From Sipunculus nudus (taxonomy: Eukaryota; Annelida; Sipuncula; Golfingiida; Sipunculidae): DNA of 64,000 nt. The translations under genes were made by a program, and so were the position numbers. The notes under the pieces were generated by a model. The model was not told where the DNA came from. It saw only the letters and a program-made list of their open reading frames with translations, and searched no databases. Below, in pieces: positions 1 to 64,000 of this stretch (its first letter is position 1; every line of letters starts with the position of its first letter). The stretch is taken from contig CM049313.1 of NCBI GenBank assembly GCA_026874595.1, forward strand, positions 60,097,159 through 60,161,158, given 5' to 3'.

Positions 1-284
1 TTGGTAAATGGTGTGTCTTTAGTGATCTACCTTGAATTTAATGGGATTTCTTGAAACTCACCATATTATTCACCAGTAAATACTCATTTGATTTCAGTTT
101 ATGGTCAAATCTGTGCATTTTAAATGAGTTTAAGGGTAGCCAAAGGTCTTTACAGTCACAGGAATAGCTAGGAATTGGATGGGTTTTGATGAAATACAGT
201 ATGAATGTTTAACCAAAAAAGTAAGTTACCAGAGTTCAATTCTCTGGAAAACTTGTGCATATTAATTTGAAACAATAATATGTA

Positions 285-1349
285 CCGTATTTATTCTAAT
301 TTGGCGATCCCTCTTATTTCTTGACCCCAAAAAAATATTTTGAAAGCATAATTTCTAAAATGACTCTAATTTCCCGACTGCTGACGATGTTTTCTGTCGA
401 AGATGTTTCAGGCACCGCAGTTTGTATCCGACTAGATTCTTATTACACTGGGCATCCACATCAAACTTGTTTGCAATAAAATTTTTGAAGATACAAAGAT
501 GCGTTTTTCATAATATATTTATATAAACATGATAAAGCGTTCAAGTTCCAAATGGGTGTCCGTGACGAAGCAAACTCCGTGTACCATTCCTGGTACGCAC
601 GTGTCTCGTGTGCGATTCACGTGGGATAATTAGCAATAATATTTACCAAGTATGGGTAAGCACGCGTGGTGGAACAACTGTGACACAGTTGGACCGGTCA
701 TCTTAGTTAAGTTTAAACGACACCGGTTAGTTTTTGGATGGGTGACCGCGTATACAAAACAGGGCCCGATCGAGGGCACGCCAGCTAGGACCATTTCCGG
801 TCGTACATATTTTAACGCGGCTTTACTTTCCTATATTTATTACGTATTATGCAAATAAAATTTATCTGATAATTGGCAGTAATTTTTTATAAAGTCTTCT
901 TCCAACTCGGTTATCTGCTTGTCCCTTTTCGGCCCGCCGATATCGCTGCCTGGTGGGTTAACTTGAAACAACTGGTAGTTGCATGAGTTGCCGTCTATGA
1001 CATCGTACCTATACGCGAAGTAGTGATCATTTTGTAAAGTGATTGAGCTCAGTTTCATTAATCATTTGCGGACACCGTGTAATTCATGTGACGGTTGAAG
1101 CCCGTTTGTAGGAAATACTGTTAAGCTAACAAAACAAACTTATAAACGACCAAATTATCACTCAATTCATATGACCGCTCGAGTGTCAGAGCGGCTCTGC
1201 GGCTCTAGGGAAGGTTATTAAACCGCGTGCCTCTAAAATCTCGACCACCACAAATTCTGCAGGAAGATAATTTTCAAATATCCTCTATTGTCTCGACCTC
1301 TGAGAAAATTAATTATTTTTAAATGGTCGCCAAATTAGAATAAATACGG
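285..1349 (+). mobile_element. 1.07-kb non-autonomous TIR DNA element, copy 1
   Basis: Begins ccgtatttattctaatttgg and ends with the inverted ccaaattagaataaatacgg, flanked on both sides by TA (283-284, 1350-1351). TA flanks fit the Tc1/mariner group. Longest ORF is 72 residues with no recognised transposase, so it is non-autonomous. It has an internal CpG-rich part (around 540-800). A second copy in the opposite orientation lies at 4752-5832. Confidence 0.85.
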
Positions 1350-1393
1350 TATATAGTATGTTATTCTAAAAGGTAATGGTGTATATGTTTTAG

Positions 1394-1459
1394 GGTGAAA
1401 CATTTGACTACCCAGAGATTGTGCCATTTAGACTGACACACAACATGGTGGAGGCAATG
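1394..1459 (+). CDS. ATR: ATR exon: end of kinase activation loop
   Basis: Twenty-two codons in phase 0 at both ends. The acceptor is tgttttag|GGT and the donor ATG|gtaaga. The peptide GETFDYPEIVPFRLTHNM runs from just after the DFG segment through the PEIVPFRLT P+1 loop of ATR. The preceding exon, which should carry HVDFN-like sequence, is not in the window; the 1.07-kb TIR element occupies the space upstream. Confidence 0.93.
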
Positions 1460-4400
1460 GTAAGATATTGATACCAGTAGTGGTCAATTCCTTGTGATTG
1501 ATCTGGACAGTATCAAAACTACTGTAAGAATTACAGAGTATCTACATAATTCTCATCTTTCTTAAATGACTTGTATGTTTACGTTTGTATTAGGTGAAAT
1601 GGCAGTCCAAGGAAGCATGGTTGAAAGTATGTTCATTTTCTGATATAAATTTGCAGAATAAAATACACTTAAAAAAGTCACATTCTTCAGAAAAAGAATT
1701 TTAGGTGTAAACACAGCAACAGTGACAATTTGAAGACAGTGTTTTAAATCAATGAAGTCATCTGACCTGTGAAAAATCCACATTTACTTCAAAGAATTTA
1801 GCACTTGTGCACATCCTAAATATTTGTTAATATTATGATATTTTTGGTTAAATGGCATTATTTGACCTAGTATCTCATTATGGTTTAAAGCCTGGCTTTA
1901 TATTAATCTTAAAAGACATTTGGATTTATTGTTTCACATTTCTGTTACACCTGGTTTATCATAGGTCCAGTGTACAGAGACAGTTTAAATTTTCTCTTTT
2001 CTACATTTATCAAACAGACTAAAAAACATGTTAACCAGGGCTCAGCATTATCAGTTAACCCTTTGCCTAGGGCAAGAGAAAGTTCCAGAAAATAGTTGAA
2101 GGGCAACTAGAAGTCTCCTTTTACTTGCCAGACATGGTTAAGTGGGTCCAACATACACCTTTATCCAAGTAAAGGCTTGAAAAATGACCTTTGTGTTCAT
2201 GAATAAGTACTTTCAAAGTTAATGTCAAGCCCTGTTAACAAAAGCATGGCCAGCCCTTGTGGCATTCAGTAGTCTCTGCTAGTGGATGAAACATTTCATT
2301 TGACATAAAAATGGTTCTTGCATGCAAGTTTTTAAGTAAGTTTTAATCAGATTAAATAGTTTTCCCTATTTTTGAACATCAGTTTCATGGATTGTACAGT
2401 GAGGTTTTACTCTACAGGGACCTCTGGGTGTGGAGGGTGTGTTCCGTCAGGCATGCGAGGTCACGCTGCGGGGAATGAGGGATCAGAGTGATTCACTAAT
2501 GAGGTAAACAGTCATCACTTATTAATATTATCCTAGCTTTGACAAACCGACTCAGTAGGCAATGAGATAATTGGGCCAATAAGCCTACTGGAGTCGTGAT
2601 ACAAGTAATATCGAGGAATGTATCCCAGTGGTCTTGCATCAGGTTGCATTCATATTTCAGTGAATGGCCCATAATCTCAATGTAATGCTAAAAATGATAA
2701 ATTAACATAATAGTATACATGTAAGCTCACATCCCAAACTAAAACACTGTCTCCATGGACACGGGTCATTTCCTGTCCCATGGTCATTTCCTGTATTGCC
2801 TGCAAGCTGCCCACGTCCTGTAACCCATGCGAGCCATGCTTGTGTTCATGCGGTCATAAATTCAACAAACATGCCGAGGGGTTTACCAATGTACTTGGTT
2901 AAAACAGAACTTTTCTCGCTTATGTTTGGTATTATTAGAAAGTACATAAAAAATGCTAAAGATTGGTTTGGATTATGTTGATTGACAGTGTACATGAAGC
3001 CATGAAGCGTTGTCAGAAATGACAAAAATATATGCATCTTCATAAGCCCTTATAATGCATTCCTCAGACAGATGTAAAGACACTCTGGGCCAGTAATCTG
3101 GTCGTAATGCCAGAGTGTCCATATGACACTATTAATAACCCTGACCTACTGTTACTAACTTTTATGCAGGGTTGACAGCAGTCAAAACAGGTGGAATTCC
3201 ATGATTGTAATGAAAAAGGAAAGTCAGAAAATTTTCAGACAGCTATGATGAGTATGGCTGATTATCAGATTGAAAACTTTTGCCATCCTTTGCTTTAAGA
3301 GCCAGCAATCAGTAATTGTTTTGACCAAAATTGTACTTGTAATGGCATCTCTCATAAAATGAGAGGTTTTACATGTTTGTCTGTCATTGAAGCCAACCAA
3401 CAGTCTGTGAAAAGGGACTGAAAAGTTGGAATCCTTTAAAGGGTGGTTGCTGGCAACCCTGCAATTATTTCAGAGTGTCCCCTATTTATAGTTGTTATTT
3501 ACTGGAGCTATATTCCAGCAATGCAGCAGAGGCTAACTTTAAGAAAAGTTTACCTTTCTGATAAACTGATGTTAGGTGACTTCAGTATAAAAAGTATAAA
3601 ATAAACCAATTCTTCACATATATATATAAAATTTTGCATAATAAATGTATAGATGATCTATTTTGTAGCTAGGTTTTATGGATCATATATTGTAATACAT
3701 GAAGGTAACATAAAAGCAAATTTGTCTTTGTTATTTAAAAGTCAATCATAGTAATATAGGAAATATGAATTTTATACCATAACGGTACGGTGGATGAGAA
3801 TTCCATTCAACTACTAGAACATTTTAACATTATACTGTAACTTGAGCATTTAGATGAAATTTGTCATAGTTTGTTATAATTTCCCCATTAATACATTGAA
3901 GGGTTAGGTACAAGACATAGCCAGATTACTTATTTGTGTACAAATAACCCTGGAAAAGGAATTAGCACTAAAGAAAGAAAATCATATTTGTCATATGTTA
4001 AAAGTAATCACATTGATGGAAGACGAATAAGAATGAGCAAGAATATATGTGACTATATTTGCAAAAACCTGTGTCAAAGAGCGTAACCAAATTAATAACC
4101 AGGTTAGAAGATGTATTGTATCAAGAGAGACTTTAAAGTGTTATTTGTTAAACGAATATTGGTACATCCTTCACTAGCAGGTGATGAAGTGGTTACCTGT
4201 GTGTAATTTTAGATATTTCATTATCTGATGGCTTATTTATCTTCACAGTGTACTGAAGACATTCATCTACGACCCTCTAGTAGAGTGGAGTAAGCCCGCC
4301 AGGGGGCGCTCTGCTGCTGCAGAAACAGGAGAAATAAAAAATGAAAAGGTAACTCAGTATGTTTATAGGATACCTGAAACAAGTCTTAAATGCTCATCCT

Positions 4401-7400
4401 CCATGTAACTTGTTTCCCCTTATTACATAATATATATCAAAATGGTTATTGTCATCCCAAGTTGGTGGAGAATAGTGGTGTACTGATTATGACTCCACAC
4501 TTGTGAACACAAGTTTATAGGGATATTGCATGTTCACCTTCCATTGAGATTGCCATCTATGCCGACACTTCTGGCTCAATTTATATCTTTGCCACTCCAT
4601 CCAGGAATGAATGGATAATGGTCATAGATATCAGCCAAATGTAGAACAAGTGATACCTGTCACCTGTTTGCTGCTTTGGTTGTATGATTAAAGCCGAAAT
4701 GAATAGTCCCAAAAGACCAGGAGCAATAGGTGTGGTAGGATGAGCCTGATACCGTATTTATTCTAATTTGGCGACCACTTAAAAATAATTTTCTCAGAGG
4801 TCGAGATAATGGAGGATATTTGAAAATTATATGTCTGCAGAATTTGCGGTTGTCGAGATTTTAGAGGCATGCGGTTTGATAACCTTCCATAGAGACGCAG
4901 AACCGCTCTGACGCTCGAGCAGTCATATGAATTGAGTGATAATTTGGTCGTTTATAAGTTTGTTTTGTTAGCTTAACAGTATTTCCTAAAAATGGGCTTC
5001 CAACCGTCACATGAATTATACGGAGTCTGCAAATAATTAATCAAACTGAGCTCAATCACTTCACAAAATGATCACTACTTAGCGTATAGGTACGATCACT
5101 TGTCATAGACGGCAACTCATGTAACTACCAGCTGTTTCAAGTTAACCCACCAGGCGGCGATATCGGCGGGCCAAAAAGGGACAAGCAGCTGAACGGAAGT
5201 TGGAAGAAGACATTATAAAAAATAACTGCCTATTATCAGATAACTTTTATTTACATAATACATAATAGATATAGTAAAGTAAAGGCGCGTTAAAATACAT
5301 ACGACTGGAAATGGTCCTAGCTCGCGTGCCCTCGATCGGGCCCTGTTTGGTACGCGCGGTCACCCATCCAAAAACTAACCCAGGTCGTTTAAACTTAACT
5401 AAGATGACAGTTCCAACTGTCGAATTTGTTCCACCGCGCCTGCTTTCTCACCTGTTGTAAATATTATTGCTAAAGATCCCACATGAATTGCACACGAGGC
5501 ACGTGCGTACCAGGAATGGTACATGAGTTTGCTTTGTCAAGGACACCCATTTTGATCTTGAACACTTTATCATGTTTATATATTATGAAAAATGCATCTT
5601 TATATCTTCAAAAATTTTATTGAAAACAAGTTTGATGTGGATGCTCAATGTAATAAGAATCTGGTCATATACAAACTGCGTTGCCGTGAGAGACTGAGGC
5701 ATTTCACCTTAACATCGTCGACAGAAAACATTGTCGGCAGTCGCGAAATTAGAGTCATTTTAGAAATTATGCTTTCAGAATATTTTTTGGGGTTGAGAAA
5801 TAAGAGGGATCGCCAAATTGGAATAAATACGGTATTATCAATGATGTCAGACTGTAAACTCAGCCTTTCTTGTAATACTAGTAAATAAATACTGTGGAAA
5901 CGGTTATTTTGGTGTTTCTGAATTTTCATGGTTTTTAGCTCAGCTGACTGAAAGTCATCTGAGCTATAGCGATCACTCTTTGTCTGTCGTCCGTCCGTCT
6001 GTCCGTCTGTCTGTCCGTTAACCAGGCACAAATCGTAACCGCTGGACCTAGAACCTTGTAACTTGGGATACTGAGAGGTCCATAAAAAATCTCCTTGGAA
6101 ACCAGAAATTAGGTCTCTGTTACCCATATCCTTCGAGCTATGTGGCCCCAAAGTACCCCCCAGAAAAGTAAAAAATTTCATACAAAAACTTCAATATCTC
6201 ATTAACTACTTGACTGATGGTCATGATTTTTGGCATACATATTGATCATGAGATGTTACATCACTTCCTGCAGAATGGTGGCGCCACCTGTATTTTTCGA
6301 TTTTTTACAAATTTTTTTCCCTATTTTTGAGACCTTTAAAAATGTGAACATCTGTTAACAAGGCACAAATCATAAAGACTGGACTTAGAATCTTAATTCT
6401 TGACACACTGAGAGGTCCATGAAAAATCTCCATGGAAACCAGAAATTAGGTCTCTGTTACCCATATCCTTCAAGCTATGGGGCCCCAAAGTACCCCCCCA
6501 GAATAGTCAAAAATATCATACAAAAACTTCAATATCTCAATAACTACATCACTAATGGTCATGATTTTTGGCATACATATTGATCATGAGATGTTCGATC
6601 AGTTTCTGCAGACTGGTGGCGCTACCTATATTGTTTGATTTTTTACGATTTTTCCCTTTATTTTTGAGACCTTTGAGGATGCTGTCATCTGTTGGCGTGG
6701 CACAAATCGTAACGACTAGACCTAGAATCTTCATTTTCGACACACTGAGAGACCTATGAAAAGTCTCCATGGAAACCTGAAATTTGGTCTCTGTTACCCA
6801 TATCCTTTGAGCTATGGCACTCCAAAGTACAGCTCAGAATAATGGAAAATTTGATACAAAAGCTAAAGTATCTGAACAACTAATGCAGAGATAACCATAA
6901 TTGTTTGCATGGATATTGATCATGGAGTGTTTCATAAGTTTCTGCAGACTGGTGGCACCACCTGTATTTGTTCGGGTTTTTTTTACAAATTTTTCTCTAT
7001 TTTTGAGACCTTTAAAGATATAAACATCTGTTAACAGGGCACAAATCATAAAAACTGGACCAAGAATCTTCTTTCTTGACACAGGGAGACCCATGAAAAG
7101 TCTCCATGGAAACCTGAAATTAGGTCTCTGTTACCCATATTCTTTAAGCTATATGGCTCCAAAATACCCCCCCCCCCCCCCGAATAATGGAAAATTTGAT
7201 ACAAAAAATGCAGTATCTCAATAACTACAACACTGATGGTCATGATTTTCAGCATACATATTGATCACGAGCTGTTCCATCAGTTTCTGAAGACTGGGTG
7301 TGCCACCTCTATTTTTATTCAAATTTTTATGAATTTTTTTCTTTTTTTTTGAGACCTTTAAAGATGTGGTAATCTGTCAACAGGGTACAAATTGAACAAC

Positions 7401-10400
7401 TGGACCTAGAATCTTCATTCTTGTCATGCAAGGAGGCCCATGAAAAGTGCCTGTGGAAACTTGAAATTAGGTCTCTGTTACCCGTATCCTTCAAGCTAAA
7501 GGTCTCCAAATTATCCCTCAGAATAATGGACAATTTGATACAAAAGCTGAAGTATCTGAACAACTAATGCAGAGATCACCATGATTCTTTGCATGGATAT
7601 TGACCATTAAGTGTTTTTATTAGTTTCTGCAGACTGGTGGAGCCACCTGTATTTTTGTATCCGCCAAAACAAAGTTTTGCGGATACTATATTTTTGACCG
7701 AGTTCCTCCACCGCCGGGGCGTTCGTTTCCAGAGAGTTCCTCGGAGACTAATGGAACGATTTTTAGCTCAGCTGACTATAAGTCATCTGAGCTATAGTCG
7801 TGGTCCATTGTCCGTCGTCCGTCCGTCCGTCCGTCCGTCCGTAGATGTGGCACGTTTTGAAACCGTAAGACCTAGGAATCCAAAATTCAGCATAATGTTA
7901 GATGTCCCCAAGATCTCCTACCAAGCCGAAAACTGGGTCTTTGCGACTTCGTTCCTTTGAGAAATTAAGGAAAAACCTCAATTTTTTATTAAAATCCTAT
8001 TTTCACACTTCAGGACTGCCTAATATCAAAACCACTCATCTGTTTTTCCTCATATTTACCATAAATATTCCTCTATATTGTTCCTATGTACATGCAGGAA
8101 ATTAAGTCTGTAAACTATAAATTCTTTAAGTTATGGGCCCTAACATAATGGACTTTGTAAAAAATCAGGAAAAATAATAACTCACTTAACATGAAAAATT
8201 TTGAAACTAGAGTTTATTTTCTCAAGTATATAACTATGTTTAATTAAGATTCAATTGTTTACCGAAAATAAGATCTGAATTTTGTAAATTTTTAAGTTAT
8301 TAGCATAAAAAAAAATCAGTACCTTAAATTTTGCCCAACTTTGACCATGGCACGTTTTTTTCCTGTAAGCACCATTGATTTAATTTTCACAGCATGTAAA
8401 CATAAATATTTAGTTTGTCTAAATCTGAAATTTGAAAATAAAAGCTTGAAAATTAAGCTAGTTATTGATTTTTTTTCTGTAGTCACTTGCTTTGATTACA
8501 GATGCAGGGTCCCACTCCAGGTCACTGGAAGTCAGCTATGCTAGGGTTTCTGATTTGTTACAGTCACTGGGGGAGATCCCCTGCTGTGACAGGTGTACAG
8601 TTATTCTCATATCACCACCCCAATCACCCCCCCCCCCCCGCAAACCCAACCCACCAAGTGTTATGCACTAATGGTTATTGTTTTCACTGTATCTCCTTAA
8701 TTGTAATGCTGTTTCCACTCCGATATGCAAAAACTTTCCTTGAAAAAATAATTCAAGGTGTAATCAAAAAGATGCAATGTTGTGTAATGTAACATTTTTA
8801 AAGAAATCAAATTTCTTTTAAATGATTTTAACAAATATAATTGAACCCATCAGTATGCTTAAATTATTATAAAATATGAAGCACATTATGGATAATTAAA
8901 GACACAATTAAAAATTGTGAAATCTAAATCAAGTATTATTTTTAGATATTTATTGTTTTGCAGATTTAAAAGATATATTTTTGTGGTAAAAAATAAATAA
9001 ACATTTGTATGCATGATGTGGTGTTATCTGACAAGATTGAGATTTATGATGATGCAATTGAGAATTATGAATCAACTTTTATATTCAGATATATATGTTA
9101 AATTGGAAATGTATAGAAATATAAACTTAAATTAGAAAATAATTGATGTGATAAAAAAATGAGGATTTAATACAAACATTTGTTCATTATTTTCCTGCCT
9201 CAGCAGAATTTGAGATCAGGCATTGTTTGCCCTGTTTTATGTTGTTTATTAGCTCTATTTCAACTGTATACATTTCATAAAAAAAAATACATATATACTT
9301 AATAATATATATTATACAAAAAAATAGATTCGATTGAACAAATGTGTAAACTACTGAAATGTCAACAGTTAATCAAAAAACCAACTAATGATCATGGTAA
9401 TAGTACAGATCATTTGTTCACAAACTGCTCACATGCTTTAGTTTCAACATTAGGAAACACATGGTCAGGTCACAAAATATTTTTTGCAACAATTTCCTGC
9501 TCATCAATACAAACCAATCATATAAACCAGCCATTGCCTTTATTACCTCTTCCTCTTACACTTTATCTCCATTTGATATTATTTTAGATTTTTACCTTCA
9601 AGGTTAACATCAGCTGAGCGTCGAGGCCCATAGGTCCCTTGTTCCGAAACTTACACCAATTATCGGGTCACATGTGAACTGGTGCCTAACCAATTTGCGT
9701 TGACCTCTGACCTTTCCTCTCTATCCAGTGTCCATTGTGGGTCTGTTTCCACTCATAAACCCTCATATCTCGGGAGTGTTTGACCGATCAGGAAATAAAA
9801 TTGATACAAATGTACCCCTTGGATTGCTTTATAACATACACAAAAAATGGTGGCGCCACCTGTAACCATGTTTGCACAGTGTCCATCTGTTCATCTGCCT
9901 TGGGTTAAAATCACTCATATCTCTGCAGTGAATTGACTAATTCACCTGAAATTCGTCATGCGTATACATCCTGGATAGCTTTCTTGATTTTATGACAGGT
10001 GGCGCCACCTATATTCACTTTCACGCTGATGACATCCAAGCTCATATCTTGGGAACTGTTTGACCGATCAGGAAATAAAATTTATACAAATGTAACCCTT
10101 GGATTGCTTTATAACATACACAAAAATGGTGGCGCCACCTGTAACCATGTTTGCCCAGTGTCCATCTGTTCATCTGCCTTGGGTTAAAATCACGCATATC
10201 TCTGCAGTGAATTGACTAATTCACCTGAAATTCGTCATGCGTATACATCCTGGATAGCTTTCTTGATTTTATGACAGGTGGCGCCACCTACGTTCACGTT
10301 CACGCTGATGACATCCAAGCTTATATCTCGGGAACCTTTTGACGGATCAGGAAATAAAATTTATACAAATGTAGCCCTTTGATAGCTCTGTAACATACAC

Positions 10401-13400
10401 AAAAAATGGTGGCGCCACCTGTAACCATGTTTGCACAGTGTCCATCTGTTCATCTGCCTTGGGTTAAAATCACTCATATCTCTGCAGTTAATTGACTAAT
10501 TCACCTGAAATTCGTCATGCATATACATCCTGGATAGCTTTCTTGATTTTATGACAGGGGGCGCCACCTACATTCACATTCACGCTGATGACATCCAAGC
10601 TCATATCTCGGGAACCGTTTGACTGATTGGGCCAAAATTTTGCATGTGTATAGAACTCACATAGCTCTTTATCATACGCAAAACTGGTGGCGCCACCTGC
10701 AACCATTTTTGCACAGCATCTGTCTGTTAGTCTGGCGTGGCCTAAAATCACTCATTTCTCTGTAGTGGTTCGACATAACTGCCTAAAATTTTGCAGGTTT
10801 ATACATCGTGGACAGCTTTCTTGATTTTATGACAGGTGGCGCCACCTACATTCTTGTTAACGCTGCACACATCCAAGCTCATATCTCAGGAACCATTTGA
10901 CCGATTGGGCCAAAATTATGCATGTGTTTAGATCTCACATAGGTCTTTATCATACACAAAACTGGAGGGGTCACCTGCAAAGATTTTTGCACAGTGTTTG
11001 TCTGTTTGTCTGCCATGGGCAAAAATCGCTCATATACATGTAGTGGTTTGACTTTTCTGCCTAAAATTTTGCAGGTGCATACAACTTGGACAGCTTTCTG
11101 GATTTGTGGTAGGTGGCACAACCTACATACACATTTAGGCTGCAGACATCCATGCTAATATGCAACATACCTCACTCTTTTTCCCCTTGCCACTCAATCC
11201 ATGCCTCACTTCACCCGTTCACCTCTGATTTTGGCGGATACATGTAGTCACTTGTCGGTTACCCGTATTCTAGTTTTAAAAGTTTACACATTTTTTCTCT
11301 ATTTTTGAGATATATAAATACAGACTAAATCTTGGCCTGTTGGTTAATCTGTTTGATGCTTCAGTTGAATGGGTATATACTACCATTCTGATGATAAAAT
11401 TTCCTTTTGCGAATCTCTTCCCAGTCAGCTGAGCGTCATGACCCATGGGTCACTTGTCATTCTACAGCATTAGTGCTGTTCAAGTTTTCACGCAAATCAG
11501 TATGTATAGGGATTCATTTTTAGCTCAGCTGACTATAAGTCATCTGAGCTATAGTCATGGTCCATTGTCCGTCGTCCGTCCGTCTGTCTGTCCGTCCGTC
11601 CGTCCGTCTGGATGTCCGTCTGTAAGACTGGCACGTTTCGACACCGTTGGACCTACGAATCTGAATTTCGGCATACAGTTAGATGTCCCCATAATCTCCT
11701 ACCATGCCAAAAATTGGGTCAATAGGACTTCGTTCCTTTGAGATATTAAGGAAAAACCTCAATTTTTTATTAGAAATCTATTTTCACACTTCAGGACTGC
11801 CTAATATCAAAACCACTCATCTGGTTTTCTTCATATTTACCATAAATATTCCTCTATATAGTTCCTATGTACATGCCAGATATTAAGTCAGTATTATATA
11901 ATTTAAAAAAGTTATTGGCCCAAACATAATGCACTTTGTAAAAAAATCAGGAAGATATTTTGTCACTTAAGACCCAAAGTGTTAAAGGTAGGGACTTTTT
12001 TCCAGTAATACAACTTTAAATAATCAAAATTTAATTGTATACCAAAAATTAGATCAAAATCTGTTAAATTTTTTTAAATATTGTCAAAAATATAAAATTG
12101 GTACCTTAAATTTTGCCCAACTTTGGCCATGGCACGTTTTTTTCCTGTAAGTACTGTGGATTTAATTTTCACACCATGTATACATAAGGATTTAATCTGT
12201 TAAAATCTGAAATTTGAAAATAAAAGCTGCAAAATTAGGCTAGTTATTGAATTTTTTTGGAGGCTCTTGTTGTATTCCCTTACATTGTCAAGCAGTCCAC
12301 TTTGATGACTGTAGGTCATTCAGTGCACATCTCTATGCTCCCCAGGCTGTTGACATAATTTTAGATGTCCCCAAAATCTCCTACCATACCGAAAATTGGG
12401 TCATTAGGACTTTGTTCCTTCGAGATATTAAGGAATAAAACTCTGTTTTCCATAAAAAAAGCCATTGTTACACTTCAAGGCTGCCTAATATCAAAACCAC
12501 TGATCTGTTTTTGATCGTATTTAGTATTCACATTCTTTTATACATTTTCTATGAACATACCAAAAATTAGGTCAGTGTTGAGTATTATTTTGAAGTTATG
12601 GGCCAAAACATAATGCAATTTTTTAAAAAATCAGGAAATATATTTACTCACATGAGAATTGCTGAACCTAGAGACCTTTTTTCAGGAATATAACTTTATT
12701 TAATCAAAATTCAATTGTTTACCCAAAATTAGATCTGAATTTTGCAAATTTTTCAAGTTATTAGCATAAATAAAAAACAATACCTTAAATTTTGTCCAAC
12801 TTTGGCACTGTTGATTTAATTTTCCCAGCATATATGCATAAGGATTTAATCTTTTAAAATCTGAACTTTCAAAAGAAATTGATTGGAATTAATAGCTTTT
12901 ATTCATGTTTTCACACACCATGTCAAGTGTTGTTTACATCTAGCCCACCTAGTAGTACAGCCTTCACTTGCATTATGTAACCCACCCCAGGCAGCTTACC
13001 TTGGCCCAGCTTGGCCACTACTAGCAGGCTTCCCCTCGCCCTGCACTCATCCCCCCCCCCCAGCTGGTGCATAAACTAGATGAATGTTATAATTTTTCTG
13101 TATTTTATTTTATTCTTGGACATGCTTCATTTTAGATTTTGTATTGAACCACCAGGGTTACAATGATTAAAGTGTACATTTAATTGTGTCCACAAAGTGG
13201 TGTTTTGCTGTGAAAGTCTGGATGTTCATGAGATAAGTAATTCCTTACTTCAGAAGAGTAAAAACTTCACCAGGTGTGAAATTGACTATTAATTCCAGTA
13301 ATTAATTAAAACTGGGATAGTAATTAGCACAATGATATTGTTTGTCCCTCATTCAACCAACAGTGTGTATACTTTATTTGAAAAGATGTTTTATTTTGTC

Positions 13401-16400
13401 AAATTTACTTTTATTTTATTTTGGTGAATAAAATTAAGCATGTCCTGAAAACTCCAATATGCAAAACTTTTTAATAGTGATTCAAGGAATATTCTTGTAG
13501 ATGCCATGTTGTGGCATTATTTTCTTTTAAAATCAGTTAAAACATTTATGATTTAAAAATAATAAAATATATGTGTATGCATAATATGACCCAATGTTTT
13601 TTACTCTGTATATAATGATTGCAACTTTTGCAACAATTCTAATATTTTAACTTATATTTTCAGGTTTTTTAATTAAAAATTTATAAACCTGTAAATAAAA
13701 AAATGAAACAGATAAAAAAATAGGATTATATATAAACTTAAATGCAATATTCTCTTGAAATTGAAATAAAGGTATTAGTCCATTCTGTCCACTTGCCTGT
13801 CCATCTGTAAATTTTCGTATGCAACACAGTATCTCAAAACTTTTACTGTTTTTCTTCATGACAGTCTTGTCAGAGTATTAGTTTGCAATCATATATTTAG
13901 AACTTTACTAAAACCAAGTAGGAGGGCCCCTTTCCTCTTAGCTTTTCATATTCTTATATAAATGAAAAACATTACAATAGAATATTTCTACATCCACCTT
14001 CGTGCTGCCCTCACTTTTCCCTTCTCCGAACCCCATCCCAAAGTCAGCCTCAGTAAGCAAGAACAAGATGAATCAGATATATTCATACTTTAATATTTTG
14101 TATAACTATTCGTCCATAGGTACCTATGTACATGCCAGAAATTATGTCAATATTGTGTAATATGTAGACATAGTGGGCATCACAATAATGTACCTTGTCA
14201 AGACTAAAGAGATATTGTGTCATACAGTCACATATTCATAAATCACTTCATCAGCATAGTTAATCATAACATCATATTTGTCAAATTGAATGCTTGCAGA
14301 CTACCATACACTTTAGATCCTTCAACAAATAGCCTTATCATCTACTACTGCTTATTACTGCTGTCATTGCATTCATATTTGCTCAAATATATCACAATTT
14401 TCAACCCCTTCTAAATAAATAAAAAATAAACCACTTTATTTGACTCTATTAATCCATCAGTCAGGTAATTTCATTTATCATTTACTCACATATTACATTA
14501 CATTCCTTTATAATAGCCCAACATGTACATGATATTCATAAGCTTTATCGACTCGATATAGTATCACAGTGGAGAAACATTTATAGTCCAATCACGATCA
14601 GCTGAGCGCCGTGACCCATGGGTCCCTTGTTTATCAAATTAAAATATTTGAAATGCAGGTTTGCAGGGCAACCTACCTCCCACCTAACAAGTTCCAGGTG
14701 ACTGCATATACATGCCATGGGTGACTGAGTACCATGACCGCATGGTGTTAACAGTATGTTATAACAGTATGAATTATTACGTTTGATGATGCATGGTACT
14801 GCACCAACCAGTGTTGTTTGCCATCTGAGTAAGTTGTTGAATTGCTCAATAACAACTGTCATTATTAACTAGAAGAAGCCAGCTATGTGTGAACAACAAA
14901 CAGAGCCGACAATGATCACAGCTGGCACTCCGCTCTGTCATACTTCAAAGCCATTGAGAGGGGGTTCTAAAGATCTTAAAAGGCTACTTGTTTCTCAGTT
15001 GTTTCTACAAATCACTGTAAATTGGAGGGAATTTCAGCTGAGATATCACTTGCTATGACCTCTTATGACAACATGACAACTCTAACATCCTGGCTGAAGA
15101 TGCCTCAACTGAACGACCCCTCATGGAGGAATAACCAGACCCATGTGCAGTGTGCCAGGCGAGATCGCTGTAGTTTTTCAAATGATGTTAGCGCAGAAAT
15201 TTAAACCCAGTGGCTTCTGTGTCTCAGGGGTAGACCACAGGACTCAAAGCCTGGTCGAATCTCAGCCGAGGCGGTGAGGTTTTTCACAGTCGGCTCCTAC
15301 CAAGGGTGAGCACTCTGCAGGCTTAATGGGAAGGCTGTTCCCCACAGCCGTGTATCATTCACATACAAGTGCATCTTTGGGGGGTTCCTCGGTGTTATGA
15401 CCCAGCAATGGGGTTGATTACACACCAAGGACCCGCAGGTGTGGTCCTCACCGGGCCTGGGTGACATCAGGATATAAAATAAAATTAAAATGATAGGAAG
15501 CGAGTGCTACCATCCTGTCAAGTAGTCCCAAACCAAAATGGAAACTCTGCAGATGTACAAACTTAGGTTAAGAATTAGATAAGTCAGCATTAAAAATGGA
15601 GGCGGTTAAAAAAAAAAAAAAAAAAAGAAATTGAAACCCTGCTAGCAAACCCCTTCCACAGTATCATCGTGAAGGTAACCTTTCATAGGTTCATATAATT
15701 GGTTTGAGGATAAGGCTATCATGAAAGATCAACCTTAAATTTTACTAAGTTGCGTTAGCTTGTCACTGTTGACAATATCATCAATCAATTAATCTGAATA
15801 TGACCTGGGTCTGTTGAACAAGTTTATTAAATGCTTATTTAAATTTTCTTGCTTGTTATTTGAGACAATGATTTGTTGTAGGCATATACTTCGATGATGA
15901 ATGTTGAGACTCGCCTGAAGGGCCTGCTGAAGAATAAAGCAAAGATGCGTGGGCTGGCACTGTCTGTGGAGGGTCATGTCAACCATCTCATTCTGGTAAT
16001 AAATGGTTTTGTATGGTATAGAGAACCTTTTAATGTGTAATGTGCAAGTTGAATTTGTCTTAATTCTTTTTTTTTGGGGGGGGGGTTGGGGTAGGTTATT
16101 TATGAATTTAAGAACTAAAACTGATGCAAACAAAAATACTGAATCATTCTTTGTGAAATTATGAATATATACACCTTAAATTTACTATGAATAGAAAAAT
16201 AGTTAGCTCAATAGAATCTATTGAATCAAAGTTTTTATAGCTTGCATGAATTTGTTTTCATCTAATGAAACTTTTGATTTTTATATCTTTATTGAAAGGC
16301 ATACAAATGTTCACTTTACTGGTTTCAAGTCAGTAATTTTCATTTCTGAAAAATTGAAGATATGAAAGACAGTCTGGTATACTGTTTAAGCTTGTACCAG

Positions 16401-18786
16401 GAAAGTAGACCAGAGTGCTGCCATCTATTGGGGATAAAGGAAACTAAAACTAGTTCTCTGCAGGAGGTATTGATTCATCCGTAGCTGCAGGACATTCAGT
16501 GATTTGAAATATGCAGTGTCTTTATACTGAAAGTTAAACATTTTGATACAAAGCTAATAAAATGCAGGCAATTTATTTCTATAAATGGCTCATCCTTATG
16601 AAATCATATGTTCAGTATCCTGTATAATCAAATTTAATTTGATGATGATTAAAAAATTCATGTTATTAATCATACAAGAAGCATAGCCTAGATCTTAGCT
16701 CTGAGAATAAACACATTTTAATATTCATGTACTAATGTTCTTTAATTCATTATGCTTTATATATTATATGTATCATTCATATACATGTCACGCATGTCAT
16801 ACAAATATAACATGATATAAAAAAAATAAATTTCTTCTGACACAGTGGTGCCATCTACTGAAAATTACATGCATTATCCCCATTATAAAGGCCTTTAATT
16901 TCCAACAAAGAAACAAGCCCTAAACATATTGGAGTGACTTAAAGTTCTTCTCAGAAGGTTGTATAATTGCTCGATGGCCTGCTTGTTATTATGAGACACT
17001 CTTTAATTGTTGGGTGAACTCAAACTTAACCTTTGCTCTCACGGTTGCTAGTTACCACCCAGTGTTGTTTTCACACTATCTGCCATCTGCTGGATAGATA
17101 GTGAACTAAGCTGGGTGAACCACAATTGAGAGCAATTAGTTTTACCTCTGCCAGGTGGCATCATGTGTTTACCATCATTGGTTGATTGGTCGGTTGATTT
17201 ATTTGTCTAAAAGTTAGCAATTTCACTCAAAAAGTCCTGACTCAATTTTATTGACATTCTGTGGGCAGATAGGGTGACACACTAGGAACAACCCCTAAAT
17301 TTGGTTCAGGATGGGCAGAGTTGATGAACCATGCACCCCTTTGACTCAGCTTGGATTCATATAGTTCTTGCTTATTATATTTAATATTATCTTACAATAT
17401 ATTTCCAATAATGTGTTACAGTTTTATCCTTTGTAAAGTGTCAGGCATTGCCAAGTTCATAATATTTAAAAAAATAAAAAATAAATAGAAGAAATTTATA
17501 TGTGTATTTATTATCATGAAGCCCAAACAACATTGTTTGATAAAATACTAATGAGTATTGCCCTTCAATGGATAGAAGTGACCACACCTAGTTCCTACTC
17601 AATGCTGCATATTTTATATCAAAGGTTTGTGTGTACAGTTTCAATGAAAACATTACACATTCCTTTCTGATAGAATGTAGATTTGAGTGATTTATCTTTA
17701 ATAGATAAAATGTGTTATATTCATGTGAGATAATTAGTTTTGTATGATACTTTTGTATGATAAAACTGAACACAGTAGAACTCTCCATGTAAAAAGCATC
17801 CCTTTACCCTTTAGAATTAAACTGTGAGAGGAATTAGTAAAAATGTTGTTTAGTTCTATATTTTAAACAGTTATTATATCCCAGCTGTCACTATCCATTT
17901 GGAAACCAAGCAGTGCCTATATATCAACAATAGTAAAGTTATATATTTAACTTAATATCATGATGTATCAGGGCACCAGTGTATCATTACAGGCCCACTG
18001 TCAAATAATGTCAGCTCCCCAAAGGTCTGTCTTGTGTGATTAATGTTAGTCATTTACCAAATCTTTTAATTTCTGTGAACACCATATGTTTATGTGCAGT
18101 CTATGTCCCACATACTAGGCAGTGATACATGAAGCTCAAATATTCATTTTATATGGCCCAGTGATAATCTTTAAAAGCATTCTGACATTACTTGATGTCA
18201 ATATATGCAGGCTTCCTATGGGGCTTTAAAAGTTTAATTTTTTATTTTGCATTTTTAAGGCCTTTAAAAGGTCTTAAAAATGCCAGGAATCCTGATATAG
18301 GACTTAAGAAGGTCTTAAATTTGATTTTACCCATCCTGATAAAATGAATGTGCACAAACAGTTCAGTGATCAAAAATAAACTTGAGACAGTTTAGGAAAA
18401 GTTGCTGTGTTGACTTGTCAAAGAAAGATCTTTGTAGATTCTCTAGACTCCTCCGCTTATAACTGGAGGCACTACAAACATCAGGAGTTCTTCAGTAATT
18501 TTAAAGCATGGTAGGGCCAGGCCATTAAAGAATTCTGTGTGTAAAAGGGTCTTAAATCTTCTGTCAACTGGTCAAAAAAGGCTTAAAAAGAGGTCTAAAT
18601 TTTTCTTTGCCAAGAGGTGAAGGAATCCTGATATGATTAAACAATGATATTATATTTTGTGCTGAATATGCCCTTATTATATTTTAAACTTTATTTACTC
18701 TCTTTCCTATACCTATTTATATACAGGAATCCACAGATGTGAAGAACTTGAGTCAGATGTACATAGGCTGGGCAGCATATTTGTGA
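1394..18786 (+). CDS. ATR: ATR checkpoint kinase, C-terminal exons (partial gene)
   Basis: C-terminal 141 residues of the PI3K-like serine/threonine kinase ATR, which with ATRIP senses RPA-coated single-stranded DNA in the nucleus and phosphorylates CHK1. Coding exons are 1394-1459, 2418-2503, 4249-4348, 15882-15995 and 18727-18786; all junctions are GT-AG and the phases (0, 2, 0, 0) close without a stop. The peptide reads through the activation-loop end PEIVPFRLTHNMVEAMG, the C-lobe (GVFRQACEVTLRGMRDQ, FIYDPLVEWSKP), the PRD linker and the FATC domain (LSVEGHVNHLIL, then QMYIGWAAYL-stop). The same landmarks are present in vertebrate ATR, and the GW-xx-[YF]-hydrophobic-stop ending is diagnostic of PIKK FATC tails. 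The HRD/DFG core and everything N-terminal lie upstream of the window. ATM, mTOR or SMG1 are less likely because the PEIVPFRLTHNMV and DPLVEWSK strings are ATR-like. Confidence 0.95.
2418..2503 (+). CDS. ATR: ATR exon: kinase C-lobe helices
   Basis: Acceptor ctctacag|GGA, donor ATGAG|gtaaac. The peptide is GPLGVEGVFRQACEVTLRG followed by MRDQSDSLM, the C-lobe segment that follows the P+1 loop. It ends in phase 2; the split serine codon is completed in the exon at 4249. Confidence 0.93.
3073..3122. repeat. Isolated perfect hairpin in an ATR intron
   Basis: GACACTCTGG and CCAGAGTGTC form a 10-bp perfect stem around a 28-base loop; cagagtgtcc recurs at 3471. No other structure noted in the intron 2504-4248. 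Confidence 0.6.
4249..4348 (+). CDS. ATR: ATR exon: C-lobe end and PRD linker
   Basis: Acceptor cttcacag|T, donor GAAAAG|gtaact. It encodes VLKTFIYDPLVEWSKPARG and then an Ala/Glu-rich linker ending GEIKNEK. FIYDPLVEW is the PIKK C-lobe end motif. The linker corresponds to the PIKK regulatory domain, which is variable between species. Confidence 0.93.
4752..5832 (-). mobile_element. 1.08-kb non-autonomous TIR DNA element, copy 2 (inverted)
   Basis: Same family as 285-1349, reversed, with the same terminal inverted repeats and TA flanks (4750-4751, 5833-5834). It lies in the ATR intron after the exon ending at 4348. Small indels and substitutions separate the two copies. Confidence 0.85.
7760..9642 (+). 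mobile_element. Helentron-like element A, copy 2, nested in element B
   Basis: Head TTTTAGCTCAGCTGACTATA with GTCCGTCCGT tract, 3' CAGCTGAGCG (9611-9620), imperfect palindrome and CCTTGTT end. A different internal subfamily from copy 1: it contains gatgtccccaagatctcc and no 340-bp units. A poly-C tract sits at 8627-8639. Confidence 0.75.
9748..11170 (+). repeat. 280-bp internal tandem units of element B
   Basis: Palindromes at 9848, 10129, 10408 and 10687 give a period of 279-281 bp, and a second palindrome (10001, 10278, 10558, 10836) falls roughly midway. The last unit is degraded. Confidence 0.85.
11518..14630 (+). mobile_element. Helentron-like element A, copy 3
   Basis: Head TTTTTAGCTCAGCTGACTAT followed by a 60-base GTCCGTC tract. 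Two tandem units of about 690 bp begin near 11681 and 12364 (gatgtccccaaaatctcctacca). The 3' end is GATCAGCTGAGCG, GTGACCCATGGGTC and CCTTGT at 14630. Poly-C at 13049-13058. It starts 60 bases after copy 1 ends. Short ORFs inside are not coding. Confidence 0.75.
15205..15492 (+). mobile_element. tRNA-derived SINE
   Basis: A-box-like GTCTCAGGGGTAGA (15221-15234) and B-box-like GGTCGAATCTC (15253-15263) head a non-coding body of about 230 bases ending in a simple A-rich tail (aaaataaaattaaaat). This is the layout of pol III SINEs. It is not a functional tRNA gene because no cloverleaf closes. Located in the ATR intron. Confidence 0.6.
15608..15626. repeat. Poly-A tract (19 A)
   Basis: Homopolymer in the ATR intron, 115 bases after the SINE tail; it may mark a second, unrecognised retroposed fragment. 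Confidence 0.9.
15882..15995 (+). CDS. ATR: ATR exon: PRD end and start of FATC
   Basis: Thirty-eight codons, acceptor tttgttgtag|GCA, donor CTG|gtaata. It contains NVETRLKGLLKNKAKMRGL and LSVEGHVNHLIL; the last string matches the SIEGHVHYLI start of FATC in vertebrate ATR. It is separated from the preceding exon by an 11.5-kb intron full of nested mobile elements. Confidence 0.95.
15996..18726 (+). other. Last ATR intron
   Basis: Contains a G-run at 16071-16087 and the possible inverted-end element at 18204-18634. Short phrases such as gtgccatctactg and tgccatctgctgga recur (16840, 17080). No coding frame. Confidence 0.6.
18204..18634 (+). mobile_element. Possible short inverted-end element in last ATR intron
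   Basis: Left atatgcaggcttcct and right aggaatcctgatat are imperfect inverses; ggtcttaaa blocks recur inside (18270-18330, 18546-18600) and the right end sequence also occurs at 18285. MITE-like but the ends are short. Confidence 0.4.
18727..18786 (+). CDS. ATR: ATR terminal exon: FATC end and stop
   Basis: Acceptor atatacag|GAA. It encodes ESTDVKNLSQMYIGWAAYL and a TGA stop at 18784-18786. The GWxxYL ending is the FATC C-terminus that closes every PIKK and cannot normally be extended. Confidence 0.96.
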   Translation, partial: ESTDVKNLSQMYIGWAAYL

Positions 18787-19784
18787 GTAGGGACCAGACT
18801 ACACACAAACTAGTCAGCATTATTGTGAGCAGGACCAGTCAACACAAAAGCAAGTCAACTTCTACTGACAGGCAGCACTTCTGATCAGAAACTCAAGGGA
18901 AAAAATTCAGAAATATAACAAACTGCACAGCTGAGCTTTGCATGCATTTAAAAAGAAAACACTTTATATAATCATTGATTTATATCAGAGTTATATCAGT
19001 TTTCTCTATATGGTTTGTATAGAGAATTTTTGCAGCATAAGTGTTTGTGTCATAATTTTATACTGCTCCACCAGGGGAAAGCCGCCAGGTTTAGGCCTTA
19101 ATTATGTTATGTTTATATTTCTATGCTTTGTCTTACCATGACAGGACAGTCTGCACATTGGTAAAGTACTTATCCTCACGTTGTTATGTTATATACTCAT
19201 CTTTCTGGATACTTCTGGGTTAAGTGTCAGAGTTGAAATATTGTCATTAATTCTTTTAGCAGTTGTTATATGTTAGCATATTAAAGGTACCAACATCTTA
19301 TCATTGTTTGAACTGCCATACCAAGTGTTTATGCATGACAATGTCCTTCACCTTTACATTAAAGTTAAGCTGTCATGGAAAAAAATATTGTATTCTCAAT
19401 TATTTTCTTATATTCCTGTCTAGTTATTGCCCTTTGTTTTGTTCATAATTACGGTTACCTTTGAACACAATTATAGTTATTTATGGTAATTCTGTGTTTG
19501 ATTAACAGTGCCATCTGGCTTTCATACTTTGAACCATTTAGAAGTTTAAATGTATCATGCTTCGATTAAACTGTAGAATCAAAGCTGGAATCAAACTTTA
19601 ACACCACTTAAGTGAAAATGCTGCAATCCATTCTGCTATATGATGATATACTAAGGAATTCTCAAGCAGTAATGTCTTACTTACATTTCATATGGTTACC
19701 TGATTGAACAGTAGATGGCTCTGGGATACAAAAGCAGTAATACTGTAATTAAAAATGAAGACATTTTAGGTACCCTTTTGGCAA

Positions 19785-19956
19785 AGACCTGCAACATAAC
19801 TTGCATTTTGAAATCATTTTGTAAAAGAATTTCCGAGATGGAATGCATGAAAGTGGATGATTTGCGAAGGTCATTGATCAAAATGACCAAGATCTTTTCC
19901 ATCAGGAGTCCTGGCAGATCTTCCATGAGTAGATCGATATATACCTGTAAGAGAAG
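19785..19956 (-). CDS. Candidate exon on minus strand, hydrophobic helix
   Basis: Minus-strand acceptor ttctcttacag|GTATAT opens YIDLLMEDLPGLLMEKILVI and continues LINDLRKSSTFMHSISEI; possible donors AAAAGG|gtacct or CAG|gtcttt. The MEDLP segment resembles multi-pass membrane proteins with an EDIP-type helix (XK-like or similar; vague recollection). No partner exon can be joined with confidence, so it could be a relic or chance. The opposite strand is also open for 85 codons but is less protein-like. Confidence 0.3.
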
Positions 19957-20130
19957 CATGATTGTGGAATGATTTTTTTTCTGTTAATTTATAAAAGGAA
20001 AACTAGCACTGCAGGTTTTTATCAAGATTATGTCATACACATTTTTTGAACATTATAATTACACCATTAGGTAAGGGAATGTGTCCTTGTTGTTATCTTA
20101 TTTTGTTCAGTTGCAGGAATCTAAACATAT

Positions 20131-20136
20131 AATAAA
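20131..20136 (+). terminator. Polyadenylation signal AATAAA, candidate for ATR
   Basis: First canonical AATAAA after the ATR stop, 1.35 kb downstream, followed by a T-rich tract (aataattttttaatatttct). A weaker ATTAAA lies at 19358-19363. Confidence 0.3.
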
Positions 20137-21306
20137 GAATAAATAATTTTTTAATATTTCTCATTTTACATTCATGGTAATGGTAGTGTTATTTCAGTGA
20201 AAATTAGGTTGTTTTGTTGATATACAGTTAGCTGTTCTGTTAAGCATTATGAAAATTTTTACTTTGCAACTTGTGTCAGAACATTCACTTGGATTTTGGG
20301 AATAAGTTAACAATCATATGCCTTTATAGATTAATGAACATGCTGAAGTTACAGTTGCTGACTAGTATTTTCAAACAGTAAGTATGTCTGAGAATAAATA
20401 CAGATATTGGGTATGCTGCTTAATTAAAAATTCTGCAGTTACATCATCTGTTGTTTTACAGTAAATCTGACCTTGGACACATGCACATTACCAATGCAAT
20501 AACACTATGGTATAGACTTATATCAGTAGCTTATAGGACCTCAGATCAATGCTTAAACATCAGAGAAACTCCTCAAATCAATTGCATCTTTGTATGTGTA
20601 GTGTTATATTTATGGCTGGCTGTGTTTTCTTCAGACCCTTTTAAGTGGGTGTCAAATTGCCCACCAGGGTGCAGCACCTACAAATGTGGCATGTAGTTTT
20701 GTTTTGGAGTTGTCTGCCAGGGAGCAGCACAGATGTGTCCTGGATCTTGGACAGATCCCATTAAAGCTGTGTGGAATGTTGGTTTCAAGATTAATGGGAT
20801 TTGGGGGACATGTGTTTTACTGGAACAACCTGGTCACAAAAGGCTGGCATGGTATAGCAGGTTATCTTGTCCTTGTAGCTCTTTATCAGTGTATTTAATG
20901 GTCAAACATTGTCTGCTGATATCTCTGAGCTGCTCAGTAATTTACTATGAGTATTGTTTAGTGAGTAGCATTGAGTACCTGACAGTAACCAGTGAGTTCC
21001 ATAGTGTATTGAACAAGGTGGAGTTATGTATACCCACTGAGTACCTTGATATGTAGAAGGGTAACTACTTTTGAGAAATCAGTGTCCGTAGAATGATAGG
21101 GCCATTGGAATACTGCAAGTTCCAGGAGTCCTATGAGTATGGTTTAGAGAACCGAGTACCTAAAATCATTATATTTTATACGATTTTACTGTCAGAAGAA
21201 ACTAATATTTGTGTGTAATCTGAAATTTGCTTGATCTGCTGAATTACAACAGACTGGACCAATGCACTTACAGGAACATGAGTACTCTTGATCTGGAAAT
21301 ATTCTA

Positions 21307-21557
21307 CTCTAGGACCAAAATTAATGTCCTCTGATTGTTCCCTAGGGCACTCTAAGACCCAAAAATAATGTCCTCTGATTGTGCCCTAGGGCACTCTAGG
21401 ACCCAAAAATAATGTCCTCTGATTGTGCCCTTGGGCACTTTAAGACCAAAAAAATGTCCTCTGATTGTGCCCTAGGGCACTCTAAGACCCAAAAAAATGT
21501 CCTCTGATTGTGCCCTAGGGCACTCTAAGACCCATAAATAATGTGTTCTGACTGTAC
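21307..21557 (+). repeat. 43-bp tandem array, six units, each with TGCCCTAGGGCA
   Basis: The unit is ctctaagacccaaaaataat followed by gtcctctgattgtgccctag and ggca. Five units are near-identical and the last is diverged. The 12-base perfect palindrome TGCCCTAGGGCA recurs in most units. Confidence 0.9.
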
Positions 21558-21769
21558 TCTAGAGGATGCTATGCTAGGAACCAAAATGTACTCTGCTTGT
21601 GCTTAAGAATACTCTGGAGTGCAAAAATAGTGCACACTTATTGCACTCCAGTGTATGCTACTACCCAGAAGCAGTGTAGGTAGATTGATGGTTAGAGTAA
21701 TGGTACTCAAGAGTACTCCTGGACCCAGCAAAAGTGAGACCACTCAAAGAGTAGCAGCACACTTTGCAA

Positions 21770-21935
21770 GGGATGGAATCAGGATTTAGGGAAAGGAGGG
21801 GTCCAACCCAGGGGGACTAATGACAAATCTGAAAAAAAGTCCCCAGATCTAGAAAAGGGGGTGTCCAGGCTGCAAAAACTGGCCTGAAACACATTGAAAA
21901 GGTTGTGGCCCCTGTAAAAGACCCCCTTTTGCTTT
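21770..21935 (+). repeat. Degraded copy of the GGATCCAGG fold-back element
   Basis: Shares aaggaggggtccaac, ggactaatga and the aaaaagtcccc block with 24690-24750. Its left end reads ggaatcaggatttag, so the terminal repeats have decayed. Confidence 0.45.
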
Positions 21936-23312
21936 GATTGATGCAGAGTAATAGTAAAGGTTGCTTAATGTGATAATATCTAAGAAAACAAGTTGCATTT
22001 TGTATTTGTGTAAATATGTTACAAAAAAAATAAATCAGTGTTCATTCTGAAACTATTGCTTTCACTTTTCATTTAGTGACAAACAGTCTGTCCTTATCCT
22101 ACGCCACTATATTTCCTTTACATTTTGAATAAATAACTTGCTGCATGCAACTGAAAGTTTGTTGGAAACCAGAGGTTGCAAGGTCAGAGCCAATTATCTA
22201 AATAAGGTCAGAGGGTGGTGTTAGCTTGTAAGAGGACCCACCCATGCAGCCAATGGTTTGTCTGTCCCGGGTTTGCTGTGTAGCCTTAACCCTGCACGGA
22301 GGTGTGTTTCTTTTTCCACATTACTTTGCTTATTTTCAGAATGAAAATAAAATTGTGTGAACTAGGTATACTGTCCTTTGGACCATGGGAAATATGCAGT
22401 TGTTTGAGTGGGTTAATTTTAATTAATCTGTTTAAAAGCCAATATGAAATGGAATTCATACTTTACATATTCGAACATACATTTGTCCATGGATGTCTTT
22501 GATCTGAGTGGCATTTTTTCTTCTGTAAGTTTTTTTGTCAGATCTTGGGGAAATTCAAGTTAATTATGGATTCTGCTGGGGCATACTGAATACAAGTTGG
22601 GCCATAGGAAGGTAATTGGAATTAATTGCAATTTACATGGCAAGAAACCTGCAGCAAATCTAAGAATATCTGTCCTGGTTTAGTTTAACCTTTTCTCATT
22701 TGTAGCCTGCATTGTGAGTTGAGGATTCCAGCCTATCAGTTTATCATCTGATCTTTCCATAATCTGAGGATTATTGATTTCATACACTGAGCCAGGATAT
22801 GCATGGCAGATGACATTTCCTTAATTAAGTTGGTAGTTTCCGATTTCTCCGCTAGGGGTGCTAGTAGCTGGGAGACCACCCCCGAATGGTAGCATCAGAG
22901 AAATCAATATAAGACCGTTTGCCAGCATTCATGTAAAAGAATATGTGCCGGAGGTACCGTATCGATGCTGGCTGGTATGGTTTTGAGTAGCAGGCATCTC
23001 TGTAAAGGAAATCTCAATATATTTTCAGCTGATAATCAAGATGGCTGAAGGGTTGGTCCAGTCGGACGGAAGGCTGTGAGAGCACAGCAAGTAGCTGCAG
23101 ACAGCTGGGCTGCTATAGTCGGCCATTCTGAAGCAATCATTTTGAGCTTCACCGGATGCGCTAGAGATGCAGAGAATATTAATTAGCAGCAGATTGTGTG
23201 TGTGGATCTTCAGTGTCTATGGTTGAAAGACGCCACGATACACAGTGGAACTGTTGCTTATGGCCACCTTGTAAATAGAGGCCCGCAGCTAAGCGTGTCA
23301 ATAGTGAAAAAG

Positions 23313-23342
<30 letters not shown>
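23313..23342. repeat. TA microsatellite
   Basis: (TA)n followed by a palindromic ttatattataaattata stretch. Confidence 0.95.
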
Positions 23343-23346
<4 letters not shown>

Positions 23347-23477
23347 TATAAATTATAGAACAGATTTATTTTGCCTTTATAGTAAAGAACTGATCAAATC
23401 TTTGACCAAAATGTGATCAAAGCAATATAGACTAACATGAATACAAGTGCAACTTAATGGCCATTTATATAATACAA

Positions 23478-23479
<2 letters not shown>

Positions 23480-23545
<66 letters not shown>
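23480..23545. repeat. TA microsatellite, 66 bases
   Basis: Uninterrupted TA dinucleotides. They create a false minus-strand ORF with a run of YI pairs. Confidence 0.97.
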
Positions 23546-23548
<3 letters not shown>

Positions 23549-24674
23549 AAGAAGCTTCGTAACACAGTGCATGATTTCCCGTGTTCTGCAATTGAAAGAA
23601 TATGGTAATCACCTCCGGATCGAAGTTGCATTTGGTAAATATGATCAGACTTCAGACGTAACTCTTTGCAACAATTAACGATCTGAATCAAAATCAAAAC
23701 GTCTCTATCAGTATACGCTTGTGTCCATCTTGGTCGTGCAGGGTTTTGACATGATAGGTCTTCGCTGGAAAAAATGTCGTGATCGATACGATAGAAAAGG
23801 TAAAATAAATGTTAGTTGAATATATTCGATGTTAATGGTCTCCTGTATTTATAAGAAGATAATAATATTTGGAATGCAAGGGCCTGTCCGAATGACTACC
23901 ACAACTCACAATAATACAGTGGTTTATTTTAAGCATTTATTTATAAGATATTTAAAATTCAATGAGATGATCTGAAATGCATAAGGTGTACACGGATCCT
24001 GTGCCCACCGCTTATATTGTCAAACCTCAGGAAGCAAAATCCCTTTCGATAAAAATAATTGCAACTAAAAAAGGTCGTTTATATTGAATACAGATCCATG
24101 AACTGTATATTTTAAACCTGATGCAGTGATCTTTCTGATTGTATATGTATTCATGAAATTCACTTTCATTTTCATATGATAGGGCCTATTTTATCTTTTT
24201 TTTCAACCTCGAATTGATACACGATTTTCAGGCAACCAGTAACAGCAAACAACTTTAATGGGTTAATATCAAAGCACATGACAATTTTTTATTGAATCAA
24301 AATTTGTAACTTCAGTTTTAAGTCACCACTTTGCACTGCCGCATTCTGCCTTAATGTACTTGCTTTTATTCTGTTTTCAGGAATTTCTATTACTGGGAGG
24401 CATTATCGTGAGAAAAAAAATCCGATTTTGGAAATGAATATAAATAGGAGGACCTTTAATGAAATTACTCAGTATTATTTTTTTTCTCAGTTGTGAAACT
24501 GTAGAATCTGGCCACTACTCAGGCAAACCAAGGGCCAGAAAATGAGGTTAAAAAACTTGTTTTTCTTCGAATAAATACAGGCTTAACTAACCTCTTGGCG
24601 TCAACATTGTAACAGCAGTGTCACAGTCTACTCATCCCCCCCCCCCCCCCCCCATAACACACATCCGCATCACG

Positions 24675-24889
24675 GGCGGATCCAGGTTTTAGGAAAAGGA
24701 GGGGTCCAACACATTGGAGGACTAATGAAAACCCTAAAAAAGGTCCCCGGGTCAAGTATAGGGGGAGGGGGGGGGGGTCCAGCCCGAAAAAAATGATATA
24801 AACCCCTTAAAAAAGACTGCGTCGATCGGCTGAAAAAGGGGGGGGGTCTTGACCCTCCCCCTGGATCCGCTTCTGCGCATGTACTTTTA
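24675..24889. mobile_element. Fold-back MITE (GCGGATCCAGG ends)
   Basis: GGCGGATCCAGG at the left (24676-24687) and CCTGGATCCGC inverted at the right (24860-24870), with G-rich and C-rich inner arms and aggaggggtccaac. A relative, lacking clear ends, lies at 21770-21935. Confidence 0.55.
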
Positions 24890-25579
24890 GTTGAACGCTT
24901 TAGATAATACATCGATTTAGCATCGTGAACTTACAGCGCCCCAGTCTGCAGTCGATCACTTCAGCGATCTCACGTCCCCATCCCACAAATGTAACCTTTC
25001 TATATACAACTATAACTTCTGGTGAAAATAAATTAAACTGTTCTTGCCAACATATATATTTACTGCATGGTGTTCAAGTGTGTATTTTATGGACCAATGG
25101 GCGGCATTGAATTCTCTCGCCAGTTTATATAGACTCAGCTTGATCTCTGTACGTTTTATGTGCTGGCTTTTTAACACATGCCCTGCCCCGAAATTTCATG
25201 GGACACGCAGATGTCACGACAATCAATTTATTTTTTAAGCCGCTCAAATCTGTATTGTTCAATCATGTAATGTAAAAAAAAGAAATGTTATGTTCGGTTA
25301 TGTATAAAAATGCCCCGGAGTGTGAGCATCTGTGAGCATAGTGTGGTCAGTCACTGCCACGAGTCGCGTTCATGCACTTTTATTTAAAGACCTTTTTTTC
25401 ACCACAGTCCACCTTGCTAGTATACATGTTTCTATATAGTTGTCCTATAAACCGGTCGTCTTATATAGCTAGTTAAACTAATGCACATAATTTTCCTTAA
25501 GCTATAAATTTTGGATGGAAGGTTTAAAATATATATTGCATGAATTCATTATCCCGCCCCCTCGTCTCCTTTACTTAGA

Positions 25580-25866
25580 GCATTTATACATTCTTTAAAA
25601 TTAATAGATTAACTTGTGGTCTGAGCCTGCATGTGTTTGTATTCCTCCGCCAAGATCCTAATCAAACCTTCATCTGCATGTTCTACGCAAAGTCACAGTT
25701 CACCAACACGTTCACAATAAGCGCTATAGAACAAGACGGCCCCATGGCAATTACCATGCATAGAATGGCTCACAATGATAACATTGCCTTGAGTATAAAC
25801 CTGACTCGCCAAAAAATAACCAAAATGCGTCATCTGGTGACAAAATTAATTATACAAATGCCAGAA
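25580..25866 (+). CDS. Candidate ORF fragment, plus strand
   Basis: Open from just after a stop near 25577 to taa at 25867-25869. Reads VFLRQDPNQTFICMFYAKSQ, then FTNTFTISAIEQDGPMAITM and a basic helix (LTRQKITKMRHLV). Composition is protein-like, but there is no clear start, acceptor or homologue. It abuts the minus-strand candidate at 25897, so one of the two is probably chance. Confidence 0.22.
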
Positions 25867-25896
25867 TAAACACGGCAGTCTCATTGAGACGTGAAG

Positions 25897-26136
25897 TCAT
25901 GAGCAATTTCTCGCGTCTATTGCAATTTTAATAGAATACTTGACGTAAGCCTCGTCCTCCGTGAAAAGAAAGGCAATATTTCTGACCGTATAATGAGTTT
26001 TGCACGTTGTGAAATTCATTCTTTGAGGAAAACTGTCAGAAATATCCAATGGTTCAGAGGGTGAGGGATCGACCATTGAACGAACTCCCTCGAATAATGG
26101 CTTGTGGAATGATATCATTTCCTTCCATGGTCCCAT
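25897..26136 (-). CDS. Candidate terminal exon or gene relic on minus strand
   Basis: Minus-strand acceptor aattatacaag|ATG opens MGPWKEMISFHKPLFEGVRS, a Pro/Ser segment and MNFTTCKTHYTVRNIAFLFT, ending DARNCS-stop. Balanced composition with an N-glycosylation sequon, denser in CpG than the surroundings. Not recognised; no companion exons found. Confidence 0.3.
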   Translation of the reverse strand: MGPWKEMISFHKPLFEGVRSMVDPSPSEPLDISDSFPQRMNFTTCKTHYTVRNIAFLFTEDEAYVKYSIKIAIDARNCS

Positions 26137-26484
26137 CTTGTATAATTGAAAACGTGTAGGCTTGTAGGGTACCGTGCAGGCATTCTATAGATAATGACGA
26201 ACACGTCTGGTGGTTAGCTTTAAAGTACATTTGTTTGGGAATAAAATTTAAAATGTTTAAGTAATTTGTCTGGGATAAAAATTAAAAATATTTGTTAAAA
26301 GGTTCTTCTAGAATACAGAAACAGTTCAATATACATCTATCTATTACTTACAAAAGGAAGTTGGTCACTTTTGTCCTGAAATTTTCTCTGAAACTGCGTT
26401 GCGTATATATAACACTGCATGTGCTACACCTCATTTTAAAGGTTATTGTTCCCGCAGTGACCTTGCCGATATGTGAATAAATAT

Positions 26485-29400
26485 TTTTAGCTCAGCTGAC
26501 TAAAAGTCATCTGTGCTATAGCGATGGTCATTTGTCCGTCGTATTTGGCACAAAAATTCCTTTATGTATCCTATGTACATGCCAGAAATCAAGATACATG
26601 ATAATTGCTGAAACTAGAGACTTTTTTCAGGGATTTAACTTTATATATATAACAATTTTTCAATTGTATACCTAAAACTTAGATATGAATTTTATATTCT
26701 TTTTAAGTATCAATCAGAAGTTTTCAATTTGTCCAATTTTCACCATGGCACGTACAGTCAGCTAAGCTAAAGTAATTGGTCAGCGTCCGTCGTCTGTCCG
26801 TCTGTCCGCGGTCCATCTGTTAGACTGGCACGTTTTGACACCGTTAGACATAGAAACCTGTAAATGAATCGTAACCCCTGGACCTAGAAACCTCTTAGTG
26901 AATATCCAGGGAGGTCAATAAAAAAAAAATCTCCTTGGAACCTAAAATTAGGTCACCGTGACCTATATCATCCGAGCTATCGGGCTTGTAAGTACCCCTC
27001 AGAATAATTAAAAATTTGATACTAAACCCCCAGTATCTTTATAGTTAATGCATGGATTGCCCTGATTTTTTACTTGAATATTAACCATGACAAGGTCTGT
27101 AAGTTCCGAAAAACTGGTGGCGCCACTTGCACTTTTTTCATTTTTACTTTTTTTTAAACTATTTTTGAGACCGTCAAATGCCAGCAATTATGTCAGTTTA
27201 ACGACTGTGATTTCATCTAGTGTCCTGAAACCTGGTGTGTTTATTGATTATGACTGGTTTTTATTTAGTTCCTGAAGACTAGTGGCGCCACCTGTATTTT
27301 TTTCTATTCCTTATGAATGTTTTTCCTTATTTCGAGACTGCCTAATTATATTGATACTATCAAATTTGCAACTGTGGTTTCATCTAGTGTCCTGAAACCT
27401 TGTGAGTTCTAAGGGCCCGGCTTGAATAAGCGGATGCCCTATAGTAATCACCTTGTCCATCCGTCCGTAAGCTGATCTTTCTGTATGTCCGTCGAATTTG
27501 TTTCCTGATGATAACTCCAGTTTGGATTGAAATATCGATTTCAAACTTGAATTATATGTGACCACCTCTAAAGCAAGATCTATATTGATTTTATGTCATG
27601 AGGTCAAAGTTCAAGGTCATAGGACCTACTCATTTAAGAAAGATTGTGGATGCATCTTAAGCCAAACTTTTCATCCCAAACCTTCCTTCTCGCACATATA
27701 CCAGAACCAGATTGATTTGGGAGTCACAATGTCGAGGTCACAGTGGCTGTCTGTGCACCTTTTTGTTTCTGAATGTTAACTCCAGCCTGGATAAACACAT
27801 GGTTTCAAACTGTATGTATATATGGCCCATTAATATAGTGAGAACTCTTTTCACTATGGGGTCATGAGGTCAAAGGCCAAGTCACAGGATTCCTCTGTTC
27901 ACATATTTAATTGAAGATGATAACACTGGGTTGTATTGAAATACTGGTTTCAAACTCGACTAATATATTGGCCACCACTAAAGTAAGAACCCTTTCGATT
28001 TGGGGATAATGAGGTAAAAAATTAAGGTTCAGGACCCACTTCTTTAAAAAGATTGTGGATGCATTTTAAGCCAAACTTTTCATCCCATACCTTACATCCC
28101 CCACATTATGCTCACCTGCCAATAGTGGAAGAATCTTATGGATTTTGGGGTCACAAGGTTAAAGTTTATGGTCACAGGGTCCATCTGTCCACATATTTGA
28201 TTCATAATGATAATTCCAGTTTTTATTGACAAATGAATATCAAACTTGTTCTGATTTGAAAAGCATGTACACGTAAGTATTTAATCTGTTTAAATCTGAA
28301 AATTGAATATAAAAGCTAAACATTTAGGCTAGTTATCGATTTTTGGGGGGGGAACTATTGTATTCACTTGCATTGTCAAACTGCAGGCAGTCCACTCCTG
28401 GTCACTGGAAGTCAGCTATGCCAGGGTACCTGAATTTTAACGGGTCATTGGGGGAGACCCCCTGCTGTCACATATGTACAGTTGTTCTCAGATCACACCT
28501 CCCCCCCCCCCCCCCCACCCACCCACCAAGTGTTATGTAGTAATTGTTATTGTTTGAACTATATGTCTTTAACTGTAATGCTGTTCCACTTCAATATACA
28601 AAACTTTTCTTGAAATATTAGTTCTAGGAGTAATCCAAAAGATGCCATGTTTTAGTGATGTAGCATTTTTAGGTAAATCAGTTATTCTTTTGAATAATTT
28701 TAACAAATTAAAATATAATAAAACACATCAATATATGCATAAATTGACAATATATGAACCAAATTTATAATTTATTTAATTTTAATGGCGCAATTTATAA
28801 TTTTGAATTCTGAATCAAGTTTTATTTTCATATATTTATTGTTTTGTTAAGTGTTTTTGTGGCAAAAATAAAAACATTTGTATGCATATTGTGGTGTTAT
28901 CTGACAAAATTAAAAATTAGGATATATGATGATGCAATTTGTGAATCAACTTATATATTCAGATATATATGTTATATTGGAAATTTGTAAGAATTTATAA
29001 ACTTGATGTATGAAAAAAATGATTTAATACAAACATTTGTTCATTATTTACCCGCCTCGCAGGATGGGAAATAAGTGATCGGCATTGTTTGTCCTGTACG
29101 TATATGCAGAGGTGTTGTAATTCCTACCTCCCCCCCCCCCCCCCCCCCCCCCCCCGCCATTGAGATTTTGCACCTGTGCACTGGGAACATTACTTTTATT
29201 GCAAATGTTTAAAATATTTGAAATTAAAAAAATAGTATAAGAAAAAATTAAAATCGAATTGAAACATATGTTCTTGCCTCAGCATCTTCTCTCTGTTCAT
29301 CATTAAATATATATTAATTGTTATATATATTAATTACTTTTTTATATGTTGTATGTATATGGATTAAAGCTATTAATGTATGGAATTTGAAAGCGACTTA

Positions 29401-29884
29401 TATATTCAGATGTGAAAAAAATGTAAATGAATACAATTCATAAACTTAAATCCAATTTGATATAATACAAAAGTGAGGACATAATGCAATCATTTGTTCA
29501 TTAATTTCCAGCCTAGCAGCACTGGAGATAAAGTAATTATCTTTGTTTTTTACCTGTCAGTCAATCCATTGTTAAATATTCAGAAAATGTGAATCAACTT
29601 TTTTCCTTGTAAGCACTGTATGTATATGCAGATACCCCCCCCCCCCCCCTTTCCCATAAAGTCTTGCACCTGTGCACTGGGGACATTAAGTTATTATTGC
29701 AGCTGTATACATCTTATAAAATTGAAAAAAAAAACTATTCCTTACTCATCAATACAAACCTAGCATATCAACCATGGCCTATAATAACTTTTCCTTTCAG
29801 ACATTATCTCCAGTTGTTATTATGTTAGATTTTTATCTTCAAGGACAAATTCAGCTGTGCACCGAGACCCATGGGGCTCTTGTT
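26485..29884 (+). mobile_element. Helentron-like element A, copy 4 (chimeric)
   Basis: Head TTTTAGCTCAGCTGACTAAA at 26485 and a second, decayed head at 26755 (gtcagctaagctaaagtaat). The inside joins pieces of several subfamilies: the ggtggcgccac units (27115-27295), 123-bp-type aggtcaaagttcaaggtca units (27560-28215) and the AT-rich body of copy 2. End: TCAGCTGTGC, GAGACCCATGGGGCTC, TTGTT at 29884. Poly-C tracts at 28499-28516, 29129-29155 and 29635-29649. Confidence 0.7.
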
Positions 29885-30115
29885 AATGTACACATCATTT
29901 TGAGTTATTTTTGCGTGTTTGTTCATTTTTTTTCGGAGCTTACCACCGAAAACAGCCGAACTGCCTTTATTTCGAATTCGGCAAAGACGGGAATGAATCT
30001 CCAATCATACTTGTAGAAATTTTATTTAGTTCTGGTCTCTTGTTGATCGGAGTTGGTCCTAGAATAGAGACTAGATTGCAGTTTGTCCTAGTACAATTGC
30101 CGCTCCTACTTGTAG

Positions 30116-30116
<1 letters not shown>

Positions 30117-30177
<61 letters not shown>
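30117..30177. repeat. TA microsatellite
   Basis: TA run with a single interruption (taaata). It opens false ORFs on both strands. Confidence 0.96.
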
Positions 30178-30178
<1 letters not shown>

Positions 30179-30961
30179 CGATGAGACGGCGATATCCCCT
30201 TCGTGAAATAATATCAAATATCTCATGACTGGACACTTCAAGACAAAATACGTGCAGAGGAGTTGCGTGAAAACGATTGGGTGCCACCACCGCCAGTTAT
30301 CACTTGGATTAAGAAATCTATAAACCAGAACAGGAAACGCGATATTCCCTTGATAAGTCTCAGCCTGTTATCAGTGACTTGACGCACGTTTTCTGCTATA
30401 TGCCATTTAGTAGGCCTATGCATGGGTATATACTGTTCAAATATTTTGTATATAGTTTTGTGGTGCACGGCATTTCCTTTCAATTCCTCCCTGTATATAT
30501 AGACCCTCTATATATCTCAATGACACCTTACATGATCTTAAATTTTGCTTCCGAGCCTTCTGATAAGCATTTCTTAACTAAAATTGATCATGCACGCATA
30601 TGGATATATGATAAATACATATATATTCTCTATATTCTCTTTATTCTGTGCTCCATTTTGCTGTGCTAAAATATATACGCTCTGTGTGGAACCGGCGCTC
30701 GTTCACGTGGAGAAAACATGAAACTCGACAAAGCACCAGACACACACATACACATATACATATATATAGACATGAAATGCATGCAGGTGATCAGAACCGG
30801 TATAGATAGAAATTGTTTTCATTCGGGTGTAACTAATGAGACGGATGTTTCAGTAGGATTTAATTTGCCCATGCAATGTTTAGCCACATTACTGAATATT
30901 AAAATATTTTCATCGAATCATGAGATTGAAATCAAATGCATGTATCATATGGACATACACA

Positions 30962-30974
30962 TTATATATATATA

Positions 30975-31020
<46 letters not shown>
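30962..31020. repeat. TA microsatellite
   Basis: TA run with one interruption (ttta). Part of the TA-rich intergenic block 30.1-31.8 kb. Confidence 0.96.
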
Positions 31021-31021
<1 letters not shown>

Positions 31022-31657
31022 CAATGTGTATTATATAATTAAGTCATGCACGCGTTTATATTAGGTTTCGCGAAACTTTAGTCTGTTTTCTATTGTATTG
31101 GTTAAAATTTGATCAAGTTGATTTGATTAGTTCTGTATTAAAGTAAAACCTCTTCTACGATTTATTAAATTGTTGTTTATGATATGCATGTGTTTAATGT
31201 TATGACAATTTGAACTCTGTATAAAAGCATTTTGTAACTATATATAGTTTACCAGATTTCATTATGGAATATTTATTTGTCATATGGTTATATATATATA
31301 TATGCGCAGTTTCACTCTAACGTGCAGCCAACTTCAAATAGTTCACTATGATTTCAACACAAAAACCGGATATATTGTAAATTTTTCCAATATTAATTAT
31401 AAATTATAGAATTTATATTACTTTAAGTAATCTAACAAAGGAGCGGTATATTTTATGATCACAGCTATTCTGCGAAAAAAAATATTCCGATGTTTAGAAA
31501 TTTAACAAAATATTTCTGTTAGAATTTGCAAGAAACAAGAAAGTTTAACAAATGTTAATAGATAAAGGGGGGCCTTTTATCATTAGTCATTTCATGTATA
31601 TATGTTTTTAATTAAAATTTTATTGAAATGAAATATTGTTTACGGGGTATATATGTT

Positions 31658-31663
<6 letters not shown>

Positions 31664-31718
<55 letters not shown>

Positions 31719-31719
31719 T
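31664..31719. repeat. TA microsatellite
   Basis: TA run with a single internal tg. Confidence 0.95.
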
Positions 31720-32329
31720 GGTTTGTATCTGACAATATGTGAATAAATGGTTCATTATTTTGTTTATATATTATATATGGCATCACACATGATGGCACAA
31801 AGTGACTATATATAGTTACAGTTTAACTGCAAAGAATTTAGGTTAAACTTAATGAATAAACATGGCATCATAAGAGTCTTTTAAATTAAAAAAACCTTTC
31901 GAGTGATAGCTTGTAAAATGAATTTGTCATAAGTAGTTTCTGATACCCTATAAGGGACTGGCAAAAACAATAAAAGGCCGTATAATAATAATAATAATGA
32001 TTATCAGGGCCAATTATTAATTGTTAATAATACCGAAATATAACTAATATTGTTACAATAAGACCGCATAGCAAAATGTAGTAATTTCTATATATTAGAC
32101 ATATTTATATACATGTATATTAATAGTATTGATAATGTTATTAGCCGGTCTAATAGACAAGCCTAATAATTGAAACATATGGGAATAAAAATAATAATTT
32201 ATAGGATCCTTATAATAACAATAGGCCTAATAACACTAAAAAAATCAAAACTTCATCATATACATTGGGATTAATGACGGAAAATATAATAATAATTTTT
32301 TTTTGTTCAAATTAAATTTGTCTTTAAAG

Positions 32330-33160
32330 GGGAGATAATGTCAGCCCGAAGAAATATCCAACGTTATATTTTGGCCCGTTTTAAACAGACCTGTTTATTT
32401 GGCGCGGAAACCGCCCGCGTCCGGCTGACAGAGGCACTCTTATGATATATGTGGCCTGACGCCCGGGGCAACCTCAATACGTTATGCCACGCTGTGCTAG
32501 TACATTCACATGATGCTGACGGCCGGGAGGGCCCGCGTATATTATTTGTATTGCGCATGTTGCATCACTAAACCCACTGACCCACGCAGCCCTTCCCAGA
32601 CGTAAGCCTTGTTTACGTTATAGGCCTACTCTGGTTGTAGTACGATGCGCAAGTTTGGTCGCCCACACATAATCACGCACTTTCCAGTATTCTGACTTCA
32701 TACAGCGTGGGCTAGCCGCCCAGGCTTTGACTGCTGTTGTGGTTAGCGGCATACAGGCTTCAAACCAATTCATCGCAGCCAACAATCGGTTGCCTGTGCC
32801 GACATCTAGTGGCCACAATCAAAACCAAACTGATCACGTCATACACCTTGTGCTGCCATCTGCTGGACGCGTGTGTGACGAAAGTTGCCATTTTGGATGT
32901 GTCCCATGGTAAGGCATCAGATTGGAGAAATTTTTCGCTTTATTTTTCATCAATAGGCGTCCTAGTTGTACACTAGCAAGTCCCCAACACTTGTAACATA
33001 AATTAGTGATAAGTACGGAACTATAAGAACAAAAGTTTTGTGTTTTCGTAGCAAGTTTGGATCGAACGCGTGCTGACATCTAGCGAGCATTGTGGAATGA
33101 CCCGGCGGCCATGAGGCTTCACACGGAAATTTCCCCCTGGCTCGAACACGGAGGAAAAGA
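32330..33160 (+). promoter_or_regulatory. CpG-rich island, possible promoter and 5' UTR exon of the RAG1-like gene
   Basis: About 800 bases with many CpG dinucleotides (for example ggcgcggaaaccgcccgcg and gccgggagggcccgcg) between AT-rich flanks that have almost none. It contains a YY1-like gccattttgg and a plausible donor CCCATG|gtaagg at 32909. It lies 3 kb upstream of the NAGNAG acceptor of the ATG exon. If the donor is used, the ATG at 32906 would open a three- or four-codon upstream ORF ending in the next exon. No coding frame convinces me here. Orientation and use are inference. Confidence 0.35.
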
Positions 33161-34704
33161 AATTGCCCCCATCCTCATTCCCCCGGCATAGGTTTATTCA
33201 CAGGCTGTTTTCGTGCCACTTTAAATAATTAGAGAGGGTTTGGGCAAGATCTGCCTTGATTTATGCGTATTTTTAGCCAACTGGGTTGGAACGTTTAAGC
33301 AACGTTTGCACAGTGACCAAGCTTGATTTTGCTTTATGTGCCCACGCCAGTTTGAAAACATCCAGGCCCGCTGTCTGAATGAATTTCCCTGTTCCCCGCT
33401 ATGTACCTTTTTTGGGTTCTGTATGGCTAAAACTTAGATGATTTCATTATAACTCCACGTAAACAGAACATCAGGTGCATTTTCACCCATTAAAATCAGT
33501 TTCTTGTGTCCCTCTGAAGAATGGATTTGAAAGATTTACACGAAATTATGTTTACTCTTTCAGTCTTTGATTTCTGGTCATTGCGTGGCCCCTCTCCCAT
33601 CTTTTACACTTGCACTGTTTTTGGTGTTAAAATAATAATTTTTGTGGATATATCTAGTGCATGAAATTAATGTAAATTTGCATAATTCATGTCATAATAT
33701 TCATTATGCCAATGGAACTTTTGAATTTTTCTTTTTCATATCAGTGCAGAATGGCATAAATACCTTAAAGCTTATTTTAATAATGTCATTAATGACTGCT
33801 CATTAATATGCTCAGATGTTTTGCTAAGTTTTGTTAATATATTTGACCAATCACTTAAAGTGTAAGCATTGTTTGGGAAACAGAACCTCAGTCACATGAC
33901 CCATGCAGTCTAGATTAAGACTTTTGTGTGTGTTTGTTCTAACTATAAAAATCAGCATTTTAGCATATTTAATCATCTAATATTATACCAGTATTGTTAA
34001 AAGGGAACACATTTAAAATATTTTATAGGAAGATCACTTTAGTTTAAAGATTTAAATTGGTCCCATGTTTATCCATCCCAATCTGTGCCACATGCATGGA
34101 CCCTGTTCTGTTTTCTCAGACGAAAATGAAAATATGTTGGGCCCCAATAAGACTTTATTATCAATAACCGTGAGACTGCATGCTTAATGAAATAGCCCAA
34201 AACAGGACATAAATAATATCCTTAGAGTTACAGGTAGTTTCAATTGCTGCAGTGTGTAAATTTGAATAATGAGCTTTTCACAGAGAAGAGCTTTTCACAG
34301 TTCCCAGAACGGTCATTTTATGCACATTAAAAATAAATTTGCTGAGGTTATGGTATTTTTAAAAAGTGTTGGCTCTAAAATTAAGTGATTGCTGAAAATG
34401 TATAAAAAACTATTTGGCCCAGGAACCCTGGCTTAAGGGATTTTAGACTCTGCAATGTATTTGATGCATAATGCCAGAGTATGATCAAGCTGATGACGAT
34501 TCAATTTTGATTATTGTGCTCCTCGTGCAGTAGTTATACACTGCAGTCTGCCAAGTCTACTTTTGTTTTTTACCGCTGCTTTGTACAGCAACTTGTGCCA
34601 AGTCCCATCCAGGACGAGTTTTAACTCGTAACTTGCTTCACGCTGAGCTATCAGCTCCGGCCTGATGAGTGACTTGGCTTGGGTGTAAAAGCCCAACATA
34701 TTAA

Positions 34705-35036
34705 CCTTTGTATAGCAAGGTTTTCTGGGTCTTAACACCAGGGTGGGCACAGAGCAAAGAATTGTAATCAGACCAATGAGAGCTTGGTATCATATTTATG
34801 CATCCAGCACTAGATCTAAAAAAATATGACACCGAAACACCTGCTCTCGTAGGTCTGATTCTTGACCCTGTGCCAGAACTGGTGAAATCAGACCAACGAA
34901 TGCGGGTGCTGCATGTTTACTTTAAATTTTGGATTTGATGCACAATATGATACCACGCCGTCATTGGTATGATGACAATTCTTCTCTCCTAGCCCACCCT
35001 TGTGTTAAGACCCAGAGGACCTAGCTATACAAAGCA
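34705..35036 (+). mobile_element. MITE with ~45-bp TIRs
   Basis: Left CTTTGTATAGCAAGG...CTGGGTCTTAACACCAGGGT (34706-34749) is matched inverted at 34988-35035 (acccttgtgttaagacccag...ctagctatacaaag). Internal blocks (aatcagaccaatgagagc and its inverse gctctcgtaggtctgatt) fold further. No coding potential. Superfamily not assigned. Confidence 0.75.
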
Positions 35037-35860
35037 GTTTTTAAACAACAAAGAATACCTGGGATGTCTTCAGTGTATAACCACTGCGTGAGGAGTGTAG
35101 AATTATTGCACTTTAACCACATAGACGGACTTATTAGTAACTTGCTGTAAAAAAATAAACTGAAGTGGCCAACTGTGATGTAGCTGCTGTGGAGCAATAA
35201 TACAGGTTCATTAGAGAGCATGTTGCATTATTACAGTCTTTAATGGACATATAGCAAAGATCAATGGTAAGGTCATTTTAAAAAATATTTAGAAAAAAAA
35301 TATTAGAGTTCCATGTTTTTTAGCAACACAAATATAAATAAAAAAAATGTTCTCTTAGTGGTGCCAGTTCAGGAAGCTTGTACCATAAATTTAAGATATT
35401 TTATGTTTCACTAGTATTGGAGCCATTAATAGTTTCGCCTGTAGCCATCAGCCTGTGCGTAATCCAATATTATATTTGTTTAAGCTATTTATTATCCCAT
35501 TTAATATGAACAACAAACTAGCTTGGGTGTTTTTGATAAAGAAACTTTATATACATGAATTTGGCCTTCTGTACCTGGTTTTTATACGCCTGTCGTATTA
35601 AACTCCTTATACAAATTTACCAATAGGGTTCTCACCTGAATTACCTTCTGATAAAAAATTCACGCATCTTTAATGAGGTCAGAGGTCACCAGATACACAA
35701 CAGGCATATTGTGCAAGTTCGCGGTGCTCTTGTTATCATTTCGAAGGAAATGGCACCTTTATGTACATATGATTTATATGAAGTTGGTTCAGCTAAATTT
35801 GGTTTCTCTACATTTTAGACAATCTTATCTTTCTCATTTGTAATCAATTTTGTTGTTTTT

Positions 35861-35867
35861 GCAGCAG
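35861..35867 (+). promoter_or_regulatory. NAGNAG tandem acceptor before the ATG exon
   Basis: gcagcag after a T-rich tract (ttttgttgtttttgcag) gives two acceptors three bases apart. Both would feed the same ATG at 35914, so the choice changes only the 5' UTR. Confidence 0.5.
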
Positions 35868-35925
35868 ACCAAGTGAAGAGAAAATAATACTGAGCAAAGG
35901 AAAGTTGCCTCAACATGTCGTGTAC
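35868..35925 (+). CDS. RAG1-like gene, first coding exon (ATG at 35914)
   Basis: The ATG in the context tcaacATGtc begins MSCT and ends at donor ACA|gtgagt in phase 0, which is the phase the next exon needs. The exon itself probably starts at a NAGNAG acceptor (gcagcag, 35861-35867), so it would be preceded by a spliced 5' UTR. Other frames through the exon stop or do not join the next exon. Only four codons are coding, so this start is less certain than the downstream exons. Confidence 0.6.
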
Positions 35926-38900
35926 AGTGAGTGGGAATTTATCATTTGTACTTTTGTAGACATATATATATATAAATATGCATAGTTGATCATACATTTG
36001 TAAATATGTGTACATATAATATCAGCATAAAGTCATAACATATTTCACCATGAATGCTAACAGGGTCTTTTATTTTATTTCTTTGTCATTGTATGACTGA
36101 CACAAACATCAATAAAATGATACAATAAACTTACTATAGCTTCCACAAAATATAAAATAGAGAGACTTGTGAAAGGAAATTATTCTATTTTTTATGCTAA
36201 TTTATGCATAACATATTTTCTATGCATCAGTGTCACAGATTACAAGTTGGTTTAGATATGTATTACCTCATTATCAAGATGTCTGCTTTTTGTTTTTTCT
36301 GTGTTTACCCTTTCTTCAGTTGATTTTAGTATATTGAACATGTTCTTAGGAGACAATAAATATAATGTTGGTCTGATTTATACCTATGTTATCCTGGTCA
36401 GTATTGTTTTACCTGCTACAGTTAACTATTGTTATTGTTTTGCTCCTTGGCAGACCTTTATAGGGGTTGGATCTGTGGATGCGAGATGGAGGGAGAGTAT
36501 TTTCATCTCCCTGCCTCCGATGCCCTCTGAACACATGATAAAAGCAAGCAAACCTGTTGTAATGACAACTGCCTGCTCTCTGCTTGTTCCTAATGGACTC
36601 CTATACAAATGGCACATGGCAAAGCTGCGGCCTTACTCGCTAGTCCACCAGGTGAACTTACACATTATTGCTGGAGCATTAGCGCTTGACACACTCAGCA
36701 CACGACTGAAGGACCACTTCATGAATTTGGTAAGTTTGTTTTACATACTCTGTGTTTAAAAGAACAGATATGTTGAGAAATCATAGAATATTACCATTGT
36801 TAACAGCATTTTTCTGCATTCATACTTTTTCATAGTCAACTGTAAAAGTAGATGTTTTATGATAGGTCCTTTTTCTCCTGTCCATCACATAAAAATGATT
36901 CTGTTTTGTACGTCTCTCAGCTTAATATGTACATATTAAAGATCCTATTAAAAGAAGTAGATACTGTTATTGGTTCTGTCATGAAAATTGTATAGAAATA
37001 TTCCAACACCCCTGTTCACCTCATTTCTCGTGATATTTCTTTCAAGGAATGTTTGCCACTGTAAATTAGCTTTCTTCAAAGGAAGTAATGTAGCGATTTA
37101 TTATGATTTAAATAAGGCCATACTTATTTAAATTTTCGTTTCTCAGACCCGCCGACCCTAAGTTGTGACAATTTGGAAAATAAATATAACAGTTACCCTG
37201 TCTTTTTTTTTTTGCCGCCGTTATAAAATGTGTCCATGAGTCGTAATATAAATCCCCTAAAAATGTAAACTCGCAGTCACCTCCTACAAAATGCGACCCA
37301 CACGGCCGAGTCGGTCATTTTTAAGTCACAGCATTTGCCTTGCCTATGGTTAGTGAAACTTTTCCATTGTCTTATTCATGATCGTCTAAAATCTAGGGAT
37401 CTGCGGAGATAAAGATTTCCGTCGGAGATCTTCTGTAAGTCAAATCGTTCAAATGTTCTCTCACATTTCATCACGATCTTACCCGATATCAGTTTTATGT
37501 ATTAAACAGTGTTCTTCTTGTAATGATGGACCACTTTGGTTCGAAAACATTAAAGGTGCTGACTGTAATATATTATATCAGCAGGGATTGTAATATTTTC
37601 CACAAGGTGTCCGAAAATATCTGGCTTTTGAATGGTTCTTCCGAGCTCAGTTTCGGATGCAACTTCCACGCAGGGTCACGAACTATTGTAACATTCTTGA
37701 CATCGCGTGGAAAATCCTCTGTAGACAAGGAATCTTTAGGCCGAAGGCGGAAGAAAAGCCGACTTATTTAAATCTATTCGTTAAAATGCCTGCAAACATG
37801 TGACTACGAGGTTGTGATACGGAAATTCTGGATGAAATCAGCTATTTTCGGTAATTTGGATAACCGATCGCTGTGTGTATGCTTGTAGCATCGAATTTGT
37901 GAGCACTAGAATTGTTGCTCACGGACTATTTCCCGCCATAAAATTACTTGAATGAAACTAAATGTGCATGCATGTAGTATACTATGAATCTCTCGTTTGC
38001 TCTCTTTCTGGGGCTGCTGGGCGAGGTCTCTTTCTGCCAATCGCGCCGAAGCCCTGAAATACCGTCATATGCAAATAAACTCTTAACTCTCAATCAAATA
38101 CTCGCGCAATGGAAATGCTAAAAATAGCACTGGGCACCTGTGTGTTGTTTACAGAGTGGCCAATACCGTGTTATATAAAGCTACCAGGTTATACCGCTAT
38201 TTTAAGGGCTCCGAAGCGTTTATCAAGTGACAGATGTATGAACCTTGTTGCAAAACATTCTGAAATAATGTTCATCAGTATATACTTATGTTTGATATAT
38301 TTGTTTATATTAGCTTGATATTTTCCACCTTGCAGTTGTTAACATTTCTGTGGGGTAAAGTATTACCTCATTTGATATATTTGATTAAATTTCTGATAGG
38401 TATATTTTTACCATATTTGATATATAGTTTTTTTTTTTATTTTGTGTTTCTGACGTTTTTTTTCCAACGATTGACAACAGATAGATCATATCTTAAAGAT
38501 GATTTCATTGATATTTTAAATATAAAGGACTTTGCTTATTTTCTGACTGGGTGGCCCTGATGAATCTTGATATTGCTTAAATGTGCGTTTGTGTTTGAAT
38601 TGCATGTTTCATGGCTATTTTCATTTGCCTGAACTTTCCTTTATTTGTTGTAAGCTTTGTATATCCACTGACCATATAATGTCCTTCAAAATTAACAGTT
38701 AATTTTGCAACCAGTCTCCTGTACAGGTCAGCTGTTTTAGTAAGAAAGTGGAATGATTGGTTTTTCAAAAATGTTAATTGAGTGGAAATGATTATTTTAT
38801 TAATTGTTAATTTAAATTGATTTATTTATTGATTTTTTTTAAGTTTATTTAAAAAGTAGAAAAATCATGATTTTTTTTAAAGTTGATTTTTTACCAGCCC

Positions 38901-41900
38901 TTCCAGAAAGTATTGAGGATATCCTGCAGATACTGAAAATACTTTAGTGCACTTGACATTGAAGAAGGACACATATAGTTCCTATACATTCATTTTTATT
39001 TATTATTCATCATTATTTGAAAATTTATATGGAAAAAAAATTGCACTTTTCATCTTAAAAATTTTGAATTATATTTATTTTTATTTTCCCTCCTCCTCCC
39101 CACCACATTTCATTTCTTCATCCGAGAAACTATTTATTAAATATGTAAGGCCTAAGCATGAAATATATATATTTACTTTGCAATGCTGGGGTGGTGTAGA
39201 TGAGTCTGGAAAGAGTTGCAAAAATTATGGTATCAGTTCAATTGGGCATATCTGTTTATCCATGTAACGTAGGAGGGACGTATCTGTGATGTAACAAACA
39301 TGTGACATACAAAAACCACTGCGATGTCATCACTACAAATCATCAAGTAGTGTTATTTTAGTCCTCTTGTCTTAGGTTGTCACTCGTATGTCCCAAGACT
39401 GTACATCTGTCATAATTCTTTCTGAATTAAACATTAGGAATGCATACACAGGTAATTATTATTTTGCTTTTAAATAATCGCCACATTTGTCAGATTTGCC
39501 TCTGGGGTAAATAAGGGTAAGCTTTACTGCATTATATAAATTTATCACGAAAAATCAGGTAGACAGTGGTGCTGGAATGGAGTGTCTATAGTGAGTTGAA
39601 CAACTTAATGGAACAGGAATATGCTGATCAACTGAACTGGCAAGGGGAATGTTATGCCCTTATACAGCCTTAGGCTCTAATCTGAATTTAATTTTCTTCC
39701 ATTATTTTGTTACTAAGTCATATTTGTACACCTCTTATCAGTTGCTCATGATTTATACATATTATGTCATGTGGAATTTGCTTCTAGGTAAGGCTAGTAG
39801 GCCTTTGATAGTAATGATATATGAATGTACAGTTGTGATATGGTAATTGGGAACACAGGTAAAGAAAATTGGAACAGAGGCAAACGAGAAGCAAGGAGCA
39901 AATAAGGAGAAGTTCTTACAAGGTCATAGCATCGTAAATGTTGATGAGACAGAGGTCATTCCTGTAATCAGAGTTCAGAATGTCAGAGGTCAAGGCAAAC
40001 ACAAAAACCAGGAGGAGCCCAGCCCTCCCTCGGAGAAACCAGCAGGACAGAAGGTGGAGGCAGAAACACAGACAGATGAGGGGTAAGTGACGGCACTGTA
40101 GCAGCCTAGAATTTTACATGTTGTTAAAAAAGGAAGGGTTCTGTAAATCCTGGATGGCGATAAAAGTATGATTTCATTCTAGGTTCAGAGATTACCTTTG
40201 TATTCATAAATTGATTTGCATAATAGAATTTATCTTTAAAATATAATCAACCCTTATTTAAATCCAACCAGGGTTCTTATTATAAATTTAAGTGTTCATA
40301 ATCAAGAACATTAACTCCATTTGAAAAAGTAACAAGTACCACATAATCTCCAATCAAATTTTTTAGCATTCTGTGACAGTTAGCTGGTGCCTGATTTTTA
40401 TCATTGCCCTGGAAATGTTTAATGCCTCATTTGACAGGGATCGGAAACAATCATACATTGAAATAGAGAAAGGACTGTTTGATTAACTCACTTTTTATTA
40501 TGTTTATTTTTGTTTTGCTAGGATCCCTGAGACCGAGAAGGAGCTGTACAAGATGTGTGCCCAGGCTAACAGACGAGAGGAGTTGATGAGACGATGTACC
40601 ATCAAACTACAGGACGAGATCAGCAGCCTCAAACGACAGCTCAAGGATGCCATGAGTAATGCAGACCCACTAGAGAGCTTCATGGTAAATACTCAGTATA
40701 TTAACAAACTTCTAAGGCTGTAACAATTCACTGATGAACTGTTACTTTGTAGTTCAAAGTCAGCTTTTATATATTGTATATTTACACCATTATATGAGTC
40801 CAGGGGATTGGATGATTAACAGGAAAGTTTTGTATTTGGAGCCAATGCGTTTTATCTGATAGACCCATAGCCAAGATAACTACCACAGGGTCTACCTTGC
40901 TATATCAGAGACTCAGAGTCAATGTGTACAGTTCATGAGTAGAACTGGGGTGGAAGACTGTAGTAGACAAAATCTACTAAACTAGTTTCTGGTAAGAATT
41001 TCACAACCCACAAGGTATGAGCAAAATCCCAAGCATGGAAATGAAAACCAGGAAAGCAAACTTGTTTGGATGAGACTTGCATTAATTTATATCAGAACTG
41101 GTTGCTGTTTCATGTTTGTCTTGCATAATTCCAAGGCTTAATGGACCGCTCTTTTTAATGTATTACTGTATTGTTACAGGAGTTGTTCCAGGGAGGGAAG
41201 CCCCAGGATGATACCACACAACAGACACTGACCATCAAACTGAAGAAACTGAAGGCCCGGATCAGTGAACACACATGGTTCCTCAAGTCATACGGCCTGG
41301 AGCTGAGAAAGGTAGAGATGGTAACATTACCAGCGCACAACGTCATCACCGTCAACTGGGAGCACGGGGAGGCAGACAAGTTTATACATGACCTGCGCAA
41401 ACAGCTGGATGAGAAGGCCATAAGCAGTAATGGGTGAGTATTGTCATGTGTCACTTCAGGTAAAAAAGGTCTTCAGGTCTTTTATATATGGTGGCTTTAA
41501 CAAGTCTCAGTAATCAGTATACAAGTCCTACAGTCTTGTTGCCAGATTGTGAGTTCCTGGATCATATGAGATTTTAATAAAGGTATGCTCACTGCAGGTT
41601 CAATTGTTTCCTAATTTTGGGTTCTAAAAAGACTCATTCATATAGATTGAATTTCTATTGATGTGTAGTGCATTACTATCCTCTGCAAATTTTATATTAC
41701 TATTACTAGATAGAAATTAACATTAAAGTGAAAGCACTAGGGGGTTATTATTGGTGGGAAATGCTTTTACAGGTATTTCAAGAGTTATATCTGTTTATGA
41801 ACTCATTGAAGGCATTCATTGGAATGTGATACCATCAGCCTCAGTTATGGCATGGTTGGATCATGGATGTGTGTGATGTCATTGACAGGAATGTGGTGAC

Positions 41901-44900
41901 TTCAGCCTCAGTGAGAGCATGATGTTATGTATGTGTTGTCTTAGAAAGGATTGTGATACTGTCAGCCCCAGTGAAGGTATGGTGTAATGATTGTAAGGTC
42001 ATTGGCTTGTATGTGGTACCTTTAGCTTCAGTGCAGGCATGGCGTGATGTCATTGGCAGGAAATGTGTTGCCATCAGCCTCCTTTAAGGCATAGTGTGAT
42101 TCCATTGACAGGAAATGTGGTACCATCAGCCCCCTTTAAGGCATAGTGTATTGCCATTGACAGGAAATGTGGTACCATCAGCCTCCTTTAAGGCATGGCT
42201 TGATGTCATTGGCAGGAAATGAGTTGCCATCAGCCTCCTTTAAGGCATAGTGTGATGCCATTGACAGGAAATGTGGTACCATCAGCCCCCTTTAAGGCAT
42301 AGTGTAATGCCATTGACAGGAAGTGTGGTACCATCAGCCCCCTTTAAGGCATACTGTAATGCCATTGACAGAAAATGTGGTACCATCAGTCTCCTTTAAG
42401 GCGTAGTGTGATGCCATTGACAGGAAATGTGGTATCATCAGCCAACTTTAAGGCATAGTGTAATGTCATTGACAGGAAATGTGGTACCATCAGCCAACTT
42501 TAAGACATAGTGTGATGCAATTGACAGGAATGTGGTAATGTCAGCCTCCTTTAAGGCAAAGTGTGATTTCATTGACAGATAATGTGGTTCTGTCAGCTTC
42601 AGTAAAGGCATGGTGTGATGTTAATGATGTTACTGACAGCAATGTTGTACCATCAGCCTCAGTGAAGGCATGGTGTGATGTGTGTGATGTCATTGACAGG
42701 GAAAGTGGTACCATCAGCCTCCTTTAAGGCATAGTGTGATGCAGTTGACAGGAATGTGGTACCTTCAGCCTCCTTTAAGGCAAAGAGTGATGTCATTGAC
42801 AGATAATGTGGTTCTGTCAGCTTCAGTGAAAGCATGGTGTGATGTGTGTGATGTCATTGACAGGAATGTTGAACCATCAGCCTCAGTGAAGGCATGGTGT
42901 GATGTAAATGATGTTACTGACAGGAGTTGTTATATTATAGGCAGAAGTGAAGGCATGTTGTGACGTATATGATTTCATTGACAGGAACATGGTACCGTCA
43001 GCAACAGTGAAGGCTTGGAAGGAGAATGAGGAAGAACTCAAAGAAGGAGAGGTACAGCTAGAAAACGCTAACAAGAAACCCCTCGTCCTCGGCTTCAACA
43101 CTGCATCCAAGTTTGAACAGCTCAACGAAGATCAGAAACAACAGGTGTTTGAGGTAGGTCTTTCTATTGTGTAATATACTACATTTATATAGGAAATTCC
43201 TCTTTAGTTATGTTTTATTAATTTTTAGCTCAGCTGACTGTAAGCCGATCACCCTTTGTCCGTCATCCGTCTGTCTGTCAGTCCGTTAACCTGGCACAAT
43301 TCGTAACCACTGGACCTAGAAACTTGTTACTTGACATTCTGAGAGGTCCATGAAAAATCTCCTTGGAAACTAGAAATTAGGTCTCTGTTACCCATATCCT
43401 TCAAGCTATTGGGCCCCAAAGTACCCCCCAGAATAGTCAAAAATTTCATACAAAAACTTCAATATCTCATTAACTACATCACTGATGGTCATGATTTTTG
43501 AATACATATTGATCATGAGATGTTCCATCAGTTCCTGCAGACTGGTGGCGCCACCTGAATTTTTCAATTTTTTACGAATTGTTTTCTCTATTTTTGAGAC
43601 CTTTAAAAATGTGAACATTTGTTTACAGGGCACAAATCGTAAAGACTGGACCTAGAATCTTCATTCTTGACACACTGAGAGACCTATGAAAAGTCTCCAT
43701 GGAAACCAGAAATTATGTCTCTGTTATCCATATCCTTCAAGCTATGGGGCCCCAAAATAACCCCCCCCCCCCAGGAATAGTCAAAAATTTCATACAAAAA
43801 CTTCAATATCTCATTTACTACATCACTGATGGTCATGATTTTTGGCATACATATTGATCATGAGATGTTTCATCAGTTTCTGCAGACTGGTGGCGCCACC
43901 TGTATTTTTCGATTTTTATGTCCCCGCCACAAAGTGGCCGGGGCATATAGTTTTACCCATGTCCGTCATTCCGTCCTTCTGTCATTCCGAAATCAAACAG
44001 TTGTACGGACTTTTTTTTGCAATGCCTGCAGATATTGGCCTGATTTTTGGTGTGTGGCCAGATATTGACCAGTTACAGATTGAGTTCGCATTTCGTCCTG
44101 GTTGACCTACTTTTGACTGTTTAACGGCTCCTGAACATAGAAAATTTCATGTAAAACATAAATTTTCATGACAAATACACTTGTACAGACTTTTCTTCAC
44201 AATACCTGCAGATATTGGCCTGATTTTTGGTGTGTGGGCAGATAATGACCAGTTACAGATCAAGTTCACGTTTTGTCCCAGTTGACCTATTTTTGACCGT
44301 TTGACGGTGCTCTAACATAGAAAATTTCATTAAAAGGTGCATATGTATGGATTTTTTTTCGCAGTGCCTGCAGTTACGGGCCTGATTTTTGGTGTGTAGG
44401 CAGATAATGACCAGTTACAGATCGAGTTTGTGTATTCTCTCAGTTGACCTACTTTTGACCATTTGACTGCTCCTGAACGTAGAAAGTTTCATGAAAAATA
44501 TAAATTTTCATAACAAATGCATATGTACTGACTTTTTTTCCTCAATGCCTGCAGATACCACCCTGATTTTTTATGTGTGGGCACATAATGACAGTTACAG
44601 ATCGAGTTCGCGTTTCATCCCGGTTGACCTACTTTTGATTGTTTTACGGCTCCTAAACATAGAAAATTTCATGAAAGACAGAAATTTTTATGGAAAATGC
44701 ACATGTATGGACTTTTTTTCACAATGCCTGCATATACTGGCATGATTTTGGTGTGTTGCTTGATAATGACCCGTTACAGATCGAGTTTGCTTTTTGCCCT
44801 TGTTGACCTACTTTTGACCATACGACACCTACTGAACTTAAAAAAATTTTCAAAATTTTACAAATGTTTCTAATTTGCCCAAGGCGGGGGCATTCGTGTC

Positions 44901-47900
44901 GTTCCGACACATCTAGTTTACGAATTGTTTTCTCTATTTTTGAGACCCTTAAAAATATGAACATCTGTTAACTGGGCACAAGTCTTAAAGACTGGACAGA
45001 GAATCTTCATTCTTGACACACAGGGAGACCCATGAAAAGTCTCCATGGAAACTTGAAATTAGGTCTCTGTTACCCATATCCGATGAGCTATGGCACTCCA
45101 AAGTACAGCTCAGAATAATGGAAAATTAGATACAAAAGCTGAAGTATCTGAACAACTAATGCAGAGATCATCATAATTGTTTGCATGGATACTGATCATT
45201 GAGTGTTTCATCAGTTTCTGCAGACTGGTGGCACCATCTGTATTTGTTCGGGTTTTTTTACGAATTTTTTTCTCAATTTTTGAGACCTTCAAAGATATGA
45301 ATATCTGTTAACAGGGCACAAATCATAACAACTGGAATCTTCATTCTTGACACACAGGGAGACCCATGAAAAGTTGACATTGAAACCTGAAATTAGGTCT
45401 CTGTTACTCATATCCTTTAAGCTGTATGGCTCCAAAATACCCCCCCAGAATAATGAAAAATTTGATACAAAAACTGCAGTATCTCAATAACTACAACACT
45501 GATGTTCATGATTTTTGGCATACATATTGATCATGAGGTGTTCCATCAGTTTCTGCAGACTTGGTGCGCCTCCTCTATTTTTTTCAAATTTTTACGAATT
45601 TTTTTCTCTATTTTTTGAGACCTTAAAGATGTTATCTGTCAACAGGGTACAAATCGTAACAACTTGGACCTAGATTCTTCATTTTTGTAATGCAGGTAGA
45701 CCCATGAAAAGTGTCTGTGGAAACCTGAAATGAGGTCTCTGTTTCCCATATCCTTCAAGCTATAGGACTTCAAAGTATCCTTCAGAATAATGGAAAATTT
45801 TATACAAAAGCTAAAGTATCTGAACAACTAATGCAGAGATCACCATGATTCTTTGCATGGATATTGATTATGGAGTGGTTCATCAGTTTCTGCAGACTGG
45901 TGGTGCAACCTATATTTAATTCAATTTTTCGAATTTTTTTCTCTATTTTTTTAGACCTTTTAGGATTCTGTCATCTATTAACGAGGCACAAATTGTAACA
46001 ACTGGACCTAGAATTCATACTTGTCATGCAAGGAGACCGATGAAAAGTGTCTGTGGAAACCTGAAATTAGGTCTCTGTTACCCATATCCTTTAAGCTATA
46101 GGACTCAGAAGTATCCCTCAGAATAATGGAAAATTTGATACAAAAGCTGAAGTATCTAAACAACTAATGCAGAGATCACCATGATTCTTTGCATGGATAT
46201 TGACCATGTGTTTTTGAAGACTGGTGGAGCCACCTGTATTTTTTTATGCATTTTTTCTCTGTTTTTGAGATATATAAATACAGACACAATCTTGGCCTGT
46301 TGGTTTATCTGTTTGATGCTTCAGTTGAATGGGTATATACTACCATTCAGATGATAAAATTTTCTTTTGCGAATCTCTTCCCAGTCAGCTGAGCGTCATG
46401 ACCCATGGGTCACTTGTTTAGACATTTATCACTAATTATTGAAAGTGAATGATGGACTGATATTAGTTGTTATTATGAAAGAAAGGATAATTTTGTGTTC
46501 AACTGAGTTTTAAAGGAAGAAACACAGTTGCATTAAACCCACAGGAAACATTGTTTGAAACATGTTGATGCTAAACCTCCTTTGGAAGATTGAATATTTC
46601 AGACAAGAATTTGCAAAGCCAAACCTACTAATTAAATGTAAAGCTACAGATGTTTTACAGTGCAGCTGGATATTGGCATACGAGGGTAAAAAACAAGAAT
46701 AACTAGCAGTATATACCAGATGTGACATTGCATGAATATCCTTGTTTCCCCCAGACAAAGTTTGGGGATACTATTGTTTCATGACGGTCCAACAGCTGCC
46801 GCAGATAAGTTTTGTTTGCTCAATAACTCAAAATATATTTCACAGATCTTCACCAAACATAACATGTACATAGATTTGGGTTAAAAGGACGAAGCCTATT
46901 TAAAAAGGGGTAATGACCTTTACTAGGAGAGTGACATTGTCCTTGAATTGCCACCTATTATCCTTTTCTTGATTTCATGCCTTTTAACACCCCCATCATT
47001 GCCACTTGGCAGTACTGTGAGCATTATAAGTCAAAAACTAAAAGACGGATTTCTTTCATATTATGCATAAACATAGATATGGGTTATGGAATGAGGTATG
47101 TTTAAATTAGGGTATGACCTTTCCTAAGTGAGTGGCCTTGACCTTGAATATTCACATATCTGGTGAAAAATATTGTTTCCAAGTTGATTGATGTGTCTTT
47201 CTGAAAATCAAAATGAAAGACGTCAGATGGTAAATTGTTGAAAGGGACTAGTGACCTTCAAGGTCCCACCTGAAGAAACCCTGGTGGCTTGCCAAGAATT
47301 ATTATATGCTTCTTAAGATGGGAGGGGGGGGGGGGCCCTTTTTGAAGGGGGGATTAATTGTCTGGGGATACTATGGCATCTGTGATGCCAATCAATGTCT
47401 AGTTCTACAATGATTGTTAGATGAAAAAGTGCTTGAATATGTATGAAATGATTGTTTGATTAAACTTGCATGAATATCTGTATGCAATGATTGTTAGATT
47501 AAACTTTTCATGGATATCTATGTACAATGATTGTCATATTATTTTCAGTTGTTGCACATTCTGGATAAGTACGGGATCACTGGGGAGTGCTACCATGACC
47601 TTGTTATGACGGAGGTCGGGAAGAACCTGCCAAAATCCTACCTAATCAAGCAGGCTTACGCCTTCCTCAACAGTCGCTTCAAGATCAAGTTCACCCCGGG
47701 ACAGAATGCCGGGGCACAGCAGTCATTCACTGCTGTCCTGACAGAGGAAATCAAGGAGTACATCAAGGAAAATAAAACCTGCAAGAAAGTTGAGGTGAGT
47801 GTTTGATTGTATCAGGCAAAGAAGTTTGTTTAGAGAGTAAAATACCTATTTCACATGGCAAATGGAAACTGTTTTTAATCCACATTGAATCTGTTTTAGA

Positions 47901-50900
47901 CAATCACATGGCCATTAAACATGGATCAGATCTGTTTTCACCAAGCCATTTTCAATCAACATTTGAATATACCAGGTTTGCTATTTTTCAAAATAGTGCA
48001 TCACCCCTTCTACCATGTCATGTACAATAAAGTGTCATTACGACAAATGGTCTATCATGTCATCACCACGCATGGTCTACCATGTCATCACCACGCATGG
48101 TCTATCATGTCATCACTATGCATGGTCTACCATGTCATCACCATGCATGGTCTAGCATGTCATCACCATGCATGGTCTATTATGTAATCACCATGCATGG
48201 TCTATCATATCATCACCACATATGACCTATCATGTCATCACTATGTATGGTCTATCATGTCATCACCATGCATGGTCTGTTGTGTCATCACTCTGGATGC
48301 TCTATTGTGTCATCACCAAGCATGGTCTATTGTGTCATCACCACCATGGTTTATTGTGTCACACATGGTTAATCATGTCTTCACCACGCATGGTCTATCT
48401 TGTCATCACCACGCATGGTCTATCATGTCATCACTATGCATGGTCTACCATGTCATCACTATGCATGGTCTAGCATGTCATCACCATGCATGGTCTATTA
48501 TGTAATCACCACGCATGGTCTATCATGTGATCACCACACATGATCTATCATGTCATCACTATGCATGGTCTATCATGTCATCATCATGCATGGTCTATCA
48601 TGTCATCACAATGCATGGTCTGTTGTGTCATCACCACACATTGGTTATTGTGTCACAAATGGTTTATTTTGTCTTCACCATGCATGGCGTATCATGTCAT
48701 CAACAAGCATGGTCTATCATGTCATCACCATGCATGGTTTATTGTGTCACACATGGTTTGTTGTGTCTTCACCACGCATGGTGTATCATGTCATCACCAT
48801 GCATGGTCTATCATGTCATCACCACTCATGGTCTATTGTGTCATCACCATGCATGTTTTTTGTGTCGTCACCAGGCATAGTCTATTTTTTCATCACCACG
48901 CATAGTTTATAGTTTCATATGACTAAACCTTTTTGGTTTATATGCTATGTGAAAGACCAGCCTAGATCTGCAATCTGCATGGGCCAAAATGCTTTGGTGC
49001 AGTTGCCGAAGGAAAGGGGTATTAGACAGGTTACTGAAAACCTTGATTCTGTCTAGAATGTCTCCCAGGATTTAAATACCTTACCTCAACATTAGCTCTG
49101 AATTAAGTCAATAAAAGTCCTGAAATGTCCTTGTTGAAGACTTTATCCTCAGGCATCTTGAATAAAAGAAAAGAGATAGAGATGAAATATGCAAGCAAAC
49201 CTTTACCAGTTTCACATAGATGATTTTTGAAAAATGTAAATATTTGACTCATATAATCTCTATAAAGTGATTGTCTTTTTGTGCAAGTTTGTTTGATTTG
49301 TGATCTGCATTGGATTTCAAAGTATAAAAATAATTTTATTAAATAATAATTTTTATTGATATGTGCAAGGAAACATAATCCTTGAATGAACATCTGTGTA
49401 TAGATTGTAACTCCTGATAATTCACTTGTTTATTTCTTAAAAAAAAGACGACAGGAGAGAATTGGATTTCAGAGTAATTGAGTTTTCAATCACTTCCAGG
49501 TTAAAGTGGTTGGATATGGAACCCCTGTGTCCAGAAGCACCCACGTGGTCTTGTTAGGATTCACACTAATTGACAAAGTCAGGCCCATGATCTCAGCATC
49601 ATCAGGTAATTTTATTTATATTTATACATAAATGTAACAGTTAATCCATATTGCATATTGTGAGTACATGGTAATCCAAAGCATTAACAATGTATTATCT
49701 TCTGAGAAGTTAACATAATTGATCAGAATAATTAAGCCTGTGTTGACTGATTCATGGAGTCCTTCAAAATTATAAATCTTTTATATCATCTTGTGAGTTT
49801 TTAAAAAAAAATATGGATCAAAATCCTGACATTAGTGCATTAATTCTGGGAAAAATTAGTCAAATACTTCAGTTCATTACTGTGTTTATCAATGATGTTC
49901 TACATGTTCAGAGAACTTTGTCTTTTATGTTCATTGGTATTCATCCCTGCAATTTCCGAACAAGTCACACTCTACAATTAAACCAGATAATAAAAGAGTA
50001 CTTTTTCCAGTTATACAATAAGGAAAAATATTCCAGTCCATGTACAACCATATTTTAAATGGATCAGCAGTGTATTTCTCCTTCGCTGTTTCATATTTCA
50101 TTTGGGACTGATTGGTGTGTGCTCATCCTGTGACATCTTTTCTTGTACTATATGTGTAATACTTTGGTGATTTATTGGCCCCTGCTTCCTTGAAACAGGG
50201 GACATTGATTACGGTTTGTCTGTCTGTCCCTCTGGCTCTCTGTTTGTCTGTCCGTCAGGTTTTTTAGCTCAGCTGACTTTCAGTCATGCTTGGCTAAAGT
50301 GATGGGTCTTTGTACGTTGTCCTTCCGTCTGTCCATCAGCTGGCCGTCTGTCCATTAGCAGGGCACAAATCGTAACCATAGGGGCTAGGGTCATTAACCC
50401 TATGCAGTCTTAGAGGTTGTAAACAGATCTCCTTGCAAACCTGAAATGAGTTCACTGCGACATATATTCTCGAAATTTCCGGGTGTGTTTGCAACTTTGC
50501 ACCCCCAGAAATAATTCTTTAAGCCAAAATTTTCATCCAAAACTTTCCATCTTTCACATACAGCTCACCTACCAATAGGGGAAGAACCATAATTATTTTG
50601 AGATCACAAAGTCAAAGATCAAGGTCACAGGACCCACTTCTTCGAAAAGCCTTTAGATGAATTTTTAGCCAAACCTTTCATCCCAATTCTTTGATCTTTC
50701 ACATATAGCTCACCTGCTAAGTGGGAGAAAAATCCTATAGATTTTAAGGTCACAAGGTCAGAGGTCAGGGTCACAGGATCCACTTCTTTGAAAAGGTTGT
50801 GGACAAATTTCAAGCTAGACTTTTCATTCCAAAACTTCCAGCACTGATATGGCTTCTCTGTCAACAAGGGGGAAGACCTATTGATTTTGAGGTTAAAGGT

Positions 50901-53900
50901 CAAGTTCACAGCACCCACTTCTTGCGTGGAGTCATTTTCAGGCCAACGTTTCAATCTATTCCTGCCATCTGTCATATATGGCTTGCCTACCAATAGGACA
51001 AGAAGCCTATTGATGTTGAGTTCAAAAGGTCAAAGATCACAATATTAAATTGTTCTAAATGCTTGTGAACATATTTCAAGTGAAACTGTTCAGCCTGAAC
51101 CTTCAGTCTTTGCATTTGCCACATCTATGCAACACTCAATTTGATTCAAACTTCATATTTGTAGGTCTTTTTGCTTGAAGAAATAACTTATTGTTTTTTG
51201 GGTCAGCTGGTCAGGAGGTTAAAGGTTGCAGGTCAAAGTTATTCACTCATTGCTTGCCAAATAATTACAATTAAGTGGTTACCGTAAAATCTCCACATAA
51301 AACCGCACTTCCGATTAAAACCGCACCCAGACTTGGCCGAAATTCCAGGTGAGACATCGCGAGGGGCTCAAATACTAAGAACCCCCCTTTAAAACCGCAC
51401 CAACTTTTGCTACGGAATGATTTGACAAAAGACACAATCAAGCTATCATCTAGAAATGAACACGCGTAGGTTGCGACTCGGCCATTCCTGTCCACTTTTA
51501 AATTCCTTGGGCATTTTATTTAAACACATCATAACACTTTTTTGCAGGGTCACTCAAGCATGAAGTTTGGGAAGACGTAAGGGCCGGTGAACCTCTGCCT
51601 GTTTATACAGATTTTATATTCCGTGCCCTATTCTTGTTTGCTACTGAATTGTCATTATATTTTGAAAAAAAAATTTCTGCTGATCCATTTCAAGTCACTG
51701 TATATTTTAATTCTAAAAATCTTTGATGAAAATTCCATTTTCTGGAATTACTCGGAAGATTCTAATCATTTTCATACCGGTTACTTCGGTATTATCATCG
51801 TCACATCGTACGTTGACATCGCTCCATGTCACAATTTGCTGGCTCGTTTGAAAACATCGCTGGTCAACTTAACTAAATATCGAAGTAATTGAAGTTACCT
51901 TGTCGAGATACGCACGTATAGGAAACACGACACTTGATAACGAGTGATTTTAAGGTAAAATTAAAGTGGCCAGTCGGGGTAAGCAAGTTTTTTTTTCCTG
52001 AAGAAAAGTTTCCGTGTGGGGAGCCATTTTGTCAAGGCAGTGTTCACGCAAGGCACGCTGGGACGAAATAGGTGGCTGTTCTGTTTACCACCCACCGCGT
52101 ACAGCCGTTCAAAATATTCTTAGCAGAATACTGGGGCGTTTCAGCATATGGCGGCACTCAAACTTGATTTTAAAATGATCGTCTGCCATTGTGTGACTCC
52201 TTACGATGTCAGCTTTTTATTCATTTTACGTTTTAAACAAATAATCATTGCTAAATAATGCCCCAAATGGGTTTAAAGTAGGCTTTTTTTTCAATTTTGC
52301 TTGACCATGCCCAACGAAGTGGGTCGCTGTGTGTTACAGCAGGGTTGTTGTAAACGTATTATTTGGTGACAATTACCAAAATTTTATAACAAGTTATATA
52401 TCACACGAAAACTAATCAGCAATATTTAATTTATAAATAACAAATAATCGTAAATAATACATTTACAAACGGCTCCCATGCATGCGAGAATGCTGCTAAG
52501 AACGGCCTTCGAAAGTTGCAATATTATCGCCCACTCGCCGGCCCCAAAACCATGTCTGTCAGGAAGATATCCAGGAAACCCTTCTAGTATAAACTGCACA
52601 GTGCTTTCAGGAAATCAACCTGATTTCAAGATTTTGAATTTCTTGATTTATCCGCGGTTTTAAGTGGAGATTTTACGGTAGTAGTTACCCATCATTTAGA
52701 AAGAATCCAGTTGATATGTGGGAAAAAGGCCAAGGAAAATGTCAGAGATATTCACAGTAACTTATTTTGCGGACCATCTTTATTTTTCTTGTATATATAA
52801 CCTTTGCACTCCAACTGGTACAGCTCACAGTGTGGCTGTAATTGTGAGTGATGTGGTGACATATGACTCCCTTTTGTATCGGCCTATTAAGTGATAATGC
52901 TGAGTGATATGTACCTCATTACTGCATAACAAAAACACTGTTTCCGGAATGATTCAGCCAGGCATTAAGACTATGAGAGTATAGTATTGAGGTTTAGCTA
53001 CTGATTCATAAGATAATGGGAACATTTTGCAGTTTATTTTATGGAATCATAGCAGTATACTTAGTTCCCTAGATATCTGAATATTTTTATATTAATCACC
53101 AGATAAAATAGCAAGTGTTTGTTCTAATAATATGTGGATGTGTACCTGGATTTAGGATGGCTTTTTTTATTACAAGACTCTTAGTCATGCTTTCTGCATT
53201 TCTTTTCTTTCAGGTTTTGCAGTTTACCTAATAAAAATATTAGACTTACACTTTTTTTTTTAGCCCTCAGCCCCTAGACTGATGGGCTATTGTCGTCACC
53301 CAAGCTGTCCGTCCGTCCGGCGTCCGTTAACTTTTACCTTGTGAGCGGGATATCTTGAAAAGGATTCACCATCAGAATTTTATTTCCTCGGTAAAGATGT
53401 ATATCGATAAAATCTCGGTCAAGTTCGAAGATGGGTGACCTTGACCTAATTTTCTACATTTTAGAGCTGATTATAGAAAAACACTTAGATGCTTATTACT
53501 CAGGAACCATTTGGTGGATTTTCACAAAACTTACTATGATTATTGGGACTGATAGTCTGTACCTGCTATACAAGTTTGGTGGCGCCACCTACAATTTCTG
53601 ATTTTTAATGAATTTTTTTCGGATTTTTCAAATTTGGGCTTGTGAGCGGGATATCTCAAAAAGGATTCACTGTAAGAATTTTATTTTTTCGGTGAAGATG
53701 TATATTGACAAAATCTCGGTCAAGTTCGAAGATGGGTGACCTTGACCTATTTTTCTACGTTTTAGAGCTGATTATAGAAAAAACATTTAGAAGCTTATTT
53801 CTCAGGAACCACTGGATGGATTTTCACAATACTTACTATGATCATAGGGACTGATGGTCTGTAACTGCTGCACAATTTTGGGGGCGCCACCTGCAATTTC

Positions 53901-56900
53901 TGATTTTTTATTGAATTTTCCTTGGATTTTTCAACTTTGGCCTTGTGAGCGGGATATCTCTAAAAAGATTCACAATAGGAATTTTATTTCTCTGGTGAAG
54001 ATGTATATCGACAAAAATCTCGTTCATGTTCGAAGATGGGTGACCTTGACCTACTTTTCAAGGTCACAGAGCTAATGATAGAAAAAAACTTAGAAGCTTA
54101 TTTTTCAGGAAGCATTTGGTGGATTGTTATGAATCATGGTACATACCTCTCCATTTTAAATTTATAACTGAGACATGTACAGATATACATCCATGTGAGA
54201 ACAGATATTTAGTACTTGTTACTGTTACCACCTCTAAACACTTCTTTTGGCTGAGGGCTTTTGTCAGCTTCTGCTGATATTCTAGTTACATATGCATATC
54301 TATAAATCTGATTGAGGGCCTGAACATGCCTTTTGAATTGTTTTGGACATTCATTACTTTAACATCCTTTGGAGAATTTGCCACAAGTTAGGTCTTAAAT
54401 TGGAGGATGTGTGATATCAAATGTCAGACTTGTTAGAAATCCATTATGTCTGCCAGCCACCTTTGAAATCCTTTTGTCAGTGCAGTTTCAGTGATTTTCT
54501 TCAATGTTTTGTCCCATTTAGAGAATGTTTGTTGTCTGATTTCAGACCTGTCAGATGTCCAATATGGCCACCAGGCAACCATCTTTAAATTCCTTCTGAT
54601 CATATTATCTCAAGAACTGTTTAAAAGAATGCAGTCGGATGTATATTAATGTAATCTTGCAAAGGATTGGGTCAAATATTTCTTAAAAAATATTACTATC
54701 ATTTATAAAAGTTCAGTACAGTTGGCTTGTGTTGAATAAAAATTCATACAGAAGCACCTGTTCTCAATAATTCTTGCATGGATTTCCTTGATTTTTGCTA
54801 TATATTTTGATCTTATATTTGGCCTGTGTGGTGTTCCTTTTGAGACTGACAGGTATCAAACAAGCTATGGAAATAGTTCCTGATAGCTCAACAATCATAC
54901 ATTTTCCTCAGACAATCAATTCACTGTGTTTTAACCAGACATTGGTGATATATATTTCTGTTATCATAGAAAATTTCAACAAATTGGCAAATAGGTTCTT
55001 CAAAGATTTGACTTGAAGTTGTGAATCTAAGCCAAAGATGTTGCAGGTCATGCTTGGCAGCTGAGCGTCATGACCAATGGGTCACTTGTGTTTCCATATG
55101 ATAACTTTCCTAAGAAATATCTGATTTCATTCATATTTGGGTCAGTGACTGCTCTTATGCATACCTTGGTTGGAATTGGTTTTTGAGTGTGACTCACAAG
55201 ATAATAAAGCAAAATGATATTTCATTTTTGATATGATGAATCAGCACATTTAGTTTCCTAACCACCAACATATGTGGCTAGCAGAGGACATAAATTCATT
55301 GAATTTGCTTGTTTCTTCAGGATTCCGTACTATTGCTGGCTTCAATGGGCCAGAGACATACCAGAACATTACAGAGGAGTTCACACAGGTCATTGAGGAG
55401 ATTAACAATGTTGTGAAGGCCGGCAAGATCAACATCGCTGGCAAAGATATAGAGGTGGAGATGTTCCTGAGTGGTGACTACAAGGTAAACTACCATATGA
55501 TCTCCATTGATAGCTGCAGCCTTAATTGAAAACTATACTTCTGAATTTTGTGCATGACTTTTTTTATGGAAGAGATATCAGAAAACCTTTTGTAAAGATA
55601 AACTTATAAACATTGTAATCACATGAACAGTTTGAACACTTTATTTCCTTTGTTAAAGTCTTTTAAAGTTTGATAAATATGAGTTATTTGGTTTCAGTTC
55701 CTAACCAGTGTGCTTGGCCTGAAGTCCAGTGAAAACTACTGCATCTACTGCAAGATGAATAAAGACCACAGGTTAGTGCAGACTGCACTTGCTCATTACA
55801 TACTGCGTTTTGTGGTGAAGGCAAGCTTAGAAATATCTTATTAACAATAAAAAACCAAGGAGCTTTGGCCTATTTGGTAATATCCTTGGCCAGGTGTTTA
55901 AAAGATATGTTTTGCTATAAGCAAAAAGAAGCTTTAGTCCATTTTTTAAATCTGTGCACATGCATATTGCTCTAAGCAAAAAGAGCACATAATAACATGC
56001 TTCAACTTGAATGAAACCATAGGTATTTTGAATTTTAAGGCAGTCTCAGTATAAAAGTCATCACATTCCTCTTTCACAATTGTTTTAAATTTAAGAATTT
56101 GTAAAAACTGAAAAAAAAATAATCATTATTCAGTGTATTTTATGAATTTTAAACTTACTCTCATTACAGATTCAAAGAAATCAATAAATTTTGTGTTTTT
56201 TTAGACAAGATGCCAGCAAACCAAAAGACCACTATACAGTCAGCGCCAGGAAGCGAACACTGGCTGATGCCAGGCAGCTCAGCAAAACAAATAAGTACGG
56301 CATGAAGCACCCACCTCTGCTAGACATCGAGTTTGATCATGTCCTGATCGACGACTTCTGTGTCCTGTCCCAGGTCATGGACATCCTGATCGATAATGTT
56401 ATCAACGACTGCATCTCATTGGATGAAGAGAGCAAGGAGAAGGACTCTGAGGAACACACGCAGAAGCTGGTCGAGGCCATCCACAAAGCCGGCATCGGAT
56501 TCTTCCAGGTGATTAATCCCATTGATATTATCTCGGAAAGAAATTTGCAAATCATATCTTTGTTAAGACTATAAATTTTTCTAGAATTACATTATTTACA
56601 AAATCATATCAAATATCCAGTAGGGGTAGGTTACTAAAGATTTGGGTACAGGTTTGGATTATAATGGGCATTCTTTGGTGCAATTTTGAATAATAATACA
56701 CTCATATTTGTATACATGTAAATAATATGGTTGATGGAACCTTACACCAGTCAGTATCAGAGAGGGAATTTTAAAGTAGCCCAGGAACAGTCATCAAGAG
56801 GATGCACTTTAAGAAATGCAGGTATGATCATACGCAAAATTCTGTTTGTGAAGATTCATGAGAGAATTATTGTTTATCATTTGTATAAACCTGCTAGCAC

Positions 56901-59900
56901 TGTAACTGATTGTGGGTGAGCTGACACACTGTTACAAACAGAGCAAAGCATCAGTAGATATAATTTCTTGTTACAGATATGGAAGGCTGGTGACAAATGG
57001 CAGTGGACAACCCCGCTTGCAGCGTCACAGAAGCGCACTCTGCTGGAGAAGCTACCTACATCCTTCCCAAAAGTCCTACGTCCAAAAACAGGGACAAAGG
57101 TTGCTCGATTGTGGAGGGTAAGAGCTGACCACTACTTGACTGATTCGCGAATTTTTTCTTTGGAACTGCATAGAAAGTGTGAAACCTCAAGAAAAATGAA
57201 TGTTCATTAAAGAATAACTGGAGATAACAATATATATCTTATGACAGGCTATGTTTCAAAAAGATATATGATGTTGCTAGCTTCCAAGACCAGATGGTTT
57301 ACTATATACTGTGATCTTTCTGATATTTCCCTGCTGTTTTTTTAAGCTCAGTTGACTGAAAGTCATCTGAGCTTTAGCGATCACCCTTTGTCCGTCATCA
57401 GGCAGTCTGTTAACCTCTGCATCCTTAAAATTTTTCCTCAGAAACCTACAATTAGGTCATTGTGACCGAGAACAAGTATATACAAATTACCAGATTTCTC
57501 AGTAAAGACTAAATGGCTTGTTATTTTATTTGGCGTGCTTATGGGTCTTAATGAAGTTAAGCTAATATGCATGAATGATGATGCCACCTACATTATCCTG
57601 CCTATGCAAGGACATATTGTCAACAGGTCAGTCTGCTGAGCGTCATGACCCATAGGTCACTTGTTATATTCAATTATGTTGAGCTAAGTATTATCTTGCA
57701 TGATTCTAAATGAGAGCGTTGAATGTATCAGAAACTCAGAATTAAATTTTATCAATGGTTTCTTCAGGTAGTATGCCTCAGAAGTTTTTTACTTCTTTTT
57801 CAGGAATTTAAGTTCATCATGGGAGCACTCTCCTCTGACAAGGTGACCGGCGATGAGCTTTATGATAAGGTAATTAACTGATAAAACAGATTTAATACTA
57901 ATTTATTCAGATTCATATGCAGTATTACATTTCATTCTATTTCATTGAGCAAATACTCTGTAAAATGTGCAGAAGCGTATTTTGCTTTACTGCAAAAATT
58001 GGTCAAGGACTTGCAAGGCAATAAGTTCAGACTGTCTACAAAGAGACGTAGAGAATTTAGAATAAACTTTAACATATCTAGAATTAAAGACCAAAATATG
58101 TCACTTGAGCTCACATGTCACTACTAATGACAAATGGAAACTTTGCAAATGAATTAATCTTTGTTAAAATGGAAGGCATGCATTGGTCAATTTTCTTGCT
58201 TAAGAAATTTATTATAAGTTTATTAATGCATGAATTGTTACTGGAGCTAAGTAAATACTTTTAATATCCTGCTTTTAAAATATGTAAGCAGTTACACTTA
58301 CTTTTAAGAATGAAAATAAATAACAACTGGATTGGTACATTTACATAGTTATCCTGTGTCTTAATGCTAAATGGTTGGTTTTAGAGGACAGATATCATAG
58401 ATAAATATAAATGCTCTTGATAACCATAATAAAAAACTTGCTTGAAGACAGCCTTTTGTCAAAATGGAAGACATGGGTCAGTTTTATAGTTTCAGCACTT
58501 AGTTTTAGCTATGAATACTTTATAAAGATTTTGACTTTAATAAAAAATATAATTCTGTAACAGATTACAAATTCAATTTCTCCTCATAGCTTTGATCAGT
58601 AATGCAAGGATGATATTAAATTTTGATGTGGGTATGTTCACCTGCTGTAGTGACTGAAATACTTAAAATGATTAAGGCCAAAAAAAATTAAAGGTATGGT
58701 TCTCAGGCACCGCCCGCATCAATTTTAAACCCCCGCATCAAAACTTTTTATTTTGATTTTCAACAAAAACTTTCCAATTTTGAGCTGCTGTCGCTCCCAT
58801 AATTCTTTCAAGAAGATAAAACCATACAATTTCCTTAGTTTTGTAGTGCTTTCACTTATTTAGCAAAAAGAAACTGTTATTTTCATGCTTTTCCCTTATC
58901 ATTTGACATTTTTTATCGAAACATACCAAAAAATTTAAAATAAAAAAAGCACCCGCCCGCATTGATTTCTGAAAAAAAGTGCCTGAGAACCATACCTTTT
59001 TTTTATTTTGGCCTAATAACTCAAATATATTAAACATTTCATGTCTTCAGAATTTGTTTCCAGTTACTCTTCCATAAAAGAAATGAAAATATATGATAAA
59101 TGGCAGTTACTGCATGGTAAACCTGTCTCAGAGCAATGGATGGCTGAGCATTTGTAGATACAATACTTGAATGTTACAAGACACATTTTTCATCTCTGCA
59201 GTCCAAGAAGTGGTTGGAGGAGTTTGTCAGCCTGGGTAAGGTGAACAAGTTGGAGGGCTATGAGCCAGACCGTGTGACCATGTACATGCACATGTTACCC
59301 TACCATCTGCCAATCTTCAAAGACAAGTATGGCAACCTGAAGCCATACACAGGGCATGGTCAGTTCCATTCTTATAACTTTATTGTTAGTACAGTGCAGA
59401 GTAAGGTTTGCAGTTGTCTGTTGTCCAAATGAGTTATAAAAAGGTATCTGAAATGATTAAACAGGAGCTGAAATATTTTTTATGAACATTTATCTAGATA
59501 TTGAAATAAAAATGAAATTATGAAAAGTTCTGAAGATTTTATGCAGTAATAGGCTCAGATTATTGATAGGAAAATGTTGTTGTTACTCATACTTTTGACT
59601 AGCTCGTGCCTCTGCAAAACAATGGTTATATACAAATTGTTGATAATGATTAAAACTTTGACCATGTTGACATATTATTGTATTATTTTAACAGGAGTTG
59701 AGGTGTCCAACAATGCTGTCAAGATGTCATTTTTCCGGCGCGGGAACAGGAATAACCCCATCACTGACATGATCCAGTGGGAGAACAGACAGTGGCTTAC
59801 AGAGGTATTGATGGGCAAACGTCGAAGCCTGATGAAGAGGGCAGCTAATGCAGTGTTTGGTTCACCCTCTTCGACCAGTACGCCAGCCAAACGAGTGTGT

Positions 59901-60869
59901 GTAGAAGAGAAGAAGCCAACTCCACCACCATCACTCACCATGGAAACCAGCATGGAGGAGGCACCATCGGAGACAACGCCAGCTGCAGCAGCTGATACAG
60001 AGGACACCCAGCCTCCAGTGTTAGAAGCAGCAACCTCAGACTCACAACCTCCTGAAGCGCCACCTGTGTTAGAGGCAGCTACCCCATCCACGTCTAGTCA
60101 GTCCACTCGTGCCACACGAGCATCTAGAAGAGCGACGTCATCATCCAGTAACGACGGACCCAAACCCTGGATTAAACTGGAGCCAGGCCAGGATAACAGC
60201 AGCAAGATGAAGCTTTTTAAGGAACTTGGTGCACCTGACTCTGATGAAGAGACACCAGTAGAGGCTGGTAAAGAAATCAGTGAGTATAGTTATTTCAGTG
60301 AGGGGCAGGAAAAAGATGAGGGTGGGAAGGAAGCGGAAGATAAATCTGTAGGGGAGAAGGTGGAAGAGGAGGCCCCACCTGGACCAGTCGTCGAGGCAAT
60401 GAACGCCGTTTTGTTTCCCTCAGAAACCTCAGGCATAGACACTGCTGACCTGCCTGCGGGTGATCAGCTGGCACAGGAGGAGGTTGCCATGGAAACCACC
60501 ACCACTGAAGTGTCTGAAGTACAAACGACAGAATCCAGCCAGCACAAAGGCACAGAGACCACACAAGCTCAGGAAACCATCAGCTCAGCTGCAGAGAACA
60601 CTGAAAACACTGTCCTATCACAGGACAGCGGGATACAGGACGCTCCCGCAGAAATGGATGTAGCTGCCATGGAAACAGCTGAAGTTCAAGAAGATGCTGT
60701 GGCTACAGTTGCAATGGAGGAAACCACAGAGACAGCTGCGGCAGAAGGTGAGGGAGAATCCAGTGCTGTTAATACAGACGCTGCAGATAAACAGAAGAGC
60801 CCGGGCAAGCTGACCCCTGACCCCAAACTTATCCTTAGTGGGCTTAAGAAAGTGTTTGCAAAGAAATGA
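35914..60869 (+). CDS. RAG1/Transib-fold domesticated transposase-like protein with lost first catalytic Asp
   Basis: Fifteen exons join in consistent phase to about 1176 residues: 35914-35925, 36454-36729, 39859-40082, 40522-40684, 41180-41433, 42985-43153, 47549-47794, 49500-49605, 55321-55484, 55698-55771, 56205-56508, 56977-57117, 57804-57869, 59202-59358, 59695-60869. Parts: 5-96 unrecognised; 97-170 low complexity; 172-235 coiled coil; 360-448 helical pre-core (LLHILDKYGITGECYHDL); 449-820 DDE core; 821-1176 disordered acidic tail. By analogy to mouse RAG1 (D600, D708, C727, C730, H937, H942, E962) I read Y454, D536, C553, C556, H763, H768, E788. No TIRs flank the gene and the introns are numerous, so it behaves as a host gene. 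Related single-ORF proteins are widespread but uncharacterised in cnidarians, molluscs and fish (memory, unverified). DNA binding or a structural role is inference; cleavage is unlikely with D1 gone. Residue numbers rise by 36 from residue 97 on if the small exons 39376-39451 and 39559-39590 are used. Confidence 0.85.
36454..36729 (+). CDS. RAG1-like gene exon 2: unrecognised N-terminal region
   Basis: Ninety-two codons, acceptor ccttggcag|ACC, strong donor TTG|gtaagt, phase 0 at both ends. The peptide starts TFIGVGSVDARWRESIFISL and ends TRLKDHFMNL; it has alternating hydrophobic segments (VVMTTACSLLVP, VNLHIIAGALALDTL) but no clear membrane helix. I do not recognise a domain. The open reading frame continues upstream of the acceptor, but the splice signal and the phase of the ATG exon favour this boundary. 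Confidence 0.75.
36730..39375 (+). other. RAG1-like intron 2, with a CpG-richer patch
   Basis: 37130-38110 is richer in CpG than its flanks (cagacccgccgacccta, cacggccgagtcggtc, aatcgcgccgaag) and may be an inserted element or alternative promoter; I could not find terminal repeats. The ORF at 37523-37771 is not recognised and has no splice support. The remainder is plain AT-rich intron. Confidence 0.4.
39376..39451 (+). CDS. RAG1-like gene, candidate small exon 2b
   Basis: Open in the needed frame after exon 2 (phase 0 in, phase 1 out), with a good acceptor cttgtcttag|GTT and donor ACACAG|gtaatt. It encodes VVTRMSQDCTSVIILSELNI followed by RNAYT. It joins in phase to the 32-nt candidate exon at 39559, or to an internal acceptor at 39878. 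Not needed for the core frame, so it may be constitutive, alternative or chance. Confidence 0.55.
39559..39590 (+). CDS. RAG1-like gene, candidate 32-nt microexon
   Basis: Acceptor aaaaatcag|GTA (poor pyrimidine tract) and donor TATA|gtgagt. It turns phase 1 from 39451 into phase 0 for 39859 and encodes RQWCWNGVSI after the split glycine codon. The phase fit is exact, but the segment is very short and the evidence is splice-site reading only. Confidence 0.4.
39859..40082 (+). CDS. RAG1-like gene exon 3: charged linker
   Basis: Acceptor gaacacag|GTA (weak pyrimidine tract), donor GAGGG|gtaagtg, phase 0 to 2. The product is hydrophilic and low in complexity: KKIGTEANEKQGANKEKF, then VDETEVIPVIRVQNVRGQG, a Pro/Glu segment and EAETQTDEG. 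It is likely an unstructured linker. Confidence 0.75.
40522..40684 (+). CDS. RAG1-like gene exon 4: coiled coil
   Basis: Acceptor tgctag|G, donor TTCATG|gtaaat. It encodes IPETEKELYKMCAQANRREE followed by LMRRCTIKLQDEISSLKRQL, with heptad-like spacing of Leu/Ile/Met among charged residues. This suggests self-association or a partner helix (inference). Confidence 0.85.
41180..41433 (+). CDS. RAG1-like gene exon 5
   Basis: Acceptor ttgttacag|GAG, donor AATGG|gtgagt, phase 0 to 2. The peptide begins ELFQGGKPQDDTTQQTLTIK, has a basic helix KLKKLKARISEHTWFLKSYG and ends DKFIHDLRKQLDEK. GC content and codon use are clearly higher than in the introns. No named domain recognised. Confidence 0.88.
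41815..43020 (+). repeat. Tandem array made from the acceptor and start of RAG1-like exon 6
   Basis: About twenty units of 52 bp (middle) to 62-64 bp (flanks), each reading tgccattgacag|gaaatgtggtacc followed by atcagcctcctttaaggca or atcagcctcagtgaaggca. The genuine exon 6 boundary is ttcattgacag|gaacatggtaccg followed by tcagcaacagtgaaggc. The array therefore consists of copies of the exon's own 3' splice site and first codons. Confidence 0.88.
42985..43153 (+). CDS. RAG1-like gene exon 6
   Basis: Acceptor cattgacag|G, donor TTTGAG|gtaggt, phase 2 to 0. It encodes NMVPSATVKAWKENEEELKE, then a segment ending EQLNEDQKQQVFE. The acceptor plus the first 35 or so bases of this exon have been amplified into the tandem array that fills the upstream intron (41815-43020). 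Confidence 0.88.
43223..46417 (+). mobile_element. Helentron-like element A, copy 5, with element C inserted
   Basis: Lies in the intron between RAG1-like exons 6 and 7. Same 340-bp-unit subfamily as copy 1. The head is at 43223, and the end has GTCAGCTGAGC (46384-46394), TGACCCATGGGTCA (46399-46412) and CTTGT (46413-46417). Element C splits it at 43918-44917. Confidence 0.8.
43918..44917 (+). mobile_element. Helentron-like element C (TGTCCCCGCC family), nested
   Basis: Head TGTCCCCGCCAC-aaa-GTGGCCGGGGCA hairpin followed by gtccgtcattccgtcc. Body of about four units of 180 bp (tgcctgcagatattggcctg ... gttgacctacttttgac). The 3' end has GGCGGGGGCA (44883-44892), the hairpin GTGTCG-ttc-CGACAC (44896-44910) and CTAGT (44913-44917). 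It inserted into a T-rich site of element A; parent sequence resumes as TTACGAATTG. Confidence 0.8.
46745..47403 (+). mobile_element. Helentron-like element D (TCCCCCAGACA family)
   Basis: Head TCCCCCAGAC-aaa-GTTTGGGGATA; 3' TGTCTGGGGATA (47359-47370), hairpin TGGCAT-ctgtg-ATGCCA (47374-47390) and CTAGT (47399-47403). The body has two related units with cacatt/atgacctt blocks and a G-run near 47325. It sits 145 bases upstream of RAG1-like exon 7. Confidence 0.75.
47549..47794 (+). CDS. RAG1-like gene exon 7: helical domain before the DDE core
   Basis: Eighty-two codons, acceptor attttcag|TTG, donor GTTGAG|gtgagt. The signature LLHILDKYGITGECYHDL, then NLPKSYLIKQA and a Pro/Gly turn, is the segment that precedes the first catalytic strand in the uncharacterised metazoan family this protein belongs to (from memory). 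It is probably a DNA-binding or dimerisation helical bundle (inference). Confidence 0.92.
48045..48910 (+). repeat. 25-bp minisatellite in RAG1-like intron 7
   Basis: About 34 copies of catggtctatcatgtcatca + ccacg, with variants. Because 25 is not a multiple of three and few units contain stops, all three + frames appear open for 100-120 codons (HGLSCHH / WSIMSSPCMV / VYHVITM). These are not genes. Confidence 0.92.
49500..49605 (+). CDS. RAG1-like gene exon 8: first RNase-H strand, D1 replaced by Tyr
   Basis: Acceptor cacttccag|GTT, donor TCAG|gtaatt, phase 0 to 1. The peptide VKVVGYGTPVSRSTHVVLL, then GFTLIDKV, aligns with the RAG1 strand around D600 (CSDGMGD...VRFSFTVM). The aspartate that precedes glycine is Tyr454 here (codon tat at 49515-49517). 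A single G-to-T change would account for it. The rest of the strand and the following hydrophobic strand are intact. Confidence 0.9.
51282..52678 (+). mobile_element. 1.4-kb non-autonomous TIR DNA element
   Basis: Left end CCGTAAAATCTCCACATAAA and right end the inverted TTTAAGTGGAGATTTTACGG, flanked by TA (51280-51281, 52679-52680). AAACCGCA-rich near the left end and CpG-richer than its surroundings inside. The ORFs (74 and 101 residues) show no transposase. Confidence 0.8.
53259..54286 (+). mobile_element. Helentron-like element E (TAGCCCTCAGCC family)
   Basis: Head AGCCCTCAGCC with GTCCGTCCGGCGTCCG tract; body of about three 290-bp units (cttgtgagcgggatatct, ggtggcgccacct, gaagatgggtgaccttgacc). 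The 3' end has GGCTGAGGGCT (54249-54259), hairpin TCAGC-TTCT-GCTGA (54264-54277) and CTAGT (54282-54286). Confidence 0.8.
55321..55484 (+). CDS. RAG1-like gene exon 9: second catalytic Asp (D536)
   Basis: Acceptor gtttcttcag|GA, donor TACAAG|gtaaac, phase 1 to 0. It contains FRTIAGFNGPETYQNITEEF, aligned with the RAG1 LADESDHETLTAIL helix start, a helix EEINNVVKAGKINIAGKD, and ends MFLSGDYK. D536 of SGDYK is aligned with RAG1 D708 (GYDEKLV). Confidence 0.92.
55698..55771 (+). CDS. RAG1-like gene exon 10: CxxC zinc ligands
   Basis: Acceptor tggtttcag|TTC, donor CACAG|gttagt, phase 0 to 2. FLTSVLGLKSSENYCIYCKM contains C553-x-x-C556, 17 residues after D536; in RAG1 the gap from D708 to C727 is 19 and the motif is YICTLC. 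Confidence 0.93.
56205..56508 (+). CDS. RAG1-like gene exon 11: insertion domain
   Basis: Acceptor tttttttag|A, donor TTCCAG|gtgatt, phase 2 to 0. Reads ASKPKDHYTVSARKRTLADA, then PPLLDIEFDHVLIDDFCVLS and QVMDILIDNVINDC. It matches the helical insertion between the second and third acidic residues (RAG1 IDALHCDIGNA region). In relatives I remember the DELHLL-like motif has His where this protein has Cys (DDFC), another possible departure. Confidence 0.92.
56977..57117 (+). CDS. RAG1-like gene exon 12
   Basis: Forty-seven codons, acceptor cttgttacag|ATA, donor TGGAGG|gtaaga, phase 0. It encodes IWKAGDKWQWTTPLAASQKR and LEKLPTSFPKVLRPKTGTK. Basic and tryptophan-rich, continuing the insertion domain. 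Confidence 0.9.
57340..57664 (+). mobile_element. Helentron-like element A, miniature copy 7
   Basis: Only 325 bases but both ends are present: head AAGCTCAGTTGACTGAAAGT, end GCTGAGCG, TGACCCATAGGTCA, CTTGT. It shows that the internal tandem units are dispensable. Lies in the intron before exon 13. Confidence 0.75.
57804..57869 (+). CDS. RAG1-like gene exon 13
   Basis: Twenty-two codons, acceptor ctttttcag|GAA, donor GATAAG|gtaatt, phase 0. Encodes EFKFIMGALSSDKVTGDELY. A short helical segment that bridges into the zinc/E motif exons. Confidence 0.9.
58676..59013 (+). mobile_element. MITE with 33-bp TIRs and TAA flanks (PIF/Harbinger-like)
   Basis: Left GGCCAAAA...AAGGTATGGTTCTCAGGCAC and right the inverted GTGCCTGAGAACCATACCTT...TTTTGGCC. 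Flanks TAA on both sides (58673-58675, 59014-59016). A 3-bp TAA duplication with GGCC ends is typical of PIF/Harbinger MITEs. Located in the intron before exon 14. Confidence 0.75.
59202..59358 (+). CDS. RAG1-like gene exon 14: HxxxxH zinc ligands
   Basis: Acceptor atctctgcag|TCC, donor GGGCATG|gtcagt, phase 0 to 1. Contains VTMYMHMLPYHLPIFKDKYG: H763 and H768 have the same five-residue step as RAG1 H937/H942 (FHKTLAH) and are followed by a similar IF-K-D turn. Ends KPYTGH just before the glutamate coded in the last exon. Confidence 0.93.
59695..60869 (+). CDS. RAG1-like gene terminal exon 15: catalytic Glu and acidic tail
   Basis: Acceptor attttaacag|GA; TGA stop at 60867-60869. It starts VEVSNNAVKMSFFRRGNRNN: E788 lies 20 residues after H768, as E962 does after H942 in RAG1. 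The end of the fold (MIQWENRQWLTEVL) is followed by a probable bipartite nuclear signal (GKRRSLMKRA, PAKRVCVEEKK) and then about 320 residues rich in Ala, Thr, Glu, Ser and Pro without predicted fold. A SUMO-type site IKLE (K946) and a CK2-like acidic run DSDEE are visible. The last residues, KLILSGLKKVFAKK, form a basic amphipathic helix. At 1175 nt it is about four times longer than any other exon. Confidence 0.93.
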
Positions 60870-62059
60870 CCAAGTTAATATTAACAGTTTGTGTATAGTG
60901 TAAATGGGCTACCACTGTATAACAGAGACTGGTATTTCTATAGCACTTGCTAACACCCCTTTAATTATAATGGTTAGGGTGAGTATTATTGCAAAGGTTA
61001 TGCAGGGGAGGAGGGGTTTATTATTGTTCGAGGGGTTGTCTACGGAGCCTGGGCAGCTGTGGATGTGCCTTGTAATGCATATGGTCATCCTCTGTGAGTG
61101 CACACAGTTTATAGCATCCTGCCCTGGGTTTAATTGATTTACCCTTGATCACTCCTTCCCCCGTCTGCCCAGACAGTAAATTATATCATAAAAATGCATT
61201 GATGGTGCATAAATTTGTATTTGAACTTAAAAGGTACAGGTTCAGAATAGAAAAGTATTCATTCATAATTTTTGGTCTGATAATGCTAGTGTCCTTATCA
61301 CATTCCTGGTTTGCCTTGCGCTTTATCTCGCTTTTACAATAGTGATTGCTTTGGCTGGCAGATGGCAGCACCGTGGCACTTCTGATACGTCCACAGTGAT
61401 GTTCCCTCAATTAATGTTGATTTGGCGTGGCCGAAAAATTGACTCATTATCAACTTATCTTTTATCCATACCTCACCATTTTGTGTGTCCAGCTTTAATT
61501 TTACTAACAGCTCACCTTTCGTGATTTATTTTACCTGTCTCCCTGATGCTGATAATAATTATATTCTATTCAGAAACCAGTGATTTTTAATGGTCCAGGA
61601 AAATCTGGATAATCATTGCGAAATCCAAATTTTCAGATCTCATTGTTTTTAATTGACTCTATGGTAATATTCAAGCCACATGCACAAACCTGTAGTTAAA
61701 GCTCACAACGGCTTCTTATGCAAACTGGCCAGATTTTTACGTTCATCAGAAAAAATTGAAAAGCACATTTATGTTAAGCAGACATTTGAAAGTGGATTAG
61801 TGCAGTTCTATTACATTAGCCATCAATTATGGCAGACGCTGCCTGAACTTACTTTTTTTGGCATAGCCTTATTAAATGTGTCATAATTATTGGAGATACA
61901 GTAGCAGCTGTACCATGCTGTCTAGTTTTCTGGTAAATTAATACAGTTGTAGAATGAAAATTACTTCTTCTCAGGAAGGTATCACTAAAGGTGTCTACTA
62001 TATTGCAGATGAAGTAATGCACTGTTGATTTAATAACAATAAAATAAGGGCTCATACTC

Positions 62060-62620
62060 CATCACCCCAGCTGTATCATGATCTTCTGCAGCTGTGTTCA
62101 GTCTGTTATCACCCCTGCAGTTATATTTATGAATTCTTGCAGTTGCAGTCAGTTCACAAGTTTCCATCATTGTAGCTAAATACAGAGCTGCTGCAGTAAT
62201 TTTCCATCAATTGTTATTGCTGCTGTATTCAGAACAACTTTAGCTGAGTTCAGGTAGTTGTCACTGCATTCATTCAGATGTTGACTGTGTTTAGTTCTCA
62301 TTGCAACCTTTACATTAAGTGGTCATTGCAGCTGTGTTCATTCAGTTGTAGGATCTACTGCTCTGGTTATACAAATAATATTGCAGCTGTGTTTGTTCAA
62401 TTGGAGTCATTGTAGCTGTGTGCATTCAGTTGAAGTTGTTGCAGCTGTATCATTCAGCTGGAAGCATTGCAGCTGTTATTCATTCATTTGGTGTAATTGC
62501 AGCTGTATTCATACATTTGTGATTGCAGCTGTGTTCATTTAGTTGTAACTGCAGCTGCATAATGCAGCTGTATTATGAAACTGCTGCTTTGATTCTTGCA
62601 GCTGAGTCTTGGACTTTACT
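62060..62620 (+). repeat. Degenerate repeat rich in CAGCTG, 3' of the RAG1-like gene
   Basis: A loose unit attgcagctgtgttcattca + gttg is repeated with drift about fifteen times, so the E-box core CAGCTG recurs every 25-45 bases. It is probably within the 3' UTR if the polyA site near 62760 is used. Confidence 0.75.
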
Positions 62621-62739
62621 GTAACCTCCACTTCTGTTTGAAGTCTGAATAGGCCAACCAGTATAAGCATGTGTGTCTACTGTGTATAGCTGAAACTTCT
62701 CCCTAATTTCTCTACATCTTACACCACACCCTGCACTCA

Positions 62740-62745
62740 AATAAA
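62740..62745 (+). terminator. Polyadenylation signal AATAAA, candidate for the RAG1-like gene
   Basis: caAATAAAac about 1.9 kb after the stop, followed by a T-rich stretch. An earlier AATAAA at 62038-62043 would give a 1.2-kb 3' UTR excluding the CAGCTG-rich array. Confidence 0.4.
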
Positions 62746-64000
62746 ACATAGTTTATTCTGGATTATTTAAATATACTTGATGTGATGATTCTATTTCTTG
62801 ATTTTAATTATTTCCTTATTAAATTCTTCCCAGTTTAATTTCAGAATGATTCGCTTGTATTGGGGGATCTTGGAGTGGCTTTGGTTTGTCATGTGTTTGT
62901 TGTGATGTGTTGGTGTTGGCAAACCAGTCTGCTCACCTCCATGTGCCTATGTACATATTTTTTTTCACACTCTGTATCCTTGTGTGCAGAGCACTGTACT
63001 GTACTCATCAACACAAACTCTTAGAAATATATACTTTAAATGTAAGATGTGTGTCCTCTGTAAGACTTTAGTCATTGCAAAAGTTCAAAGTTCTGATAAT
63101 CTTTTTTGAAAAGGGATTATAGAACATTTATTGCAATTTTACATTGCAATTATTATACATTTATTTTTTAAAAAATCATAAGTTCTGATAGGATTTTAAT
63201 GGAAATTTGAATTTTCATATTCTTACATAATGTTAAAGTCCCTGTATAAAAAATGCAAACTTAGAACATAATTTTTGGGTACAGCTTAACATTTATTGAT
63301 GGTTATCTGCCTGTGGAGGACACTTGTGTGTTATTGACCAAATGTTTAGCCATTAATCAACATTAAACATCAGACAACGTTATGGTGGAGTTTATGAGGA
63401 GTACAGTGTCCTGGCCTGTCTATTGACTGCTCCTGGCTTGCTGGCTGATATAACACCTGCATGAGTGTCGTGCTTTCTTCATTCTAGGCCCTTGAGAGAA
63501 GACAGAAGAGTTAACAGAGTGCTTAAGTAGCACACCCTCACACACCCCTGTGTAAAGGTCCTGGATGGCTGGGCCACTGTCCACTCTGCTCACTTTCCAA
63601 TCCACTTATAATTGGCTGCATTGGTTTATTTTTAGTTTGACACTAAGATAATATGGCACTGGTAATGTATCCATCATGAAACAAAAGTCAGAAAATTATC
63701 CATGAGTGTGTTGGGCAATAGCAAATTAAATGTATCCAACCACACGACATATCTGTTTATAGTTATTTTTGATAACAGGTACCCTGTAGGTATATGGATA
63801 ACAAAACAACCATTGGCAGAAGGGACAATGCACTTTGTGAGAGGGAATGGGGAAGTACACATTCAGTTTATTCATTGATAAAACCATTGGGAAGAATTAT
63901 AACGTTATGTTGATTTTGACCGAGGGGTCTCTTTAGGAGAAGAAAAAAATGCCTGTAATGTGATAAATCAACAGGTGAACAAATATTTTATTTGCTGAGT

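Follow-up and report, generated by a model that had tools for sequence, protein, structure and literature searches.

A Sipunculus nudus gene with a RAG1/Chapaev-superfamily transposase core and a tyrosine at the likely position of the first catalytic aspartate

The standard example of a transposase taken into host use is RAG1, in which catalysis has been retained. Its RNase H-type fold is held by a C2/H2 zinc site and has roles in DNA binding and assembly. In the two-metal mechanism of the DDE enzymes, loss of the first catalytic aspartate (D1) should abolish cleavage. Kapitonov and Koonin unite Transib, TransibSU, Chapaev and Chapaev3 as a single superfamily, assign vertebrate RAG1 to its TransibSU clade and describe RING fingers in two Chapaev subgroups (PMC4411706). 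Majorek et al. treat DUF1280 proteins as putative Chapaev transposases forming one clade with RAG1 (PMC3985635). Molluscs are also known to have RAGL transposons whose catalytic residues are conserved (PMC7204232). Relatives of transposases with an incomplete catalytic apparatus have been described too. The PgmL proteins of Paramecium are domesticated transposase relatives without a complete triad, one of them with two of the three aspartates, and an architectural role in a complex with the active enzyme was proposed for them (PMC6143343); they belong to the PiggyBac family of a ciliate, and their interaction with the active enzyme and the need for them were demonstrated there, whereas any such partnership is presumed for the gene presented here. 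Sea urchin PlRAG1Lb is an immobile RAG1-like gene, argued to be domesticated, in which a section of the catalytic RNase H domain is missing (PMC9885083); it is a true RAG1L with an 18-residue section missing, whereas our gene has one residue changed. Papers on Hydra viridissima (PMC7642931), N-RAG-TP (PMC8355894) and bivalve transposons (PMC10294476) contributed nothing that settles the matter, and no description of the present gene was found among the literature matches listed, as judged by title or the start of the abstract and mostly outside subscription papers.

The gene lies in a 64,000-nucleotide stretch of the S. nudus assembly GCA_026874595.1 (contig CM049313.1, positions 60,097,159 to 60,161,158, forward strand), hereafter the window, in whose numbering all its coordinates are given (Table 1). 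A model anchored on splice sites joins 15 coding exons into a protein of 1176 residues, with a single stop codon that is the terminal one, at 60869. All 14 introns are GT-AG with consistent phases, and over about 25 kb the 3531 coding bases are interrupted by neither a stop nor a frameshift, in agreement with the original prediction that the whole frame is open. Residues 838-1176 form an acidic C-terminal tail with a net charge of -40, rich in E, A, S, T and P. The window also carries tandem repeats: intron 7 holds a minisatellite of about 35 copies of a 25-base unit (48047-48910), and long-period repeats (about 280-340 bases) lie in the upstream part of the window (6017-7657 and 9762-11161) and in introns 6 and 8 (44917-46208 and 53329-54125).

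Table 1. Coordinates in the window of the coding exons and of the residues assigned to catalysis and zinc binding
Feature	Position	Strand	Basis or remark
Whole gene, coding span	35915..60869	+	splice model, 15 coding exons
Exon 1, coding part MSCT	35915..35926	+	splice model; start codon picked by eye
Exon 2	36454..36729	+	splice model; single occurrence in genome
Exon 3	39859..40082	+	splice model
Exon 4, charged, possible coiled coil (by eye)	40522..40684	+	splice model
Exon 5	41180..41433	+	splice model
Exon 6	42985..43153	+	splice model
Exon 7, core (residues 366-837) begins	47549..47794	+	splice model; core is the stretch as treated here
Exon 8, strand of the putative D1 position	49500..49605	+	splice model, D1 motif scan
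Tyr454, putative D1 position (D600 of mouse RAG1)	49515..49517	+	TAT; restricted motif scan
Exon 9, ends FLSGDYK	55321..55484	+	splice model; relatives elsewhere in genome
Asp536, D2 (D708 of RAG1)	55476..55478	+	codon GAC; DUF1280 D2 motif
Exon 10 with C553, C556	55698..55771	+	splice model
C553 / C556, zinc C2 pair (C727/C730 of RAG1)	55740-55742 / 55749-55751	+	alignment, RAG1 layout
Exon 11	56205..56508	+	splice model
Exon 12	56977..57117	+	splice model
Exon 13	57804..57869	+	splice model
Exon 14 with H763, H768	59202..59358	+	splice model
H763 / H768, zinc H2 pair (H937/H942 of RAG1)	59289-59291 / 59304-59306	+	alignment, RAG1 layout
Exon 15: Glu788, then acidic tail	59695..60869	+	splice model
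Glu788 (E962 of RAG1)	59700-59702	+	RAG1 E3 motif, hhalign

Equivalents of D2, of the zinc C2 and H2 pairs and of E962 occur in the order in which RAG1 has them. D2 was located by a DUF1280 motif, which scores 42.5 at D536 and 12.0 at the next place; with the RAG1 D2 motif, D536 is outside the best six placements. Of all positions in the protein, E788 gives the RAG1 E3 motif its highest score, 28, and the runner-up reaches 10. The spacing of the window gene, Y454-82-D536-17-C553-3-C556 ... H763-5-H768-20-E788, may be set against D600-108-D708-19-C727-3-C730 ... H937-5-H942-20-E962 in mouse RAG1 and D-70-D-19-C-3-C ... H-5-H-17 or 21-E in L012, a DUF1280 relative from the same genome. The H-4-H-19-E arrangement is thus exactly that of H937, H942 and E962 in mouse RAG1, and the CxxC stands 17 residues past D2 in the window gene and 19 in RAG1. 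The claim that the motifs neighbouring D1 are intact is borne out by motif scores, hhalign and spacing, with D2, E3 and the CC/HH zinc ligands all kept.

Exon 8 reads VKVVGYGTPVSRSTHVVLLGFTLIDKVRPMISASS, and codon 454 within it encodes tyrosine. Local alignments to DUF1280 and RAG1 miss Tyr454 (core residue 89), as those that could have reached it start at core residue 117 or beyond, and D1 was therefore placed by motif and spacing. The motif was built from eight 11-mers, six from DUF1280 proteins, one from mouse RAG1 and one, with its start padded by one residue, from L083, a RAG1L locus of the same genome. With the D1 column masked it was scanned over the 80 positions that precede D536 by 51-130 residues, an interval wide enough to include the D1-D2 spacings of both RAG1 (108) and L012 (70). 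Position 454 scored 8.0, and none of the other 79 exceeded 2.12. Without a positional limit, 454 ranks 4 of 462 in the core and 7 of 1166 in the whole protein with the DUF1280 11-mers, and 14 of 462 and 36 of 1166 with the RAG1 11-mers; it is not unique there, and hence the placement rests on motif and position together. By that measure Tyr454 is clearly the best placement of D1 within the zone where D1 should lie, more than chance would give, and the original prediction of an Asp-to-Tyr change at this residue stands, with the slight correction that the mouse RAG1 string is ESCDGMGD, containing D600, and not CSDGMGD. Two multiple alignments were set aside for this purpose: a full-length MAFFT alignment failed to bring exon 8 into register with the GGDHGG motif, and a trimmed one, in which GYG meets GGDHG, was discounted because the pieces had been cut to a common start. 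Among relatives D1 is an aspartate, in a GGD or CGD motif, at 29 of 30 DUF1280 loci surveyed out of 35 matches, many of them near identical and so not independent, the thirtieth (L052) having no readable motif; it is also an aspartate, in GGDGMGD, in L083, the sole native RAG1L read.

It should be considered that the gene may encode a working nuclease or transposase, the tyrosine codon being a rare allele or an assembly error, or another acidic residue having taken over from D1. Retention of D2, E3 and the zinc site would be expected of such an enzyme, and of the other aspartates between residue 366 and D536 (372, 383, 473 and 526), D473 stands 63 residues ahead of D2, a distance close to the 70 residues between D1 and D2 in L012. 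However, D473 does not rank among the six top-scoring positions for the D1 motif. Nor was an Asp-bearing alternative exon found: a scan of the two introns flanking exon 8 for 70-180 bases between AG and GT, which recovers exon 8 itself, gave 22 and 79 open, phase-compatible candidates, none with [GSC]D[GHS]. As codon 454 adjoins no homopolymer either and no other copies of the gene were found, we regard a working enzyme as very unlikely.

The kinship of the core was examined by profile comparison. Against a profile of DUF1280 sequences from its own genome, hhalign aligned core residues 121-271 with a probability of 92.6, E 4.5e-7 and a score of 57.4; the profile holds 10 of the 12 family sequences, L038 and L051, which both contain GGDHGG, being left out for a VW.K spelling at the start of D1. 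None of 200 shuffles reached that score (maximum 23.8), and the reversed sequence gave 14.5. Against mouse RAG1 593-1007 the score was 21.4, a value reached by 6 of 200 shuffles, with 19.3 for the reversed sequence; the top alignment runs for 37 residues without a gap and pairs H763, H768 and E788 with H937, H942 and E962. When the genome was searched with the mouse RAG1 core, the window gene was absent from the 37 matches at E <=1. Pfam returned nothing over cut-off for the window protein, its best being four sub-threshold matches (E 0.024 to 0.12), with no match to DUF1280 (PF06918) at E <=10, and NCBIfam gave one non-significant match for residues 1-837 (E 0.27). A search of the PDB by sequence with the core found two matches at E <=10 (E 0.16 and 1), both to unrelated proteins and neither a RAG1 or Transib chain; the N-terminal part had none at E <=1, and neither Pfam nor the PDB search by sequence recognised a DNA-binding domain in residues 1-366. 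The missing PDB match says little, because L012, clearly a DUF1280 protein, likewise has none at E <=10.

These comparisons support a putative transposase core of the DDE (RNase H-type) kind, belonging to the RAG1/Transib superfamily when this is taken broadly. The nearest relatives found for it are, by profile score, the DUF1280/Chapaev transposases, which form a clade of their own within the superfamily. The original label of a RAG1/Transib-type protein accordingly holds at the level of the superfamily, but direct similarity to RAG1 is weak, with 6 of 200 shuffles scoring as well and the PDB matches unrelated. Chapaev/DUF1280 proteins share the residue order D..D..CxxC..HxxxxH..E and align from just past D1 through D2, the CxxC and the next stretch; the window gene differs from them in its 15 exons, the absence of a close copy, the tyrosine at D1 and the extra acidic tail. 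Unlike the RING-bearing Chapaevs it has no RING that Pfam recognises and falls below PF06918 recognition, and unlike RAG1, RAG1L and TransibSU, with which it shares the zinc-site and E3 spacing, it shows no significant direct sequence match to that group. That the protein is not a DDE protein at all and resembles one by chance would agree with the sequence searches of Pfam, NCBIfam and the PDB, none of which gave a significant match, but no shuffle came near the DUF1280 score, the reversed sequence fell from 57.4 to 14.5, D2, CxxC, HxxxxH and E stand in order with RAG1-like spacing, and a clear DUF1280 relative is equally without a PDB match; we find a chance likeness barely credible.

The distant matches to the core in the same genome include several frames of a repeated family (L011-L018 and L020), some of them long, and a second group (L019, L022 and L023); Pfam DUF1280 was matched by three scanned frames that span the region (E 3.5e-15, 2e-13 and 6.1e-23). 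A DUF1280 search of the genome gave 35 matches, 34 of them over the Pfam cut-off, and several of the multicopy relatives contain stops. Multicopy DUF1280 (Chapaev) transposons bearing a RING were seen, some with long open frames (L012:3-632 and L012:724-2751, with L011, L016 and L018 alike); the best PDB match of the L012-type N-terminal RING is the RING of RAG1 (1rmd, E 3.3e-5), followed by TRAF6 (5.1e-5) and BRCA1 (2e-4). RAG1L is present too, at other loci: of the 37 matches to the mouse RAG1 core the best has E 7.1e-62, and six extend over 400 residues or more with 33-37% identity, all but one of the six being stop-free. L083 (G000 C2:3873423-3874658) keeps GGDGMGD, CTLC and SEGSEAGN. An exon-like frame resembling exon 9, L076 (G000 C5:9813391-9813564, minus strand), scored 53, a value reached by none of 500 shuffles (best 49), and has NKEG in place of the SGD of D2; it is perhaps a second dead relative. 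Searches for relatives in viral and prokaryotic contigs gave 11, 93, 286 and 127 pattern matches, none of which was confirmed.

Copy number was assessed in the species' own assembly (1.43 Gb, 153 contigs), where only the best candidates are scored and weak copies may be missed. The DNA of exon 8 has one match in the genome, itself; the N-terminal 366 residues have five, every one an own exon; and the core has 24, of which nine are own exons and 15 lie elsewhere at E >=0.0026. As far as these searches show, the gene is single copy and without a close paralogue. No inverted repeats above the control level were found in the 10 kb preceding the gene or in the 3.1 kb between its end and that of the window, where eight weak matches stand against 13 in the control. 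GC3 of the coding sequence is 0.57, against a GC of 0.37 in the two introns around exon 8. The GC3, the tail and the lack of inverted repeats above control fit a resident gene, without proving selection, and the locus is probably a host gene. One alternative is that the locus is a dying copy: an old Chapaev-like gene would be drifting after the loss of catalysis, and its frame would have stayed open by chance or for want of time. The open frame could indeed be recent luck, and just one of the three catalytic residues is changed. Yet 3531 coding bases in 15 exons have stayed intact over about 25 kb, every intron still GT-AG, where several multicopy relatives have acquired stops, and GC3 is high relative to the neighbouring introns; we consider a dying copy unlikely.

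A further reading overlaps with the one we prefer, namely that the gene belongs to an ancient metazoan family of host genes, with GDG retained by many species and altered solely in this lineage; cleavage of transposon ends may then not be the role of the family. In its favour are uncharacterised cnidarian and chordate proteins which we take to have GDG in the place of Tyr454. A provisional consensus for such proteins found its best genome matches in the window gene (E 5.6e-12 and 2.3e-11) and then in DUF1280 copies (from 7.5e-9), but as it was composed after the window had been read it is biased towards the window protein, with which it is 46% identical. An ancient family is possible, though we hold it to be the less probable case.

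What has been found for the gene is the pattern sought in a dead, domesticated transposase: a catalytic residue lost, as judged by motif and position, an intact frame, no close copies found and no inverted repeats above control. The explanation we favour, and think reasonably probable, is an intron-rich host gene derived from a transposase near Chapaev that has lost D1 and acts as a non-cleaving DNA-binding or architectural protein. Its origin would be a transposase of the wide-sense Transib superfamily (Transib, TransibSU/RAG1 and Chapaev), nearest to Chapaev (DUF1280), to whose core the acidic C-terminal tail would have been added. The RNase H-type core appears to keep D2 and E3 together with the C2/H2 zinc ligands, which should stabilise its fold, and with Tyr454 in place of the first metal-binding aspartate, two-metal DNA cleavage should be impossible; going by that mechanism, the protein would have lost catalysis. 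It would most likely act by binding DNA, by oligomerising with itself or with related active transposases, or both. Its role might be architectural, in partnership with another protein, or that of a factor in chromatin or transcription, or it might restrain transposition. All of these activities are presumed here, and that the protein keeps DNA binding or synapsis without cleavage, as had been suggested at the outset, can reasonably be inferred. We favour a non-cleaving, DNA-binding or partner protein because of the apparent loss of D1, the fold that should remain and the precedents of PgmL and PlRAG1Lb.

More speculatively, and in our view rather improbably, the locus could be a conserved host gene in which loss of D1 converted a Chapaev/RAG1-superfamily transposase to a non-cleaving subunit, acting as a partner or a blocker of RAG1L and RING-Chapaev elements in its own genome. 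The long open RAG1L and Chapaev frames in the same genome are possible targets of such a restraining or partner role, and if this were true the gene would be a natural dominant-negative or architectural counterpart to a RAG-type recombinase. An intact relative that lacks one catalytic carboxylate and keeps its zinc site would show that this superfamily has been put to use beyond cutting.
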